From Dyadobacter alkalitolerans DSM 23607 (GTDB lineage: Bacteria > Bacteroidota > Bacteroidia > Cytophagales > Spirosomataceae), in assembly GCF_000428845.1 (NCBI RefSeq), contig NZ_AUAS01000002.1:310001-374000 (forward strand): DNA of 64,000 bases. The letters are read 5' to 3'. A program made the position numbers and the translations under genes. How positions within the stretch are numbered: the first letter of the stretch is position 1; every line of letters starts with the position of its first letter. The notes beneath the pieces were generated by a model. It had not been told where the DNA came from. It was given only the letters and a program-made list of their open reading frames with translations, and ran no database searches. Of the stretch, positions 1 to 64,000 are shown one piece after another.

Positions 1-98
1 CAAACGCAGCCGGTTATGCAAACGATGAAAACGATAATCCCCGAAATAAGGCCGAGCCAGAGATGCAGCCAGTTGTTGATTTTTTTGAAGGTAGACAT
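1..98 (-). CDS. PepSY-domain membrane protein, N-terminal part (cut by window edge)
   Basis: Only the first 32 codons are present, reading from the ATG at 98 and running off the left edge. The peptide starts MSTFKKINNWLHLWLGLISG and continues into a hydrophobic helix. That is the usual start of PepSY-associated TM proteins: a short basic/aromatic stretch, an LHLWLGL-type motif, then the first membrane segment. It lies 46 bases behind the DUF4374 gene on the same strand, so it is probably the third gene of the receptor operon. The paralogous operon at 31309-36170 has a complete PepSY gene in the same place. The family call rests on few residues and on this context. Proteins of this type in siderophore loci are thought to act in the inner membrane, possibly in ferric-chelate reduction. 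Confidence 0.7.
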   Translation of the reverse strand, partial: MSTFKKINNWLHLWLGLISGIIVFIVCITGCV

Positions 99-144
99 GA
101 AAAGCCCTGGTTTGAATGTGATAGGATTGTGGGTTGCCGAGCGG

Positions 145-1392
145 CTATTCGTAGTTCAGCACATTGATCGCCGTGATCACGCCACCTTCTACTTTCAGGC
201 CGCGCGTTCCTTTCGCTGCCACAGCGTCAACTTCATAGACATTGCTCGCGCCGTCCGTTTGGGTGATGCCGATGTAACCGGATTTTCCGTCTTTAGGTGT
301 ATAATTGGTTGTGGTAACATTGGCAATGTTGGCCGCATCGGGCATGCCTTCGATCCATTTGAATGTTTGGTCGTAAACATTCACCGCTGCAAAGCGTTTT
401 CCAATGGCATACGCGCCTTTTTCAGCCGGGCTTGTCATGGTAAGAATGAAATTTCCTTTGCCTACATAAAGCTGCGAGCTAATATTGTAACCACCTGCTG
501 CCTGCTCAACATTGAATAAATAACTCTTGTCAAACTCAGTCGTTCCCGCCTTGATACGCACGATCGCAGAAGGTTTTGTAGAAGTGATCTTGCCATTGTT
601 TGTCCCAACCGAAGCCGAATAAGCATACACATCGCCCTGCTCATCCACAGCGAGTCCGTTATTGAAATAGCGGCCGATGAAACCAATGCGGTTGTCCCTG
701 ATCACTTTTTCAACGGTCAGTGCGGGATAGGAAAGTACCGCGATCCAAGCGCTGTCCGGATAAGCCGTTCCGAATGCGTCGGGAGCAACGCCTTTGATGC
801 TCATATAGGGCGCAAAAACCTTATCCCCCACCTGCGTAGCCCACGTAAAATGTGCGCGTTCGCCGTTTCCCGCCAGCTTTACAATGTTAACCTGTGCCTC
901 GCCTACAATTTTGGACTGTGCTGCATCAATGCGGTAAAATGAAGCGCTTTCGTTGCCTGAACGCGGCACTTTAATGGTCAGCACGTCATCTGCGACCGGT
1001 GCAAAAACCTGAACAGTCTCAGCCTGAAAATCAGACACTTTGTTAAGTTCTCCCTTGCCGTCGAGGTTGTAAGTAGTCACTGCGCCTGGGTTTCCCTGTC
1101 CGTAAAGCAGACTGAAAAACCGATTTTTGTGCGTGACATAATAGCGGTAAGTGCCGTCCTGTTCTTTGCCATTTCCAACTGTGGACACAGTGCCCGAAGT
1201 CAGACTTTCGGCTGTCAGCAAATAGTCTGCGATGCCCGTCGAACCCACTGGAAGTGCCGAGATCACATATTTGGTTTTGCCTCCTTCTCCACCGCCTGGT
1301 GTAGGGTTAACATTGTTGTCGTCACTGGTGCAGGCTGCCAGGAATATGCCGAGGCCAAGGCCCAGCGTAATGCTTTTGATTGCGCTTTTCAT
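145..1392 (-). CDS. DUF4374 lipoprotein of a TonB-receptor operon
   Basis: A 415-residue protein with a lipoprotein signal peptide; the lipobox FLAAC puts the lipidated Cys at residue 21, followed by an acidic DDNN stretch. The body has repeated short strands with turns typical of a beta-propeller (for example LNKVSDFQAETVQVFAPVADD). It ends near INVLNYE. It resembles DUF4374 proteins, found beside TonB receptors for iron chelates in Bacteroidota; their biochemical role is unknown to me. The gene lies 35 bases behind the receptor gene and ahead of a PepSY gene, so one operon is likely. A paralogue in the same order is at 33728-34966. Binding or handing over a chelated metal is an inference. 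Confidence 0.8.
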   Translation of the reverse strand: MKSAIKSITLGLGLGIFLAACTSDDNNVNPTPGGGEGGKTKYVISALPVGSTGIADYLLTAESLTSGTVSTVGNGKEQDGTYRYYVTHKNRFFSLLYGQGNPGAVTTYNLDGKGELNKVSDFQAETVQVFAPVADDVLTIKVPRSGNESASFYRIDAAQSKIVGEAQVNIVKLAGNGERAHFTWATQVGDKVFAPYMSIKGVAPDAFGTAYPDSAWIAVLSYPALTVEKVIRDNRIGFIGRYFNNGLAVDEQGDVYAYSASVGTNNGKITSTKPSAIVRIKAGTTEFDKSYLFNVEQAAGGYNISSQLYVGKGNFILTMTSPAEKGAYAIGKRFAAVNVYDQTFKWIEGMPDAANIANVTTTNYTPKDGKSGYIGITQTDGASNVYEVDAVAAKGTRGLKVEGGVITAINVLNYE

Positions 1393-1427
1393 TTTTTGGA
1401 TTAGAATAAAATATATGTAGTAGAAAA

Positions 1428-3797
1428 TTATTTACTGATAAAATACCGGAGCTTCGCGTAGAACCCGCGACTCGGTTTCTGCAAGCTGAAATTGTCGTAA
1501 AGCCTGGCATCGAGCAGGTTTTTGCATTCGAGGGAAACATTGTATTTGCCGTTTGCCATGGCATATACAATGTTCACATCATGGCTCAGCTGGCGAGGAA
1601 TGTCAAGCTTGTCACTGCCCAGGCTCGGCCAGTAGAGATAGTAAGCATGCACGTAAAGCAGGTTGTAGCCGAAAGTCAGTGTGTTCCCTTTTGCACCAAA
1701 ATCTTTGAGAAAAACAGAAGCATCCGCATTGCCGAAAAGGAACGGCATATTGGGAATCCGGTCGCGGTAAAGCGGGCTTTCGGTGGTGTAACCATCTTCA
1801 AAACGCGTATTGTTGCGCAGGTCCTGGTAAGTGAGGTTCACGCCTGCCGTGAAAAGTTGTTTGAACGAATAACGCACTTCGCCATCGACGCCAAAGTTGG
1901 TCACATCGGCCAGGTTGTCCATCACCTGCTTGGTCTGGTTGGCATTCAGTTTGGGGCGGATAAAGCCTTGTGCGTTGCGGTAAAGCACATTTGCATCCAC
2001 ATTCACACGGTGAATTTTGCTGAACTGCGTCTGGTAACTGAAACCCAGGTTATAGTTGTCGCTGCTTTCGGGATCGAGATCAATGTTGCCTTCCAGGTTC
2101 AGCAAGTCACCGTAAAGCTCATCGGTTTCGGGGAGGCGATAACTTTTTTCATACGAACCTTTCAACTGCAAATTTTTCAGTAAAAAGAATGTCGACGCGA
2201 TGCCGTAACCAAACTTATCAAAACGATTTTTCTGGATTTTATACGCTACGTCACCATACACACCGGTTGGATTATACGTAACCGAGAATTTGTTGAATTG
2301 TGAAAACTGTTTGAGGAAAAGCGATGTATTCCAGCGCTCACTGTAATCGAATTTATAGCCTAGCCCCAGCACATTCTTGGTGTTAAAGCGGGGCTGCTCG
2401 TAGCGGTCGGCATGCGGGTAAAGTTCGTCGCGGCCCTTCCTGTTAAAAGTGTTATAAACGTTGTTGATCGTGATGGAATGCTTGTCACTGAGCTGGTAGG
2501 TGGCATTTGCGGTGACCAGACCATTGTTGTTGCGGAATTTGTAAAGGGAACGCTCGCGCTCGCTGCCCAGTCCTTCGTATTGTTTGAATTGCTGAAACCA
2601 GTTATACCGGCGGTAAACCGTATCCACATTCTGTTCCTGCCCCAGGTTATAATTAGCGGAAAGACTTACATTCAACCCCTTAATAAAAAGATCCTTTTTT
2701 TGATATTTCAAACTCGGCATAACAATGTTGCCCTTGCGATGCCAGGCGCCGAAGACACTCACCATGCGTGCGCCGGTCTGAATTTCCGCACGGTTCTGGC
2801 CCAGGGTTATGCCGAACAGCAGTTTGTCTGCAAACTTTTTCCCGACCACACCCACATTCGCGATCACCGTTTCGTTGTGGTAATTATCATGAAAACGGCG
2901 CAAACGCTGGTTCTTGAAGTATTCACCCGTGTTCACATCAGCCACATCCACATTGATCCAGTAATTGTTGTCCGAATAATTCTGGAAAGCATTCAGCTGA
3001 AATGTAAAACCCGATTTCCCCGTAAAACCGGCATTAATGCCCGTGCGGTGCGTGTTGAATGATCCATAGGAATAAGATGCATCTAGATAAGTGTTCTGGC
3101 GCGAGCCCGTAACAATGTTCACCGCGCCGCCGAGTGCATCCGAGCCCAACCAGATCGGCACCACGCCTTTGTAAACCTCCACCCTTTCGGCGAGGTTAAT
3201 GGGGATGTTGTTGAGCTGGAATGACGAGCCGAAATTGTCCATAGGAACACCGTCCAGGAAGAATTTCACTTGCCTGCCAGTGAAACCATTGAGCGAAAAA
3301 TTCATATTCGACCCTACCCCACCACTTTCCCGAACCCGGACGCCCGAAACTCGGTCGAGTGCATGGGACAGGTCGAGCGTTGAATTTTGGAGTTTTTTGG
3401 CATCGATGGCTGTAACATTGTAGGCCTGCCTATTGACCTCCTTCGCTTCCGAACGGCCGATAACCGAAACCGATTCAAGTTCCTGGGAAATGGCTTTGAG
3501 GCGGAAGTTAGCCTGCGCAGTTTCTCCGTCTTTCAGGTTCATTTGTTTGGTTTCAGGCTCAAAACCAAGGAAAGAAATCACGAGTGTGCATGGCCCGGCG
3601 GGTAGATTTTCCAATGCATAGCGCGCTTTCGCATCTGAAAATGTTCCCTTGGTTACACCGGAAACGGTGATGGATGCGCCGGGCAGCAGCTCGCCGTCAT
3701 CCGACCGGACCGTCCCTCTAAGAATGGCCGTTTGCGCAAAAGATGCGCAGGAACAGGCGCATAATATGCCTGTCAACAAGATTTTTATAACTTGCAT
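1428..3797 (-). CDS. TonB-dependent outer-membrane receptor (siderophore type)
   Basis: A 789-residue receptor. Residues 1-21 form a signal peptide ending ASFAQ. Residues about 27-105 are a carboxypeptidase-regulatory-like domain (GELLPGASITVSGVTKGTFS). A plug domain follows at about 125-235 (LSHALDRVSGVRVRESGGVG, DALGGAVNIVTGSR), then a beta-barrel to the C-terminus. It lacks the SusC-type VVVGYG motif and has no SusD partner, which favours uptake of a small chelate such as a siderophore or haem over glycans. DUF4374 and PepSY genes follow on the same strand. The receptor at 31309-33699 is a clear paralogue, sharing the EVYKGV...DALGGAVN block and an LDARLYDNF-like C-terminal motif. The 5' leader holds two hairpins. 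Confidence 0.9.
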   Translation of the reverse strand: MQVIKILLTGILCACSCASFAQTAILRGTVRSDDGELLPGASITVSGVTKGTFSDAKARYALENLPAGPCTLVISFLGFEPETKQMNLKDGETAQANFRLKAISQELESVSVIGRSEAKEVNRQAYNVTAIDAKKLQNSTLDLSHALDRVSGVRVRESGGVGSNMNFSLNGFTGRQVKFFLDGVPMDNFGSSFQLNNIPINLAERVEVYKGVVPIWLGSDALGGAVNIVTGSRQNTYLDASYSYGSFNTHRTGINAGFTGKSGFTFQLNAFQNYSDNNYWINVDVADVNTGEYFKNQRLRRFHDNYHNETVIANVGVVGKKFADKLLFGITLGQNRAEIQTGARMVSVFGAWHRKGNIVMPSLKYQKKDLFIKGLNVSLSANYNLGQEQNVDTVYRRYNWFQQFKQYEGLGSERERSLYKFRNNNGLVTANATYQLSDKHSITINNVYNTFNRKGRDELYPHADRYEQPRFNTKNVLGLGYKFDYSERWNTSLFLKQFSQFNKFSVTYNPTGVYGDVAYKIQKNRFDKFGYGIASTFFLLKNLQLKGSYEKSYRLPETDELYGDLLNLEGNIDLDPESSDNYNLGFSYQTQFSKIHRVNVDANVLYRNAQGFIRPKLNANQTKQVMDNLADVTNFGVDGEVRYSFKQLFTAGVNLTYQDLRNNTRFEDGYTTESPLYRDRIPNMPFLFGNADASVFLKDFGAKGNTLTFGYNLLYVHAYYLYWPSLGSDKLDIPRQLSHDVNIVYAMANGKYNVSLECKNLLDARLYDNFSLQKPSRGFYAKLRYFISK

Positions 3798-3828
3798 TAC
3801 TTTTAATTTTTGACGACTTTAAAAGTGA

Positions 3829-3880
3829 ACATGCTTTGGCATGTTTTGGCCGTACGGTTGGCGCCGTACGGCCTTTTTTT
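3829..3880 (+). terminator. Tandem hairpins in the receptor leader; terminator-like on the plus strand
   Basis: Two perfect inverted repeats stand side by side. The first pairs 3829-3834 with 3839-3844 (ACATGC/GCATGT, 4-base loop). The second pairs 3848-3857 with 3864-3873 (GGCCGTACGG/CCGTACGGCC, 6-base loop) and is followed by seven T at 3874-3880, the form of an intrinsic terminator on the plus strand. No plus-strand gene ends here. Both lie 32-76 bases upstream of the minus-strand receptor start at 3797, so they would sit in that mRNA's leader, where the T run becomes an A run before the stem. They may block antisense transcription or form a leader structure. Confidence 0.55.
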
Positions 3881-3951
3881 GTGGTTACTCCGCCTAGGTT
3901 ATGGGAAATGTATATGCATATGACTATTTAGACTAATTATAATTTGTGCAG

Positions 3952-3959
3952 CAAAAGTA
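3952..3959 (-). promoter_or_regulatory. Candidate -7 element for the receptor operon
   Basis: Read on the minus strand this is TACTTTTG, matching the Bacteroidota -7 consensus TAnnTTTG. No well-spaced -33 TTG/TTTG was found: the nearest is only 13 bases away at 3973-3976. If used, the leader would be about 150 bases long and would contain both hairpins. Weak evidence. Confidence 0.25.
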
Positions 3960-4013
3960 ACCGCGAAATGCACAAAAGCAATCGTTCAGACGAAATATTT
4001 TTGGATCATTGCG

Positions 4014-4370
4014 TTACTCAGACCAAACCGCCAGCTCGTTATCGTCCGGATCTGTGAACTGAAAACGCTTTCCGCCAGGGAATTCGAAGATATCTTGCGT
4101 GAGGACACCGCCCGCTTTCAGCACCTTCTTTTTCGTGGATTCAATATCATCTGAATAAAGAATTACCAGGATGCTTCCCCGGACCGGCGTGCCGATGGTG
4201 AAGCCGCCATCCACATAATCTCCTGAAAAAGCCGTGTATTCCGGACCATAGTCAGTGAATGTCCAGTCAAAACTTTCGGAGTAGAACTGCTTCACCTTTT
4301 CCAGGTCTTTTGAAAGGAATTCAATGTACTGAATTTGCTCGTGCCGCTCGCGGCTTTCTGTTTGTCCCAT
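4014..4370 (-). CDS. VOC-superfamily (glyoxalase-like) protein
   Basis: A 118-residue single-module vicinal-oxygen-chelate protein. It shows the family pattern: an opening strand QIQYIEFLSKDLEKVKQFYS, a central GFTIGTPVRGSILVILYSDD strand pair, and a closing QFTDPDDNELAVWSE, where the last Glu is the usual C-terminal metal-ligand position. It has no signal peptide and is likely cytoplasmic. Substrate cannot be told; VOC proteins include isomerases, dioxygenases, antibiotic-binding proteins and uncharacterised members. The gene stands alone between the receptor operon and the decayed susC, and the ATG at 4370 is preceded by an AT-rich stretch. A second VOC protein at 43158-43526 is of a different subgroup. 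Confidence 0.8.
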   Translation of the reverse strand: MGQTESRERHEQIQYIEFLSKDLEKVKQFYSESFDWTFTDYGPEYTAFSGDYVDGGFTIGTPVRGSILVILYSDDIESTKKKVLKAGGVLTQDIFEFPGGKRFQFTDPDDNELAVWSE

Positions 4371-4499
4371 TGTTCTATTTTAATTTATAATGTGATTTTA
4401 TGCTAAAACGTTAAACAGTCATTTATTTTTTGTCTATTAAACTGATAGAAAAATATTCTGTCCATTACATTTGCCCTTGTAAAAATAGAATTTTACAAC

Positions 4500-6690
4500 C
4501 ACCAACTTCCTTTTCATTGCGGCCGATACGAAGCAGCTCGACGAACTTGTGGTCGTGGGTTACGGCACGCAGAAAAGGAACAGCCTGACTAATTCCGTTT
4601 CACCATTAATGGCGAAGACGTGGCGCGCAGGCCGGTTTCCAACATTCAGCAATCGTTTCAGGGCTTAATGCCTGGCGTGGCTGTGACGGACCTGGGCGGC
4701 TCGCCGGGAAAGTCTAATGCGACCATCCGTGTGCGTGGGATCACCACATTCAACATTAACGGTAGCAGCACCAGCGGTTATGAAATATCCGCTTCCCAAC
4801 ACGTGGTTTGAGACATTGCTGCGCACAGCGCCGCAGCATAATCACGCTTTGTCCATTGCAGGCGGAACCGAGGCATTGCGTACGCGGGTTAGCGTTCGTT
4901 ACCAGGATTAGCAGGGTGTGATCAAAAATTTTGGAAACAAGATCGGCGAATTCAGGCTGAATACGGATTATGATGTTTCCAAAAGGATCCGGGTGAGTGC
5001 GGACATTAACTATCGCTCGACAAGCACAGAAAATCCGACCACGAACACGGATGCTTCTACTGGGCAGGTGACAGCACCCCTTAACAACCTTTTCCACGGC
5101 TCACTTTGGGCAGTTCCCAAATATCCCGATGGCACTTATGGGCTCAGCACGCAGGGAAATAACCCACTGATGTTCATTGAAATAGGCGGCCAGTCCAGGC
5201 AGAAAACAGATTATCTGGCGGGCTATATCAAAGGTGATTTCGAAATTGTGGAAGGACTTGTTTTCTCCACACAGATCGCCGGTCGCGGGCTTTATACGCA
5301 GCAGAAAAAACACGCAGACATTCCTGTCGGCTTACCGCGAGCGTTTTTATAACAATGGCATCGGTTCCATCGGCCAGGGTGCGAATGACGGGACAAAAAC
5401 GAACACCGGACGCGACGCACAATATGGCTTACGGTCGTTCTTTGGGCGGGTTAACTACGATTATAAAGGCAAATATTTGCTGGAAGTGAATGGTCGCTAC
5501 GACGGATCCTCCAAGTTTACCGGTGCCAAACAATACAGCTTTTTCCCTTCTTTCTCGGCGGGATGGCGGATTTCAAAGGAGAAGTTCTGGCAAGGACCGG
5601 AAAGTGCAGTGAATGATCTCAAATTCAGAGGATCCTGGGGGATTACGGGCAATCAGTCGGTGGATTTGTACAGCTATTATGCTGCGCTGACTGCCAATGG
5701 GTACAGTTTTGGCGGGTTGCCCGTGCAGGGTTATCGCCAGAATATATTGGCCAATACTAACCTGGGGTGGGAATCGACGACGCAGCTGGACCTTGGTCTG
5801 GACGCGGCTTTTTTCCAAAACAGGCTAAACCTGACGGTTGATTATTACAACAAGGAAACGGACGACATCCTGCTTAACCTCGACATTCCGGCAACCATTG
5901 GGTTGACGGCGCCGCCTCAAAATGCAGGGTCGGTGCAGAACAAGGGCTGGGAGTTCAGTTTGAATTACCGCGGAACGCCGACCGCAAGTGGTTTCCGTTA
6001 TAATGTTGGAGGAAACCTGAGCATTAATGAAAACCTGGTAACGGATTTGAAAGGAACCGGCCCCTATCTCACCGGCTCGGACATTGACCCGCGCTATATC
6101 ATTAAAAAAGGCCTTCCTATCAACACGCTCTGGGGATATAAAACTGACGGATTGTTCCAGACACAGCAGGAAATTACTGAGTATAAAGCCACTTATGCAG
6201 CTAATACCAAGCCAGGAGATGTCAAATACGTAGATTTGAACGGCGACGGGAAAATTGATGCGAATGATATGACGGCCATCGGCAACTCATTTCCAAAATA
6301 CACTTTTGGATTGAATGCGGACTTTTCTTACAATAATTTCGACCTGAACATTCTCTTCCAGGGAGCCGCAAAAGTGGATTCACGACTAGCCGGTGCGCTG
6401 GCCGAAATGGGCAATCAGGAAGGTTTTACGCATGAAATTTACACCGACAATTACTGGACGGCCGAGCGCACCGACGCCCGTTTCCCCCGCCCGGTAAAGT
6501 TTGACCTGCGCAATGTGGCCACTTCTGACCGGCTGGTGCTGAATGGTTCTTACCTGCGTTTGAAAAACGTGCAGCTGGCTTACAATGTGCCTTCTGTTTT
6601 GTCCCAAAAAATACATTTGAACAAAGTGCGCGTGTATGTTTCGGCGACCAATGTGTTTACCATTTCCAAACTGAATGAATGGAACCTCGA
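4500..6690 (+). pseudogene. Decayed SusC-type TonB receptor
   Basis: Receptor homology is spread over three frames. It begins at about 4500-4520, already past the signal and carboxypeptidase-like domains, with the DTKQLDELVVVGYGTQ motif. About one base is lost near 4600, shifting to the frame with RRPVSNIQQSFQGLMPG. Near 4770 most of the plug is gone (RVRGITTFNING is followed at once by YPLPNTWFE), with another shift. A TAG at 4909-4911 replaces an expected Gln codon. Near 5325 a further shift joins GLYTQQKKH to SAYRERFYNN and probably loses a stretch. The barrel is then open to about 6690, where it runs into susD without the receptor C-terminus. No functional receptor can be made. Several large deletions rule out simple sequencing error. 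Confidence 0.9.
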
Positions 6691-7999
6691 GCTCGAAGAT
6701 CTATAATGAGTGGAAACGCGCTTACCGGGGCATCCGCGCCACCTCCTACTTCCTTGAAAACGTGGACAAAGTGCCATCCGGCAACACCGCATTGATCAAT
6801 CAGCTGAAAGGCGAAGCGAAGGTTTTACGCGCTTACCAATACATTAAACTGGCTGGCTTATACGGCAGTGTTCCCCTTGTAACAACGTCCATAAGTATCG
6901 ACGAATCAAGGACGTTACAGAACAAACCCGTTGCTGAAATCTGGGATTTTATTGACAAAGAATTGAACGAAGCTGCTGCCTTATTGCCAGGGACTTACCC
7001 GGCTTCGGATAATGGCAGGATTACCAAAGGAGCGGCGCTGGGGCTTGCGGCGCGGGCGAGTTTGTACGCGGGTCGCTATGAAAAAGCGGCTGCCGAAGCG
7101 GACCTGGTCATTAAGTCGGGCGTTATGAGTTGTATAGTTCTTATGAAAAACTGTTCACTTACGCGGCTGAGAATAATAAGGAGGTTTTATTTGACAGGCA
7201 GTTTATCAAAGACAACTATCCGATTAATGTGTTCCCGCTGCTCGCACCTTACAGTCAGAAAAACAGCCAGAGCACGTATGTGCCTACCAAAGCGCTTGTG
7301 GACACATATGAAACCACTGCCGGAAAGCTCATTACCGACAATGCGAGCGGCTATAATCCTGCAACGCCTTATGTGAACCGCGATCCGCGCTTAAAATTCT
7401 CCATTTTTCTGGAAGGCGATATTTTACCAAGTGGCATTGCTTTCAAACCTGCGCCTAACAGTGGAACCGCGGATGCGATCGGCAGCACTTACATTGCTTC
7501 CACGACAGGATTTAACATTAAAAAATACGTTCTGGTTGATGACTTTGCGAATCCTGTGAACAGCGGCATCAACATTATCCTGCTCCGTTATGCAGAAGTT
7601 CTGCTGACTTATGCAGAGTCTAAAATCGAACTGGGCCAAATTGATGCGAGCGTTCTGGCAGCGATCAATCTGGTAAGAAACGGCAGGAGCGATGTGAAAC
7701 AGCCTGCTGTCAAAATAGCTTCTCAGGCCGAAATGAGAAACATTGTGCGCCGCGAGAGAACTGTTGAACTGGCATTTGAAGGACAACATTTGTTTGATAT
7801 ACGCCGCTGGAAAACCGCTGAGAAAGTAATGCCGGGGCCTGTCTATGGCATTACTTATAAGGATGCCAGCGGCGCTTTGAAAACGGTCGAAGTCGTCGCT
7901 GTCAACAAAACATTCGATGCAAGCCGTCATTATTTGTGGCCGATTCCGCAAAAAGAACGAGATTTAAATCCATCACTAACCCAAAACCCTGGCTGGTAA
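6691..7999 (+). pseudogene. Decayed SusD-type glycan-binding lipoprotein
   Basis: The SusD reading starts abruptly at IYNEWKRAYRGIR, without signal peptide, lipobox or roughly the first hundred residues. The sequence just upstream is still susC, so one deletion removed the 3' end of susC and the 5' end of susD. The frame runs through the TPR-like core to IKSG. One base is then missing near 7123-7124 (GTTATGAG where GTTTATGAG would keep frame). The rest, YSSYEKLFTYAAE onward, is open to the stop at 7997-7999 and holds the typical ERTVELAFEGQHLFDIRRWK and LNPSLTQNPGW blocks. It ends one base before the sulfatase start. Confidence 0.9.
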
Positions 8000-8000
8000 T

Positions 8001-9452
8001 ATGTTTTTCAGTAAAAAAATCAGGCTTATTTTCCTGTCCTCCGTGACCTTAATTTTTGCCGTATTCCTCGTTGCATTCGTGCCTGAACCTGCTCCGAAAA
8101 CACCCAACATTGTCCTGTTTTTTATCGACGATCTGGGTTACGGCGACCTGACTGTGACAGGTGCATTGGGCTACAAAACGCCTAACATTGACAAGCTGGC
8201 CGCAGAAGGAACGCGGTTCACCAATTTCATGGCCGCGCAGGCTGTTTGCAGTGCTTCCCGCGCTGCTTTGTTAACAGGCTGCTATCCAAATCGGGTTGGC
8301 GTTTACGGCGCATTTGGCCCAAAACAAGGTCTGGGCCTGCATCCGCAGGAAGAAACCATTGCCGAACTGCTGAAAGCGAATGGTTATGCAACCGGAATTT
8401 TCGGCAAATGGCATTTGGGAAGCGATTCAATGTTCTTGCCGAAACAGCAGGGTTTTGACGAATATTACGGCGTCCCCTACTCGCATGATATGTGGCCGCT
8501 GCATCCATGGCAAAAGCAGGCACAATATCCGCCGCTTTACTGGATCGACGGAAACAAGCCGGTAAAGGAGATTAAAGACCTGAACGATGCAAGTGCGCTT
8601 ACGCCGACGATCACGGAAAAAGCCGTTTCATTCATCCAACGCAACAAGAAAAAGCCCTTTTTCCTCTATGTGCCGCATCCGATGCCGCACGTTCCGCTGG
8701 CTGCGAGCGCTAATTTCAAAGGGAAAAGCGAGCGCGGGATTTTTGGCGACGTTCTTTCGGAACTGGACTGGTCGGTGGGGCAAATTATGAAGGAATTAAA
8801 GGATCAGGGTCTGGACGATGATACGATTGTGATTTTTACGAGCGATAATGGTCCGTGGCTTAATTACGGCGATCATGCGGGTTCATCGGGCGGTTTCCGG
8901 GAAGGAAAAGGAACATCTTATGAAGGTGGTCAGCGTGTGGCGGCCATGATCCGCTGGCCGGGCGTGGTGCCTGCCGGAAGGATTTCCAACAAGCTTTTGT
9001 CGAACATTGATATCCTGCCCACATTGGTAAAATTAACCGGTGCAAAGTTGCCCAAAGAAAAGATCGACGGCATTGAATTCGCCGATCTGCTGAAAGGCGA
9101 TGAATCCAAAAAGCCGCGCGAAAATTTCCTTTACTATTATCGTAAAAACAACCTCGAGGCAGTGCGCAAGGATAACTGGAAGCTCGTTTTTGCGCATCCG
9201 GGACGGACTTATGAAGGATCATTGCCCGGCAAAGACGGCCAGCCGGGACCCGCACCCGAAGACTACGCCATTCCGCAGGCACTTTACGATCTTACGCGTG
9301 ACCCGGGTGAGCGCTATGACGTGTATTCGCAATATCCGGAAATTGTGGCAGAGCTTGAAAAAATCGCTGAAACTGCGCGGGAAGATCTGGGTGATGACTT
9401 ACAGAAACGCGCGGGAAAACATGCACGACCGCTTGGAAAAGTTGAAAAATAG
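8001..9452 (+). CDS. Type I sulfatase, formylglycine-dependent, exported
   Basis: A 483-residue sulfatase. Residues 1-28 are a hydrophobic signal peptide/anchor. NIVLFFIDDLGYGD near residue 35 carries the metal-binding Asp pair. The modification motif CSASR starts at Cys83, the residue converted to formylglycine, followed by AALLTGCYPNRVG. GKWHLG and TSDNGPW supply further active-site residues. It probably removes sulfate esters from polysaccharide or glycosaminoglycan fragments in the periplasm. An anaerobic or FGE-type maturase would be needed; none is in the window. The start is one base after the broken susD, so it was the third gene of a sulfated-glycan locus. It shows no lesion, although its transport partners are destroyed. 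Confidence 0.92.
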   Translation: MFFSKKIRLIFLSSVTLIFAVFLVAFVPEPAPKTPNIVLFFIDDLGYGDLTVTGALGYKTPNIDKLAAEGTRFTNFMAAQAVCSASRAALLTGCYPNRVGVYGAFGPKQGLGLHPQEETIAELLKANGYATGIFGKWHLGSDSMFLPKQQGFDEYYGVPYSHDMWPLHPWQKQAQYPPLYWIDGNKPVKEIKDLNDASALTPTITEKAVSFIQRNKKKPFFLYVPHPMPHVPLAASANFKGKSERGIFGDVLSELDWSVGQIMKELKDQGLDDDTIVIFTSDNGPWLNYGDHAGSSGGFREGKGTSYEGGQRVAAMIRWPGVVPAGRISNKLLSNIDILPTLVKLTGAKLPKEKIDGIEFADLLKGDESKKPRENFLYYYRKNNLEAVRKDNWKLVFAHPGRTYEGSLPGKDGQPGPAPEDYAIPQALYDLTRDPGERYDVYSQYPEIVAELEKIAETAREDLGDDLQKRAGKHARPLGKVEK

Positions 9453-9461
9453 CTAAATAGC

Positions 9462-9492
9462 AATCCGGTAAGCTCCCCTGGCTTACCGGATT
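9462..9492. terminator. Bidirectional terminator between convergent genes
   Basis: A perfect 12-bp inverted repeat pairs 9462-9473 (AATCCGGTAAGC) with 9481-9492, loop TCCCCTG. It follows the sulfatase stop by 9 bases and overlaps the last codons and stop of the minus-strand FG-GAP gene. T-rich sequence follows on the plus side. Confidence 0.8.
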
Positions 9493-10967
9493 TTGTTTTC
9501 CAGGACAATCACAGAAGGCCCTTCCTGCAACCATTTCTGCCCCAAACCTGTCTGATCCCCCAGCGGCAGAAAATGGACGAATGATCCCAGAACGAGATCT
9601 ACATCGCCGTCCGCATCCATATCTCCGGCGTCCATCGTCATCCATCTGCCTTTGGTCGCTTCGGGAAATGAGTGATCTTCAAATTTCAAGTTTCCTTTAT
9701 TTTTCAGATAAATAAAACCCTCTTCCGGATAACGTGCATAATCCGGGAAGAAAGAAATGGCGGCAATGTCCAGGTCGCCATCGAGGTCGTAATCCCGCGC
9801 CAGTGCTTTGTAAGCGCCATTCATCTGGTAAAAATAGGACTGGCGGAAATTGGATTTTCCGTCGTTAAGGAAAATGTAAATGCCGTGGTAACTTTTCAAG
9901 ATGGGCGTCTTGTCCGCATTGTCTCCGCATACATATATAAGGTCGTCAAAACCATCTTTATTGAAATCTGCCAGTTCCATGTGCTGCGAGCCGTTGAGCG
10001 GCATGAAGGACAGCAACCGCCTTTCCTCAAACTTCCCCGAACCCTGATTCGTGTAAAGAAAAACGCCTTCATCCGCCTGCGCCATGAGTACGTAAATGTC
10101 CATTAAGCCGTCCCGATTGGCATCTTTGATCACCGCTGAGACCGCACCCGGCTTTTCCCGGAGCACATGTTTGTCATAGCCGCCGCGGCCATTGTTTTCA
10201 AACCAGGCCAGCTGCCCGGTCTCATTGCCAAATTCACACGCGACAACATCTTCAAAACCGTCTTTATTAAGATCACCATAAGCCATCGAAACCGGCCGCT
10301 GCAAACTGGAAATGGCAACATTGCCTGATTTGAAGCCTTTTTCAGAGCCATTCTTTACGAGCCTTTGCACCGCACCGTCGCGGGCGTTTGTTGGAAAGAT
10401 CCCGTTGCCGATCATCGTCAGATACAGCTCCTCTCCTTTTTCGTAAAAGTCAATCGGCGTTGATTCGAGGCGCATGCTGTAATTTTCACTCAGGTCCGGT
10501 TTCAGAAAAGTGAGGACATTGCTCTTGCCTTTCGCATCACTATATACGACGCCGCGGTTGTTTGGCAGGATCTTCACCATGGAAGTCATAGCGGGCCGGT
10601 GGGAGAATGTTGTTTCCCTGTATTTGAAATGGCCTAAACCCAATCTGATCTTATTCGCGCGGATCGGCGGCGCAACAGAGTCCGGCGACTGAGAGATAAA
10701 ATATTGCTCGATCTTTTGCCAGTCGGCTTTGGCCAGGATCGGGCCCATGCGCTCGTGCATGTCGGGAAGCACTTTTTTCCAGTTTGATTTTCCCAATATT
10801 TCCGGCGGCACAAATGCATGGCAACGGCTGCAATGCGTCACCGCCAACTCCCTTCCCGACTGCGTGGAAACGGGCGGCTCCTTCACTTCAGCAGCATTAT
10901 TTTCCTTTTTAGCATGGCACGCAATGAGAAAAAACAACAGAATAAAAACAGGTAAAAATCGTCTCAT
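9483..10967 (-). CDS. FG-GAP/VCBS-repeat lipoprotein with a c-type haem motif
   Basis: A 494-residue lipoprotein; lipobox FLIAC gives lipidated Cys17. Close behind is a haem c attachment site, C46-S-R-C49-H50, in a short cytochrome-like domain (RELAVTHCSRCHAF to about residue 100). The rest is a beta-propeller of FG-GAP/VCBS repeats with Ca-binding DxNxDGxxD loops: DLNKDGFEDVV, DANRDGLMDIY, DFNKDGFDDLI, DYDLDGDLDIA and DMDADGDVDLV. Repeats of this kind usually mediate ligand binding at the cell surface or in the periplasm. The haem suggests electron transfer, perhaps accepting electrons from a periplasmic oxidation. No redox partner is adjacent. It converges on the sulfatase. Confidence 0.82.
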   Translation of the reverse strand: MRRFLPVFILLFFLIACHAKKENNAAEVKEPPVSTQSGRELAVTHCSRCHAFVPPEILGKSNWKKVLPDMHERMGPILAKADWQKIEQYFISQSPDSVAPPIRANKIRLGLGHFKYRETTFSHRPAMTSMVKILPNNRGVVYSDAKGKSNVLTFLKPDLSENYSMRLESTPIDFYEKGEELYLTMIGNGIFPTNARDGAVQRLVKNGSEKGFKSGNVAISSLQRPVSMAYGDLNKDGFEDVVACEFGNETGQLAWFENNGRGGYDKHVLREKPGAVSAVIKDANRDGLMDIYVLMAQADEGVFLYTNQGSGKFEERRLLSFMPLNGSQHMELADFNKDGFDDLIYVCGDNADKTPILKSYHGIYIFLNDGKSNFRQSYFYQMNGAYKALARDYDLDGDLDIAAISFFPDYARYPEEGFIYLKNKGNLKFEDHSFPEATKGRWMTMDAGDMDADGDVDLVLGSFVHFLPLGDQTGLGQKWLQEGPSVIVLENKIR

Positions 10968-11146
10968 ACGGGTCGTGAACGAGGTCAGGTTTCGGGGGTG
11001 TAAACCTAATAAACATTGGCCAAAAAGTCGTTACGCAAACCACCGCCGTCGATATTAGAATACCATTAGAGTTTGCCGGAGACCCTTTTTCAAATTGATT
11101 TTGCGGTCAGGAATTTGTTATTTTAGATTGATCTAAAAATTATTGC

Positions 11147-12400
11147 ATGGAGTTATATTATTCTTTTTCGGCCCTAATTGTCCTTTCAGCCATATTTTCG
11201 TACATCAATTCACGATTTCTCAAACTGCCGCCTTCCATCGGTGTTATGGTCATTGCCTTGCTCGTTTCGCTTGGTCTGATCGCTACGGACACCATTTTCC
11301 CGCGAACATTTCTGCGCATTACAACCCTCATCGGCAGTGTGGACCTGACAGAAATTCTCATGGGTGCCATGTTGAATTTCCTGCTCTTTGCAGGTGCGAT
11401 CCACATTCACCTTGAAGACCTGCGCGAACAGCGGCTTCCGATCATTATCTTTTCCACGCTCAGCGTGCTGATGTCAACTTTTATCATCGGTTTTCTGATT
11501 TATTATCTGTTGCCACTGACCGGCCTGCACGTCCCGCTGATCCAATGTCTCGTCTTCGGTGCATTGATCTCCCCTACCGATCCGATCGCGGTTTTGGGGA
11601 TTTTGAAACAGGCCGGCGTGCCCAAATCCATCGAAACCAAAATTGCGGGTGAATCGCTTTTTAATGACGGGATGGCCGTCGTGATCTTTATCCTGATGCT
11701 GGCTCTTGCCAGAGGTGAAGAAGTGAACACTACTTTTGGCGGCATTACGATGCTTTTTGTAAAGGAAGCATTGGGTGGGATTGCGCTTGGACTCGCGCTC
11801 GGATTTGTGGGATCTAAAATGATTTACAAAGTCGATGGCTATAATGTACATGTTCTGATCACGCTGGCCATCGTCATGGGCGGACATTTAGCGGCGCAGG
11901 CATTGCATATGTCGGGCCCGCTTGCGATGGTTGCAGCCGGACTTGTTGTGGGTAATTATGGTAAAAACCCCGGCGCGGTTTCGGACATGGAACGCGATTA
12001 CATTGATAAGTTCTGGGAATTGATTGATGAGATCCTGAACGCCATTCTTTTCCTTATTATCGGCTTTGAATTATTGCTGATCCCTGATCTGAAAAGGTTT
12101 ATGACAGCCGGAATGATCGCCATTGTGGTGGTGTTGCTTGCGCGTTTTATTTCCATTTATCTTCCAGTGAAATTTATTCCGTTCAGAAATAAGTTTGGAA
12201 AGAAATCAATTGCAATCCTAGTTTGGGGTGGCCTGCGCGGGGGTGTGTCTATTGCCCTGGCGCTGTCGATCGATAAGGATCTTAATAAGGATATTTTCCT
12301 GGCCATCACCTACTTTGTGGTGTTGTTCTCGATTATAGTTCAGGGACTTACGGTTGGAAAACTAGCCAAAAAATTTCCGGAAGAAGAGGAAATTGCCTGA
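11147..12400 (+). CDS. CPA1-family Na+/H+ antiporter
   Basis: A 417-residue inner-membrane protein with about 12 hydrophobic segments. The CPA1 hallmarks are present: ISPTDPIAVLGILKQAGVPK and, after it, AGESLFNDGMAVVIF, whose Asn-Asp pair is the ion-binding site of electroneutral exchangers. Later it has GFELLLIPDLKR and WGGLRGGVSIALALS, also typical. It exchanges cytoplasmic Na+ (or K+) for H+ in pH and salt homeostasis. It lacks the long cytoplasmic tail of some NhaP proteins and ends at EEEEIA. It is monocistronic: 179 bases separate it from the divergent FG-GAP gene, and a pentapeptide gene follows after about 80 bases. Confidence 0.9.
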   Translation: MELYYSFSALIVLSAIFSYINSRFLKLPPSIGVMVIALLVSLGLIATDTIFPRTFLRITTLIGSVDLTEILMGAMLNFLLFAGAIHIHLEDLREQRLPIIIFSTLSVLMSTFIIGFLIYYLLPLTGLHVPLIQCLVFGALISPTDPIAVLGILKQAGVPKSIETKIAGESLFNDGMAVVIFILMLALARGEEVNTTFGGITMLFVKEALGGIALGLALGFVGSKMIYKVDGYNVHVLITLAIVMGGHLAAQALHMSGPLAMVAAGLVVGNYGKNPGAVSDMERDYIDKFWELIDEILNAILFLIIGFELLLIPDLKRFMTAGMIAIVVVLLARFISIYLPVKFIPFRNKFGKKSIAILVWGGLRGGVSIALALSIDKDLNKDIFLAITYFVVLFSIIVQGLTVGKLAKKFPEEEEIA

Positions 12401-12478
12401 TATGCCAGGCAAAATATACATTAAAACAAAGATAAAAATAGGGTAAATCCTTAGTTAAATGTCTTGATATCAAAAGCC

Positions 12479-13093
12479 ATGTCATATTTCAATTCCTGCA
12501 ACATGAATCCATCCATTGAACCGTCCACCCACCAGAACACCCAATTTGAAAATGTATTTATTGCCGAAGAAGATTTAGAAGACCGCACCTGGGTTAATTG
12601 CGAGTTTATCAACTGTAATTTCCAGAGCAGTGACCTGAGCGGCAACAACTTTATTGAGTGTCATTTCACCAATTGTGATTTCACGCAAACCAAGTTAAAT
12701 GGCACAGGATTTCGTGAAGTTATATTTTCAAATTGCAAAATAAATGACGTCAACTTTTCCGTTTGCAATCCATTTATTTTCTCCTTTTCATTTAATGAAT
12801 GTGTATTGGATCATGCCGATTTTCATGAGACCAATTTGAATAAAGTAACCTTTAAAAATTGCTCATTAATAGGCACCAATTTCGAAGAAACAGACTTAAC
12901 CGAAGCAGTTTTCGAAAATTGCAACCTGTACGGGGCCAGATTCATCGATTCAATTTTAGAAAAAACTGATTTTCGAACTGCGCATAATTTCAACATTGAC
13001 CCAACATTGAACAGATTAAAAAGGTCCAAATTCTCCGGCTCCAATCTCATAGGACTTTTACAGAGATATAAGCTGGATGTTGAATATAATTAG
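12479..13093 (+). CDS. Pentapeptide-repeat protein (Qnr/McbG-like)
   Basis: A 204-residue protein of A(D/N)LXX-type repeats, many reading [N/D]F..C: CEFINCNFQSSDLSGNNF, CHFTNCDFTQTKL, then TNFEETDLTEAVFENCNLYG. The C-terminal part resembles the QnrB/McbG group, right-handed quadrilateral helices that mimic DNA and can protect DNA gyrase. It has no signal peptide, so cytoplasmic action is likely. ATG codons at 12479 and 12503 are both possible; the second gives MNPSIEPSTHQ, like many family N-termini. Base composition is richer in AT than the neighbouring antiporter, which may mark later arrival. Gyrase protection is inferred from the family and not shown here. Confidence 0.8.
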   Translation: MSYFNSCNMNPSIEPSTHQNTQFENVFIAEEDLEDRTWVNCEFINCNFQSSDLSGNNFIECHFTNCDFTQTKLNGTGFREVIFSNCKINDVNFSVCNPFIFSFSFNECVLDHADFHETNLNKVTFKNCSLIGTNFEETDLTEAVFENCNLYGARFIDSILEKTDFRTAHNFNIDPTLNRLKRSKFSGSNLIGLLQRYKLDVEYN

Positions 13094-13121
13094 TAAATCC
13101 TCCCTAGTTATTAATGTTCGA

Positions 13122-13156
13122 GGCCATCTCATTTTATTTTTGGGATGGTCTTTTTT
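13122..13156 (+). terminator. Terminator of the pentapeptide gene
   Basis: A 9-bp stem with two G-U pairs (13122-13130 with 13142-13150), an 11-base loop and a run of six T at 13151-13156, 29 bases past the stop. The rest of the gap to the next gene at 13350 shows nothing clear beyond AT-rich promoter-like sequence. Confidence 0.65.
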
Positions 13157-13349
13157 ATGGGCAGAACTATTACTATGTATCGTTTCTAAAATCGTAAATT
13201 AGCTTGATCTTATCAGGTACAATAGTTATCTCTTTTTGATGCGCCAAAACCGTTAGTTTCTCCGTTCCCGCCGAACATTCATTCTTAGTATATAAGCCAC
13301 TCATTTGTTCTAGTATTACAGCGGTAAAAATCCATTAAACTGAATACAT

Positions 13350-14243
13350 ATGAACAAACTATTAAACAAAATCACTGTATTGTCCGGCGTTGCTTGCGGA
13401 CTAATTTTTATTTCCTGTCAGAAAGAGGAGTTTGTTCCAGCTGTTGAATCGGCAGCAGGCAATGCTGCCATTGTGCAGGCACCACCTGTGATGATCCCTG
13501 CTTCGAGGTTAGTAAAATTTAATAATGATACGATCATTTATAATGCGGATGGGAGTACAAAAAAAGTGATTGAAACCCTGGAAAATAGAATTTACCGGAC
13601 GGAATACAAATATGCCCCCAATTCAGTAAAGGCCATAAGATACAGGAATGGCAAGGCGTATCTTACGATGGACTGGAAATTGTCAAATGGACGCGCAACA
13701 AGCCTCACCTATAAGAATTTTGAAACAGGGGGAATATATGGAGCGTCCACCTCAACAGTAGAATATCATTACAACAACAAAAATCAGCTCACAAAACTCG
13801 TTGCTTTTACAGGCAGTAAAACGACGGTAACTTTGACATACGACAATATGGGCAATGTCTTCAAGTTGTTATATGTAGACAATACGCCCGACGGCGACAA
13901 GTTCATGGAACTTGTAAACTACGAATACACAGAATACGTGGGAGGTCCTACGCAGCTGGCGAAAGGTTCAACCATCAACCTGCATGTTTTCAATAACATT
14001 GCGTTGGGCTGGATGGGTGACGCATATTTGCCCATCTTCGGAAACTTTGGAAAAAGTCTCGTGAAGAAGGTAACTGCAACAAGCCTCGCGTCTCCTACAA
14101 AATTCGCTTATGCTCTGGATGCGAGCGGTTATGTCAAAGAGATGAAAGAGTTAAACCAACAGGGAAACTTTATATCCAGTACGCAATTGATATTTGCACC
14201 TCCGGCAAAAGATCGTTCAGAGGATTACATTGTAATTAAGTAA
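13350..14243 (+). CDS. Lipoprotein of unknown function with YD-like strands
   Basis: A 297-residue lipoprotein; signal peptide with lipobox FISC and lipidated Cys23. After a low-complexity linker (AAGNAAIVQAPPVM) it consists of short antiparallel strands of the type IIYNADGSTKKV, EYHYNNKNQLTKL and LTYDNMGNVFKLLYV. These recall YD/RHS-like repeats of Bacteroidota lipoproteins such as the DUF4595 group. I do not recognise a catalytic motif. It is probably anchored in the outer membrane. It is flanked by terminators on both sides, so it is transcribed alone. Confidence 0.7.
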   Translation: MNKLLNKITVLSGVACGLIFISCQKEEFVPAVESAAGNAAIVQAPPVMIPASRLVKFNNDTIIYNADGSTKKVIETLENRIYRTEYKYAPNSVKAIRYRNGKAYLTMDWKLSNGRATSLTYKNFETGGIYGASTSTVEYHYNNKNQLTKLVAFTGSKTTVTLTYDNMGNVFKLLYVDNTPDGDKFMELVNYEYTEYVGGPTQLAKGSTINLHVFNNIALGWMGDAYLPIFGNFGKSLVKKVTATSLASPTKFAYALDASGYVKEMKELNQQGNFISSTQLIFAPPAKDRSEDYIVIK

Positions 14244-14250
14244 ACGGCAA

Positions 14251-14285
14251 ACCTGGGATAAGTGATCAAATAACCTATCCCAGGT
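14251..14285. terminator. Bidirectional terminator
   Basis: A perfect 10-bp repeat, ACCTGGGATA at 14251-14260 pairing with 14276-14285, then TTTTCTTTATTT. It lies between the lipoprotein stop and the stop of the convergent membrane-protein gene at 14292. Confidence 0.8.
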
Positions 14286-14291
14286 TTTTCT

Positions 14292-15542
14292 TTATTTAAA
14301 CCCAAACACCAGTGGGAAAACGAAGGTTACGATTATGGTCCATATAAAATAAATGGGCAGGAAGTAACCGATTGTTTTTCCTACTTCTTTTATATCTGTT
14401 TTGCCTATCATCACTTTGTAGATTTGGGCAGTTACCAGCAGTAAATTTATCAGGATCAGCGCATTACTGCCTAGCACGGCAGCGCGGTTCGGCGTAATCC
14501 CCCACTCCGAAATCCGGAATAATATGGCCGACAACGCAATGCCATTGACCATAATCGTCACCACCGAAAGCGCAAAGAGCACCCAAACCTCGGCCTTACT
14601 CCTGGATATCCGGGTGGTTTCGGCAACAGAAAAGAAAATAATCGCCATTACACCGATCAGCAATGCATTGAAAATCAATAGAAACTCCCTGTCGTTATAA
14701 GGATCTTTGCCGGAATAGACCGTGGCAATGAGGTAAACAACCAGCATGACCAGCACGAGCGGGCTAAAAATCTTCGCGATCACCGGGGAGACTTTGCCTA
14801 CCAGCTGGGGATTGGTCTGCGTAAGATAAGTGCCGACAATCGGTGCCGCTGCCAGGCCAAAAACACCAATGTTCTGAAAGTAAAATTCTTCAATGCGAAA
14901 CCCGATCAATGCAAACAGGTTGACCGTAATGGCTGTCAGGATCCCACCTGAAATGAGGATTAATGCAGTCATGACAACGAGATCCCCATTATATTTCAGG
15001 AATCCAAGCCGCTTTTCGCCCACATCGCTCCGGTCACCGACGAATGAAAAGCCCAAAACAGACCATTGAAACAGCACCAGGTGAATGCAGGAAAGAATCA
15101 ATGTATCGCTTGTTTTAACATCTGGCAAAAGGTTAATATAGACCAATCCCGCCGCCATTGATCCCGCCAGCACGGCAATGTTTCCAGCCTGCATCTTATT
15201 TCTTCTGGCAAAAAATACCATCAATGCCGGGAAAACCACAAATCCAATATTTCTTGAATAAAAGAACTCTTCGTTAACGCCGAATATGGCGGGAATTTTC
15301 GCAATGAGGCCTGCAAATAATGATGCTATAATAATAAAAACCAGGTCCTTGCGACTGCCCCAGGAAATTTCCTCATTGGCGAAGTTGAGCCGCTCGTGCC
15401 AGAAACCAGCCAGGGCGTTTTCCTGCAATTCGGGATACAAAGTTTTGAATGCGCGCTTGAATGTTGGCTTGTCTGCCCGGTACAACCTTTCGAGCTGACC
15501 AGGATTGTCGAGATTTAACAGGATTTGATCTTTCATAAACAA
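14292..15542 (-). CDS. Polytopic membrane protein, DUF4153-like
   Basis: A 416-residue protein. It has a hydrophilic N-terminus of about 65 residues (LDNPGQLERLYRADKPTFKR), then about 12 membrane segments, for example LVFIIIASLFAGLIAKIPAI and VLVMLVVYLIATVY. The architecture resembles DUF4153 membrane proteins, whose function is unknown; this match is from memory and moderate. No transport or catalytic motif stands out. It is monocistronic. A palindrome at 15571-15589, 28 bases upstream of the start, looks like a repressor site. Confidence 0.6.
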   Translation of the reverse strand: MFMKDQILLNLDNPGQLERLYRADKPTFKRAFKTLYPELQENALAGFWHERLNFANEEISWGSRKDLVFIIIASLFAGLIAKIPAIFGVNEEFFYSRNIGFVVFPALMVFFARRNKMQAGNIAVLAGSMAAGLVYINLLPDVKTSDTLILSCIHLVLFQWSVLGFSFVGDRSDVGEKRLGFLKYNGDLVVMTALILISGGILTAITVNLFALIGFRIEEFYFQNIGVFGLAAAPIVGTYLTQTNPQLVGKVSPVIAKIFSPLVLVMLVVYLIATVYSGKDPYNDREFLLIFNALLIGVMAIIFFSVAETTRISRSKAEVWVLFALSVVTIMVNGIALSAILFRISEWGITPNRAAVLGSNALILINLLLVTAQIYKVMIGKTDIKEVGKTIGYFLPIYFIWTIIVTFVFPLVFGFK

Positions 15543-15570
15543 TGGCAGGATTGATTGGTTTAGCTAAAAG

Positions 15571-15589
15571 TACTTTGCGTTACAAAGTA
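15571..15589. promoter_or_regulatory. Operator-like palindrome upstream of the DUF4153-like gene
   Basis: TACTTTG at 15571-15577 and its exact complement CAAAGTA at 15583-15589, spacer CGTTA. It lies 28 bases upstream of the minus-strand start at 15542. The size and symmetry suit a dimeric winged-helix repressor. The rest of the 225-base gap to the kinase gene shows nothing I can name. Confidence 0.4.
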
Positions 15590-15767
15590 AATCATTTAAG
15601 AAGATATTTTCCAAACCGTTAGCAGATTTTTTTCGATTAAAAATTTAAGATTACCACGGGCACAAAATCTTGGCATAGTGTTTTTGGCACCAGCATCCAT
15701 ACTCCGTTTCCAGGGCAGCATGCCCCGGAAACGAGCACTCACTATCTTGCTCTTAAACGCGTAATTC

Positions 15768-18209
15768 ATGGCAGGCCAGGCTAATTCATTTGATACTGAT
15801 AATAATTTAGAAATACAACGTCTCAATCTCGCCCTTGAATCCGCTGGCATAGGTACTTGGGAATTGGATTTCCTAAGTAATAATATTCGTATATGCCAAC
15901 GGACCAAGAATCTTTTTCAGCTTGCCGGCAGCGATATCATTGACTTACAACTTCTTCTGGATCAAATACATCCGGAAGACGTCGTTGCATTCCATAGCGA
16001 AATTACCAATGCGATGCAGCAGCCTGCACCGCATTCATTTTCCGTTAAACTTCGCACCACCGGCTCGCAAGGCCGTCGCTGGGTGCTTTGTAAAGCGCAA
16101 TCGCATGCTACCGCTAATAATGTGACCAGGCTGCTGGGCAGTTTCATCGACATTACGAGTAATGTTGAGGATTCAACCGCAAAGACAGAAGCTCAGAAAG
16201 CATATGAGGAAGCGAAACTGAGAACTGTGATTGAATCTGCCCCGGCCGCAATCGGCTTGTTTGTGGGGCGTGACCTGATTGTGGAAATGCCCAACCAGGC
16301 ATTTATTGATATAGTTGGAAAAGGACCGGATATTGTTGGACGGCCGTTGCGGGACGTAATGCCGGAATTGGAAAACCAGGCTTTCCTTAAAATACTGGAC
16401 GATGTGTACACGACGGGTGTAACATTTCAAAGCTACGGGACCCAGGTCAATATAGTTCAGCAAGGCTTGATGACGTATAATAAATATGACATTACGTACT
16501 CCCCGGTTTACGACCGCGATGGCAATGTATATGCAGTTCTGGACATCGCTATTGACGTCACCAACCGGGTTAACCTCGAAGAACGCATTAAAGAAAGCCA
16601 GATGCAGCTGCTGGAATTGTTTGAGCAGTCGCCGGTTGGTATCGCTATTATAGGTAAGGAAAATCTGACTTTTACAATGGCTAACCCTTTCTATGGGAGG
16701 CTGGTAGGCCGAAAACCGGAAGACATTATCGGCAAACCGCTGATGGAAGCCATTCCTGAAATAGAAGGACAAGGGTTTGACGCCCTGCTGCAAGGTGTAA
16801 TAGACACCGGTGTTCCCTACATTTCAAAAGAGCAGCCTGTAGATCTTGCTATCGATGGCGAGATTCAAACCATTTATGTGGATATGGCGTATCAGCCGCA
16901 GCGCGACCAGGCCGGTAACATTAATGGCGTATTTGTGGTTGCTACCGACATGACGAAACAGGTGTTAAGCCGGAAGAAGATTGAAGAAACCGAAACATTT
17001 TTGCGTGGCGCCATTGAACTGGCTGAGCTGGGCACCTACTCCATCGACCTCGCGACCGGCATTTTTGACTATTCCGACCGATTGAAATATTGGTTCGGTG
17101 TTGAAAAGGAGGATACCATTACATTTGAAAAAGTATACGCTGCCATTTCCAAGGAAGATCTGCCGGCAGTTGTAGATGCGGTAAACCGCGCATTTGCACC
17201 TGATTCCGACGGGCTTTACGACATGGAATATACCATGGACGCTGAGAAAACAGGCTTTGCCAGGATCCTTCATGCGCAAGGCAAGGTGCTTTATGACGAG
17301 AACGGAAAGCCTGCCACCATGATTGGCACGGCCCAGGATGTGACGATCCAGCGGGAAATAAAAAATACGCTCGAAGCACAGGTGCAACAACGTACGGAGC
17401 AGCTGGAAGTGATAAACGAAGAGCTTGCATCTCTTAATGAGGAATACCGGGCAACGAATGATGAGCTTTCGGACTCGAATCTGATGTTGCAGCAGTCCAA
17501 TGTGAATCTCCAGCAATTTGCTTACGTGGCTTCACATGATTTACAGGAACCGCTTCGCAAGATCCAATCCTTTTCCGATTTGCTGGCCAAAAGATATTCA
17601 GAAAGCCTGGGCGATGGCCTGACTTACCTGCAGCGCATGCAGAGTTCTGCCAAACGCATGTCCGATCTGATCGAAGACTTGCTCTCTTTTTCACGCATTA
17701 CAGCACACAATGAGGTCATCGAAAACGTATCCCTTAACAAGGTTATCAATGATGTGCTGAATGATCTGGAATTGGTTATCACGGAAACATCCGCACAAAT
17801 TTCCGTGCAGGACCTTCCTGTGATCAAAGGCGACCGGATGCAGCTGAACCAGCTATTCCTCAATCTTATCAGTAACGCGCTGAAATTCAGGAAGCCGGAT
17901 GTGCCGCCGGTAATCCAGATTACCGGCAAGATCCTTAACAATGCTCAGTTGCCGGCTTCTGCAAAGGTGTTACGCACCTCAAATATGTATTATCAGATAG
18001 AAGTTTCGGATAATGGGATCGGTTTTGAACAACAATATGCAGACCGGATATTCCAATTATTCCAGCGCCTGCACGGCAGAAGCCAGTATTCAGGCACGGG
18101 GATCGGGCTGGCCATTTGCGAACGCGTTGTAGCCAATCACGGCGGAAGCATTACTGTAACCAGCGAAGAAGGCGCGGGCGCAACATTCACTATTTCCCTG
18201 CCTGTATGA
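15768..18209 (+). CDS. Multi-PAS sensor histidine kinase
   Basis: An 813-residue kinase. It has four PAS modules at roughly residues 15-130, 145-265, 280-400 and 405-530; the second and third resemble each other (GRPLRDVMPELENQAF and GKPLMEAIPEIEGQGF). A coiled coil follows at about 535-580 (QQRTEQLEVINEELASL). The HisKA site is SHDLQEPLRK with phospho-acceptor His590, and the ATPase has LFLNLISNALKFRK (N box), DNGIGF and GTGIGLAICERV (G boxes). There is no signal peptide or membrane segment, so it senses a cytoplasmic cue such as redox or a ligand. No response regulator is adjacent; the lone receiver protein at 63338 is far away. An SRPBCC gene follows after about 90 bases. Confidence 0.9.
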   Translation: MAGQANSFDTDNNLEIQRLNLALESAGIGTWELDFLSNNIRICQRTKNLFQLAGSDIIDLQLLLDQIHPEDVVAFHSEITNAMQQPAPHSFSVKLRTTGSQGRRWVLCKAQSHATANNVTRLLGSFIDITSNVEDSTAKTEAQKAYEEAKLRTVIESAPAAIGLFVGRDLIVEMPNQAFIDIVGKGPDIVGRPLRDVMPELENQAFLKILDDVYTTGVTFQSYGTQVNIVQQGLMTYNKYDITYSPVYDRDGNVYAVLDIAIDVTNRVNLEERIKESQMQLLELFEQSPVGIAIIGKENLTFTMANPFYGRLVGRKPEDIIGKPLMEAIPEIEGQGFDALLQGVIDTGVPYISKEQPVDLAIDGEIQTIYVDMAYQPQRDQAGNINGVFVVATDMTKQVLSRKKIEETETFLRGAIELAELGTYSIDLATGIFDYSDRLKYWFGVEKEDTITFEKVYAAISKEDLPAVVDAVNRAFAPDSDGLYDMEYTMDAEKTGFARILHAQGKVLYDENGKPATMIGTAQDVTIQREIKNTLEAQVQQRTEQLEVINEELASLNEEYRATNDELSDSNLMLQQSNVNLQQFAYVASHDLQEPLRKIQSFSDLLAKRYSESLGDGLTYLQRMQSSAKRMSDLIEDLLSFSRITAHNEVIENVSLNKVINDVLNDLELVITETSAQISVQDLPVIKGDRMQLNQLFLNLISNALKFRKPDVPPVIQITGKILNNAQLPASAKVLRTSNMYYQIEVSDNGIGFEQQYADRIFQLFQRLHGRSQYSGTGIGLAICERVVANHGGSITVTSEEGAGATFTISLPV

Positions 18210-18297
18210 CAAATGCTTGCCCTACCGGCACAGTTATTATAAAGTACGACTACTTGCCGCGCTTTTGCCGGTTTCAACAAACTAAAAAAGAAAGATT

Positions 18298-18915
18298 ATG
18301 GATTCGGAGCAAAAAACACATGTAATTGAAATTGAACGACAGTTTAATGTAAGTGTGGAAGAACTTTTCAAAGCCTGGACTGAAGCGGAACATTTGAAAC
18401 AATGGTGGCACCCGATGGGCGCTTCGCTTACGGATGTCAAAAATGAACTCAAAGAAGGCGGCGCGGTAGAGTACTACGTAGGCGATTCGGGTTTGGAAAT
18501 TACAGGGACTTACAGTGAAGTTGTTCCAAACGAAAAGCTGGCTTATTCATGGGTCTGGAATATGAGTGATGAAGGATCAGAAAGTGGTTATAAGTTGAAT
18601 ATCACTTTTTCCGCCGATGGCGAAAGCAGCAAGTTAAAAGTAGTGCAGGAAGGATTCTCCGGACCTGAATTCCTGAAACCCCACGAAGAAGGCTGGGAAA
18701 AGGGCTTGGACGATCTGGAATCGTATCTTTCCTCCGGCATAGGAAAAAGGGACTCGGATGCACAAAACTCCGGTGCGAGGAATGTTAATGCTCAGTCTGG
18801 TAATGCTGGTCAGGATGCAACTGCACAGGATAATGTTAAAAGTGCAGAAAACATGACCGACCGTTCCGGCGGCTATAACGAAGATCCCGACCAGGTAAAA
18901 GTAGGCGGAGGGTGA
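18298..18915 (+). CDS. SRPBCC/AHSA1-family protein with a hydrophilic tail
   Basis: A 205-residue protein. Residues 1-145 form an SRPBCC (START-like) fold of the AHSA1 type: IEIERQFNVSVEELFKAWTE, then LKQWWHPMGASL, GTYSEVVPNEKLAYSW and the closing helix EGWEKGLDDLESYLS. Residues 150-205 are a low-complexity tail rich in Ala, Asn, Gly, Asp and Gln (NVNAQSGNAGQDATAQDNVK), ending in GGG. Such domains bind hydrophobic ligands or act as co-chaperones; the ligand is unknown. The tail is unusual for the family and looks disordered. MsrA follows 80 bases later on the same strand. Confidence 0.82.
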   Translation: MDSEQKTHVIEIERQFNVSVEELFKAWTEAEHLKQWWHPMGASLTDVKNELKEGGAVEYYVGDSGLEITGTYSEVVPNEKLAYSWVWNMSDEGSESGYKLNITFSADGESSKLKVVQEGFSGPEFLKPHEEGWEKGLDDLESYLSSGIGKRDSDAQNSGARNVNAQSGNAGQDATAQDNVKSAENMTDRSGGYNEDPDQVKVGGG

Positions 18916-18995
18916 TCCAATCCTGTCAAAAAACTGTTCTGCAATAAACGGCACAGAATTGTTGCTGTGCATTTGCAACATTAAAATCAGAATAT

Positions 18996-19487
18996 ATGAG
19001 TACTGAAAAAGCCATTTTGGCAGGTGGTTGCTTCTGGGGAGTAGAAGAACTTTTCAGACAACAATCAGGCGTTATTTCAACAGTAGTAGGATATACGGGC
19101 GGCGACGTTCCTAATGCTACTTACCGGAATCATGGAACGCATGCGGAAGGAATCGAGATTGTATATGATCCTGAAAAACTAAGTTATCGCGCGCTTCTTG
19201 AATATTTCTTCCTAATCCACGATCCGACCACAAAGAATCGGCAAGGCAATGACATAGGGACTTCTTATCGTTCAGCTATTTTTTACCTGGGCGAAACGCA
19301 GCGGGAAGTTGCTGAAAAGTTGATTGCCGAAATGGAGGCGTCAGGCATCTGGCCTGGAAAAATCGTGACGGAAGTGGTGCCTGCGGGTGATTTTTGGAAT
19401 GCAGAAGAAGAACATCAGGATTACCTGCAGAAACATCCGGGAGGATATACCTGCCATTTTGAAAGACCTAGTTGGAAACTCAACTAG
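18996..19487 (+). CDS. msrA: Peptide methionine-S-sulfoxide reductase MsrA
   Basis: A 163-residue cytoplasmic enzyme that reduces the S-epimer of methionine sulfoxide in proteins, recycled by thioredoxin. The catalytic GGCFWGVEE motif places the nucleophile at Cys12. [22 protein letters not shown] and [14 protein letters not shown] are the conserved substrate-binding blocks. A candidate resolving Cys lies in GGYTCHF near the C-terminus. Length is normal for a stand-alone MsrA; no MsrB domain is fused. A strong terminator follows. Confidence 0.96.
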
Positions 19488-19504
19488 GTTCACAATCAAT
19501 GATA

Positions 19505-19556
19505 ATCAAAAAAGAATGGCCTTGAATATTTAAATTCAAGGCCATTCTTTTTTGAT
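19505..19556. terminator. Long perfect bidirectional terminator
   Basis: A 23-bp perfect inverted repeat: 19505-19527 pairs with 19534-19556, loop ATTTAA. An A run precedes and a T run closes the stem, so it can stop transcription from both msrA and the convergent gene ending at 19568. Confidence 0.88.
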
Positions 19557-19567
19557 ATTGAGTTATT

Positions 19568-20041
19568 TCAAATTGGCAGAAGGTCGCCCTTTGAATCTTC
19601 CATTTCTCCAACTTTCTGAATTACAAATGCTGCTACCAGGCCTCCCAACAAATACCAGGCAACCGTCATTACTTTCGTTTCAGTCGTTTTGGTGACGGGC
19701 TTATCACTTAACCCCAACTTCTGCGTGAGACCAACAGCACCTAAGCCTGCAAAAAGGCCATAACCAGCGCCGCGAAGCATCAAATGTTCTTTGGATCCTT
19801 TCCCAATCATCGCATAATACATGGCATTGCTCGCCAGGTCTGCTGCCAATGTCGTACCAAACAGCGCCTTTCCGGTCGGCGCGGGTGCTCCCACCGCATG
19901 CAGGGATTTCGTTAACGCCTCCTCCCCGACCTTATCGATCCTGGGTGCTTTTGGCGACATTCTCTTGGCTACTTCGTGAATGATATTGAGGACTACGGCA
20001 CCAGCCAATCCACCAGCAAGACTTTTGATTTCAGGTTTCAT
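19568..20041 (-). CDS. Small membrane protein of unknown function
   Basis: A 157-residue protein with three to four hydrophobic segments: SLAGGLAGAVVLNIIHEVAK at the N-terminus, a central ADLASNAMYYAMIG / GAGYGLFAGLGAVGL pair and a C-terminal VAWYLLGGLVAAFVIQKVGE. Glycine-rich helix-packing motifs are frequent. It has no cleaved signal peptide and no known catalytic motif. It lies alone between the msrA terminator and the PQQ-type lipoprotein gene, whose stop is about 70 bases upstream on the same strand. I do not recognise the family. Confidence 0.7.
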   Translation of the reverse strand: MKPEIKSLAGGLAGAVVLNIIHEVAKRMSPKAPRIDKVGEEALTKSLHAVGAPAPTGKALFGTTLAADLASNAMYYAMIGKGSKEHLMLRGAGYGLFAGLGAVGLTQKLGLSDKPVTKTTETKVMTVAWYLLGGLVAAFVIQKVGEMEDSKGDLLPI

Positions 20042-20111
20042 ATTATTTATCGTTGTTGATCAATAAATGATTTATCTAAAAACCGTTCCAGCGAGCCAAA
20101 CAGGCCATTAT

Positions 20112-21350
20112 TTACTGATAAGAAACCCGGTATATCACGCCATTGGTATCATCTGAAAACAGTAGCGAGCCATCTTTATGAACCGTAACTCCCACCAAAC
20201 GACCGAAATGCGCTTTGTTCTTGTTCACGATAAAGCCTGTCACGAAGTCGTCAAATCTTACCGGTTTTCCATTTTCAAAATGCATCCTTACGATCTTATA
20301 CCCCACCGGCTCACTTCTGTTCCAGGAGCCGCGCATGGCAACAAATGCATCATTTTTATACTCACCCGGGAACATAGCACCTGAATAAAAGGCCATGGCC
20401 ATCGGCGCTGAATGTGCCTGATAAGTCAGTGCGGGAAGCGTGGTTTTTTGAAGATACTGCTTGTAAGTCGTATCCCCCTTCGGACGATCGCCGGGGTTGT
20501 ATTTGCCTTCGCCGTAAATGTACGGCCAGCCGTAATCCGCTCCCTGCGCAATCTGGTTCACCTCTTCCTTCTGCTCATCATCTCCAAGCCAGTCGATGCC
20601 ATGGTCCATTCCCCAAAGCGCGTTGGTTTCGGGATGCCAGGCATATCCGATTGTATTGCGAAGTCCTTTTGCAAATATTTTCCTGTTCGACCCATCTTCT
20701 TCCGCCCTTAGCATGGTTGCGTTTTCGGGATTCGGTTCAGGACAGGAGTTACAGGTGCTGCCGACTGAAATGTACATTTTGTTATCCGGACCAAACGCAA
20801 TCGTCCGGTTGGGGTGCTGGCCTCCGTCGGGCAGATCGTCAATCAGGATTTTGGGAACTCCCAGCGTTCCGTCGCCATTCACATCCGCAACATATACTTC
20901 GTTAACTGCTACAATGTACATTTTGCCTTTGTGCAATGAAAGTCCGTGTGCCTGCTTGATGGTAGCCACTGTTTTTACATCGTCCGAAACGCCGTCATTG
21001 TTGGCATCTGTCAGTAACATCACAATCCCCGCTTCGCGATCGGATGCATAAATGTGCCCATTCGCATCAGCAACTAATATTCTCGGTTTGCCAACGCCGT
21101 CAGCGAATTTGTTGACCTTAAACCCTGCGGGAACGCGAAGCTGGGCAATGTTCGCATCGGTCGCTCCTTGTACAGCGGGATAAAATACGTAACCTTCAAT
21201 CTGTGTAGACGTCGGTTCTTCGTCTGTTTCCGGGATGATCGAATCCCATAAGCTATCACCGTCTTTGCAGCTGACAACCAGCGATGCGAGCATCATCGTA
21301 AGGACTGTCCCGAGCCTGAATGCTTTTAAAAATGGATAATCTTTCTTCAT
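20112..21350 (-). CDS. PQQ-dependent dehydrogenase-like lipoprotein (sorbosone/glucose type)
   Basis: A 412-residue lipoprotein; lipobox VVSC, Cys28. The mature part is a six-bladed propeller of the soluble glucose/sorbosone dehydrogenase group. It shows LRVPAGFKVNKFADGVGKPR, AHGLSLHKGKMYI, GGQHPNRTIAFGPDNKMYIS, WHPETNALWGMDHGID and EEVNQIAQGADYGWPYIYGE. The His in GGQHPNRT and the Arg after it match residues that in family members lie near PQQ. It probably oxidises a sugar or aldose-like substrate in the periplasm; substrate and actual PQQ use are not shown. Unlike the relative at 61631 it has no cytochrome domain. It follows the permease gene by 123 bases on the same strand. Confidence 0.8.
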   Translation of the reverse strand: MKKDYPFLKAFRLGTVLTMMLASLVVSCKDGDSLWDSIIPETDEEPTSTQIEGYVFYPAVQGATDANIAQLRVPAGFKVNKFADGVGKPRILVADANGHIYASDREAGIVMLLTDANNDGVSDDVKTVATIKQAHGLSLHKGKMYIVAVNEVYVADVNGDGTLGVPKILIDDLPDGGQHPNRTIAFGPDNKMYISVGSTCNSCPEPNPENATMLRAEEDGSNRKIFAKGLRNTIGYAWHPETNALWGMDHGIDWLGDDEQKEEVNQIAQGADYGWPYIYGEGKYNPGDRPKGDTTYKQYLQKTTLPALTYQAHSAPMAMAFYSGAMFPGEYKNDAFVAMRGSWNRSEPVGYKIVRMHFENGKPVRFDDFVTGFIVNKNKAHFGRLVGVTVHKDGSLLFSDDTNGVIYRVSYQ

Positions 21351-21473
21351 GATCTTTTAGTTTTGAGTTGATGACCGGTTTTCTGCGGTGGGGTTAACAA
21401 TTATCATACCCGTAGAAACCGCACCGGTTATCGATCCAAAACTTTTATCCCTAAAAAATATTACAGCACCATT

Positions 21474-24017
21474 TTATTCACTCCGCAAACTTTTGACCGG
21501 GTTCATCAATGCTGCCTTAATGCTCTGGAAACTGACGGTCAGTAAGGCAATGGAGGCGGCGATTAACCCGGCTAGTACAAACACCCACCAATCCATGGTA
21601 GTTTGATAAGCAAAATCCTGCAACCAGCTGTCCATTGCATACCAGGCAATGGGAGACGCCACAACGATGGCAATAAGTATTAATTTAAGAAAATCCTGTG
21701 AGAGCAATGCCACTACGCCGGTTACAGTTGCTCCAAGCACTTTTCGTACGCCGATCTCTTTTTTCCGCTGTTCGGCCATGAATGCAGATAAGCCGTAAAG
21801 TCCAAGACAAGAGATAAAAATGGCCAGTCCGGCAAAAAGATTGAAAATGCTGCCCATTTGCTTCTCGCTCTGATACAGGTTGTCGAGGTCTTTATCCAGA
21901 AAACCATATGTGAAGGGATATGCCGGATTGAGTTGCTGACTGATCTTTCCCAGCTCGCTGATGGCAGCTTCCGCGCTGCCCGGCTTTGTACGGACCACAA
22001 CCACGCCTCCCCATTTATTCAGCCGCAGTATCAGCGGTTCCATCGCGTATTGAAGCGATTTGAAATGAAAATCTTTCACAACCCCTATAATCGTTCCCTT
22101 CTCATCTGACATCGTAAGGTTCTTCCCGACAGCGTTCTGAATGTTCATGCCCATGATTTGCATGGCTTTTTCATTGATCACATAATTGGCACTGTCACTT
22201 TTGAATTCGCTGGAAAAACTACGTCCTGCCAGGATTTTGGTTTTAAAAACCGATGTAAAATTTTCATCAACATTCAAGGATGGAATGACGATCTGGTTGT
22301 TCGAAGTCTGCCCGTCCCACACAACATCTGTCGAGCCCGAAATAAGCGCCGTCGGGAGGTCCGAAATAATTGAAAAATTTTCTGTCATCGGATTCTGGGC
22401 TAATGTGGTTTTTAATGCTTGTTGCTTTGCCCAGACGTCGCCTGTCATCGGCATGTAAAGGAGACTTGATTTGTCAAAACCAAGATTACGGTTTTTGATA
22501 AAATTCAATTGTTTGTAAACCACAGCCGTGCCGACCAGCAGCACAATGGCCACTACGAACTGCGTCACGACAAGCCCGTTCCTGAACAGCAAATTCCCCC
22601 CGGCGACCCTCATTTTCCCTTTCAGTACTTTTACAGGAGCAAATCCCGACAGGAAAAGCGCAGGATAACTTCCGGCAATCAGACCGGTAAGAATCGCGAT
22701 ACCCGCCAGGCTCAACAACAATTTCCCATCCGTAAAATGAATGGCCAATTCCGTTCCGGTAAGATTTTGGAAAATAGGCAGAATAATGAAAACAATGCCG
22801 ATGGCGATGAAAAGAGAGAGAAACGAGAAAATCAGAGACTCTCCCAAAAACTGGATAATCAGCTGATAACGACCTGCGCCTACGACCTTTCGCAATCCAA
22901 CTTCCTTCGACCGGCGTTCGGAACGTGCCGTTGCCAGATTCATGAAGTTGATGCAGGCAACAGCCAGAATAAATATGGCGACAACGAAAAATATATTGAC
23001 ATACTGCACATTACCATGTCCGGGTAAGTCAATCTGCAGATTGGAATGTAGATGGATATCTTGTAATGGCTGCAACTGGAAATCAACTTTCAATGTTTGG
23101 CCGCTGTCCTTACCGTGTGCAAAATGGATCTTGCTGATCTGTGCACCTAATTTTTGCAAACCGGAAGGCGTAATATCGGTGTTTTCAGTCAGCTTAAAAT
23201 AGGTATAAAAGTTGAAGTTTCCCCAGACGTCGTTCTGCAAATCCCAGTCGGTTTTGGCCAGGGTTGCCATTGGGATAATGAAGTCGAATTGAAGATGTGA
23301 ATTGGCAGGTGCATTGGCCAGAATGCCTGCAATGGTAAAATTTTCCTTATTGTTGATGCGGATGATCTGACCCAAGGCCTCCCCGCTTCCGTAATATTTT
23401 TTAGCCATCTCCTCCGTGATCAGCAGCGCACCCGGGTCTTTCAATGCAGTTGCGGCATTTCCTTTTAACAAGGGGAAAGAAAATACTTGCAGGAAATTTG
23501 AATCCGCGAAAAAGACACGCTTTTCCTGAAACTTCTTGTCACCTGCTTCCATCAGGTTGGTAACCGGCTTGCTGACCCTTACGGCAGTTTCAATCTGTGG
23601 CATTTGCGCCCGCAACCCTCCCGCCATGCCGGCAGGACTAACCGCCGCTTTGAAATCTCCTGCCGCGCAGGTAAGCCTGACGAGACGGCTGGCGTGTGCA
23701 TGAAAACGATCATAGCTAAGCTCATTTTGAACCCAAAGCAGGATGAGAATGCTGCATGCCATTCCGATGGAAAGTCCGGCAATGTTCAGGATGGAGTAAG
23801 CTTTTTGGCGGATAATGTTGCGCCAGGCGATTTTAAAGTAATTTTTTAACATGGCAGGGTTCAGGAAAAATGGTTGTTCATAGTTGGTTTTACTTTGGCG
23901 CCGGTGAACAAATGGCGGCAGGACGGAAAATACATTCAGGACATAGCGCAGTATGGCCTGCGTTTTTCCGCTGCGACGGACCCAGTAAGCGTAAAGCTCG
24001 TCGAGATCTCCTTCCAC
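21474..24017 (-). CDS. ABC-type FtsX/MacB-like permease with an incomplete prefix domain
   Basis: About 847 residues from a GTG start. From MLKNYFKIAWRNIIRQKAYS onward it is a typical Bacteroidota MacB-like permease: first membrane helix, large periplasmic domain, three helices around residues 340-480, second periplasmic domain, and three final helices (GLYGLSAFMAEQRKKEIGVR, then KSLRSE). An ATPase would be separate; none is adjacent. The N-terminus carries part of a permease prefix domain (EGDLDELYAYWVRRSGK). The conserved start of that domain (RWLHPHNTLEE) continues upstream in frame to about 24110 with no ATG, GTG or TTG. Translation may begin at GTG 24017, or at ATG 23852 just before MLKNYF. 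A LytS/LytTR pair lies upstream. Confidence 0.85.
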   Translation of the reverse strand: MEGDLDELYAYWVRRSGKTQAILRYVLNVFSVLPPFVHRRQSKTNYEQPFFLNPAMLKNYFKIAWRNIIRQKAYSILNIAGLSIGMACSILILLWVQNELSYDRFHAHASRLVRLTCAAGDFKAAVSPAGMAGGLRAQMPQIETAVRVSKPVTNLMEAGDKKFQEKRVFFADSNFLQVFSFPLLKGNAATALKDPGALLITEEMAKKYYGSGEALGQIIRINNKENFTIAGILANAPANSHLQFDFIIPMATLAKTDWDLQNDVWGNFNFYTYFKLTENTDITPSGLQKLGAQISKIHFAHGKDSGQTLKVDFQLQPLQDIHLHSNLQIDLPGHGNVQYVNIFFVVAIFILAVACINFMNLATARSERRSKEVGLRKVVGAGRYQLIIQFLGESLIFSFLSLFIAIGIVFIILPIFQNLTGTELAIHFTDGKLLLSLAGIAILTGLIAGSYPALFLSGFAPVKVLKGKMRVAGGNLLFRNGLVVTQFVVAIVLLVGTAVVYKQLNFIKNRNLGFDKSSLLYMPMTGDVWAKQQALKTTLAQNPMTENFSIISDLPTALISGSTDVVWDGQTSNNQIVIPSLNVDENFTSVFKTKILAGRSFSSEFKSDSANYVINEKAMQIMGMNIQNAVGKNLTMSDEKGTIIGVVKDFHFKSLQYAMEPLILRLNKWGGVVVVRTKPGSAEAAISELGKISQQLNPAYPFTYGFLDKDLDNLYQSEKQMGSIFNLFAGLAIFISCLGLYGLSAFMAEQRKKEIGVRKVLGATVTGVVALLSQDFLKLILIAIVVASPIAWYAMDSWLQDFAYQTTMDWWVFVLAGLIAASIALLTVSFQSIKAALMNPVKSLRSE

Positions 24018-24130
24018 TTCTTCGAGCGTGTTGTGCGGGTGCAGCCAGCGAAGGAAGAGTACAAATACGTGCCAATAACTGAAAACGCTTCTTATAGCGC
24101 ATAGAGGGCCTTATTTATATTTCAAATCCT

Positions 24131-24146
24131 TTTTCCGTCCGGAAAA
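24131..24146. promoter_or_regulatory. Palindrome upstream of the permease gene
   Basis: TTTTCCG (24131-24137) and CGGAAAA (24140-24146) around a 2-base centre, between the LytTR regulator and the permease. It could be a binding site for the adjacent LytTR regulator, but its symmetric form differs from the usual direct-repeat LytTR sites. Confidence 0.25.
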
Positions 24147-24203
24147 GAACGAACCGTGTCCGATAATGAACGGTGGAAAATGTGAGGGTTTTGAGTGGTA
24201 ACG

Positions 24204-24935
24204 CTAGGCTCCAATCCTTTTCAGTACATGATCTTTATAAGAATCTCCTATTGGAATGACTGCATGATCAATAAAAATCCGCTGGCGTTCAATAAACTGA
24301 ATCTTGGTGAGGGCCACGAGGTAGGATTTGTGCACACGCATAAAATACGCATCGGGTAAGCTTTCTTCAAACTTCGCTAATGTCGTTAGCGTGAGCAGCT
24401 TTTCGGAACGCGTAAAAACGGTCGTGTAATCCTTGCCACCCTGCAAGTAAAGCAGATCCTGATGATCAACTTTGACAAGCTTATGTTCGGTTTTTATGAA
24501 AATTACTCCAAAATCAGTTTTCGTGGAATTCCCCAATGCAATGTTGGAAGCATCGGTTGTTTCATTTGTCAAAAATAATCTTTGCATTTTCTGAACCGAG
24601 CGCAAGAAACGGTCAAATGAAATGGGTTTCAGCAGATAATCGATCACGTCATAGTCGTATCCTTCCAATGCGTACTGTGTGTAAGCCGTTGTTAAAACCA
24701 CTTTTGATTGGCCCGCCAATTGTTTTAAGAACTGGATCCCGGTTAAATCGGGCATTTGAATGTCCAGGAAAATGAGGTCAATATCATGGTTCTGTGCGAA
24801 AATGAGCCCTTCGACAGCATTTGTTGTGGTCATGATAAGATCCAGCTGCCCCATCTTCTGAGCATGGCTTTCGATCACCCGCAATGCCATGGGTTCGTCA
24901 TCAATCGCTATGGCTCTTATTACCTGTCCGTTCAC
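24204..24935 (-). CDS. LytTR-family response regulator
   Basis: A 243-residue regulator. The receiver domain (residues 1-125) has the acidic pair in AIDDEP, phospho-acceptor Asp58 in LIFLDIQMPDLTG, the Thr switch in VVLTTAYTQYA and the Lys in YLLKPIS. The LytTR DNA-binding domain (about 145-243) has the characteristic LLYLQGGKDYTTVFT and FMRVHKSYLVAL blocks. Its partner kinase is encoded 27 bases upstream on the same strand, so the two form one operon. The downstream permease is a plausible target. Confidence 0.93.
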   Translation of the reverse strand: MNGQVIRAIAIDDEPMALRVIESHAQKMGQLDLIMTTTNAVEGLIFAQNHDIDLIFLDIQMPDLTGIQFLKQLAGQSKVVLTTAYTQYALEGYDYDVIDYLLKPISFDRFLRSVQKMQRLFLTNETTDASNIALGNSTKTDFGVIFIKTEHKLVKVDHQDLLYLQGGKDYTTVFTRSEKLLTLTTLAKFEESLPDAYFMRVHKSYLVALTKIQFIERQRIFIDHAVIPIGDSYKDHVLKRIGA

Positions 24936-24962
24936 TGTTTTGAGCGTTGATCCGGGTTAAAT

Positions 24963-26015
24963 TTAATCTGCCTTTACCGCGTTTACATTGATTTCCAGCA
25001 AAGTATGAAATTGATCTGCTTCCTGCCATACGCGGAGCATATGATTGCCGGGATAAAGCAACGTCAATCTCCTTTCTACATTTTTCAATCCGATTCCGCC
25101 AGCTGTATCACGATTCTGAAATGTGATCTGATTGCTTATTTCGAAACGTAACGTTGGGCCTGATATTGACAGGCTGATATGCACCGGAAATGCCGGGTCT
25201 CGTAACTGGCCGTGCTTGAAAGCGTTTTCTACAAAGGCGATAAAGAGCAACGGCGCTATCACAATCCCGTTTACATTCCCTTCCAACGTAAAGTGAACGA
25301 ATATTTCCCCGGGATAACGCAATTTTTCGAGTTCGACAAAGCCATTCAGATATTCGATCTCGCGATTGACCGGGACAAAGGTTTCATTCGATTCATATAG
25401 CATATAACGCATCATCTCACCTAGCCGCAAAATAACATCCGGTGTCCGTTCTGGTTCGGAGAGCGACAAGCCATAAAGATTGTTCATCGTGTTGAAAAGA
25501 AAATGCGGGTTAAGCTGCGATTTCAGATAAGCAAGCTCCATAACCAGTTTCTCATGCCGCATGGCTTCGTGGCGGAAATAATCATTGATGGTTTTAAGCA
25601 AAAAACACAAAAAAATCCCCAGCGCACTGAAAAATACATTTTCTCCAAAATAATCCCAGATCCTGATGCCTTTTGGATATTGCCAGATATCAAAAACAGG
25701 TCCGAGAAAGAGCTGCTCGACGATGTAGCGGACCAGTACATCCATTGCAACAAGCAACATGAGTGCCAACACTGCCAGGCCATATTGACGCTGCTGGAAA
25801 AGACGGTCAAAGACCCAGAGACTGAAATAGCACATCAGAATGGTGCGCCCGTAACCTACCGGCGTGAAAGGATCGGTTAGATCTGCCAGGAAAAGCGACC
25901 AGTTAAGCTGCATCTTATTATGTAGTGCAACATTGAAAATTACGCCAAAAAAGATGAACAAAGTCCAGAAGAGAATGTGTATCCGAAGAAGTTGGCTGGT
26001 TTTGAATAGCGGCAT
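24963..26015 (-). CDS. LytS-type sensor histidine kinase
   Basis: About 350 residues from the ATG at 26015 (MPLFKTSQLLRIHILFW). An upstream in-frame start at 26099 adds 28 residues that do not resemble a signal or membrane segment. Four hydrophobic segments fill residues 10-150. The His_kinase core follows with YLKSQLNPHFLFNTMNNL, where the His after NP is the phospho-acceptor, and the degenerate ATPase has APLLFIAFVENAFKHG and GGIGLKNVERRL. The sensing domain is just the membrane bundle, so a membrane-embedded or envelope signal is likely. It pairs with the LytTR regulator downstream. Confidence 0.9.
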   Translation of the reverse strand: MPLFKTSQLLRIHILFWTLFIFFGVIFNVALHNKMQLNWSLFLADLTDPFTPVGYGRTILMCYFSLWVFDRLFQQRQYGLAVLALMLLVAMDVLVRYIVEQLFLGPVFDIWQYPKGIRIWDYFGENVFFSALGIFLCFLLKTINDYFRHEAMRHEKLVMELAYLKSQLNPHFLFNTMNNLYGLSLSEPERTPDVILRLGEMMRYMLYESNETFVPVNREIEYLNGFVELEKLRYPGEIFVHFTLEGNVNGIVIAPLLFIAFVENAFKHGQLRDPAFPVHISLSISGPTLRFEISNQITFQNRDTAGGIGLKNVERRLTLLYPGNHMLRVWQEADQFHTLLEINVNAVKAD

Positions 26016-26235
26016 AGGGCAAATAAAGCCATTATTTAGTTTCGCACACCAACTTAATCCGCCAACAGCCTTAATAGTCCCGCATTCCGGCCTATACAAG
26101 AGTGAACACGGACTTTTAAAGAAAGCATCCTTTTAATCCATTGTTGATATGCGGTTGAAAAAGCAGCATTCACAGATTTCTTTCTACTATATCCTGCGTA
26201 CCATGACACTTTTGGTAAACAAAAACTCATAACAT

Positions 26236-27066
26236 ATGTATAATTCCAAATTACTCGGGCTGTTAGCCCTTACCTTTTTCCTCTGTACACCAATATTAGC
26301 CTGCACCGTGTTTACAGCATCCGATGGCAGAAACACATTGGTCGGTAATAATGAAGATTCCAGCCCTTCCCTGAAAACATTTTTATGGTTTTACCCTGGC
26401 AAAAAGCAAACGAACGGGTTTGTAACCTGGGGTGTAAAGGAAAAGCTCCCGGAAGGCGGCATGAATGACAAAGGATTATTTTGGGATGCAGCCGCGCTTA
26501 TGCAGAAAATCCCGATCAAGCGTGATGTTGCTAAGCCCGATTTTGAAGGATACTTTGTCAATAAAGCACTGGCAGAATGTGCCACAGTGGACGAAGTGAT
26601 CCTTCTGGTGAAGCGGTTTAATCTGGTTTGGCAGGAGCGCGCACAGATTTTGGTGGCAGATGCAAGCGGCGATTATGCCCTGATTCACGCTAATTACATC
26701 ATCCGCAAATCGGACCAGCGCAGGAATTACCAGGCCGTTACCAATTTCAGTTTACAGTATGGAACAGCCAACCAGGAGCCCTGCCAACGTTACAATACGG
26801 CCGAAATGTTGCTAGGGAAAAACTTGGTTTCGGTTCCGTTGTTTAAAGAAATCTTGTCTAAGACTGCGCAACGCGCGATTGACAATGCAACGATCTATTC
26901 GCAAATTGCTGACTTAAAAAATGGTCGGTTTTATCTTTATCAGCATCACAATTTTGAAGAAGAACTTGTTATTTCCCTGGCGGATGAGCTGAAAAAAGGG
27001 AAGCATCGAACCGAGATCAAAAAGCTCTTCAAGGCTGACAGGAAAATCTCCGGCACCCGGTCCTGA
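26236..27066 (+). CDS. Ntn-type linear amide C-N hydrolase, exported
   Basis: A 276-residue protein of the choloylglycine hydrolase/penicillin V acylase-like group. The signal peptide ends PILA, and the next residue, Cys23 in CTVFTASDGR, is the expected N-terminal nucleophile set free by signal cleavage. The downstream NNEDSSPS matches the family's Asn/Asp pair. ILVADASGDYALIH and NYQAVTNFSLQYG are further conserved strands. It would cleave small linear amides such as N-acyl amino acids, acyl-homoserine lactones or beta-lactams; which one is unknown. ILAC before Cys23 could also be read as a lipobox, which would block the catalytic amine, so export by simple cleavage is more likely if it is an enzyme. 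It is transcribed alone. Confidence 0.75.
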   Translation: MYNSKLLGLLALTFFLCTPILACTVFTASDGRNTLVGNNEDSSPSLKTFLWFYPGKKQTNGFVTWGVKEKLPEGGMNDKGLFWDAAALMQKIPIKRDVAKPDFEGYFVNKALAECATVDEVILLVKRFNLVWQERAQILVADASGDYALIHANYIIRKSDQRRNYQAVTNFSLQYGTANQEPCQRYNTAEMLLGKNLVSVPLFKEILSKTAQRAIDNATIYSQIADLKNGRFYLYQHHNFEEELVISLADELKKGKHRTEIKKLFKADRKISGTRS

Positions 27067-27190
27067 CTTTTTAAAACACTATGCCAATTGACGCAACGCA
27101 CCCGCATATTTGTCATAATCGGCACCTGCTTGTTTCCGGGATTTCTTTCAACTTTGCGACATACTAATTCACCAAAAAACGAAAACGATT

Positions 27191-27613
27191 ATGGAAACCG
27201 CAGCTCAAAAAATTACCGTCGAAACAACTGTTAATGCGCCTGTTGCGAAAGTTTGGGAACAGTTTAATGCACCGGAACACATTACGCAATGGTGCTTTGC
27301 ATCGGACGACTGGCATGCGCCGTCGGCGGAAAATGACGTCCGCACCGGCGGCAAATTTAAGACGACGATGGCTGCAAAAGACGGCAGTTTCAGCTTCGAC
27401 TTTGGTGGGGTTTATTCAAATGTTGTTCCGCAAAGTGTGATCGAATATGGTATGGAAGATGGCAGAACGGTGCAGGTAACGTTCACAGATCATGGCGATA
27501 GCACCACAGTTACTGAGATTTTTGACGCCGAACAAACCAATCCGGCAGAAATGCAGCGGGACGGCTGGCAGGCGATCCTCAATAATTTCAAGAAACATGT
27601 GGAAGGGAATTGA
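27191..27613 (+). CDS. SRPBCC/AHSA1-family protein
   Basis: A 140-residue single-domain START-like protein: ITVETTVNAPVAKVWEQFNA, HITQWCFASDDWHAP, GGKFKTTMAAKDGSFSFDFG, VVPQSVIEYGM and a closing amphipathic helix GWQAILNNFKKHVEGN. It is cytoplasmic. Family members bind hydrophobic ligands or stimulate Hsp90; no specific role can be assigned. It is shorter than, and lacks the tail of, the relative at 18298. It stands alone, 124 bases after the amidase. Confidence 0.85.
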   Translation: METAAQKITVETTVNAPVAKVWEQFNAPEHITQWCFASDDWHAPSAENDVRTGGKFKTTMAAKDGSFSFDFGGVYSNVVPQSVIEYGMEDGRTVQVTFTDHGDSTTVTEIFDAEQTNPAEMQRDGWQAILNNFKKHVEGN

Positions 27614-27697
27614 ATTTATTTTGCCCTCACAATAATGTATTCAGAATCAAAGATTTTGGAACAATTATTGTAGACTTCTGCAAAACATTCATTCATT

Positions 27698-28159
27698 ATG
27701 GAAAACGTGAAAGCGATTGTTAAGCAGGTGATCAAAATCTGGCGTCTTTACAAAACGCAGCAGAAAATGTTGACTGTGACCATGGGCCAGGAAATTCCGT
27801 TTTCGCTAAGAAAGTTGCTAAGCCAGGATTATATGGTGTGTTCCTTGTTCAAAAAGGAAATGGCCAACTTCTACGATGCGCTCAAATGCCACATGCGGGA
27901 TGCTTGTATCCTGGATTCAGACAGCAAACCGATCACGATCGACAACCGGCATGGTAACTTTGATCTGGCGCTGGCCGAAATCATTGCCCTGCATCAGAAA
28001 ATCATAGCCGAGTACGATGTTCTTCTGGAATTGGCAGAAAATTCAGACCTTAATACGTCACCATTGAAGCAGCACCGGAAGCAGATGGCTTTTATGATCG
28101 ATGAAATCGAAGCCCAGTCGAATGGTGCGCCGGCAGGAGAAGAGACCATGTTGCTTTAA
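27698..28159 (+). CDS. Helical protein of unknown function
   Basis: A 153-residue, mostly alpha-helical protein without signal peptide: MENVKAIVKQVIKIWRLYKT, LRKLLSQDYMVCSLFKKEMA, LAEIIALHQKIIAEYDVLLE and a C-terminal helix KQMAFMIDEIEAQ. The pattern of long amphipathic helices with scattered Glu and His recalls a four-helix, ferritin-like bundle, but the paired EXXH ligands are not clear. I do not recognise the family. Its last codons lie inside a terminator hairpin. Confidence 0.65.
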   Translation: MENVKAIVKQVIKIWRLYKTQQKMLTVTMGQEIPFSLRKLLSQDYMVCSLFKKEMANFYDALKCHMRDACILDSDSKPITIDNRHGNFDLALAEIIALHQKIIAEYDVLLELAENSDLNTSPLKQHRKQMAFMIDEIEAQSNGAPAGEETMLL

Positions 28160-28176
28160 AGCAGCATGGTCTTTTT
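28143..28176 (+). terminator. Terminator overlapping the stop of the helical protein
   Basis: AGACCATG (28143-28150) pairs with CATGGTCT (28165-28172), extended by an inner TGCT/AGCA pairing, followed by a T run at 28172-28176. The stop codon at 28157-28159 lies in the apical loop. Confidence 0.75.
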
Positions 28177-28191
28177 GCTTTATTAATCATA

Positions 28192-30348
28192 CTATTTAGT
28201 CAGGATTTCAACTTCTCCCCCATTGTTGAATAATTCGTGCGGAATAAAATAGCCTTTATTTTCCTTTCCGTTAACCTTAATAGCCGAGATTGCCCGGCCG
28301 CTGCCCGGCTTTTTAATGGTAATGATCTTCCCATTGCTTGTCCGCCATTTTACCTCGTCGAAAAGCGGTGCGGTTACCAGATATTCAGGATCGGTTGCCG
28401 AGAATGGGTATAATCCCAGAGCCGTAAAAACATACCAGGCCGACATTTCGCCCGCATCGTCCATCCCGCAAAGCGCCAGTCCGTTCTCCCCTATTCCATA
28501 CAAATTGTTAAGAATGTTATCGAGCTGCTTTTGTGACTTTTCGGGTTTGCCGATAAAGTGATATGAAAACGGCGCTTCATGATCCGGCTGGTTGCCATGG
28601 CAATACTGGCCCACCATTGTTTCTATATTCCGGGCAATATGCTTCGGGTTCCAGGGCACGGTAAACAGCGAATCCAACTTAGACTCAAATCCCTCAGGTC
28701 CACCATATAGCGCGATCAGCCCAGGCATATCGTGCGGCGCGAAGAACGAAACCTGCCATGCATTTGCCTCCCGGTACATGTATTCATAATAAGGATATTG
28801 CGGATCGAAAGGCTTGATCCATTCACCGTTGGCGAGTTTTCCGCGCATAAACCTGGTGGATGGATCGAACATATTTTTGTAATTCTTCGACCTAGCCATG
28901 AGCGTCCTGTAATTGGCTGTGTCGCCGAGGCTTTTCGCGATTTGCGCAACGGAATAGTCGTCGTAAGCATATTCAAGTGTTTTGGAAACACCGGCTGCGG
29001 CTTTTGTTTCCACCTCAGGATTGGCAATGTCAGGATCTGGGATGAAACCGAGCGCCTTGTATTCCTTGATGTAGGGACGCGCGCCGCCTTCGGTGTTGGC
29101 GTTTTTCAGCAGGATTTCATAGGTGCCTTTGATATCGAAATCGGTGATGCCGCGCAGGTATGCCCCGGCGATGGACGATGCGCCATGGTCTCCGTGGAAA
29201 AATGTTGGAATAAAACCTTTTTTATCCCCAACGTCTTTCATAGACTTGATCACGTCCAGCGTCACTTTCGGTGAAATGAGCCCTAAAAGCACATCTTTAT
29301 TCCGGTAAGTGTCCCATAATGAAGGTTCTGTATAATAATCGAAGCCGGTTTTCGCCACTTGATTTTTCGCGTCTGTAAACTCGCCGTTTACATCACTGCG
29401 CAATGCAGGCCAGAGGAATGAGCGGTACAAACAGGAATACAGCATTTGTTTCTGCTTCTCGTTTCCGCCTTTCACCTGGATAGAAGACAGCAGCGTTTCC
29501 CATTTTCCGGTCGCCTCGGCGCGGATCTGGTCAAAGGTTTTAGCGCCAATTTCTTTTTCAAGATTCTCCTTTGCATTCTCCACGCTTACAAACGAAATGC
29601 CGATCTTCATTTCCACAGGCGCCTTACCATCGGCCAAGTGAACGATTGCATAACCTGTTTGAGCGCCTTCTTCTTTTTCTTCCAGCTTTTCAATGTCCGT
29701 GTTCAGGCGGGCATAAAAGAAGATTTTTTCACCCGTCTGCTGGTAACCCTGTACAGCATTGTTACCAGCCTTTTCAATGTTCCAATTTGAGATCTTGTTA
29801 TTCGCTTTGGCGAGGTCAAAGAGAATTTGCCTTCCCTTATTATTTTTGAATTCATATTGATGAAAACCTGCCCTTAATGTGGAGGTCAGCTTCACATTAA
29901 CCTCATAATCATCGAGATACACCTGATAAAACCCTGGTGCAGCGCTTTCTTTCTGGTGACTAAACCTCGAACCGAACTTCTCTCCGGGGTTTGACAATGG
30001 CAAAACAGGAATGTTGCAAAGATTCCAATGTCCCTTATTTGTATGCGTGAAAGCGAGGATCAGCGAGTCCTCATATTCATAGCCCGCTCCCGAGCCATAT
30101 TCTGTCATTGGGCTGAGTTGCACCATTGCGTTCGGCAGCGAGCTTCCGGCAAATGTAAGCCCGGCCCAGGATCGCCAGCCCTGCGGCAACTCGTAACCCA
30201 GGATTTTCGGGTCTGTCAGCGGGGCGGTGCCGATGAATGTGTTTACGTATTTTGTATAAACCGGTTTGGTCTGGGCGAGCATGTAGTTGGATGCAAGCAG
30301 GACAATCCATGCAGGCCAGAAAATGGGTTTGAGCGTTTTTAATGTCAT
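28192..30348 (-). CDS. GH92 alpha-mannosidase, exported
   Basis: A 718-residue glycoside hydrolase. A signal peptide ends near ASNYMLAQ. The N-terminal beta-sandwich starts KYVNTFIGT. The catalytic (alpha/alpha)6 domain contains REANAWQVSFFAPHD, with Glu527 in the position of the family's general acid, and CGMDDAGEMSAWYVFTALG, with the Asp pair 630-631 near the general base and Ca2+ site. GNQPDHE (585-591) stands where, from memory, most members have GNEP. GH92 enzymes are Ca2+-dependent exo-mannosidases with inversion, acting on alpha-1,2, -1,3, -1,4 or -1,6 links; specificity cannot be decided here. It has no SusCD neighbours, so it acts alone, probably in the periplasm on mannan or N-glycan fragments. 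Confidence 0.9.
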   Translation of the reverse strand: MTLKTLKPIFWPAWIVLLASNYMLAQTKPVYTKYVNTFIGTAPLTDPKILGYELPQGWRSWAGLTFAGSSLPNAMVQLSPMTEYGSGAGYEYEDSLILAFTHTNKGHWNLCNIPVLPLSNPGEKFGSRFSHQKESAAPGFYQVYLDDYEVNVKLTSTLRAGFHQYEFKNNKGRQILFDLAKANNKISNWNIEKAGNNAVQGYQQTGEKIFFYARLNTDIEKLEEKEEGAQTGYAIVHLADGKAPVEMKIGISFVSVENAKENLEKEIGAKTFDQIRAEATGKWETLLSSIQVKGGNEKQKQMLYSCLYRSFLWPALRSDVNGEFTDAKNQVAKTGFDYYTEPSLWDTYRNKDVLLGLISPKVTLDVIKSMKDVGDKKGFIPTFFHGDHGASSIAGAYLRGITDFDIKGTYEILLKNANTEGGARPYIKEYKALGFIPDPDIANPEVETKAAAGVSKTLEYAYDDYSVAQIAKSLGDTANYRTLMARSKNYKNMFDPSTRFMRGKLANGEWIKPFDPQYPYYEYMYREANAWQVSFFAPHDMPGLIALYGGPEGFESKLDSLFTVPWNPKHIARNIETMVGQYCHGNQPDHEAPFSYHFIGKPEKSQKQLDNILNNLYGIGENGLALCGMDDAGEMSAWYVFTALGLYPFSATDPEYLVTAPLFDEVKWRTSNGKIITIKKPGSGRAISAIKVNGKENKGYFIPHELFNNGGEVEILTK

Positions 30349-30429
30349 TACAAAATGGATTTAGGCTAATGTTCTTTGAATAGCTGGCCTGTAAAGGTAA
30401 GTCTGAATTCGTTTTCTGCACCCGGCCTG

Positions 30430-31191
30430 CTATCCTTTTAAGTCTTTGGGCAAAAAACCGAATTTTCGCTTAAATGCGGCTGTAAAATGTTGCGGATTTT
30501 TATATCCTGCCAATGCGGCTATTTCAGCAATGGAAGCTGCATTGCTTCTATCCTGGATCCTTTGCCGGGCTTCTTCAAGACGGATATCTGTGATAAACCC
30601 AAAAATGGTCGTCCCAAATAATTCTTTAAAACCTTCCTGCAATTTGGTGCGGTTAATGCCTGCGGTTTTGGAAAGCTCTTCAATGGAATGAGGATTGTGA
30701 ATATCTGCAAGCAACAGCGCCCTTACGTCATTCAGCTTCTCAATGTCCATTTTCTTTAAGACCTTCTTTCCCACCGGCAACGCATTGATCTGACTGATCT
30801 GCAATGTGAGCAGCTCAACAACTTTTGCTTCAATAAATAATCTTTTTAATGTGCCCGAGAGGCCGCATTCGTCGATTTGAGCCAGGATTTGCTTCATAGC
30901 GCTCGTCATGGGAAAGCTCCGGTTGCCCATGATCGCAGGCAAATTTTTTTCAATGTTTTTGCCAAAATCACGCAGGATTTCAAGATCATTATGAAGAACG
31001 CGTTTCAGGAAATCGAGCGAAAGCTCAATCTCAATGCTGTCCGGACCAGACTGTTTTAGAAGATTCGCCTTTCTGTGTGATCCTGGGTAAAATAGCAGGG
31101 AATGTGAGCCGCACCTTTCAAAATGCATTCGCAGATAGGGAAAATCGCTTTCCGATGCGTGTGTAATATCATTTTCTAAAAAAATTTTCAT
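30430..31191 (-). CDS. AraC-family regulator of the second receptor operon
   Basis: A 253-residue regulator. The C-terminal HTH pair spans about 160-253: SIEELSKTAGINRTKLQEGF and SIAEIAALAGYKNPQHFTAA, ending KRKFGFLPKDLK. The N-terminal half (SLLFYPGSHRK) has a short sensor of the PchR type, which in other bacteria binds ferric siderophores. It is divergent from the TonB receptor gene with 117 bases between them, the standard arrangement for a siderophore-responsive activator. The ligand is inferred. Confidence 0.88.
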   Translation of the reverse strand: MKIFLENDITHASESDFPYLRMHFERCGSHSLLFYPGSHRKANLLKQSGPDSIEIELSLDFLKRVLHNDLEILRDFGKNIEKNLPAIMGNRSFPMTSAMKQILAQIDECGLSGTLKRLFIEAKVVELLTLQISQINALPVGKKVLKKMDIEKLNDVRALLLADIHNPHSIEELSKTAGINRTKLQEGFKELFGTTIFGFITDIRLEEARQRIQDRSNAASIAEIAALAGYKNPQHFTAAFKRKFGFLPKDLKG

Positions 31192-31258
31192 TCGAAACTC
31201 CTGCTTTTAGCGTCATTAAAAGTGCATGTAGCGTTAACCGCCCGAGTCAACCCACCCG

Positions 31259-31266
31259 TAGCTTTG
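31259..31266 (+). promoter_or_regulatory. Candidate -7 element for the second receptor operon
   Basis: TAGCTTTG matches TAnnTTTG and ends 42 bases upstream of the receptor start at 31309. No good -33 element sits 17-23 bases upstream, which would suit activator dependence on the divergent AraC protein. Confidence 0.35.
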
Positions 31267-31308
31267 CACTTATTTTTAACCAGTCTTAATTAACAAATTT
31301 ATACACAG

Positions 31309-33699
31309 TTGACAAAATCTCTCCCCGTCCTTCCACTTTTATTTATAATGCTGCTTTTTATGCGGTTGTCAGCGGCTGGTCAGGAAACCACTATTATTTC
31401 CGGATTTGTGAAGGACAGCGAGGGAGAACCTTTACCCGGCGCCTCTATAACTGTGATGAACACGGTCAAAGGAACGCTAACCGACAGCCTTGGCACATTC
31501 CGGATTACAGTGCCTGCTATGGAGTCTTATACAATTGACATACAACACATTGGTTTCAAAAAGCTGACGCGCACTATTGCCCGAAAAGACATCAGAAAAG
31601 GCAGTCTTACTTTCACATTGCTAGACGACCAAACCCAGCTTTCGGAGGTGCAGGTGATGGGGCAATCCGAAACCCAGCAAGCAAAACTGCAACCGATCAA
31701 GGCTGAGGTGATCAATACGAAAGCGGTTCAGCAGCAACCTTCATCATTGGTTGAACTCATGAACCGCTCGGCAGGGATCCGCATTCGGCAGACGGGTGGG
31801 CTGGGCTCTAATTCAGGACTTATGATGAATGGCTTTCAGGACCGCGCCATTAAAAATTTCCGCGACGGCATTCCGCTTGATTATCTGGGCGCGGGATATA
31901 ACATTTCGCTCGTGCCGGTGAATATGCTCGAACGCGTGGAAGTGTATAAAGGCGTACTACCGACTGCGTTAGGCGCGGACGCGTTGGGCGGGGCGGTGAA
32001 TATGGTTACTAAGAAGTCACTTTACCGTTATGCGGAAGCATCTTATGAAATTGCTTCGTTCAACACCCACCGGGCATCATTAAACGCATTATACAGCGAC
32101 ACAACCCGCCATTTCTTTGTGGGCGCTGATGCATTTCTGAACCGCTCGGACAACAATTATAAAGTGGATGTGACTGTTACAGACCAGGAAACAGCAGCAC
32201 GTACGCCAGCCACAGTGCGGTTATTCCACAATCAGTTCACGAACTACTATACAGAAGGTTATGCAGGATTGACCAATCTGCTCTGGGTTGATGAGCTTCG
32301 CGTGGGTGTGACGTGGTTTCACATTAACAGGCAGAATCAATATGGCTCAACCATGTCGCAGCCATTTGGCGCCTCTGTCAGCAGGCAGCATTCGGTAATT
32401 CCCACACTTCGCTATCGCAAAAAGTTTGGCCGGCTCGGGATTGACCAGTTCCTCACAGCCAGCAACATTCATACTGCGCAAGTCGACACAGCAAGAGGCA
32501 CTTACGACTGGTATGGAGGGTTTATTCCCAGTCCTTCCCGCCTGGGCGAAATTTCCATGCAAGGAAGTTTGTCCGACATAAAGTTTTCCTATTTCACTTC
32601 ACGGACCCATCTGAGCTATCAGGCTGCGGAAAATCATCTTGCGGAATTGAATGTTGTTTCTACGAACATTGGTCGCACCGGAACCGATCCTATGGGGTTA
32701 ACATTGCCTCAGACCGGCCAGGATATTTTATCCCTCCCCGCCAAATACTACAAAATTATCGGCGCGGCGGGAGTTCAATCCGTTTTCTTGAACGGGAAGC
32801 TTACCAACAACCTGATTGCGAAGTTCTTTCATTACAATACGTCAACCATCAATGTTGACATGTACGGAACCGCGCTTGGCGAACACAGGTCCACTTCGGA
32901 AAATAGCTTCGGCATTGCGGAGGCAGTGAAGTTTGTATTGACAGGCAATACTTTTTTGCGGCTTTCGGCGGAGGCGGCTACACGCTTGCCTGAGCAGGAT
33001 GAAATGTTTGGGGACGGAAACTTCCATCGCTCTAATTTCCTCTTGACACCTGAAAAAAGCACCAATTTCAATCTGGGCTTCCGAACGGAAAAAAGGAACG
33101 CTTTCAGTTTAGAAGTCAACACTTTTTACCGCATTACAAAGGACCTGATCCTGAAAGTGCCGGTCGATTTTTTGTTTACCCAAAATCAAAATGTTGAAAA
33201 TGTAAAAGGACTTGGCCTGGAAGCTGACATGACGGTGTCCCTGAATCGCTGGCTGCGGGCGAACGGCAATTTCACTTACCAGGATTTCCGCCTTTTCGAC
33301 ACACAAAACCGGCAGACGGAAAAGGCCAGACTGCGCAATACGCCCTATTTCTTTGCTAATCTCGGCCTGAATAGCACGCTTAACCACATTGGGAATAACG
33401 GGAAAATCCACCTGTATTATTTCTTCACATTCGTGCGGGAATATTACCTGAATTACGTCCCCAAAAACCTCGAACCCGACGGTTTCCTGGGGTTATGGGG
33501 CAAAGCGAAGTTCGATGCGCCCAACATTATCCCTAACCAGGGCTTACACTCAGCAGGTTTCACTTACCATCCCGGCGGAGAGCGCTTTTCTATTGGTTTT
33601 CAGGCCAAAAACTTCCTGAATGCGCGTATATATGACAACTTCCGCATTCAGAATGCCGGACGCAGCTTGCACTTGAAACTTAATTATACCCTCAAATAA
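31309..33699 (+). CDS. TonB-dependent outer-membrane receptor (siderophore type), paralogue
   Basis: A 796-residue receptor starting at TTG (31309), which gives a good signal peptide (MTKSLPVLPLLFIMLLFMRL...AAGQ). No ATG fits better. Residues 30-110 are a carboxypeptidase-regulatory-like domain (GEPLPGASITVMNTVKGTL). A short LSEVQVMGQS segment could be the TonB contact. The plug has LMNRSAGIRIRQTGGLGSN and ADALGGAVNMVTKK, and the barrel ends NAGRSLHLKLNYTLK. There is no SusD partner. It is paralogous to the receptor at 1428-3797, and both lead DUF4374 and PepSY genes in the same order. It is probably under the AraC regulator read in the opposite direction. Confidence 0.92.
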   Translation: MTKSLPVLPLLFIMLLFMRLSAAGQETTIISGFVKDSEGEPLPGASITVMNTVKGTLTDSLGTFRITVPAMESYTIDIQHIGFKKLTRTIARKDIRKGSLTFTLLDDQTQLSEVQVMGQSETQQAKLQPIKAEVINTKAVQQQPSSLVELMNRSAGIRIRQTGGLGSNSGLMMNGFQDRAIKNFRDGIPLDYLGAGYNISLVPVNMLERVEVYKGVLPTALGADALGGAVNMVTKKSLYRYAEASYEIASFNTHRASLNALYSDTTRHFFVGADAFLNRSDNNYKVDVTVTDQETAARTPATVRLFHNQFTNYYTEGYAGLTNLLWVDELRVGVTWFHINRQNQYGSTMSQPFGASVSRQHSVIPTLRYRKKFGRLGIDQFLTASNIHTAQVDTARGTYDWYGGFIPSPSRLGEISMQGSLSDIKFSYFTSRTHLSYQAAENHLAELNVVSTNIGRTGTDPMGLTLPQTGQDILSLPAKYYKIIGAAGVQSVFLNGKLTNNLIAKFFHYNTSTINVDMYGTALGEHRSTSENSFGIAEAVKFVLTGNTFLRLSAEAATRLPEQDEMFGDGNFHRSNFLLTPEKSTNFNLGFRTEKRNAFSLEVNTFYRITKDLILKVPVDFLFTQNQNVENVKGLGLEADMTVSLNRWLRANGNFTYQDFRLFDTQNRQTEKARLRNTPYFFANLGLNSTLNHIGNNGKIHLYYFFTFVREYYLNYVPKNLEPDGFLGLWGKAKFDAPNIIPNQGLHSAGFTYHPGGERFSIGFQAKNFLNARIYDNFRIQNAGRSLHLKLNYTLK

Positions 33700-33727
33700 A
33701 TCTTAGTTTATTCTCAAATCCAATGTT

Positions 33728-34966
33728 ATGAAAATCCCTTTATTGAAGTATCTGTTCTACTTTTTCGCTGCCTCCACATTTATCGGATGCTCGTCCGATG
33801 ACGACGTAGACAGTCCGAACCCGGAAGAAAAAGACAAGTTTATATTAATGACCACCACATCTCGCTTTGAGTCCGGTTTTATCACACCGCTGGAAGGACT
33901 TCCGTCGGGAAGCATTCAAAACAACAATCCTAAAACGTTGCAGGTTGCGAGTGCATTTGGCTTCCGCACTTTCAAAAACTGGCTTTTCAACCGCTCGAAT
34001 GCTGCCGGTGATGAAGGTTTGCAGAAATATACCGTTAATTCTGACGGCAGTCTCAAAGATGAGGGCTTCATTGCTGGCTCTACTCAATATCTGGTTGTAA
34101 ATGAGACCACTGGCTATTATCTGGACGTCACACGCGGGACGCTCAAATTACAGAAGTTCAATCCGACGACCATGTTGCGGACGGGTGAAGTGGATTTATC
34201 AGTCGTAAAGAAAGACGGCGTTGAATATCAGGTTGTAGGCCAGCATACCATTGCTGCCAAAGAAGGGAAACTATTCGTCGGGATCACTTATGGCACCAAG
34301 AAGGGTGCCGGTTATGGCGATGACGTTTTCAATGCGGTTGAATTTGCGGTGGTGGACCTGGCGAGAGACAAATATGAGAAAACGATCAAATATGATGGTT
34401 TGAAAAGCATTGGCTGGGGATCGTCGGGAAATAAGATGTGGTCAATCGGCGATGACGGTGCGCTATATCTGTACAGCACGGGATTAGGTAACTCTGCGTT
34501 TTCAAACCCTTCCATTATCCGTATCAAAAAAGGAGAAACTGATTTTGACAAAACCTGGGTGTTTTCTACAAAAGCGCTGAAAGCAGGAAACTCCATTGCA
34601 ACAGCATTGGTAAAAGGTGGAAAATTATATTTTGAAATGGCTACAGTGCCGCTAAAAACGGACTACTCCAACCTTACTGCAAGTATTTTTGAATACTATA
34701 CTTACGATATGACTTCAAAACAAATCACCAAAATAGAAGGAATGCCGCTGCATGATTATGCATATGCCAATGAGCAAGCCATCACTGAAATTGACGGTAA
34801 AGTTTACTTATGGGTCAGGAACGGCACGGTAACAACCAGCGGCACCACCAGCGTAACCACCGTGAATGAAGATGGATATTATGTTGTAGACGGCAACAAA
34901 GCAACCTCTGTGTTCAAAGTTGCACATGACGGATCCATTCAAGGTTTTGCGAAACTGAGTGAATAA
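33728..34966 (+). CDS. DUF4374 lipoprotein, paralogue
   Basis: A 412-residue lipoprotein; lipobox FIGC gives Cys21, followed by SSDDDVDSPNPEE. The body is a predicted beta-propeller with SGNKMWSIGDDGALYLYSTG, PSIIRIKKGETDFDKTWVFS and KVYLWVRNGTVTTSGTTSV. The segment PSIIRIKKGETDFDKTWVF matches PSAIVRIKAGTTEFDKSYLF of the protein at 145-1392, a direct sign of paralogy. It starts 28 bases after the receptor stop. Probably outer-membrane anchored; it may receive a ferric chelate from the receptor (inference). Confidence 0.85.
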   Translation: MKIPLLKYLFYFFAASTFIGCSSDDDVDSPNPEEKDKFILMTTTSRFESGFITPLEGLPSGSIQNNNPKTLQVASAFGFRTFKNWLFNRSNAAGDEGLQKYTVNSDGSLKDEGFIAGSTQYLVVNETTGYYLDVTRGTLKLQKFNPTTMLRTGEVDLSVVKKDGVEYQVVGQHTIAAKEGKLFVGITYGTKKGAGYGDDVFNAVEFAVVDLARDKYEKTIKYDGLKSIGWGSSGNKMWSIGDDGALYLYSTGLGNSAFSNPSIIRIKKGETDFDKTWVFSTKALKAGNSIATALVKGGKLYFEMATVPLKTDYSNLTASIFEYYTYDMTSKQITKIEGMPLHDYAYANEQAITEIDGKVYLWVRNGTVTTSGTTSVTTVNEDGYYVVDGNKATSVFKVAHDGSIQGFAKLSE

Positions 34967-34994
34967 TTAATCAACCAAAACAGCATTCAACAAT

Positions 34995-36170
34995 ATGAGC
35001 TCTGTCAAAAAAATCCAGACCTGGTTCCAGATACACAAATGGACGAGCCTGATATGCACGGCATTTTTGCTTATGCTTTGCCTTACCGGCCTTCCGCTGA
35101 TCTTTCATGAAGAAATCGAAGAGCTGGAAGGCAAACCGCACATGGCAAAACAAGTGCCCGCAGGAACGCCCAAGGCCAGCCTGGACAAACTGGCAGAAAC
35201 GGCATTGGCCACCTATCCGAAAAAGGTGATCCGTTACGTCTACTGGGATGAACATGAGCCAAACACAACCGCATTCAGCCTCTCAGATTCCATTAACGCG
35301 GCACCGGATAATTACACAACGGTGATCGTGGATGACCATACGGCTGAGGTTTTGGAAACACCCAATTACCAGGAAGGTTTCATGTACATCATGTTCCAGC
35401 TGCACGTGGATATGTTTATGGGAATCGGCGGCAAATTATTCCTCGGCGTAATGGGGTTGTTATTTATAGCAGCCATTGTCTCCGGCATTATGCTATACGG
35501 CCCGATCATGAAACGGTTTGATTTCGGTATGATCCGGACGGCGCGCTCTACCCGGCTCAAATGGCTTGACCTGCATAATTTACTTGGCGTGGTGACCATT
35601 GTATGGGGAGTTGTTGTAGGCTTTACGGGCGTTATTAACACGGCGTCGGAGATTGTGCTGGGGCTTTGGCAGCAGGGTCAGCTTGCAGAAATGACAGCGC
35701 CCTACATCAATGCATCGCCTTTGTCAGGAAAGTTAAGCCCAGTAGATCAGGCAGTTACATTGACCAAACAAGCAGCCCCCGGCATGGAACCATCCCTGAT
35801 CGCCTACCCCGGAACTCCATTTTCGAGCAAACACCACTATGCAGTTTTTGTAAAAGGAAATACACCATTGACGAAGCGCATCATTAAGCCAGCTTTGATT
35901 GATGCTAAAAAGGGAGTGCTGACGGACCTGCGCGATATGCCTTGGTTTGTAAATGCACTGTTCATTTCCCAGCCACTGCATTTTGGGGATTATGGCGGCC
36001 TGCCGCTCAAAATCATCTGGGCGCTGTTTGACATAGCCACAATTGTGATCCTGGGCAGCGGGTTGTACTTATGGTTTGCACGAAATAAAGCCACAAAAGC
36101 GCATATCAAAAGGCTGGACAAGAATGATACTGAAATCCTGACAGTTCAGGCGCATAGTGAAAACGTTTAA
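34995..36170 (+). CDS. PepSY-domain inner-membrane protein
   Basis: A 391-residue protein. The first helix follows VKKIQTWFQIHKWTSL. A periplasmic PepSY-like domain (HEEIEELEGKPHMAKQV) comes next, then a helix pair near 145-215 (FLGVMGLLFIAAIVSGIMLY and WLDLHNLLGVVTIVWGVVVG). A second periplasmic domain and a last helix near 345 (IIWALFDIATIVILGSGLYL) complete it. Conserved His residues in FQLHVD and LDLHNLLG could bind haem b, as proposed for ferric-siderophore reductases of this architecture; this is inference. It is the third gene of the operon, 28 bases after DUF4374. The truncated gene at the left window edge is its paralogue. Confidence 0.88.
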   Translation: MSSVKKIQTWFQIHKWTSLICTAFLLMLCLTGLPLIFHEEIEELEGKPHMAKQVPAGTPKASLDKLAETALATYPKKVIRYVYWDEHEPNTTAFSLSDSINAAPDNYTTVIVDDHTAEVLETPNYQEGFMYIMFQLHVDMFMGIGGKLFLGVMGLLFIAAIVSGIMLYGPIMKRFDFGMIRTARSTRLKWLDLHNLLGVVTIVWGVVVGFTGVINTASEIVLGLWQQGQLAEMTAPYINASPLSGKLSPVDQAVTLTKQAAPGMEPSLIAYPGTPFSSKHHYAVFVKGNTPLTKRIIKPALIDAKKGVLTDLRDMPWFVNALFISQPLHFGDYGGLPLKIIWALFDIATIVILGSGLYLWFARNKATKAHIKRLDKNDTEILTVQAHSENV

Positions 36171-36176
36171 CTTCAA

Positions 36177-36389
36177 ATGTACCGGATTATGGTAAAAAGT
36201 GTTTTCTGGAAAGTCTGGGGACTTCCCATCATTATCGGAATTTTATCTGCAATAGGACTTTTATCGGCGCTTACCGGAGACGGTTTCTACGATTTGCTGT
36301 CCTGGCTTACTCTGGGCATTCCGGTGGTTCTGGCAGTTTGGTATTTGGTAAAACCAAAGAAAAACCCAACCATAGGCCGAGCCAGATAA
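36177..36389 (+). CDS. Small membrane protein at the end of the uptake operon
   Basis: A 70-residue protein with two membrane helices (LPIIIGILSAIGLLSAL and WLTLGIPVVLAVWYLV) and a basic C-terminus. The start ATG at 36177 is 6 bases after the PepSY stop; ATG 36189 is an alternative. It is likely co-transcribed and may be an assembly partner of the PepSY protein. No family recognised. Confidence 0.7.
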   Translation: MYRIMVKSVFWKVWGLPIIIGILSAIGLLSALTGDGFYDLLSWLTLGIPVVLAVWYLVKPKKNPTIGRAR

Positions 36390-36410
36390 TATTGTTCAAA
36401 CTGAAAAAGC

Positions 36411-36452
36411 CAAATAGACTCCGCTATATCCTTGCGGAGTCTATTTGCTTTT
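36411..36452. terminator. Bidirectional terminator
   Basis: A 14-bp perfect stem, 36411-36424 with 36434-36447, 9-base loop, then CTTTTA. It lies between the uptake operon and the convergent DUF1080 gene. Confidence 0.82.
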
Positions 36453-36460
36453 ATAAAGTG

Positions 36461-37330
36461 TTAAAATAAGCTTGCGTAATCTTTGGGCAATGCCGTAAGT
36501 TCTTTGATCAGAATGTCGCGATAAAATACTTCTGCGGCTTCACTTTGCAGCTGGATTTTCCCGCTGGTCATCGGCACATTCTTACCGTCCGGTGTAATGT
36601 AACGCGAATTATTGAGCACCATAACCACGTGGCCGTTAACGATATGCAAACTTTTTCCTTCAAAGCAAATCAGTTCAAGCGTCGTCCATTCGCCAGCTGG
36701 ACTTTCATGGTTTTCAGAGCGCATGCAATAGTAATCGCTTCCTGTTTTGAATGTACCAAAGGGTTGTTTATGATCCGCAACCCGGTTCATTACGCCTTCC
36801 GAGGGAAAGGATCGAATATCGATGGCCGAATTGGCCTGACACCAGAAATCTCCCATATGCCCCTCCATAATCTGAAATTCCTGCGAAAGCATCCATGAGC
36901 GCCAGTATTCAGCGCCTGCCTCGCCATTGGAATGATATAAAATACCCGAGTCGCGGAGCTTGTCTTTTCGGGGCTCATATTTTTTCTCGCCCCACTTCAT
37001 TTGCAATTTGAGATGATAATTCTTGTAGGATTTTTTGGTAAACAAACAGCCGTAAGTCTCGCCGCTTACGTGTAATACCGGGGATCCGGAAGTATTATCT
37101 ACTGAGAAAACCCTGCCGTTATCTTTGTTATAGCCAATTGGCGCAATGGGTTTTCCGCTCGCATCAGTTGGTACTTTTCCATTATAACCGGGCTTGTGAT
37201 TGTAGCTCAGATAATTTTCCCACTGCGAAAGGTCTTTATCGAGCATCGGGGTCCACTCGTCTGCATTACGCATGGAAAACAGAGTGCATATCGCGATTAT
37301 AGCGGTTAATGTGAGTAGTAGAAGTCTCAT
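36461..37330 (-). CDS. DUF1080 (3-keto-disaccharide hydrolase-like) protein, exported
   Basis: A 289-residue exported protein; the N-terminal MRLLLLTLTAIIAICTLFS is a signal peptide. The concanavalin-like DUF1080 fold is marked by WTPMLDKDLSQWENYLSY, HLKLQMKWGEKKY, DSGILYHSNGEAGAEYWRSW, EFQIMEGHMGDFW and GKIQLQSEAAEVFYRDILIK. Family members act on 3-keto-glycosides or bind glycans; some are lyases or hydrolases. Activity here is not shown. It is divergent from an AraC regulator with 119 bases between the two start codons, so it is probably regulated by it. Confidence 0.85.
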   Translation of the reverse strand: MRLLLLTLTAIIAICTLFSMRNADEWTPMLDKDLSQWENYLSYNHKPGYNGKVPTDASGKPIAPIGYNKDNGRVFSVDNTSGSPVLHVSGETYGCLFTKKSYKNYHLKLQMKWGEKKYEPRKDKLRDSGILYHSNGEAGAEYWRSWMLSQEFQIMEGHMGDFWCQANSAIDIRSFPSEGVMNRVADHKQPFGTFKTGSDYYCMRSENHESPAGEWTTLELICFEGKSLHIVNGHVVMVLNNSRYITPDGKNVPMTSGKIQLQSEAAEVFYRDILIKELTALPKDYASLF

Positions 37331-37449
37331 AGCTTGATGTCGTCTGGGCGGTTGATTGGTTTTATGGACACAAATTTAGAAATGACCCCGCCGATTCTAT
37401 TGTAAAAATCCATTGTTAATTGGTATGTTTATGGTGTTCTTCAAACCCC

Positions 37450-38286
37450 ATGAAACGCTACGTCCTTCATTCACCATTCAGCATTTATCATTTCGAGGCC
37501 GAAACCTGGACGCACTCGGTCCATAAGCATACGTATTTTGAGATTATTTTTATACTGAAAGGAAATGGTGTCCACCATATCAATGGCAATGCGTTCCAAT
37601 ATGCCGAGGGAGATGTTTTTCTGCTGGGCCCGGAGGATTTCCATCATTTCGACATTCAGGAACTGACAGAATTCAGCTTTGTCCGTTTCAATGAGTCTAT
37701 TCAGAAGCAGCTGCCTGGCGATAAGGAGCGCCCCTGGCAGCCGGTGATCCGGAATTTGCTGAACACCTCATCGCAGAGTCGCGGATCAATTGTCACAGAT
37801 AAGCAGGAGAAACAGAAGCTGCATCATCTGCTGGCGGTCCTGGAAGCAGAATCGGCCAATGACCAGTCGCAGTATTTTGAGATCATCCGCGATAGTCTCA
37901 TGCGCAGCATGCTCATTATCCTGGCACGCAACCTGTTCAGTCAGACGCCCGGAAAGCCAGTTACGAAGGATTCAATAGAAGCGATTTTAATGTATATCCG
38001 GCAGCACATTTACCGGCCCGAAGAACTGACTATTGAACATCTGGCCGAAACTTTCCATTATGCGCCTGCCTATATCAGCCTCTTTTTCAAGAAGCAAACC
38101 GGCGAATCTTTAAAACAATACATTATCAAGCACAGGATCAAACTCATAGAAGCGCGCCTGCTGTACAGCCAGCTTACCCTGAGTGAAATTGCTGACGAGT
38201 TCAGCTATACGGACGAAAGCCATCTTTGTAAACAATTCCGAAAATACACCGGCGCTACGCCAACTGCTTTCCGGATGCGGATGTGA
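37450..38286 (+). CDS. AraC-family regulator with a cupin sensor
   Basis: 278 residues from ATG 37450 (MKRYVLHSPFSIYHFEAE). The N-terminal cupin shows WTHSVHKHTYFEIIFILKGN, HHINGNAFQYAEGDVFLLGP and EDFHHF. The C-terminal double HTH is LTIEHLAETFHYAPAYISLF and LTLSEIADEFSYTDESHLCK, ending RKYTGATPTAFRMRM. It is probably a sugar-responsive activator, and the divergent DUF1080 gene is the natural first target. Confidence 0.9.
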   Translation: MKRYVLHSPFSIYHFEAETWTHSVHKHTYFEIIFILKGNGVHHINGNAFQYAEGDVFLLGPEDFHHFDIQELTEFSFVRFNESIQKQLPGDKERPWQPVIRNLLNTSSQSRGSIVTDKQEKQKLHHLLAVLEAESANDQSQYFEIIRDSLMRSMLIILARNLFSQTPGKPVTKDSIEAILMYIRQHIYRPEELTIEHLAETFHYAPAYISLFFKKQTGESLKQYIIKHRIKLIEARLLYSQLTLSEIADEFSYTDESHLCKQFRKYTGATPTAFRMRM

Positions 38287-38300
38287 AGCAATGCTGCGGT

Positions 38301-39683
38301 TCAGGTGAACTTGATTTTTTTCACGGCAAATGCAGTCATGCGCAGCAAAAGCCAGCCATGCTTGAAGCGCGAAATGTTCGTTTCGCCATATGTGCGGGCG
38401 CGGTAACGGATCGGGATCTCGACAAATTTCAGGTTTAACTTGGCAGCACCGAAAATCAGGTCGAAATCGCCGAATGGATCGAAATCACCGAAATAAGACC
38501 TGTTAACAGCTAGTTTGAGATAGTTTTCCTTTGAAATCACCTTGGTACCACATAATGTATCCTTCAAGTTCTGGCCCAAAAGCCAGGAAAATGCGAGGCT
38601 GAAAAACTTGTTACCCAGCAAGTTCAGGAAACGCATTGCCTCCTTTTCCATGGGATACACCAGCCGCGAACCATTGATATACTCCCCTTTCCCCGACGCA
38701 ATGGCATTGAAAAACTTGGGAAGTTCCTCGGGCGCCACCGTCATATCGGCATCCAGGATCATCAGAATGTCCCCGCTCGCCATGCTATAACCCTTCCTGA
38801 CCGCGTCGCCTTTGCCTTTGCCCGTTTGCTGCGCCCATTTTATGTCCCTAAATCCGCTATAATGAGCGCCCAACCGCTCGATCTCAGGCCAGGTTTGGTC
38901 CGTGGAATTGCCTTCTATGAAAATCAGTTCTGTATGACGGCCCATCTCGGGTGTGCGCTGCATGAGGGCTTCAATGTTGCCTTTCTCATTGCGGGCGGGA
39001 ATGATAACGCTTACGCTCATCTCGCCGGCTGGCTTTACAAGCACGCGCTTGCTCCTGGCCACCAGGCAAGTGATCAGTCCCAGGGAATTGATGATGGGCA
39101 GATTTGCTACATACCGGTTCAGGAAATTGGATACAAAGGGAATATATTTAGGAAAGATCATCTTCTTGTCGTAGCTGATCAGATCGAAATCCGAGAGATT
39201 AAGGAGCGAGATAATGTCGCTGATATCGAGCCAGTTCTGACGCTTCTGGGGCATTTTCAAACCAAGCTTTTCTGCAAGGTTCAGCAATGGCCTCCATATG
39301 AAATTGGTGGAAGTGATCACCAGGCGGGTCTGCGGCGTGAATGCTTTGTGAATTGCTTCAAACACCATTTGAACATCCCTGAAACCTCCTATTGCATCAC
39401 TGATGATCACGTAATCGAAGGTTTCGTTCAATGATAAATGTTCCGCCCCCATTTCCAGATAGGTGTTGCCCGGGCGATGGATTCTCGCAAAACGGATCAT
39501 TTCGTCCGAGATGTCAATGCCGACGCCCCTTGCCGGCCGGAGCTGTTCCAGCAGATAGCCTGTGCCGCAACCAATTTCCAGCACGGAGGATCCTTCCGGC
39601 ACGATGAATTTCAAATGCTTTACCAAAGTCCGATGGTAATACGCATTTTTCCTGATCCATTTTTCTCTTGTCTCCCCTGTCAT
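38301..39683 (-). CDS. SAM-methyltransferase fused to a GT2 glycosyltransferase
   Basis: A 460-residue fusion. Residues 1-215 are a class I methyltransferase with SAM loop VLEIGCGTGYLLEQL, acidic GIDISDEM and a post-loop DYVIISDAI. From about 222 a family-2 glycosyltransferase begins (VSVIIPARNEKGNIEAL), with ILDADMTVAPEELP as the nucleotide-sugar-binding DxD-type site and a dolichyl-phosphate-mannose-synthase-like C-terminal half (GTKVISKENYLKLAVNRSYF). It has no strong membrane anchor. The likely role is transfer of a sugar to a lipid carrier or glycan, with methylation by the first domain (inference). Its start overlaps the stop of the DUF2079 gene by four bases, so the two are translationally coupled. 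Confidence 0.88.
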   Translation of the reverse strand: MTGETREKWIRKNAYYHRTLVKHLKFIVPEGSSVLEIGCGTGYLLEQLRPARGVGIDISDEMIRFARIHRPGNTYLEMGAEHLSLNETFDYVIISDAIGGFRDVQMVFEAIHKAFTPQTRLVITSTNFIWRPLLNLAEKLGLKMPQKRQNWLDISDIISLLNLSDFDLISYDKKMIFPKYIPFVSNFLNRYVANLPIINSLGLITCLVARSKRVLVKPAGEMSVSVIIPARNEKGNIEALMQRTPEMGRHTELIFIEGNSTDQTWPEIERLGAHYSGFRDIKWAQQTGKGKGDAVRKGYSMASGDILMILDADMTVAPEELPKFFNAIASGKGEYINGSRLVYPMEKEAMRFLNLLGNKFFSLAFSWLLGQNLKDTLCGTKVISKENYLKLAVNRSYFGDFDPFGDFDLIFGAAKLNLKFVEIPIRYRARTYGETNISRFKHGWLLLRMTAFAVKKIKFT

Positions 39684-41194
39684 TTGAAGTGCAGTTTATA
39701 CCAGCCGGGATCGGCCAGAATCAAAAGATGCTCATTGGGAATAATTCGGTAATCACTGCCGGGAAATGTGCGGTAAAAGCCGCTTTTGACCAAATCCTTT
39801 TCGTAGACATAAAGAAGGGGCTTGCCAAGAATATGGCGCGGGTATTTTCCGCCGTAATCCCAGAAGCTTGGATAAACATTTTCGAAATAGCGTATGTGCT
39901 GAAACGGAACAATCACCTCCGAGCCGGGCGGCAGCTTTCCGGCCAGATCATGCAGTTCATTGGCAATGCCATCCGGGTAAGGATCCAGTCCGAGGCGTGT
40001 TTTGATCATGTAAGATACATTAGCACTTAACCCGGCAGGCCTGGACTCGAATGTAAAATAATGCGCAACCAAAAACGGCGCCATAACAAATTGCAACACG
40101 CAGCCCGCCAGCGTCCAGGACAGTGCATTTGGACCGATTAACATGCCTGACTGCGCGAACCGGTGACTCAAAAACAGGAAAGCGCCAAACATGAAAGCCC
40201 ACAAACCGCTTATCCTCGGCGGGTACGAAATCCCCGGGTAAATGGTTGGAAAGTAATATAGCGACTCCACAGCAAACATCACAAACAAGACCATATAGCA
40301 ACCTGCCAACAACCCAACAATGAGACGCTTACGCACAAAGGTACGTAGCCAAGGGACAAAAGGAATCAGCCCCAAGCCAAAAGTCATTAACCCGACCAAG
40401 CCCGAAAACACAACATAATAAACGAACATCATGTTAAACTCAACTTTTGCAAACGCCTGGGCAAGACGGCTCGTTTGCGGTCCGTTCAAATGCGAAAGCC
40501 ACCATAAACCAAGGGCAAACAATATGAGAGAGATGCCGGTGATGGTCGCATTTCTTCTGTTTAATATATAGCTCAAACCCGGTTTGCCCGGATTGCGAAG
40601 AACCAGATCCACTACCGAGCAAAACAATAACAAACAGCAAATGAGCACAATGGCAGACTCTTTGGCCAAAAATGCGAGTGACAGCCACACCAGGCTCATC
40701 CCCCACTTGCGTTGCGCCAGACTTAATGCAAGCAAGGCAAGCAGCGGAATCAGGTATTGCTCGGGATGCCAGCCAAAATAATCCAGATACATAAAATACG
40801 CCATCGGCCCAAAAACGTAGAACAGGACCGTGAGCCAGGAAGCACGGCTTTCCAACGCATTAAAGTGCGGGAGACTTTGATAGTATTTCCAAAAAAAGAC
40901 GCCAACCAGACATACATAGGCTATAAAAAGCCCATAAACGCCCATCGGCTTCGTAAAAATGCCTGCAATGGGAATGAGATAATAGTTATGCTGCAGCGCA
41001 TGGTTTCCGTAGATCGTATCAAACAGCAATGGTCGGCCCTCCAACCAGCCCCGGCTCAATTGCAGGATCACCATGCCGTCGGGATACTGCTCAGGGCTTG
41101 TTTGAAATTGGAACACTTTAAGTAAATACCACAATATACAGCCCACAATGGGAAGCATAACGAGGAACGCATTGGTATATCGGCTCATAGGCAT
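39680..41194 (-). CDS. DUF2079-like polytopic membrane protein (GT-C-like)
   Basis: 504 residues from ATG 41194; a TTG at 41215 would add seven residues. It has about 12 membrane segments and periplasmic loops. The first loop carries SPEQYPDGMVILQLSRGWLEGRPLLFDTIYGN, after the first helix. DUF2079 proteins look like GT-C glycosyltransferases that use lipid-linked sugars; that fits the coupled glycosyltransferase downstream, which could make its donor. The soluble C-terminal part (about 380-504) lies outside the membrane. Stop and downstream start overlap in ATGA. Confidence 0.75.
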   Translation of the reverse strand: MPMSRYTNAFLVMLPIVGCILWYLLKVFQFQTSPEQYPDGMVILQLSRGWLEGRPLLFDTIYGNHALQHNYYLIPIAGIFTKPMGVYGLFIAYVCLVGVFFWKYYQSLPHFNALESRASWLTVLFYVFGPMAYFMYLDYFGWHPEQYLIPLLALLALSLAQRKWGMSLVWLSLAFLAKESAIVLICCLLLFCSVVDLVLRNPGKPGLSYILNRRNATITGISLILFALGLWWLSHLNGPQTSRLAQAFAKVEFNMMFVYYVVFSGLVGLMTFGLGLIPFVPWLRTFVRKRLIVGLLAGCYMVLFVMFAVESLYYFPTIYPGISYPPRISGLWAFMFGAFLFLSHRFAQSGMLIGPNALSWTLAGCVLQFVMAPFLVAHYFTFESRPAGLSANVSYMIKTRLGLDPYPDGIANELHDLAGKLPPGSEVIVPFQHIRYFENVYPSFWDYGGKYPRHILGKPLLYVYEKDLVKSGFYRTFPGSDYRIIPNEHLLILADPGWYKLHFK

Positions 41195-41293
41195 GCTTAA
41201 AAGGTCGTTTATCAAGCACTAATACTCCCAATCCTTTTTATACTTTTTAATAGTTTTTAGCATTTCTTTCAAGTTGAGCGTCCGGGTGCCCTA

Positions 41294-41301
41294 TACCTTT
41301 G
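41294..41301 (+). promoter_or_regulatory. Candidate promoter of the lipoprotein gene
   Basis: TACCTTTG matches TAnnTTTG, with TTG at 41274-41276 placed 17 bases upstream as -33 element, a spacing seen in flavobacterial promoters. It predicts a start near 41308 and so supports ATG 41340 for the gene. Confidence 0.45.
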
Positions 41302-41339
41302 TCAACAGAAAATCAAAACAAGTCCAAACCATTTTAGTT

Positions 41340-42134
41340 ATGAAATCTTATCAATTAAAAACAAAAATCAGAAATGCAGCAATCTTTGCCTGCATTGCAC
41401 TCATGTCCGCATGCAACTCCGACAGTGATGAACCGGAAACACCATCTCCCTCACTCAATTTCACCGAAGTGAAAGGCAGCGGGGACATTACTACGCAGAT
41501 CGCGGCATTCCGAACTTTACTCGGAGACCAATTGAACACAACACCAAATCAAAATACCGGACGACGTGAAATTAACTGGGACGCCGTTCCCGACAACCAG
41601 ACCAATACAGACAACTTCCCCGGCGATTTTTTCAATAGCACAGATCCGGCCGTTGCCGCCGGAAGAAAACGCGGCGCTATTTTTTCCACGCCTGGAAAAG
41701 GGTTACGGATTAGTGACAAAAATTTCAGTGACCTCGTTTCCAGCTATGGCGAGCAATTCAGCTCATTCAGCCCTGCCCGCACATTCTCAGCAGTCGGAAG
41801 CAATAAAATGGACGTAACATTCAAGGTTCCGGGCACAGCTATCAATGCTTTTGTTAAAGGGTTCGGCGTTGTGTTATCGGACGTGGATCAGGCAAACTCT
41901 ACTACCCTTGAATTTTTCGAAGGAGATAAAAGCCTCGGCAAATTCAAGGCGCCGATCCGGAAGGACGCCAACGGCTTTTCATTCCTTGGCGTGGTATTTC
42001 CAGATAGCAAAGTTACAAAAGTTACCATCACCACCGGATCAGCGGCAATCAGCAACAAATATGCAGATAATGCTGAAAATGACCTAGTTATCATGGATGA
42101 TTTCTTTTATAGTGAACCTCTGGCAGCGCAATAA
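41340..42134 (+). CDS. Lipoprotein of unknown function
   Basis: 264 residues from ATG 41340; lipobox MSAC gives lipidated Cys25, followed by NSDSDEPETPSPS. The mature part begins with an amphipathic helix (DITTQIAAFRTLLGDQLN). It then has GRREINWDAVPDN, and a beta-sandwich-like C-terminal half (TFKVPGTAINAFVKGFGVVL, TLEFFEGDKSLGKFKAP, VTKVTITTGSA). It is acidic and probably surface anchored. No enzymatic motif is seen and I cannot name the family. It is transcribed alone with its own promoter and terminator. Confidence 0.72.
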   Translation: MKSYQLKTKIRNAAIFACIALMSACNSDSDEPETPSPSLNFTEVKGSGDITTQIAAFRTLLGDQLNTTPNQNTGRREINWDAVPDNQTNTDNFPGDFFNSTDPAVAAGRKRGAIFSTPGKGLRISDKNFSDLVSSYGEQFSSFSPARTFSAVGSNKMDVTFKVPGTAINAFVKGFGVVLSDVDQANSTTLEFFEGDKSLGKFKAPIRKDANGFSFLGVVFPDSKVTKVTITTGSAAISNKYADNAENDLVIMDDFFYSEPLAAQ

Positions 42135-42169
42135 TGATCAATTAGCATTAAATTTTGAAAAAAAAGGCG

Positions 42170-42200
42170 AATCCTGGTGAGAATCACCGGGATTTGTCTT
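42170..42200 (+). terminator. Terminator of the lipoprotein gene
   Basis: An 11-bp stem with one G-U pair (42170-42180 with 42184-42194), loop GAA, then TGTCTTTTT. An A run precedes the stem. Confidence 0.75.
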
Positions 42201-42235
42201 TTTAGCATTCCAACACCAGCTCGAATTGCAAACCT

Positions 42236-42243
42236 TATATTTG
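42236..42243 (+). promoter_or_regulatory. Candidate -7 element of the AraC gene
   Basis: TATATTTG matches TAnnTTTG, 23 bases before the TTG start at 42267. No correctly spaced -33 was found. Confidence 0.3.
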
Positions 42244-42266
42244 TTTTTCAAATAACCTCCTAAACA

Positions 42267-43088
42267 TTGAAATACGAAACTTTTCAGCCACAGCCTGATC
42301 TGGCGTCATTCGTCAAATGTTACCGGACACTGGAAGTGCCCGCAAATGACGACGCTGCCAAGCAACGTATATTGCCGGACGCTTGTATTGAACTATGTTT
42401 TATGCTCGGCGACGATGTTAAAAGGTTTACTTCCGAAAGCGACTTTGTGATCCAGCCGCGCGAAATGGTCCTCGGGCAGATTACCGAGCCATATTACATT
42501 CAACCGATTGGTCATGTAAAGTCCTTCGCGGTTCGCTTTTATCCTTATGGGTTTGCAAATTTGATATCAACGCCTATCGTCCAGCTGGCCAACAAGGAAA
42601 CTCCGATTTCAGCGCTTTTTGGTCCTTCCATAGCAGACGATCTATCTGGAAAAATAAATCATGCAATTCATACGGAGCAAAGGATCAAGGTCATTGAGGA
42701 TTTCCTGCTCGAAAGAATGACAAACCGGGCGACGATTAATAAGACCGTTAAACTGACCGTGGAAGCGCTGCTTACGGCCAAGGGTAGCCAATCCATAACT
42801 TCCATAGTTAAGAACGACCTCACGAAAAAGCGAAAACTCGAACGCGCATTCTCCCGGCAAATCGGGTTAAGCCCCAAACAACTGAGTAAGGTTATACGCT
42901 TACAAGCCGTGTTAAAAATGCTGCTTAGCCAGCAGACCGAAGGCCTGACACAGGTCGCATATGAAAGTGAATATCATGACCAGGCACATTTCATAAAAGA
43001 TTTCAAAGAATTCACAGGCATAAGTCCCAAGCATTTCCTTGGGGCAGAATCACTTGCCCTTTCGGCTTTGCTCTATGCAAAGGACTAG
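42267..43088 (+). CDS. AraC-family regulator (DUF6597-type N-terminus)
   Basis: 273 residues from a TTG start (KYETFQPQPDLASFVKCYRT). The N-terminal domain has the pattern of small-molecule-sensing AraC proteins: ILPDACIELCFMLGD, FVIQPREMVLGQITEPYYIQ and SFAVRFYPYGFANLI. The C-terminal HTH has RKLERAFSRQIGLSPKQLSK and LTQVAYESEYHDQAHFIKDF, ending EFTGISPKHFLG. It is followed after about 70 bases by a VOC-protein gene with its own promoter-like element, a common pairing in which the regulator responds to a xenobiotic or stress. The ligand is unknown. Confidence 0.85.
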   Translation: MKYETFQPQPDLASFVKCYRTLEVPANDDAAKQRILPDACIELCFMLGDDVKRFTSESDFVIQPREMVLGQITEPYYIQPIGHVKSFAVRFYPYGFANLISTPIVQLANKETPISALFGPSIADDLSGKINHAIHTEQRIKVIEDFLLERMTNRATINKTVKLTVEALLTAKGSQSITSIVKNDLTKKRKLERAFSRQIGLSPKQLSKVIRLQAVLKMLLSQQTEGLTQVAYESEYHDQAHFIKDFKEFTGISPKHFLGAESLALSALLYAKD

Positions 43089-43125
43089 TGTCGCAATTTT
43101 ACAATTTTGATCTTTTGGTCGAAGG

Positions 43126-43133
43126 TAGATTTG
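43126..43133 (+). promoter_or_regulatory. Candidate promoter of the VOC gene
   Basis: TAGATTTG matches TAnnTTTG, with TTTG at 43106-43109, 16 bases upstream. It predicts a start just before the ATG at 43158 and argues against a longer reading frame. Confidence 0.4.
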
Positions 43134-43157
43134 CAGCGTACAAAAAATAACATAGCT

Positions 43158-43526
43158 ATGCATAATCTAATTTCAATCGTCGAAATTCCGACCAATTCCT
43201 TCCGACGATCCATCGACTTTTACCAATCCATTCTTAGTATCAGCATACAGGTCATTGATGTGGAGGGGACACAGATGGGTTTATTTACAGGTGAAGAAGG
43301 CTCTGTCAATGTTGCGCTGGTGCACGGAAACGACTACAAACCATCCGAGCGCGGCACGCTGGTATATCTGAATGGAGGGGAAGATTTGCAGACAATCCTC
43401 GACAAAATAGAAACGAATGGAGGCAGGATAGTTGTTCCAAAAACTGAGATAGATCCCGAAAACGGCTTCTTCGCAACGTTCATGGATAGCGAGGGGAACA
43501 AGCTAGGGCTGCATTCTTTTAAATAA
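43158..43526 (+). CDS. VOC-superfamily (glyoxalase-like) protein
   Basis: 122 residues from ATG 43158. Motifs: LISIVEIPTNSFRRSIDFYQ at the N-terminus, GLFTGEEGSVNVALVHGNDY in the middle, ERGTLVYLNGGEDLQTILDK, and FFATFMDSEGNKLGLHS at the end, where the usual C-terminal Glu precedes GNKLGLH. It is cytoplasmic, and its reaction is unknown. The AraC gene just upstream may control it. It is closer to the YdbC-like PF00903 group than is the VOC protein at 4014. Confidence 0.83.
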   Translation: MHNLISIVEIPTNSFRRSIDFYQSILSISIQVIDVEGTQMGLFTGEEGSVNVALVHGNDYKPSERGTLVYLNGGEDLQTILDKIETNGGRIVVPKTEIDPENGFFATFMDSEGNKLGLHSFK

Positions 43527-43548
43527 AACCGGACCCGCCAAATAAAGA

Positions 43549-43579
43549 AAGCGTCCAGCCTTGTCGGCTGGACGCTTTT
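43549..43579. terminator. Bidirectional terminator
   Basis: A perfect 12-bp stem, 43549-43560 with 43566-43577, loop TTGTC, T run after. It separates the VOC gene from the convergent DUF4142 gene. Confidence 0.85.
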
Positions 43580-43595
43580 AGCATTAATCCGGATT

Positions 43596-44120
43596 TTACT
43601 TCACTGTTGAACCCGCTTGTGTTGCAGGGAAAAGTGCTTTTGCCATTTCTAAATGGTGCTTTAAAGCCGGGATTTTAGAATCCGCCCACTTTTTAAAATC
43701 GGGATCTTTTCCTTCGTTGGATTCAGATTGAAATAAGCCGATCGTTTCTTCGTGGGAAGCAATCATCATATTCATGTAAAGCATATCAAATTGCTCGCCG
43801 GTTTGCGCGTTCAGGCTGTCGTACATTTGCTGCTTTGCAGTGCTGAGCTGGGCTGGAATGCTCACCTGCTTCTTGGCTGCCAGCGCTTTCAGCTCATTAT
43901 TTACCTTCGTATGGTCTTTAATCATCGATTTGCCAAAATCCTTGCACTTCGCAGCAGTGGCCTTCTTTACAGCAAGTTCACCTAATTTCACTTCAAGCAT
44001 CCCGCCATCAGCGGCCGCCAGCACGAACTTCGCGTCCGGTGAGTCTGCTTCAAAGCGGTCAGAAAATGCCAGCACGGCGCTTAGCAGTACACAAGTCACT
44101 AATAATAGAATCGCTTTCAT
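43596..44120 (-). CDS. DUF4142 exported protein
   Basis: 174 residues from ATG 44120 (MKAILLLVTCVLLSAVLAFS, a signal peptide). The helical DUF4142 domain has KFVLAAADGGMLEVKLGELA, AKCKDFGKSMIKDHTKVNNE, LNAQTGEQFDMLYMNMMIAS and HEETIGLFQSESNEG, with the His and Glu spacing of a ferritin-like four-helix bundle. It is periplasmic and its function is not established; members are often tied to stress. It is divergent from a small unknown gene. Confidence 0.85.
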   Translation of the reverse strand: MKAILLLVTCVLLSAVLAFSDRFEADSPDAKFVLAAADGGMLEVKLGELAVKKATAAKCKDFGKSMIKDHTKVNNELKALAAKKQVSIPAQLSTAKQQMYDSLNAQTGEQFDMLYMNMMIASHEETIGLFQSESNEGKDPDFKKWADSKIPALKHHLEMAKALFPATQAGSTVK

Positions 44121-44247
44121 CTGAAAATCTGGTTTAAGTTTGAAAATCAGCAGTCGTTCTAAAAACCATGCCAGTAACAGCAGATAAAACGCTTTATGGG
44201 ATTGGTACAATTTTTATCGTTTGAATGGCAAACAACTTATAATTGAA

Positions 44248-44559
44248 ATGGCAAAAACGACAGATTATGAAACCTGGCTGTCCAGTGTGGATTTGAGGGG
44301 CGATCAAGATGTATATGATTTATATAGTTCGGTAAACAACTTTGAGAAATCCGGAAAATTCTACACGTCCAAAGAAGTCACGAATGACGGTTATGAATAT
44401 CTCGTTCATGCGGAGGGAGTAGAAGATAACCTGCATTTGCAATCAGACGATGCAAAATTTACCTTCCTGGAATACCTGAAAGCCAATCACACTGATGCAG
44501 CAGACAATGACATTCAGGCGTGGTATGACATGAGACAAGAACTAGGCAGAATTGACTAG
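44248..44559 (+). CDS. Small cytoplasmic protein of unknown function
   Basis: 103 residues from ATG 44248 (MAKTTDYETWLSSVDLRGDQ). It is acidic, mixed alpha/beta, without signal peptide or Cys. Blocks: DVYDLYSSVNNFEKSGKFYT, YEYLVHAEGVEDNLHL and DNDIQAWYDMRQELGRID. I know no family for it. It lies divergently from DUF4142. Confidence 0.65.
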   Translation: MAKTTDYETWLSSVDLRGDQDVYDLYSSVNNFEKSGKFYTSKEVTNDGYEYLVHAEGVEDNLHLQSDDAKFTFLEYLKANHTDAADNDIQAWYDMRQELGRID

Positions 44560-44633
44560 CAGTTTCCAGCTTCACACTGCTCTGACAACGCAGTAAGATA
44601 TGGCTGACCATCAATAAAAAAATCCGCACCGAG

Positions 44634-44670
44634 TTACTTGCTCCAACATTTAAGCCGTTGAAGCAAGTAA
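44634..44670. repeat. 14-bp inverted repeat
   Basis: 44634-44647 (TTACTTGCTCCAAC) pairs with 44657-44670 with one mismatch, loop ATTTAAGCC. It lies between the convergent small gene and yceI. On the minus strand a T run follows at some distance, so it may help end yceI transcription. Confidence 0.4.
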
Positions 44671-44716
44671 GTCGCGCGTTTTAAACTTCTGCTGATCGGT
44701 ATGCTAATGTAATGTA

Positions 44717-45271
44717 TCAGGCGGCAACCGCTTCATTTACAACGTCTTTCGCAAGCTGAATATTTGCGATAATTTTAATATTCTCGCCCAAGGCCAAACC
44801 ACCGGTTTCCGTCAGCGAATTAAAAGTGACATTGAAATCCTTCCTGTCAATAGTTCCTGTCACCTCGAATCCCACCTTGGTATTGCCCCACGGATCCCTT
44901 TCCGTTCCGCCATATTCTGCTTCCAGCTCCACCTCTTTGGTAATCCCTTTAATGGTCAGGTTACCTGTCAGTTTATATAAATCTCCTTTGATTTTTGTAA
45001 ATGTTGTCGATTTGAAATGAAACTGCGGATAAGTTGCTGTTTCGAAAAAATCTGTATTTCGTAAATGTTCGTCACGTCCCGGCTGACCGGTGTCCACGCT
45101 GTCTACATCGATTGTAAAATCAATAGCTGCGTTTTCAAACTGCTCCCCTTCCGTAACAGCACTGCCATTGAATGATTTGAATGATCCGGTTACGGTTGAG
45201 ATCACCAGGTGTTTTACTTTAAACTGCACTTCCGAGTGCATCGGGTCGACATTCCAGGTTATTTTTGACAT
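44717..45271 (-). CDS. YceI-family lipid-binding protein
   Basis: 184 residues from ATG 45271 (MSKITWNVDPMHSEVQFKVK). It shows the lipocalin-like YceI pattern: HLVISTVTGSFKSFNGS, SVDTGQPGRDEHLRNTDFFE, YPQFHFKSTTF, LTGNLTIKGITKEVELEAEY and FEVTGTIDRKDFNVTFN. There is no signal peptide, so it is a cytoplasmic form. YceI proteins bind isoprenoid-type lipids. Two overlapping palindromes lie just upstream, with a TAAGTTTG -7 element. Confidence 0.92.
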   Translation of the reverse strand: MSKITWNVDPMHSEVQFKVKHLVISTVTGSFKSFNGSAVTEGEQFENAAIDFTIDVDSVDTGQPGRDEHLRNTDFFETATYPQFHFKSTTFTKIKGDLYKLTGNLTIKGITKEVELEAEYGGTERDPWGNTKVGFEVTGTIDRKDFNVTFNSLTETGGLALGENIKIIANIQLAKDVVNEAVAA

Positions 45272-45316
45272 TGCATAAAAGTTAAATTGATACAAACCAT
45301 GATTGATATGGCCGTA

Positions 45317-45324
45317 CAAACTTA
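45317..45324 (-). promoter_or_regulatory. Candidate -7 element of yceI
   Basis: TAAGTTTG on the minus strand, matching TAnnTTTG, 46 bases from the start codon. The palindromes begin 20 bases upstream of it, over the -33 region. Confidence 0.45.
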
Positions 45325-45343
45325 GCTACTTATGCTATGGAAA

Positions 45344-45386
45344 GTATAGTACTATACCAAAGGTTAGCAGTAACCTTTGGTATAGT
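45344..45386. promoter_or_regulatory. Overlapping palindromes: yceI operator candidate
   Basis: GTATAGT/ACTATAC at 45344-45357 is a perfect 14-base palindrome. It shares its right half with a 16-bp inverted repeat (45351-45366 with 45371-45386, loop GCAG). Three related half-sites therefore occur in 43 bases, between the trkA-like stop and yceI. The position over the yceI promoter suggests repressor binding, but the long stem could also be an mRNA hairpin of the K+ operon. Confidence 0.5.
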
Positions 45387-45414
45387 AAGAAAATTTGCGC
45401 TGTTCCGGATAACG

Positions 45415-46092
45415 TCAGTGCATCAGGTTTTCGATGTCTTTCAATTCCCCAAAAAGGACCAGCACTTCGTCCTCATGCATAATGGTGCCGGGCGTAGCAA
45501 TGCCCGAAGCCCTTTTAAATATCTTCGCCAGCCCGTTTTCAGATCCTTTCGACAAGGTCAGCACGGTTAATACGATTACATTGTAACGGTTTGTGAGATC
45601 GGCCTCTGCGAGCGTTTTTCCCACATAACGTGATGGGACGCGTGTTTCAATGATGCTGTATTTTTCCGACACTTTAAATGAATCGACAATTCCCGAATTA
45701 TCCAGCCGCATTGCGAGCCGTTCCGCGGATTCCTCTTCCGGCAGAATGTATTCTTCTATCTGCATCGCTTCCAGAACAGTCTTTTGAAGGTCCGATACGA
45801 CCCGGCCGATGATCTTTTTCACGCCCAGTTGTTTGAGCAATGCCGTCGCCAGCAGCGATGCGCCTTCGTCCTCACCAATGGCCACGATTACCGCATCTGC
45901 ATCTTTGAGCGGCAGCGAACTCACTGCATTCTTATCCGTACAATCCATGCAAACCGTATGCGTAATGCGCTCTTTCAGCTGTTCCACCTTTTGCATGTTA
46001 TTGTCCACGCCGATGGTCTCGTGCCCCAGTTCTGTCAGGCGGGTTGCCAGGGATTTACCGAAACTCCCCAATCCAAATATGATGTATTTCAT
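45415..46092 (-). CDS. K+ uptake regulatory subunit (KtrA/TrkA, RCK)
   Basis: 225 residues. The N-terminal RCK_N Rossmann domain has IIFGLGSFGKSLATRL, GVDNN (ribose-binding acid), VCMDCTDKNAVSSL and AVIVAIGEDEGASLLATALL. The C-terminal RCK_C domain is VSEKYSIIETRVPSRYVGKT and TPGTIMHEDEVLVLFG. It binds NAD(H)/ATP and gates the channel subunit, whose gene ends 11 bases upstream. One RCK unit and small size fit KtrA more than the double-unit E. coli TrkA. Confidence 0.92.
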   Translation of the reverse strand: MKYIIFGLGSFGKSLATRLTELGHETIGVDNNMQKVEQLKERITHTVCMDCTDKNAVSSLPLKDADAVIVAIGEDEGASLLATALLKQLGVKKIIGRVVSDLQKTVLEAMQIEEYILPEEESAERLAMRLDNSGIVDSFKVSEKYSIIETRVPSRYVGKTLAEADLTNRYNVIVLTVLTLSKGSENGLAKIFKRASGIATPGTIMHEDEVLVLFGELKDIENLMH

Positions 46093-46103
46093 TTTTTACG
46101 GGT

Positions 46104-47873
46104 TTAAAAGTTCATCTGCTCGCCCGGGAGCTGATAATTTGTTGGTCTTGCATTCCGGACAATGGCCACGAGCAATGTCAGCGAGCCTACCCTGCCTATG
46201 AACATGGTTGCGATGATCACGAGGCGGCCGGCGCTGCTCAGTTCCGGCGTCACTCCCAGGCTGAGCCCGGTGGTGCTGTATGCCGAGAATGTTTCAAATG
46301 CAAGTGAAATGAGATGTTTATCGGGATCTGTGACCGACAATAAGAAGATGGCAATGCCAAGAAAGATCAGCGATAACGAGATAATTCCCAGCGCCTTAGA
46401 GATCGACTCCTGCAAAACTTTTCTCCCAAATACTTCAATCGTTCCTTTTCCTCTTGATAATGTGGCAATGTTAAGGATCGCCAATGCAAATGTAGTAACC
46501 TTGATCCCCCCGCCGGTAGAACCAGGCGCAGCACCAATCCACATTAACAGAAAAATGAGCATCACAGTCGGAAAAGCCAATTGACTCATTACAACCGTAT
46601 TAAATCCTGCCGACCGCGGGCTCGTGCCGATAAACAAGGCCGTCACAATCTTGCCGTAGTAAGTCTCATGCGCCAGAAGCGTGTGGTTATACTCTAGAAT
46701 GAAAACCACTGTAAACCCAAATAATATGAGAAAAAAGCTCGTATAAGCGATGATTTTAGAGTTGAAAGCAATGACGCGCGCCCTGTAAATGAAATGACGC
46801 CCGTGCCGTACCCTGTGATAAAGGTTGTAGGCCCAGCGCCGGATAAATTCATAGGAATTGAAAATGATCCCGAAGCCCAATCCACCCATCACATATAGCA
46901 GAATGAGCGAAAGATGCAGCTCGTAGTTAAACCGGAGCGCCGCATTGTTCATGCCATCCGGAACGGTAGAAAATCCCGCATTACAAAAGGCGCTTATGGC
47001 GTGAAACACAGTAAAATAAAGCTGCTCTGCATGGCCTTCAAAATCGTCCGGTTCCAGGCTGAGATAGATGAGCACACCGCCTACAATTTCGAAAAAAAAC
47101 GTAACCAGGATGATTTTATATAACGTGGAAATCACCGAACTCACCTTATTCTCACCGATCAGCTCGGTAAACATCAGCTGGTTTTTATAGGAAAATCCAC
47201 CCGAAAAAAAGTAGCCGAAAAACCCCGTAAATGTCATGATACCCAGCCCGCCGATCTGTACAAGCATAAGCAGAATGGTCTGGCCGAAGCGCGTGAACTC
47301 CGAGGCAATGTCCACAACAGAAAGTCCGGTAATGCAAACCGCACTCGTTGCAATAAAAAGCGCGTCTACAAATGTAAGCTGTTGATGGTGTGTGGTTTTG
47401 GGCAGCAGCAACAGCGCCGTGCCGATCAGGATCAATGTCAGAAAGCTCAGTACGAAAAGCAGCGTGGGATTGAAATAAAACTTATCAAAGAACAGCGTCT
47501 GCTTGGAAACTTCAATGATGAGTATCGCGAAAATGCCCACATACATCCATTCCGGTTTCACAATTTCTGTTCCGTCCGTTCCGGAAAAATGGTAACTGTC
47601 GGCAATGATAACAGCGAGAAAATAAAACAGCAGCAGCGCCTCTCCCACTCGGGAAATAATCGAAGACTTGCTTTTAAACGCCGTGAAAGTCTTGGCAGCC
47701 AGTGCCAAGGTGAAAAATAAGAAGCACCATTCCAAAATGCGGTTGGTAAGCTGCTCAATTTTCGGGTCTCTGTTGTAGCCCAAATGAAAAACAACCACCA
47801 TTGCACAAACGACACTCATCGCTATCAATATGTGGTCCAGCGTTTTCCGGAAATATCTTATTTTTTCATTCAT
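46104..47873 (-). CDS. K+ transporter membrane subunit (TrkH/KtrB type)
   Basis: 589 residues. An N-terminal extension with several hydrophobic helices (about 1-135) precedes the four-loop TrkH/KtrB core. The selectivity-loop blocks are ATSAVCITGLSVVDI, FHAISAFCNAGFSTVPDG, FIGTSPRSAGFNTV and FSAYSTTGLSLGV. The intramembrane gate segment is GAAPGSTGGGIKVTTFALAI. It takes up K+, probably with Na+ or H+. The extension is longer than in KtrB. A TATGTTTG -7-like element at 47893-47900 lies just upstream, so the K+ pair can be transcribed independently of the glycan genes. Confidence 0.92.
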   Translation of the reverse strand: MNEKIRYFRKTLDHILIAMSVVCAMVVVFHLGYNRDPKIEQLTNRILEWCFLFFTLALAAKTFTAFKSKSSIISRVGEALLLFYFLAVIIADSYHFSGTDGTEIVKPEWMYVGIFAILIIEVSKQTLFFDKFYFNPTLLFVLSFLTLILIGTALLLLPKTTHHQQLTFVDALFIATSAVCITGLSVVDIASEFTRFGQTILLMLVQIGGLGIMTFTGFFGYFFSGGFSYKNQLMFTELIGENKVSSVISTLYKIILVTFFFEIVGGVLIYLSLEPDDFEGHAEQLYFTVFHAISAFCNAGFSTVPDGMNNAALRFNYELHLSLILLYVMGGLGFGIIFNSYEFIRRWAYNLYHRVRHGRHFIYRARVIAFNSKIIAYTSFFLILFGFTVVFILEYNHTLLAHETYYGKIVTALFIGTSPRSAGFNTVVMSQLAFPTVMLIFLLMWIGAAPGSTGGGIKVTTFALAILNIATLSRGKGTIEVFGRKVLQESISKALGIISLSLIFLGIAIFLLSVTDPDKHLISLAFETFSAYSTTGLSLGVTPELSSAGRLVIIATMFIGRVGSLTLLVAIVRNARPTNYQLPGEQMNF

Positions 47874-47892
47874 CCAATGAGCCCGATTTGCA

Positions 47893-47900
47893 CAAACATA
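47893..47900 (-). promoter_or_regulatory. Candidate -7 element of the K+ operon
   Basis: TATGTTTG on the minus strand, 19 bases before the transporter start, matching TAnnTTTG. No matching -33 was found. Confidence 0.3.
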
Positions 47901-47928
47901 AAGCTATTTAGCGCATGTTTAAAGCTGC

Positions 47929-49584
47929 TCAAAGCGAAACATTTTTGGAAATCATCTTGAACCGGGGCTGATCGTCGTCCAGCCAGCACAATGTAGCAGT
48001 ATAAGTTCCCGCCTTTATTTTGCCAGGAATTTCTACATTAAATTCCCCCGCCATTACTTTTCCGCTCTTCCATGACGGCCGGTCGTCCTTAAGCGCCACG
48101 AGATAGAACCGGTTGGGATCTGCATTTTCGGTCAGGCCCAGATATACATCCTTACCAGGAACTTCTCCCCCAACATTGGAAACTTTGATCGCTTTCACCC
48201 GGTAGAGGTAAGTTTTATATCTCGGCAGATCCGGATATTCGGTCACCTGTATGCCCAGATCACTTTCGCCCCCAGAAGCAGTTTTCCACGTATCGATCAC
48301 CTTTTTGCCGAAATATTCAGGAAAGGTGTAGTTTTCATAAAATGAGGGCTCCGGGTCGGGCAGGTTATAATATTGATGCAGGAAGAGCCTGTTCCTGGTG
48401 TAATTATAACTATCCGCTTTCAGTCCGGCGTCGTTGAAATTAACAGCCTTGTCATATTTTCTGTAACTGTAAACGCTTAAAACCAATGCGATGCTTATGA
48501 CAGCGATTTTGAAAAAAGCAGCTTTACTGAAGGGCGCGCTTTTAACTAAAAACAAATAAGACAGGATAAGAACGCTGACAGCGTAAATCTGAAACCTGGG
48601 CGCAATCATCGTTCCCACGCCTTCGGCATAGCGGCCGATCATGATCATCCCCATACTGCCCAGCATTCTCAAAAAGCAGATATCGGTCAGGTCCAGCTTC
48701 CAGATTTCAGGAAATGAGAAGCGATAGCCACCTTCGGAACGGGGGAAAAATTTAAATGCAAGAAAGGTTAGCAGAATGCCGGATCCCAGGATCGTAGACA
48801 GCAATATGCCATATGTATCCGAAATAAATCTGGCGAACGAGCCCGTAACAACGATGAAAGCATGCGCCATAACCGGCAGGCTGGTCATTGTAAAGCCTAT
48901 CTGGCTGGCAGAAGAAAGTTTGAAATCGGTAAAATAAAAAATGAGATATACGACTGTCAGCCCTGTGAAAATCAGGCTGTCTTTCCAGCGCTTTTGTGTG
49001 AGCAGCCAGAATATACAAACCGGCATAACGCTGATGCCGTCGAGGTTGGTGAGCGTGGCTGCAACGGCGATTGGAAATGCGAAAAGCCAGGAGGATTTTT
49101 TCTCCGGCTGCAAAAAATACAGGCACAAAATGGAAAACGCAATCGAAAGCGTGTGCTGGAAAGCGGTAAGGCTCCAAAGATGAACATAATACACCAGGGG
49201 CGAAAACAGCAACAGCATTACGGGCAGAAAGAGCGTAATCTCCTTATTGGCAGACCTGTAAATCAAGTAAAAAGCATAACCCAAAAGTATCAGGTTGAAG
49301 TAACCCAGCAGGATCGTGAGCCTGAAATCCAGCGTGCCGCTCAGCAAGTAACTAAGAATTATACCCAACCGCGGAAACGTAGACCGGTGGTCGTTCTGCT
49401 GCCTGACAAGCGTGGTAAATACATCCGCCGTTCCGTTTTTTAGGACATTGATGGAATCAACAAGTTCCATATCGTCCATAAAAGGCACATTAATCGCGTG
49501 TTTGAAGATAAAAACAGCAAACGCAATGACCGGAGCAGCCATTAGCAGATAAATGAGGAATTGCTTCTGTTTTTCCCGGATCAC
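47929..49584 (-). CDS. GT-C-like polytopic membrane protein of the glycan cassette
   Basis: About 551 residues from a GTG start at 49584, 10 bases after the MBOAT stop. Ten or so membrane helices fill residues 10-395. The first periplasmic loop has NVPFMDDMELVDSINVLKNG, where the Asp pair matches the acidic site typical of GT-C glycosyltransferases, and NDHRSTFPRLG. The C-terminal 150 residues form a soluble beta domain (GEFNVEIPGKIKAGTYTATL). It likely transfers a sugar from a lipid carrier at the outer face of the inner membrane (inference). Exact family not recognised. Confidence 0.7.
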   Translation of the reverse strand: MIREKQKQFLIYLLMAAPVIAFAVFIFKHAINVPFMDDMELVDSINVLKNGTADVFTTLVRQQNDHRSTFPRLGIILSYLLSGTLDFRLTILLGYFNLILLGYAFYLIYRSANKEITLFLPVMLLLFSPLVYYVHLWSLTAFQHTLSIAFSILCLYFLQPEKKSSWLFAFPIAVAATLTNLDGISVMPVCIFWLLTQKRWKDSLIFTGLTVVYLIFYFTDFKLSSASQIGFTMTSLPVMAHAFIVVTGSFARFISDTYGILLSTILGSGILLTFLAFKFFPRSEGGYRFSFPEIWKLDLTDICFLRMLGSMGMIMIGRYAEGVGTMIAPRFQIYAVSVLILSYLFLVKSAPFSKAAFFKIAVISIALVLSVYSYRKYDKAVNFNDAGLKADSYNYTRNRLFLHQYYNLPDPEPSFYENYTFPEYFGKKVIDTWKTASGGESDLGIQVTEYPDLPRYKTYLYRVKAIKVSNVGGEVPGKDVYLGLTENADPNRFYLVALKDDRPSWKSGKVMAGEFNVEIPGKIKAGTYTATLCWLDDDQPRFKMISKNVSL

Positions 49585-49594
49585 GGTCTAAGAT

Positions 49595-51058
49595 CTAGAA
49601 TTGGAAATATATAAATTGAGGTGTGTTATCAAAAACTCCCAGATATAAAATGGCTAGCACGAAAATGGAATAGAAGCTCCACCGCACCCACAGAGGCTGA
49701 TAGGAAAGCGAAAGTCTGAGGCTGTTTTTCTTCTGAAAATGATGGACCATTTCCAAAAAGACAATGAGAGCAATGGCTGTAAAGAACGTTCTGCGCTTTT
49801 GCCCCAGACAAATGTTTTCCATAAAATATTGTGTGCTGAAAAACTCCTGGACCGATGGCCAACCCTTTCCTAAACTTTTTACAAGATTCCACATTATATC
49901 CGTATTATAATAGTCGGCGCGGAAAAAGATCCAGGCAAATGTAACCAGCACAAAGGTGGTCAGGACCTGGATGCCGTTATGAAGCCAGGGAACCCGGTCC
50001 AATCCCACCAGCGACTGGATGTAGGTTCTCGGCTTTTGGGTAGCCAGTGCAAAAACGAGATAAAAGCCGTGCAGCGCGCCCCAGATTATATAATTCCAGT
50101 TTGCCCCGTGCCAGAGCCCGCTGACGAGGAAAACGATAAATAGATTGAGTAAAGCCCGGTTTCTCCCCACACGATTGCCGCCCAAAGGGATATAGAGATA
50201 ATCACGGAACCAGGTCGACAGGGATATGTGCCATCTGCGCCAGAATTCCGAGATGCTTTTGGAGGAATAAGGACGGTCAAAATTCTTCATCAGCGTAAAG
50301 CCCATCACCTGCGCGGATCCGATGGCAATGTCGGAGTAGCCCGAAAAATCGCAAAAGATCTGGAATGAAAAGAAGACGGCTGCCACTACCAGCGAAGGGC
50401 CGGAATACTGCGTCGGATAATCAAAGACCTGGTTGACGAAAATAGCCAGACGATCCGCAATAACGACTTTCTTGAACATCCCCCATGCCATCAGCAGCAA
50501 TCCGCTTCTTACCTGCTCATAGTCAAACTTGTGCTTGATATAAAACTGGTGCAGAATGTTCTGGGGACGCTCGATAGGCCCTGCTACCAATTGCGGATAA
50601 AACATCACATAAAGTGAATAAATCCCGAAATGACGTTCGGCTTTCTGGTTCCCACGGTATACTTCAAACGTATAACTCATGGCCTGAAAAGTGTGAAAAG
50701 ACAAGCCTACGGGCAGCAGTATGTTCAGTAAGGGTGTGTCAGTATTGAATGTTGTGTTGAGTTCCGCGGCGAAGAAATTATAATACTTAAAAACAGCAAG
50801 TACGCCAACGTTTGCAAAGATGCTTAAAATCAGATACCGCTTTTTCTTTCCCGCCGTCGATTCTTCTATCAAAATGCCTGCATAGTAATCGAGTACAATG
50901 GTAAAGGCCAGGATCAGGATGTAGATGGGCCTGAATGCCATGTAAAAATAGCAGCTTGCCGCGAGCAGCAACATCCAGCGATACCGATGTTCCAGCAGGA
51001 AATACAGAATCGTTACGACAGGAAAAAAAATTAAAAATTCAATAGAATTGAATAGCAT
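49595..51058 (-). CDS. MBOAT O-acyltransferase (AlgI/DltB-like)
   Basis: 487 residues with about 11 membrane helices. It has MBOAT hallmarks: PVGLSFHTFQAMSYTFEVYR, YPQLVAGPIERP, FSFQIFCDFSGYSDIAIGSA and ISEFWRRWHISLSTWFRDYL. GLWHGANWNYIIWGALHG places the likely catalytic His at 317, with a second His at 330. Such proteins move acetyl or other acyl groups across the inner membrane to a glycan, normally with an SGNH partner. The adjacent upstream gene supplies one, so the pair probably acylates the polymer made by this cassette. Confidence 0.93.
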   Translation of the reverse strand: MLFNSIEFLIFFPVVTILYFLLEHRYRWMLLLAASCYFYMAFRPIYILILAFTIVLDYYAGILIEESTAGKKKRYLILSIFANVGVLAVFKYYNFFAAELNTTFNTDTPLLNILLPVGLSFHTFQAMSYTFEVYRGNQKAERHFGIYSLYVMFYPQLVAGPIERPQNILHQFYIKHKFDYEQVRSGLLLMAWGMFKKVVIADRLAIFVNQVFDYPTQYSGPSLVVAAVFFSFQIFCDFSGYSDIAIGSAQVMGFTLMKNFDRPYSSKSISEFWRRWHISLSTWFRDYLYIPLGGNRVGRNRALLNLFIVFLVSGLWHGANWNYIIWGALHGFYLVFALATQKPRTYIQSLVGLDRVPWLHNGIQVLTTFVLVTFAWIFFRADYYNTDIMWNLVKSLGKGWPSVQEFFSTQYFMENICLGQKRRTFFTAIALIVFLEMVHHFQKKNSLRLSLSYQPLWVRWSFYSIFVLAILYLGVFDNTPQFIYFQF

Positions 51059-51085
51059 TATAATCTTTTAATTGACTTGAATGAA

Positions 51086-52036
51086 TTACTTGCCGAGACG
51101 GAGCAAAGTACCCGCGACCTTTTCCGTATGTTCGTCCCTCGCTTTCCCTTTCAAATGATACACCGTGTCAAAACACAGGCTATCTGCATACACCGACTGC
51201 CTGGGTTCGGATAAGATGGGTGCTTTCAAATGTTTTTTATAACGCTCATTAAGCTTCCCCACCGCCACGGCTGAGTTTTTATAAAAGCTTTCGGCTATCG
51301 TCGGATACAGAAAATAAGCCTTCGCCCCTTTCTGTATGAACCGCTCCGTAAAGGCATTCATTGTCTCAGCCTGCCCTTCGTACGGGAAGAGGCTCGTCGT
51401 GTTCGGACCTGCATCCACTGTGCGTGTAATGTTGTTGAGATGGCTGACGATATCGCCCTGCGGGGTAAACGCTTTGCGGAAATAAATAGCGTAAGGATCT
51501 TCGACCGTGGGATTCTGAAGAATGATCTCAATACTTAACGGAGCCTGCAAACGATGCAAAAACTGCGCTTTCCATTTCTCTGCCAAACCATCCTTGTAAG
51601 TGACAAAATGCTTATCCTCCGGCACAAAATCCACGACGGAAAGTTGCGACTCCACATCCCCTTTGGGGAAAACATCATATTCAAACGACATGATCACAAT
51701 GTCTCCCTTGTTGATGTAGCCCAGCGCGTCGGACAAAATAAAGTCGATGCCAAGCGGCGCGAGCAGGGCCATATTGACCACCGGCATTCCGGTCATTTTA
51801 CTCAACATGGCGGAATTGATGCCAAAAGCCAGGTTTGAGCCTCCTACCAGGATGATTTTGGGAGAAGAAATTGACTTTGCATAAGCATGTTTGTCTATAA
51901 GCGCAGCAGTAAATGCATTTTTGGCATAATAGGCCGTGATAACACGGTAGGTTAATTCAATAACACTGAGAACAATCAGGGCTAGTATGACGGATCTGAA
52001 CAGCAATTTCAAGCCACGGTTCAAGGTGCTCTGCAT
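51086..52036 (-). CDS. SGNH-like partner of the MBOAT protein (DltD/AlgJ-like)
   Basis: 316 residues. One N-terminal helix (LLFRSVILALIVLSVIELTY) anchors a periplasmic domain. IILVGGSNLAFGIN carries the nucleophile-like Ser67 with Asn68, and FDTVYHLKGKARDEHT near the C-terminus has His294 where SGNH acyltransferases have their Asp/His motif. It probably receives an acyl group from the MBOAT protein and passes it to the glycan. Its ATG shares one base with the stop of the glycosyltransferase gene (TAATG), so translation is coupled. MBOAT follows 27 bases later. Confidence 0.8.
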   Translation of the reverse strand: MQSTLNRGLKLLFRSVILALIVLSVIELTYRVITAYYAKNAFTAALIDKHAYAKSISSPKIILVGGSNLAFGINSAMLSKMTGMPVVNMALLAPLGIDFILSDALGYINKGDIVIMSFEYDVFPKGDVESQLSVVDFVPEDKHFVTYKDGLAEKWKAQFLHRLQAPLSIEIILQNPTVEDPYAIYFRKAFTPQGDIVSHLNNITRTVDAGPNTTSLFPYEGQAETMNAFTERFIQKGAKAYFLYPTIAESFYKNSAVAVGKLNERYKKHLKAPILSEPRQSVYADSLCFDTVYHLKGKARDEHTEKVAGTLLRLGK

Positions 52037-53058
52037 TATTTTTTAACTAAGTTTTTGAAATAGCCGTATGTATGGATAACGGACAGCCATGCTTTTCTTT
52101 TTACCGAATCAATGAAATTGGATCGGGACACATAGCTCGAAAACCGGATCGGACCGTAGGTTTTTTCAAGATACTCCTTTGCTCTTTCTTCCGATTGATG
52201 GTAAAGATTCCGATTATTGTTCGCCTGTGTGCCGCTGCTCGTGCTATCGAAAGGCGCATGCGTTGTATAATCTTCTAGGGTAATGTGCTTGAACCGATAT
52301 CCTCTTTTATATACATCGTGTGACCATATTGTGGCGTTGTCCACCCCACCCCAGTTGCCTCCATAGCACGCAACATCACCATTGGGAACGGTTTCTTTCT
52401 GATAACTTTCCACGTTAATAAGCGCACAATATTCATTCAACCGGCATTCGGGAAGGATATGCACTCTGCCGCCGTTGATCACGTTCTTCTGGATCTGCTG
52501 GCGCGGCGTGTTATAAGTCTCGGTGATTTCCATGGCTTCCTCGTAAGAAGGAACATAATCCTGAAAAACGAAAGGATTGCATTTGCCGGACCAATCCATT
52601 CCCGCCGGGCAACTCCAGCATTGACCAATGGATCCCATCCCGATCAGATTCTCAGGCCCGGCCATCATTTGGTCCAGCATGATCCCGATCATGTCGGCGT
52701 GGAACAGCATGTCGTTGTGCATAATGCACATATATTTCTTATCCGTGGTTTCCAGCGCATATTGGTACATAATGCTGTGTCTCCACCGGGCATCGGTTTT
52801 TGCCCGTTCCAGGTCCATCACGCCCAGGCCTAGATGGTAATGCGGATATTGGATAACGAGGCGCACATTAGGGTCATTCCGGAAGTAATCAATCACCTTG
52901 AAAATCCCGACATAATCTTCGTGCGGCTGCTTGCGTTCGCGGGAAATATAGATCTTGTCGATGTATTGTCCACTATGCTGAATGAGCGACTTGATTGTCA
53001 CAATGGTTTGATAGGGTTTGCCGTAGAAAGCAATGCCAACATCAACTTGGGGTCTCAT
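52036..53058 (-). CDS. Glycosyltransferase (GT2-like) leading the glycan cassette
   Basis: 340 residues, cytoplasmic. The N-terminal GT-A-like half shows VDVGIAFYGKPYQTIVTIKS and KKYMCIMHNDMLFHADMIG; HND stands in the DxD position for metal-nucleotide sugar. The middle is rich in Cys and Trp (GQCWSCPAGMDWSGKCNPFV), possibly a metal site. The family match is moderate; the protein does not follow classic GT2 closely. It is the first of four genes on the minus strand. A short palindrome lies 50 bases upstream. Confidence 0.72.
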   Translation of the reverse strand: MRPQVDVGIAFYGKPYQTIVTIKSLIQHSGQYIDKIYISRERKQPHEDYVGIFKVIDYFRNDPNVRLVIQYPHYHLGLGVMDLERAKTDARWRHSIMYQYALETTDKKYMCIMHNDMLFHADMIGIMLDQMMAGPENLIGMGSIGQCWSCPAGMDWSGKCNPFVFQDYVPSYEEAMEITETYNTPRQQIQKNVINGGRVHILPECRLNEYCALINVESYQKETVPNGDVACYGGNWGGVDNATIWSHDVYKRGYRFKHITLEDYTTHAPFDSTSSGTQANNNRNLYHQSEERAKEYLEKTYGPIRFSSYVSRSNFIDSVKRKAWLSVIHTYGYFKNLVKK

Positions 53059-53107
53059 AAATCTGTTTTTGGAATTTAATATGTAAGAGTTGCCACGTTG
53101 AAGGACA

Positions 53108-53122
53108 GCTCAAATTTTGAGC
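53108..53122. promoter_or_regulatory. Palindrome between the glycan cassette and the sigma factor gene
   Basis: GCTCAAA and TTTGAGC around a single T. The 284-base gap between the divergent genes holds this possible operator; I see nothing else in it that I can support. Confidence 0.35.
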
Positions 53123-53342
53123 GAAAATAGAAAAAAAAACGCTACCGCCTTCATGCCTGTCCACTGCAAGTGACTTATCGGGATCCGTTGGGAGAGGCAA
53201 AACCGGAAGTTATGGTGCGCATTTGCGATTCCATGCCCTGTTTCAATTAGAATTTATAAATTGGATTCTTTGCTTACCTTGAAGCGCTTTTGCAAGAAGC
53301 GGAGACTAACATGTTTTATTACACAAACCCAATCTACCTCCT

Positions 53343-53912
53343 TTGGATCAGGACATTGCGCTTTTACTGGCAGTTGCTCAGGGAGATGAAAGGGCTTTCA
53401 CAGCATTATACAATCGTTACCATCAAAGACTCGCTGTCCACATTTACCGGATCACCAAATCCACCGAGTTGGCCGAAGAAGTCGTGCATGATGTGTTCCT
53501 GAAAATATGGCTCAACCGGGAAACGCTGACCGGGATCGGAAACTTCCCGGTGTATCTCTACGTCATTTCAAAAAACGCCGCATTAAATTGTCTGAAAAGA
53601 ACGGCGCGCGAAAAAGCGCTGACAACCGACCTCGACCCGGCCCTGGACCAGATGCCGTTACCGGAGACAACCGAGGAAGATTACCGTTATATCCTGATAG
53701 ATGAAGCGATTGACCGGCTGCCGCCCCAGCAGCGTCAGGCCTATCTTCTCGCCCGCCACGAGCGGCTTACCTACACGGAGGTAGCCATGAGAATGGGACT
53801 TTCGAAGGAGACTGTCAAAAAATATCTGCAAATCGCGACGGAATTTATTTCGGGATACATCACTAAAAAGTTCATTATCAGCACTTTATTTTTTATTCAA
53901 AATATTCTTTAA
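53343..53912 (+). CDS. ECF sigma factor (RpoE-like, SusCD-linked)
   Basis: 189 residues from TTG 53343; no in-frame ATG lies near. Sigma-2 region: DERAFTALYNRYHQRLAVHI and TKSTELAEEVVHDVFLKIW. Sigma-4: AIDRLPPQQRQAYLLARHER and LTYTEVAMRMGLSKETVKKY. It directs RNA polymerase to the uptake operon when released by the FecR-type anti-sigma factor encoded next. Upstream sequence is open in the same frame but shows no sigma homology. Confidence 0.92.
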   Translation: MDQDIALLLAVAQGDERAFTALYNRYHQRLAVHIYRITKSTELAEEVVHDVFLKIWLNRETLTGIGNFPVYLYVISKNAALNCLKRTAREKALTTDLDPALDQMPLPETTEEDYRYILIDEAIDRLPPQQRQAYLLARHERLTYTEVAMRMGLSKETVKKYLQIATEFISGYITKKFIISTLFFIQNIL

Positions 53913-53989
53913 ATTTTACTAAAAAGCATACCCCCTTTTCCGGCGGGTGATTGTCCTATAAGCACATACCACAAGTAATGTTGCTGCTG

Positions 53990-55174
53990 ATGGAGAATCC
54001 CGAAATGCGTCTGGAGGAATTGTTTAACCGCTATTACAACGGGTTGGCAACAGCCTCGGAAAAAGGGGAATTAATGGCGTTTATACGTTCATCCAAAGAC
54101 GATGCGGTTTTGGAAAGATTTCTAAAAAAAGGCTGGGAAGAACTGAACCCCAGCGATGGCATTCTTACCAATGAGACAAGCAATGCTATGCTGAGTTCCA
54201 TCCTCGATGCAACGCTAAAAGACGAAAAACAAACAAAGGTGATCCGCATAGGCTGGCTTCGGTACGCCGCTGCCGCCGCTGTTTTTGTTTTGATTGGTCT
54301 GGGAGCCTGGTGGAAATTAACCCCTGATCCGGCAACGAAAATCGTTCTTAGGGCTCAAACAAAGACCAGCGATGTCAAACCAGGCGGAGCCAAGGCCCTG
54401 CTGACGCTTTCTGACGGCTCAGCCATAGAACTAGCCAGCGCAAAAAGCGGCTTCCTGACACGACAAGGCGCTGCGGAAGTGAGCAAATCACAGGAAGGAA
54501 TATTGGTTTATAATGCAAAACCAGGGAATGCAACGGAGAAGGTCAGTATAAACACCCTTTCCACACCCAAGGGCGGACAGTACGAAGTGCTCCTGCCCGA
54601 CGGAAGTAAGGTCTGGCTCAATGCGTCGTCATCCATTCGCTTCCCATCTACTTTTCCTTCCTCGGAACGAAAAGTGGAGATTACAGGTGAGGCTTATTTT
54701 GAGGTTGCCAAAGACAAGGGCCGGCCATTCCGGGTGAAATTTAATAAATCTGAGGTGCAGGTTTTGGGAACGAGCTTCAACATTATGGCTTACCCGGAAG
54801 AAGGCCCGTCCAAAACGACGCTGGTGGAAGGTTCGGTATTTATCAGGAATGTGAACCAAAATACAAAACTCAAACCCGGGCAGCAGGCAGCGGTGCTTTC
54901 AACCGGAAAGATCAAGACCCAGTACATTGCACTGGATGAGGCGGTTGCCTGGAAAAATGGCATGTTTTATTTCAAAGACGCCAGTGTTGAAGAAGTCATG
55001 CGGCAGATTTCACGGTGGTATGACGTAGAGGTTTTGTATGCCGGAACGATCCCGGTGCGTCAGTTTACCGGACGCGTTTCCCGCCATGTGAACTTGTCGG
55101 AAGTGTCGGGAATGCTTCGGTATGCAGGTGTGAACTGCCGCATAGAAGGTTCCAGAATGATCATTGATCCTTGA
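53990..55174 (+). CDS. FecR-type anti-sigma factor
   Basis: About 394 residues from ATG 53990 (MENPEMRLEELFNRYYNG). ATG 53978 and TTG 53951 are other options. The N-terminal cytoplasmic domain (1-80) would bind the sigma factor. One membrane helix is at about residues 88-108 (YAAAAAVFVLIGLGAW). The periplasmic FecR domain has TPKGGQYEVLLPDGSKVWLN, YFEVAKDKGRPFRVKF and VQVLGTSFNIMAYPEE, and a secretin/STN-like C-terminal part (ASVEEVMRQISRWYDVEVLY). It senses the STN domain of the SusC protein and controls the sigma factor. Confidence 0.93.
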   Translation: MENPEMRLEELFNRYYNGLATASEKGELMAFIRSSKDDAVLERFLKKGWEELNPSDGILTNETSNAMLSSILDATLKDEKQTKVIRIGWLRYAAAAAVFVLIGLGAWWKLTPDPATKIVLRAQTKTSDVKPGGAKALLTLSDGSAIELASAKSGFLTRQGAAEVSKSQEGILVYNAKPGNATEKVSINTLSTPKGGQYEVLLPDGSKVWLNASSSIRFPSTFPSSERKVEITGEAYFEVAKDKGRPFRVKFNKSEVQVLGTSFNIMAYPEEGPSKTTLVEGSVFIRNVNQNTKLKPGQQAAVLSTGKIKTQYIALDEAVAWKNGMFYFKDASVEEVMRQISRWYDVEVLYAGTIPVRQFTGRVSRHVNLSEVSGMLRYAGVNCRIEGSRMIIDP

Positions 55175-55279
55175 CGCGTATATAGTTAAACGTTTTACAT
55201 TTTATAAACCCAAACCTTTTCTCATCATGACACCAATTCCAAATTATTCGCCGTGAGCGTGATGCCGTTTAAACAAAAA

Positions 55280-55303
55280 GGGAAAATGCGCTAACATTTT
55301 CCC
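55280..55303 (+). repeat. Hairpin in the FecR-SusC gap
   Basis: GGGAAAATG (55280-55288) pairs with CATTTTCCC (55295-55303), loop CGCTAA. No T run follows, so it may set mRNA stability or partial read-through between regulator and transport genes. Confidence 0.4.
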
Positions 55304-55372
55304 CGGATGTTCAGGCGCACCACCGAGCTTCTCTTCAAAAGTCAATTTGCTATTCCTAAACTTTACAAAGTT

Positions 55373-58300
55373 ATGAAAATAAACTTGTTGTCCGTCCTAT
55401 GCGGGTACGAGCAGGCGGGCCTCCCTGCAAAAATAGTAACCATTATGACTCGAATTTTCCTTTTGCTCATTGTCACCCTCACGCAGGTCACTGCGGACGG
55501 ATACAGTCAGAAAATATCGTTTCATGCCCGAAACCTACCCGTTGAAAATGTCTTGAAAACCATTGAAAAACAGAGCGGTTACCTGTTTTTGTACGACAAA
55601 CTCGATTTGCCGGAATCACAGAAAGTATCACTCCGGGTAAAGAACGCCAGCATCGACCAGGCGCTGACGACACTTTTCAGGGACCTGCCGCTTACGTACA
55701 AGATTTTCAATCAGAACATTGTTGTAAAAAAAGCGGTAAAAAACGCAGCCAGGGAAAACGTGCAGCCGCTAAAAATTCCGGCTATCAGGCAGGATATAAA
55801 CCTTAATTTAAAAAGCATCGAACCTGTGCCCCAGCCCATCGACCGGCGGATCAGAGGAAAGATCACCGATGAAAATGGCAATGCGTTTCCGGGGGTAAGT
55901 GTTTTGGTTAAAAATTCACAAATGGGCACCACTTCGGACGGCAATGGTGAATATCAGCTCATTATCCCCGACGGGGCCACGCAAGCCGGTGATGTGACAT
56001 TGATCGTCAGTTTTGTGGGTTACAAAAGTCAGGAGGTCATTGCGGGCAGCCGGACGGAGATCAATTTCGGCATGACTGTTGATACCAAGTCACTCAATGA
56101 TGTGGTGGTGGTGGGTTATGGAACCCAAAACAAAAGCAGCATTACCGGTTCTGTGGCATCTGTCCCCATGAAAAGCATTGAAAATCAACCATTAACAAGC
56201 CTGGATCAAGCCATGGCCGGGCAGATTGCCGGTGTGAGCGTTTCTCAATCCAAGGGTGCGCCGGGCGGCGGCGTTTCTGTCCGTGTGCGCGGAACAGGTT
56301 CCATTGGCGCAGGCAACGAGCCCTTGTATGTGATCGATGGATTTCCGGTTTCAGGGGATTTCAACAGCAGCTTCAATCCCCTTTCGACGATTAATCCCAA
56401 TGACATCGAGTCCATTGAAATACTGAAAGATGCCTCGGCAGCAGCCATTTACGGCTCGCGCGGAAGCAATGGTGTGGTGCTCGTCACAACCAAACACGGC
56501 AAGATGGGCAAGTCCACGATTCAGCTCGATACGTATTACGGCGTGCAGCAGGTCGCCAACAAAATCGATATGCTCAATGCCAGGGAATATGCCGAATTCA
56601 ACACCGAGGCCAGGAACAATGCATGGGTAGACCGCGGCGGCAAACCCACTGACCCCAACGACTTACGACCAGCCACACTCCAAATTCCAGAAATGTTCAA
56701 AAACCCGGAATCGCTCGGAAAAGGAACAGACTGGCAGGATGAAGTTTTCAGGACTGCGCCCATCCAGAACCACCAGCTCTCCGTATCCGCGGGAAGCGAA
56801 AAAACGCAGCTGTTTCTTTCCGGGGCATATTTCAAACAGGACGGTGTGGTCATGAACACGGGGTTTGACCGATATTCCGCGCGCATTAACCTGGATCATT
56901 CGGTTTCAAAGGCCGTAAAAGTGGGTGTTAACATTGCGCCTTCATTTTCATCCAATAAATTACTACCCGTTGAAGACCAGGTTTTTTCAAGCGGCATCCT
57001 GGCATCAGCGCTTTCCATGCCGCCAACCGTCCCCGTCTACAACCCCGATGGCACCTTCACCACATTGTTGGGAACTTCCCCTTACAACCTGGGCGTGATC
57101 GATAACCCGGTTGCGATTGCAAGTAAGATCAAAGATAAAAAGACTGTTTTCAGGACATTAGGCAACATTTATGCAGAAATCAACATTCTCGAAAACCTGA
57201 AATTCAGGACATCTTTCGGGATTGATTACTCCGACGCCCGCCAGAACACCTTTTACCCTTCTGACCTCGGAAGCAACGGCGTTCCCGCACCGGTGCAAGC
57301 CAGAGCATCCGCCAGCAACGGCAGGGACATCAACTGGCTGAACGAAAACGTGCTGAGTTACAAAAAGACCTTCAATGGCAAACACGAGCTGGATGTGCTC
57401 GCCGGTTTTACTTCCCAAAAAGCGAAATACGAGTATACTTCTCTTGCTGCCACCAATTTCCCGACGGACCTTGTGCCTACATTGAATGCAGGACAGGTTA
57501 CAAGCGGAGGAACGGGCATGTCAGAATGGTCGCTGCTCTCCTACCTGGGGCGGGTTAACTATACATTTGCGAGCAAATATCTGCTGTCGGCCACGGTCCG
57601 GCGGGATGGATCGTCGCGCTTCGGGTCCAAAAACAAATGGGGAACATTCCCTTCCGCTTCGCTGGGCTGGTATTTGTCAGAAGAGCCTTTTTTGAGCAGT
57701 CAGCACGTGGTTACCGACCTGAAATTGCGCGCCAGTTACGGACTCGCCGGCAATAACACCATTGGAAATTACAGCCACATAGGCCTTTTGTCCAACCGGC
57801 GATACAGCTTGGGTGCGGGGACCGGCAGCGTCGTGTACGGTCTTTACCCCTCTTCCATCACAAACGAGCAGCTGGGCTGGGAAGTCATGCATCAAATGGA
57901 CATTGGAATTGATTTTGGTATACTCCGTAACCGCCTGATGTTCACCATTGATTACTACAATAAAAATACCACCGACCTGCTGCTGAATGTGCCCGTCCCC
58001 GCCTCTACGGGTTACGAAACGGCTCTGCAAAATATCGGCAAGCTCAATAACAAGGGTTGGGAATTCAGTGTGAGCTCGAAAAATTTTGTGAAAGCATTTA
58101 AATGGTCGACCAATTTCAACATTTCGTTCAACCGGAATAAAGTCATCGCACTAGGGCCCGAGGGCAATCCGATCATTTCAAAAAGCCCTTCATTTAGTCC
58201 CAATACGCACATTACAAAGATCGGCCAGCCGATTGGCAGTTACTGGGGATACGAGGCGATTGGCGTTTACCAATCGCAGGAAGAAGTAGATAACCTGCCG

Positions 58301-58909
58301 TCGGTAAAAGGCAGCTCGCGGCCTGGGGATTTGAAATATAAGGACGTGGACGGCGACGGCACCATTACACCCAACGATGTTACCATCATCGGAAACAACC
58401 ATCCCGACTTCTTTTACGGCATTACCAACAATTTCAGCTTCGGAAGGCTAAACCTGAGCATTCTTGCAGACGGTGTACAGGGACTTGAACTCTTGAATGG
58501 TTCGAGAAGAAACCTTGGGCTTGTGAATGGCAGTTACAGCCGCAGGGATGTGTTGGGTAGATGGCAATCTGCCGACAAACCAGGTGACGGACGCACGCCG
58601 CGCGCCAACACGGTTGCTACCGGCGGTAATGTGAGCTATGTATCAAGCCTGCTGGTGGAGGACGCCTCGTTTTTTAGGATACGAAACATTAATCTGCGTT
58701 ATGCGCTGCCGGAAAAGATCGGGAAAGTGGCTTATGCACGTGCTGCGAGCATTAATCTGTCTGTTCAAAACGCATTTACATTCACCAAATATCTGGGTTA
58801 CAACCCCGAACAAAGCCTGAACGGCAGCAGTTCGCTGACGCCCGGCGTGGATTTCAATGGTTATCCGCTTGCCCGGACATTCACGCTTGGATTGAACCTG
58901 ACCTTTTAA
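55373..58909 (+). CDS. SusC-type TonB receptor with STN signalling domain
   Basis: About 1178 residues from ATG 55373; a later ATG at 55445 (TRIFLLLIVTLTQV) may be the real signal-peptide start. Domains in order: signal peptide, STN (QKISFHARNLPVENVLKTIE through QNIVVKK), carboxypeptidase-regulatory-like (RRIRGKITDENGNAFPGVSV), TonB-box-like LNDVVVVGYGTQNKSSITGS, plug (LDQAMAGQIAGVSVSQSKGA, DASAAAIYGSRGSNGVVLVT) and a 22-strand barrel ending TFTLGLNLTF. It imports an oligomer with SusD. The STN domain relays substrate presence to FecR. No lesion is seen, unlike the remnant at 4500-6690. Confidence 0.95.
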   Translation: MKINLLSVLCGYEQAGLPAKIVTIMTRIFLLLIVTLTQVTADGYSQKISFHARNLPVENVLKTIEKQSGYLFLYDKLDLPESQKVSLRVKNASIDQALTTLFRDLPLTYKIFNQNIVVKKAVKNAARENVQPLKIPAIRQDINLNLKSIEPVPQPIDRRIRGKITDENGNAFPGVSVLVKNSQMGTTSDGNGEYQLIIPDGATQAGDVTLIVSFVGYKSQEVIAGSRTEINFGMTVDTKSLNDVVVVGYGTQNKSSITGSVASVPMKSIENQPLTSLDQAMAGQIAGVSVSQSKGAPGGGVSVRVRGTGSIGAGNEPLYVIDGFPVSGDFNSSFNPLSTINPNDIESIEILKDASAAAIYGSRGSNGVVLVTTKHGKMGKSTIQLDTYYGVQQVANKIDMLNAREYAEFNTEARNNAWVDRGGKPTDPNDLRPATLQIPEMFKNPESLGKGTDWQDEVFRTAPIQNHQLSVSAGSEKTQLFLSGAYFKQDGVVMNTGFDRYSARINLDHSVSKAVKVGVNIAPSFSSNKLLPVEDQVFSSGILASALSMPPTVPVYNPDGTFTTLLGTSPYNLGVIDNPVAIASKIKDKKTVFRTLGNIYAEINILENLKFRTSFGIDYSDARQNTFYPSDLGSNGVPAPVQARASASNGRDINWLNENVLSYKKTFNGKHELDVLAGFTSQKAKYEYTSLAATNFPTDLVPTLNAGQVTSGGTGMSEWSLLSYLGRVNYTFASKYLLSATVRRDGSSRFGSKNKWGTFPSASLGWYLSEEPFLSSQHVVTDLKLRASYGLAGNNTIGNYSHIGLLSNRRYSLGAGTGSVVYGLYPSSITNEQLGWEVMHQMDIGIDFGILRNRLMFTIDYYNKNTTDLLLNVPVPASTGYETALQNIGKLNNKGWEFSVSSKNFVKAFKWSTNFNISFNRNKVIALGPEGNPIISKSPSFSPNTHITKIGQPIGSYWGYEAIGVYQSQEEVDNLPSVKGSSRPGDLKYKDVDGDGTITPNDVTIIGNNHPDFFYGITNNFSFGRLNLSILADGVQGLELLNGSRRNLGLVNGSYSRRDVLGRWQSADKPGDGRTPRANTVATGGNVSYVSSLLVEDASFFRIRNINLRYALPEKIGKVAYARAASINLSVQNAFTFTKYLGYNPEQSLNGSSSLTPGVDFNGYPLARTFTLGLNLTF

Positions 58910-58935
58910 TTACCAGCCCTTAAACTGACACGAAC

Positions 58936-60378
58936 ATGAAATTAAATGCATATATCCTTTGCGCGCTCAGCATGCTTGGCACCGGCTGTTCGGATTTCCT
59001 TGAACTCGCACCCAGGGATGCTACCAACGTGAGCAATTTTTACAGAAACGCGTCCGACATGCAGGCTGCCGTGAATGCAGCATACGGAATGCTCGCCTCG
59101 GCGGGAGAATATGGCTATGCCTATTATAATGTTTCCGAAGTGAGGTCCGACAACACAATGAACTTCGAAGTGGGCGGCAACCTGCCCGACGCTGAGCTCG
59201 ACCAGTTCAAAATGGCGTCTACGAATGAAATCATCCGGCTCATGTGGATCGACACTTATCGCGGGATCCTGGCTTGCAACACGGTTCTGGATCACATCAA
59301 TGGTGCCACAATGGATCAGGCGCTGCGCGAGCGCTTTATCGGGGAAGTGAAATTTTTGCGGGCTTTGAAATATTTCAACCTCGTGCGCACATTCGGGGAC
59401 GTTCCGTTGGTTTTGTCCGAAACCAAGTCCGTTTCTGAGGGTTACAGTCAGTCGAGAGTAGCCAAGGCGGAGGTTTACAACCAGATTATCGCCGATCTGG
59501 CGGAAGCGGAACAAAAACTTCCCGTCGCTTACACCGGAGCTGACATTGGTAAAGCAACAAAAGGAGCTGCAAAAGCACTGTTAGGCAAAGTTTACCTGAC
59601 CATTGGTGAATTTGCGAAAGCCAAAGACAAGCTGAAAGAAGTGATCGACCAGGGAAATTACAAGTTGCTGGACGACTATGCCGCCCTCTGGCCCGTAGCC
59701 AACGCCAACCACCAGGAATCCATTTTTGAAGTTCAATTTAAAAAAGGCGGAACCGGAACCGGAAGCAGTTTTTATAATAATTTTATGCCTCGTAACTCGG
59801 GAACGAATATCATCAAAGTCGGTTTTGCAGGAGGCAGAAACAACCCCACGGCCGATCTGGTGGCAGCGTATGAACCGGGAGACGCCCGAAAAGCCGCATC
59901 GCTGGCCACCGGCTATACCGACGCTGCGACCGGCAAGTTCGTTGCCGATCCCTACACATTGAAATACCAGGACACGCCTTTTTCCGAAGGCGACGCGGAT
60001 AATAACTGGACCGTGCTGCGCTATGCGGACGTGCTGCTCATGTATGCAGAGGCCATCAGCCAGGCAGGTAACGGCCCTACTGCCGAAGCTTACGAAGCCA
60101 TCAATGCAGTGAGGAAGCGGGCGAAACTGGCGCCGCTTGCGGCAGGCTTGTCGAAAGCCGCGTTTGCACTCGCCATTGAGCATGAGCGGCAAGTGGAACT
60201 GGCTTTCGAAGGCCACCGCTGGTTTGACCTGGTGCGTACGGGCCGCGAGGTTGCGGTCATGAACCAGCATTTCAAAGCGCCCATCGTGGCCGAATTCAAT
60301 GCGGTCTTCCCCATTCCTCAGACGCAGATCGATGTGAACCCGCAGGGGATCAAGCAAAATCCTGGTTATACTTTCTAA
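58936..60378 (+). CDS. SusD-type substrate-binding lipoprotein
   Basis: 480 residues; lipobox LGTGC, Cys18, then SDFLELAPRDATN. It has the SusD TPR fold: LMWIDTYRGILACNTVLDHI, EVKFLRALKYFNLVRTFGDV, AKALLGKVYLTIGEFAKAKD, and the C-terminal WTVLRYADVLLMYAEAIS and ERQVELAFEGHRWFDLVRTG. It caps the SusC barrel at the cell surface and binds the substrate. It starts 26 bases after susC. Ligand unknown; the peptidase next door hints at a peptide or glycopeptide. Confidence 0.95.
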   Translation: MKLNAYILCALSMLGTGCSDFLELAPRDATNVSNFYRNASDMQAAVNAAYGMLASAGEYGYAYYNVSEVRSDNTMNFEVGGNLPDAELDQFKMASTNEIIRLMWIDTYRGILACNTVLDHINGATMDQALRERFIGEVKFLRALKYFNLVRTFGDVPLVLSETKSVSEGYSQSRVAKAEVYNQIIADLAEAEQKLPVAYTGADIGKATKGAAKALLGKVYLTIGEFAKAKDKLKEVIDQGNYKLLDDYAALWPVANANHQESIFEVQFKKGGTGTGSSFYNNFMPRNSGTNIIKVGFAGGRNNPTADLVAAYEPGDARKAASLATGYTDAATGKFVADPYTLKYQDTPFSEGDADNNWTVLRYADVLLMYAEAISQAGNGPTAEAYEAINAVRKRAKLAPLAAGLSKAAFALAIEHERQVELAFEGHRWFDLVRTGREVAVMNQHFKAPIVAEFNAVFPIPQTQIDVNPQGIKQNPGYTF

Positions 60379-60390
60379 AAAAGATCTGAT

Positions 60391-61626
60391 ATGTTTTTCA
60401 AAAATGCTTTCAAGTCGCTGGCCGTTTTCATTTTTTGTTTGTTCAAAATCGTTAGCGCTGCCATCGGGCAAACAGCCCAGGATAACAAACCTGCACCCGA
60501 CGTTTTCATCCATACAGGTTTCGAAAACGCCTCGCCGCTCAATTGGGAAGCCGATTCCGCCGGCAGGATCATTATCAGTCTTGTTTATGACCATGAGCGA
60601 TTTTCACTCAACCGGGCCAACAACCACTGGCATTTCAAGGTGGAGGCCCCGGTTGGAAAAGAGGTGACTTTGATCCTGCAAAACTTTGATAACATCTGGA
60701 ACAACATCCACGCCAGCCCTATATCCAAACAGTCGCCTGCCGTGATCTCCTTCGATGGTAAAACCTGGGAAAGCCGCCCCACCGAATACATCGAAGGAAA
60801 CCGGATGCTGATCAGACTCAAAATGACCGCTCCTAGCGCCTACATTGCCAGCATTGAACCATACCGGATCAGCGACCTGGACAAACTTCTGGCCAGAATC
60901 AAAAACCACAAACTGGTAACGATCACGCCCATTGGCAAGACAGCCGAAGGCCGTTCGCTGGAAATCATCAAAATCGGCAACGAGAAGGCACCCAAAAGGA
61001 TATTTCTCCGCGGCCGCGCGCATGCATTTGAAGCGGGTGGCAACTGGACGCTGGAAGGCCTCATCGACCGTTTGCTGAAAGATGATGCCGACATGAAGCT
61101 TTATCTCAAACGTTACTGTGTGTATATTCTGCCTATGACGAATAAGGATGGCGTTGCGCGTGGGAAAACGCGTTTCAATGCGAATGGTTATGACCTGAAC
61201 CGGAAATGGGACAAGGCCGCCGACTCCCTGATTGCGCCAGAAAATTACTATCTGGAAAAGTGGCTTACCAAAATGGGTGCCGCAGGCAAAAAACCAGACC
61301 TGGGCATTGATGTCCATAACGATGCGGGTGGTAACCTGCACATCAGCCGCCCCGACGGTGATATCACCGCATACCGGGCCAATATGGCGAGGCTGGACAG
61401 TCTGTTAAGGAAATACACCTGGTATACCGAAGGTTCCACCAAGCCGGGGTTTCGTAACCCGGGAACATTAGGCGAGGGTTTTATGGAAAGATTTGGCATT
61501 GAAGCACTCGTGTACGAGCTCAATTACGAATGGGTGGAAGGCCTGAAAAAGGCTCCGCTAGCCGCAGACTGGCTTTCCCTGGGAGGTAAATTGCCGGAAG
61601 TTTTTTACCATTATTTTGAGAAATAG
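60391..61626 (+). CDS. M14 zinc carboxypeptidase-like protein, exported
   Basis: 411 residues. Signal peptide 1-27 (ending SAAIGQ), an N-terminal beta domain (30-150) as in M14 proteins of the cytosolic-carboxypeptidase branch, then the peptidase. Zinc ligands are His211 and Glu214 in RAHAFEAGGNW and His309 in GIDVHNDAG. NANGYDLNRKW supplies the Asn-Arg substrate-binding pair, and Glu376 in LVYELNYEW is the likely catalytic Glu. It starts 12 bases after susD and 4 bases before the next gene, so it is part of the operon. It would trim C-terminal residues of imported peptides or peptide-linked cell-wall fragments in the periplasm. Confidence 0.88.
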   Translation: MFFKNAFKSLAVFIFCLFKIVSAAIGQTAQDNKPAPDVFIHTGFENASPLNWEADSAGRIIISLVYDHERFSLNRANNHWHFKVEAPVGKEVTLILQNFDNIWNNIHASPISKQSPAVISFDGKTWESRPTEYIEGNRMLIRLKMTAPSAYIASIEPYRISDLDKLLARIKNHKLVTITPIGKTAEGRSLEIIKIGNEKAPKRIFLRGRAHAFEAGGNWTLEGLIDRLLKDDADMKLYLKRYCVYILPMTNKDGVARGKTRFNANGYDLNRKWDKAADSLIAPENYYLEKWLTKMGAAGKKPDLGIDVHNDAGGNLHISRPDGDITAYRANMARLDSLLRKYTWYTEGSTKPGFRNPGTLGEGFMERFGIEALVYELNYEWVEGLKKAPLAADWLSLGGKLPEVFYHYFEK

Positions 61627-61630
61627 CCGG

Positions 61631-63139
61631 ATGAAAAAACCGATTTATATGTTAGCCGCGCTTTCGGGCGTGGCTGCATTCGTAATGGCCTCGTTTGGTT
61701 ACACGCCAAAACCGTTGCCCGACTTTAAGACAGAAAAATTAGAACTCGATTCAACCATTCTGGATGTAACGACGATTGCTGAAAATCTGAATGTGCCGTG
61801 GGAAATGATATGGGGGCCGGACAGCATGATATGGTTTACCGATCACGACGGGAAGGTCAGCAAGCTCAATCCTAAGACCGGCCAGGTCACGGAGCTTTTG
61901 CAGATCAAAGATTATTACAGAAAACGCCTTGGACTGATGAGCATGGTCCTGCATCCGGACTGGAAAACGCATCCGCAGGTTTTTATCAACTATACCCATA
62001 TCCAACCCGATTCTGTCATTGTATCAAAACTCGTCAGGTATACCTATAATGGTAAGGTGCTGATTGATCCGGTTTTATTGAAGCAAATTCCCGGCTACCT
62101 GGGTCATAACGGTTCCAGGCTTGTGATCTCAAAGGACAGGAAGCTACTTTGGGCAACAGGTGATTTAAAACAAAAAGAAACGATTCACGATCCGGCATTC
62201 GCCAATGGCAAAGTGCTCCGGTTCAATCTGGATGGCACAATTCCCAAGGATAACCCGCATCCCGGAAGTGCGTCCTGGGCTATGGGATTTCGTGTTCCGC
62301 AGGGACTGACCTTTACCAAAAACGGCAACCTTTTCATCGCCGAGCATGGCGATGCCACCGATGATGAGGTTAACCTGGTCGTTAAAAATGGCGATTATGG
62401 CTGGCCCTACATGGCCGGATTCGGTGATTTGCCGGAGGAAAAGGAACATGCAAAAGCCCATAAAAGCACATTTCCTGCGAAAGCCTGGACGCCGACCATT
62501 GCGCCGGCCGGAATGGAATATTATGATGGTAACATTCCCGAATGGAAAAATGCATTGCTGCTCAGTACATTAAAGGACCAAAGTCTGCGCATCCTGAAAC
62601 TGGACGCGGAGCAGGAAGAAGTGGTTGAGGAAGACATTGCATTCAGTAAGCAATTTGGCAGGCTGCGCGATGTATGCGTTTCTCCTTCGGGCGACATTTA
62701 CATCTCCACCAGCAACCGCGACTGGAACCCGCCAGCCAGTTTCCCGCTCAAAACCGATGACCGGATCATTCGGATCAGCAAAAGCGGCGTTATTCCGAAA
62801 AGCAGGCGTACTGTTAAAACCAAGCAGAAAACAAGCCATACAGGCGCTTCTGAATTGTATCAGAACTTTTGCCAGTCGTGCCATAAAGCCGATGGCCGCG
62901 GGGTTGCGGGATCATTTCCTTCGCTTGTAACATCTGCCCGGCTATCCGGTGACAATGAAGCACTTATCGCGCTTTTGCTCAAAGGTTCGCAATCGCCCCC
63001 AGGAGAAGCAATGCCCGCATTCGGATTCCTGAGTGATGAACAGTTGGCGACCCTGCTATCCTATGCCCGGTCGAATTTTTCAACCAATAAAAGCGGAATT
63101 AAACCCAGCGATATCAACCGCCTACGGATCAAACAATGA
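61631..63139 (+). CDS. PQQ-type sugar dehydrogenase fused to cytochrome c
   Basis: 502 residues from ATG 61631. Signal peptide near 1-26. Residues 35-385 are a soluble glucose-dehydrogenase-like propeller: IAENLNVPWEMIWGPDSMIW, GYLGHNGSRLVISKDRKLLW, MGFRVPQGLTFTKNGNLFIA, EHGDATDDEVNLVVKNGDYG and FGRLRDVCVSPSGDIYISTS. Residues 405-490 form a class I cytochrome c with C414-Q-S-C417-H418 and axial Met in GEAMPAFGF. It would oxidise a sugar or similar substrate and pass electrons straight to haem c. PQQ synthesis genes are not in the window. It lies 4 bases after the peptidase gene. Confidence 0.88.
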   Translation: MKKPIYMLAALSGVAAFVMASFGYTPKPLPDFKTEKLELDSTILDVTTIAENLNVPWEMIWGPDSMIWFTDHDGKVSKLNPKTGQVTELLQIKDYYRKRLGLMSMVLHPDWKTHPQVFINYTHIQPDSVIVSKLVRYTYNGKVLIDPVLLKQIPGYLGHNGSRLVISKDRKLLWATGDLKQKETIHDPAFANGKVLRFNLDGTIPKDNPHPGSASWAMGFRVPQGLTFTKNGNLFIAEHGDATDDEVNLVVKNGDYGWPYMAGFGDLPEEKEHAKAHKSTFPAKAWTPTIAPAGMEYYDGNIPEWKNALLLSTLKDQSLRILKLDAEQEEVVEEDIAFSKQFGRLRDVCVSPSGDIYISTSNRDWNPPASFPLKTDDRIIRISKSGVIPKSRRTVKTKQKTSHTGASELYQNFCQSCHKADGRGVAGSFPSLVTSARLSGDNEALIALLLKGSQSPPGEAMPAFGFLSDEQLATLLSYARSNFSTNKSGIKPSDINRLRIKQ

Positions 63140-63337
63140 CCCTGTTATATTGGGTCACATACTAACGGCAATGCCTCGCCGCAATGCATTCTATACCCAT
63201 TTTCACGTCTTATCTGAAATTTCTTAGTAGCTTTGCTAAATAGCGCAGATTCCGCAATTTGCTTTCAAGTGGTTTGGATGCTGTTGGTTTACCCCTCCTT
63301 TGTAACAGCCGTCATGTGAAATTGGTATTTAAAAACA

Positions 63338-63760
63338 ATGCAAATGGTCAATGACAAAAGAACAATTTATCTGGTAGATGACGACGATGACGACCGGATG
63401 ATTATAAGGCAGGCAGTCCGTGAGCTAATGGACAGAGTCAATATCATTGAATTCAGTAGTGGTTACGACTTTCTTGAAAATTTAGTTGGTCACTGGCCCT
63501 CCGAACAGACATTGGTTCTGATGGACATTAATATGCCGCGCATGAGCGGTCTCGACGTGATCAAAGCAATGCAATCTGACCCGGCCAGCAGGCTCGTTCC
63601 TGTTTTGGCAATCTCAACAGCTACCGACAAAACTTTAATTGACAGGGTGATTGCAAGCGGGGCGTATGGTTACTTTGAAAAACCCGTTACTTACGAGCAA
63701 ATCGGTGAACTTGCCAGTAATATCAAGGATTTCTATATCAGCCATTATGCTGCCAGGTAA
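63338..63760 (+). CDS. Single-domain response regulator (CheY-like)
   Basis: 140 residues, only a receiver domain: YLVDDDDDDRMIIRQAVREL with the acidic cluster, phospho-acceptor Asp63 in LVLMDINMPRMSG, Ser/Thr switch in VLAISTATDK and Lys in YGYFEKPVTYEQ. It has no output domain, so it works by protein contact or in a phosphorelay. It converges on a histidine kinase gene whose stop is 11 bases away. ATG 63344 is an alternative start. Confidence 0.9.
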   Translation: MQMVNDKRTIYLVDDDDDDRMIIRQAVRELMDRVNIIEFSSGYDFLENLVGHWPSEQTLVLMDINMPRMSGLDVIKAMQSDPASRLVPVLAISTATDKTLIDRVIASGAYGYFEKPVTYEQIGELASNIKDFYISHYAAR

Positions 63761-63771
63761 TGTCCGGAATG

Positions 63772-64000
63772 TTAATTTGTGTATTCAGGTATTTGTCTCA
63801 GAGGCAAAATAATGATAATGCTGGTTCCTTCTCCTACCCTGGACTTGACTTTCATCGTCCCGTAATGGCTTGAAATGATCTGCTTGCATAAAGCAAGACC
63901 AACCCCCAAGCCCGGCGAACCCGCATTAAGCTTATTCAGCAAACCAAAAACATAGTCATCGAACCTGCTGTCAAACCCAATTCCGTTGTCAGTAAATTCA
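63772..64000 (-). CDS. Histidine kinase, C-terminal part (cut by window edge)
   Basis: The last 75 codons, entering from the right edge and ending at TAA 63774-63772. They encode the end of a HATPase domain: FTDNGIGFDSRF (G1 box), a lid, then GLGVGLALCKQIISSHYG (G2) and VGEGTSIIIILPL. It is probably the partner of, or related to, the receiver protein it faces. Confidence 0.88.
   Translation of the reverse strand, partial: EFTDNGIGFDSRFDDYVFGLLNKLNAGSPGLGVGLALCKQIISSHYGTMKVKSRVGEGTSIIIILPLRQIPEYTN

Follow-up and report, generated by a model that had tools for sequence, protein, structure and literature searches.

The 64,000-nt stretch of Dyadobacter alkalitolerans analysed here (the window) carries six genes that form a real unit and behave as a transferable island. 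This gene set probably imports a nutrient, trims it and oxidises it outside the inner membrane, and the gene links observed in relatives suggest that a second, unlinked gene cluster finishes the breakdown of that nutrient. The DNA between fecR and susC indicates that a small antisense RNA probably controls the unit.

Gene organization of the import locus

The open reading frames and their Pfam domains confirmed the six-gene order described in an earlier note on this DNA, with all genes read in a single direction:

53343..53912, plus strand: ECF sigma-70 factor (FecI-like), TTG start (ORF list; Sigma70_r2/r4_2)
53951..55174, plus strand: FecR-type anti-sigma factor (FecR 1.2e-20, FecR_C 2.1e-13)
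55373..58909 (ORF open from 55307), plus strand: SusC/RagA TonB-dependent transporter with STN domain (Pfam, TIGR04056)
58936..60378, plus strand: SusD/RagB lipoprotein (Pfam SusD_RagB and SusD-like_3)
60391..61626, plus strand: M14 metallocarboxypeptidase with CCP-type N-domain (Pfam Peptidase_M14 and Pepdidase_M14_N)
61631..63139, plus strand: GSDH-type (PQQ) dehydrogenase fused to a C-terminal cytochrome c domain (Pfam GSDH and Cytochrome_CBB3)

The locus belongs with the FecI/FecR-controlled SusCD import loci, as an STN-bearing SusC (STN, CarbopepD_reg_2 and Plug domains by Pfam; TIGR04056, 926 bits) adjoins a SusD_RagB lipoprotein, and the ECF sigma and FecR genes are found directly upstream on the same strand. 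The TIGR02985 score of the sigma factor, 121.8 bits, falls just below the cut-off of 126.4. Sigma factor, FecR, STN-SusC and SusD stand in the same order as in FecI/FecR-regulated polysaccharide utilization loci (PULs) with an STN-type SusC, but the window unit lacks a CAZyme, carries instead an M14 protein and a PQQ-type dehydrogenase that brings its own cytochrome c, and is a transferable island. We did not file the unit as a glycan PUL because Pfam found no GH, PL or CE domain in the six proteins. With 122 Plug-domain matches, such receptors are common in this genome.

The dehydrogenase-cytochrome ORF can start at TTG 61616 or ATG 61631. With the ATG, the gaps from susC onward are 26, 12 and 4 bases, so the spacing of 4-26 bases given earlier is right; in all 14 complete loci the M14 to dehydrogenase spacing is -11 to +9 bases (longest-ORF starts). 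For susC, ATG 55373 (MKINLL...) is probably the conserved start rather than 55307. The segment 55307-55372 is kept as DNA among relatives, and translation of this leader from ATG 55307 was rejected since indels there shift the reading frame. A response regulator gene at 63338-63760 was rejected as a seventh member, being absent after the unit in other loci. No tRNA was found at 45000-64000, and tRNA-directed insertion was rejected; no known RNA family was detected at 53000-64000 (Rfam, gathering scores).

Conservation of the unit

The distribution of the unit was explored in 200 genomes of the family, own genome included. SusD at 80% identity or more was present in 17 of these, and in all 17 the M14 gene adjoins it on the same strand; the dehydrogenase is also present in 14 of the 17 loci. 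Of the 20 genomes that carry a close M14 (own genome counted), 14 have the complete six-gene order, an arrangement that recurs more than chance. The island is also present in the cultured species D. psychrophilus (L150). The idea of a single co-inherited unit is supported by these counts. SusCD pairs lacking the last two genes, which the note had named as evidence against it, do occur as far as the dehydrogenase is concerned (missing from the locus in G148, G166 and G172), but not for M14. Two more named Dyadobacter loci (L143 and L147) lack the dehydrogenase. A tree of 31 M14 rows, weak at some of its deeper forks, groups all five SusCD loci without the dehydrogenase in one starred clade beside the six-gene loci. 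The flanks of the unit are mostly unrelated among loci, hence its behavior as a transferable island.

The M14 carboxypeptidase

The M14 protein begins with a hydrophobic, signal-like stretch (by eye). The zinc site HxxE...H, the catalytic Glu and the Arg and Asn-Arg carboxylate site are all present, with H211, E214, H309, E376, R261, N270 and R271 invariant in 20/20 rows in each of two alignments; we assign the roles of these residues, including Arg and Asn-Arg as presumed binders of the C-terminal carboxylate, from known M14 numbering. The predicted structure (mean pLDDT 76.5) gave TM values by query length of 0.71-0.74 to 3l2n, 4b6z and 3k2k. Its fold and CCP N-domain (structure comparison, Pfam) place the protein among the CCP-like M14 enzymes. 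It has sequence, fold and Pepdidase_M14_N in common with the bacterial members of this group (3l2n, 4a37, 3k2k and 4b6z), and differs from them in its signal-like N terminus, its SusCD partner and an identity of only 20-23%.

One could propose that the M14 protein is no peptidase but a de-amidase or esterase acting on an acidic glycan or glycoconjugate, which would make this a polysaccharide locus of the ordinary kind that lacks CAZymes of its own. A 26-27% M14 homologue (L050) stands beside sulfatase-like, GH2-like and amidohydrolase-like proteins (by eye), BNR_4 proteins accompany related SusCD pairs, and a 40% identical dehydrogenase lies next to a Chondroitinase_B-family lyase. The invariance of the C-terminal-carboxylate residues argues against such an activity, which we regard as unlikely.

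The GSDH-type (PQQ) dehydrogenase-cytochrome c protein

The closest structures by sequence to the dehydrogenase are GSDH-type soluble quinoprotein dehydrogenases (1c9u, 5min; 3a9g), whose PQQ-contact residues are kept; the window enzyme differs from them by its additional C-terminal cytochrome c domain and by its operon with SusCD and M14. H164, R226, K320, R349 and R351, which we take to be the PQQ-contact set (His, Arg, Lys, Arg, Arg) from knowledge of s-GDH, are invariant in 19/19 sequences; R226 is followed by Val in nine of them and by Asn in ten. The haem motif CxxCH and distal Met (C419, C422, H423 and M466) are likewise found in all 19. The invariance of both sites makes the proposed periplasmic oxidation, with electron delivery to the cytochrome, plausible. 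PqqC was detected in 0/200 family genomes, but also in 0/14 controls.

Links to an unlinked catabolic module

Relatives of the unit pointed to a catabolic module, defined here as an epimerase-like protein (Epim338) and a DHDPS-like protein, often with an NRAMP-like transporter. The D. alkalitolerans genome itself carries a LacI-NRAMP-Epim338-DHDPS operon on contig 9, unlinked to the window, with an epimerase-like protein of 338 aa. M14 relatives (52-57% identity) come after Epim338-DHDPS-MR_MLE-cupredoxin-DUF7133 in four of six Sphingobacteriales/Chitinophagaceae loci; the module is not beside M14 in two of the six distant loci (L154 and L156), in six solo M14 loci and in L114. A sister dehydrogenase-cytochrome (44-47%, blastp) directly follows Epim338-DHDPS in seven of nine Spirosomaceae loci, six of which then continue with SusCD. 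Between these two module contexts, the Epim338 proteins are 63% and the DHDPS proteins 65% identical. At L185, window-type SusC and SusD (49 and 55%) are joined to dehydrogenase-cytochrome, NRAMP, Epim338 and DHDPS. Different relatives thus connect the M14 gene, the dehydrogenase and SusCD pairs of related type with a single catabolic module. Pfam support for the DHDPS and epimerase assignments is weak (E around 1e-4, and 6e-6 to 6e-8), as are the PDB matches (best E 0.0025 for the DHDPS-like and 0.0003 for the epimerase-like protein), and the MR_MLE protein gave no PDB match at E 0.01. A reading of DUF7133 as a distant GSDH was unsupported (probability 15.5).

The contig-9-type DHDPS gene was present in 19/20 genomes with a close M14 versus 19/180 others. 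Within the genus, it occurs in 15/16 genomes with M14 and in 9/18 without (Fisher p 0.008). The co-occurrence is confounded by kinship, as shown by these nine genomes without M14 and by genus g17, in which nine genomes have the DHDPS gene and only two of these have M14. The module links and this co-occurrence favor a substrate of the sugar-acid type that may carry an amino acid in amide linkage.

The earlier note had proposed a muropeptide or glycopeptide as substrate. An importer of muropeptides or other D-Glu-containing peptides, in which a periplasmic M14 would release the last amino acid while the dehydrogenase oxidises the amino-sugar part, would agree with the carboxypeptidase fold and catalytic residues of M14. 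Downstream of the closest SusCD relative (L124, 61/62%) lie C-N hydrolase, DUF1611 and MR_MLE genes, pointing to D-Glu or dipeptides if, as we presume, DUF1611 is the DgcN family and the MR_MLE enzyme of the dipeptide-epimerase type. However, neither a peptidoglycan-specific hydrolase nor amino-sugar catabolism was found in the six proteins (Pfam) or in the contig-9 operon (against the reference set), and the NRAMP, epimerase-like, DHDPS-like and LacI combination seems unlike an amino-sugar or D-Glu route. No direct precedent for SusC or SusCD with muropeptide appeared among the literature matches listed. We therefore find this proposal rather unlikely, the genomic context pointing instead to a sugar-acid-like pathway.

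SusCD pairs coupled to peptide handling, as here, are already in print, at least in the portions of the papers available: RagAB is implicated in protein uptake (PMC11817032), and in F. psychrophilum SusCD shares a gene cluster with a collagenase and the dipeptidase Dcp2 (PMC9723704). Describing the present combination as unusual for SusCD was hence an overstatement; the unit and the plausibility of the oxidation stood, and the muropeptide substrate is rather unlikely. These precedents, together with M14 as constant partner and a dehydrogenase dispensable in 3 of 17 loci, could favor a plain RagAB-type oligopeptide importer with a trimming carboxypeptidase, the dehydrogenase being a passenger. 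This is quite improbable: M14 and the sister dehydrogenase are independently tied to the same module, and the sister dehydrogenase is found in two of the three sampled genomes lacking the enzyme at the locus (G166 and G172; none in G148 at that threshold). No PQQ dehydrogenase is mentioned in the available portions of those two papers, whereas the window unit has one. Our literature search, with most subscription papers outside it, found no M14 zinc carboxypeptidase paired with a PUL and, among the matches listed, no PQQ-dependent sugar dehydrogenase with SusD and a TonB-dependent receptor. One paper, on mussel symbionts, mentions SusC, SusD, a carboxypeptidase, PQQ and cytochrome c together.

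A predicted antisense RNA between fecR and susC

The earlier description of the locus holds but overlooked an element that is conserved in the fecR-susC interval:

55227..55256, plus strand: nine-codon upstream ORF, MTPIPNYSP, TGA stop (kept in relatives)
55275..55360, minus strand: predicted cis-antisense RNA, ~86 nt, against the susC leader (-7 box and terminator)
55304-55279, minus strand: terminator stem of the predicted antisense RNA (hairpin)
55366..55373, minus strand: TAnnTTTG, the Bacteroidetes -7 box motif given in PMC7366714, overlapping the susC start codon

The minus-strand terminator hairpin was found in 13 of 17 loci, the antisense signals being missing in four. In all 13 hairpin loci the distance between the -7 box and the hairpin is 83-87 nt, so promoter and terminator keep a near-fixed spacing; the nine-codon uORF with TGA is present in 13/13 hairpin-bearing loci of the main set (a raw count), its sequence varying. 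The predicted RNA sits downstream of this uORF. Minus-strand folding gave a z of -2.69 (2/200 shuffles as good); plus-strand structure was discarded as the main feature, being weaker (z -1.33, 23/200). A loose terminator scan of the region found one terminator, not above shuffles (mean 0.5, sd 0.7). Covariation is negligible (double change in 2/25 pairs), so support for the structure comes from its conservation and its folding energy.

DonS-type PUL antisense RNAs of Bacteroides are 78-128 nt long (PMC7366714, PMC10994844). As far as the available text of these papers goes, the predicted RNA resembles them in lying antisense to the 5' part of susC, in a size within that range (predicted ends), in a -7 TAnnTTTG box, by which its own promoter was called, and in an intrinsic-terminator shape, all read here from the sequence. 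It differs from DonS of Bacteroides in occurring in Cytophagales with a nine-codon uORF just upstream. The literature search on antisense RNAs, SusC and Cytophaga gave one paper.

Proposed pathway and significance

We infer the signalling, enzyme location, order of steps and substrate from the gene identities, conservation, antisense-RNA signals and genomic links observed here. Occupancy of SusC would signal through its STN domain to FecR and the sigma factor, inducing the operon, and the antisense RNA predicted from the susC start region would hold it down when not needed. After import of the ligand by SusCD, M14 would release a terminal amino acid by hydrolysing its amide bond, presumably in the periplasm, and the PQQ enzyme would oxidise the sugar or sugar-acid part, passing electrons to its own haem. 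The product would then enter the cytoplasm and reach the epimerase-like and aldolase-like enzymes.

We see about even chances that the unit serves, in outer membrane and periplasm, as the front end of an antisense-controlled pathway with its cytoplasmic half on contig 9, the substrate being of sugar-acid type, perhaps with an amide-linked amino acid. The full scheme is more tentative, possible but doubtful: a dedicated oxidative import pathway for a sugar-acid-amino-acid conjugate, with SusCD, a periplasmic M14 amide split, PQQ-cytochrome c oxidation and NRAMP-like, epimerase-like and aldolase-like proteins to finish, and with a DonS-like antisense RNA, next to a short uORF, as the gate of the island.

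The locus would represent a SusCD system that relies on amide cleavage and oxidation instead of glycoside hydrolases. A cytoplasmic gene set located elsewhere, and found in several families of Bacteroidota, is tied to it, so one deletion pair can test the pathway. With its near-fixed promoter-terminator spacing and nine-codon uORF, the locus also argues at the sequence level that DonS-like antisense RNAs may control susC outside Bacteroides, which opens the role of RNA control in nutrient loci of Cytophagales to direct testing.

Conservation and mobility of the six-gene unit

The import-trim-oxidise unit is real, conserved, transferable and under FecI/FecR control. The gene set and order given in the earlier note were borne out: sigma factor, FecR, STN-bearing SusC, SusD, M14 carboxypeptidase and GSDH-cytochrome c fusion, all on the + strand. 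The gap between sigma and FecR is 38 bases, that from FecR to the SusC ORF 132 bases (198 to the conserved ATG at 55373), and those from susC through SusD and M14 to the dehydrogenase 26, 12 and 4 bases, counting the last gene from the ATG at 61631. SusCD as such is common, since the 6.29 Mb genome (50 contigs) holds 122 Plug-domain matches; it also has 17 GSDH matches (15 above cut-off) and three M14 matches, with one high-similarity copy each of the window-type M14 and dehydrogenase-cytochrome. Elsewhere in the window, at 5234-7999, a SusC-like ORF of just 490 aa accompanies a SusD-like gene broken across two frames (6675-7376 and 7130-7999), judged by eye to be frameshift, decay or assembly error; a sulfatase-like gene (8001-9452) follows directly.

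Named relatives belong to Dyadobacter species, Telluribacter and Larkinella arboricola, and the window M14 shares 94% identity with its D. psychrophilus counterpart. Among 200 family genomes, our own included, M14 matches at E 1e-20 or better were found in 31, of which 20 were close (68-100% identity) and 11 remote (27-32%), the latter being excluded from later counts. SusD at 80% identity or more was present in 17 of the 200 (next best match, 63%), and M14 was the next gene on the same strand in all 17. The dehydrogenase followed at -11 to +9 bases in 14 of these (longest-ORF starts), the units of G148, G166 and G172 stopping at M14; G125, G145 and G193 carry M14 without adjoining SusCD. The sigma gene of locus L047, absent from the ORF calls, was recovered by tblastn at 60% identity.

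The 25 Spirosomaceae M14 genes from the sample and named loci comprise 14 six-gene, five five-gene and six solo cases. In a midpoint-rooted tree of 31 M14 rows, the dehydrogenase was probably lost within one starred clade, as this holds all five five-gene and 4/6 solo loci beside six-gene loci; the forks placing it are moderately supported (82/63, 85/91). Of the three five-gene genomes in the sample, G166 and G172 carry a sister dehydrogenase-cytochrome elsewhere, and none was found in G148 at E 1e-80. Of the 136 pairs formed by the 17 loci with SusCD, only five have a clustered flanking gene in common (~19 kb compared per locus, 28 kb for our own), and the unit therefore moves as an island.

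Predicted activity of the two enzymes

The closest solved structures to M14 are bacterial CCP-like carboxypeptidases. Its predicted model has a mean pLDDT of 76.5 and a pTM of 0.80, with several loops below 50, including two close to the active site (254-266 and 349-355). The assigned zinc ligands, the catalytic Glu and the residues that bind the terminal carboxylate (Arg and Asn-Arg) are invariant in 20/20 rows of each of two alignments, one extending to 52% identity. The dehydrogenase best matches quinoprotein glucose dehydrogenase B and 3a9g. Its presumed PQQ contacts (His164, Arg226, Lys320, Arg349 and Arg351) and the CxxCH and Met of the cytochrome part are kept in 19/19 sequences; the residue following Arg226 is Val in nine and Asn in ten. 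Judged by these residues, both proteins look active. A PqqC search returned nothing in the 200 family genomes, nor in 14 control genomes.

Other settings of M14 were seen. At L050 (8980-10218) a 26-27% homologue has sulfatase-like, GH2-like and amidohydrolase-like neighbors (by eye), a glycan-type setting. At L137/L149 (D. sediminis and D. flavalbus; the same loci as L037/L038) a solo M14 is divergent from a 913-916 aa protein resembling GSDH-PKD-cytochrome c and is followed by an aldo/keto-reductase-like gene (both by eye).

A predicted antisense RNA between fecR and susC

The fecR-susC intergenic region contains a palindrome absent from the earlier note, GGGAAAATG-CGCTAA-CATTTTCCC at 55280-55303, a slightly shorter pattern of which has a single site in the whole genome (matched on both strands, being palindromic). 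On the minus strand, the palindrome followed by TTTTTGTTT has the shape of an intrinsic terminator. A minus-strand hairpin with a stem of at least 10 pairs and no mismatch (G-T allowed) occurs in 13 of 17 fecR-susC loci. A looser rule (8 pairs, one mismatch) gave terminators in 14/17 loci versus 29/340 shuffles, and a still looser scan found one in the window, where shuffles averaged 0.5. At the susC start, a minus-strand TAnnTTTG, which is the -7 box of Bacteroidetes (PMC7366714), stands 83-87 nt from the hairpin, with its two middle bases variable, in all 13 hairpin loci, which are related and so not independent; its background in the window is 0.375 per kb and strand. The hairpin-less loci L036, L040, L043 and L044 have no minus-strand TAnnTTTG at the susC start. 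The minus strand of the window element folds better than 198/200 shuffles; as there is so little variation in the element, covariation is negligible.

Together, the terminator, the -7 box and the folding predict an antisense RNA of ~86 nt against the susC leader, which probably controls the unit. Its length falls inside the 78-128 nt range of the DonS family of Bacteroides, which PMC7366714 and PMC10994844 describe as divergent to susC, with 32 PUL-associated antisense RNAs annotated in B. thetaiotaomicron. A nine-codon candidate ORF with a TGA stop lies 20-25 bases ahead of the hairpin in 13/13 hairpin loci; its codons vary between loci, and six end in Pro-Pro. A conserved short block, GCGTATATAG..ACGTT at 55175-55200, just past the fecR stop, is found in hairpin and hairpin-less loci alike and is a candidate susC sense promoter.

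Minus-strand terminators of at least 10 pairs were also found ahead of five of 18 other SusC genes (L132 left out), one with a mismatch and one in our own genome (L129, contig 18, ~45000-52300). DonS-like antisense RNAs may be common in the family. FecI/FecR-linked SusC genes with the terminator just upstream are those at L125, L128, L129, L130 and L133; a two-codon ATG-xxx-stop precedes the terminator region at L125, L126, L128, L129 and L130 (by eye).

Link to the Epim338-DHDPS module

Six distant M14 loci were compared. In four (L151, L152, L153 and L155, but not L154 and L156), M14 lies downstream of a Gfo/Idh oxidoreductase, the epimerase-like Epim338 (338 to 340 aa), a DHDPS-like protein, MR_MLE, a cupredoxin and DUF7133, the domains being searched in L152 and assigned to the others via clustering. 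Independently of these, the sister dehydrogenase-cytochrome clade directly follows Epim338-DHDPS in 7/9 Spirosomaceae loci (L116-L122), six of the seven having LacI and an NRAMP-like transporter upstream and SusCD downstream. L115 ends at a contig edge, and L114 lacks the pair but has a cupredoxin homologue (42%). Between L118 and L152, Epim338 is 63% and DHDPS 65% identical. SusCD-NRAMP-Epim338-DHDPS-MR_MLE-cupredoxin-DUF7133 is found at L165 and L166 (G043 and G108), and L185, which belongs to a different family within the class, unites window-type SusCD (49/55%), dehydrogenase-cytochrome, NRAMP, Epim338 and DHDPS. By gene neighborhood, these loci of different genomes tie M14, the dehydrogenase and related SusCD to one module. 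At the distant DHDPS loci L184, L186 and L187, Epim338 is present and M14, dehydrogenase-cytochrome and SusCD are not adjoining.

Our own genome carries LacI-NRAMP-Epim338-DHDPS on contig 9 (L162). The DHDPS gene occurs in 38/200 family genomes, that is in 19/20 with a close M14 versus 19/180 without; within the genus the figures are 15/16 versus 9/18 (Fisher p 0.008, uncorrected for kinship). The sole close-M14 genome without it is G172, where it may have been lost to assembly, as the sister dehydrogenase there lies 189 bases from the contig end (L115). In the wider phylum, the gene was found in 5/395 genomes, our own included.

Possible substrate

The earlier note proposed a substrate with both peptide and sugar parts, such as muropeptides or glycopeptides. 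The muropeptide view is kept alive by the nearest SusCD relative (61/62%), L124 (G096 contig 46, 225000-244000), where C-N hydrolase, DUF1611 and MR_MLE genes follow SusCD; this is possibly a D-Glu or dipeptide locus. Other evidence points to a sugar acid. The module is by analogy reminiscent of sugar-acid routes, which use an enolase-type dehydratase and a DHDPS-type aldolase. Related loci hold a GH28-like protein, BNR_4 proteins (a 51-55% homologue of which is also present at L185) or a Chondroitinase_B-family lyase, and M14 would contribute an amide-cleaving step. For these reasons, we favor, as the putative substrate of the unit, a compound of sugar-acid type that carries an amino acid in amide linkage.
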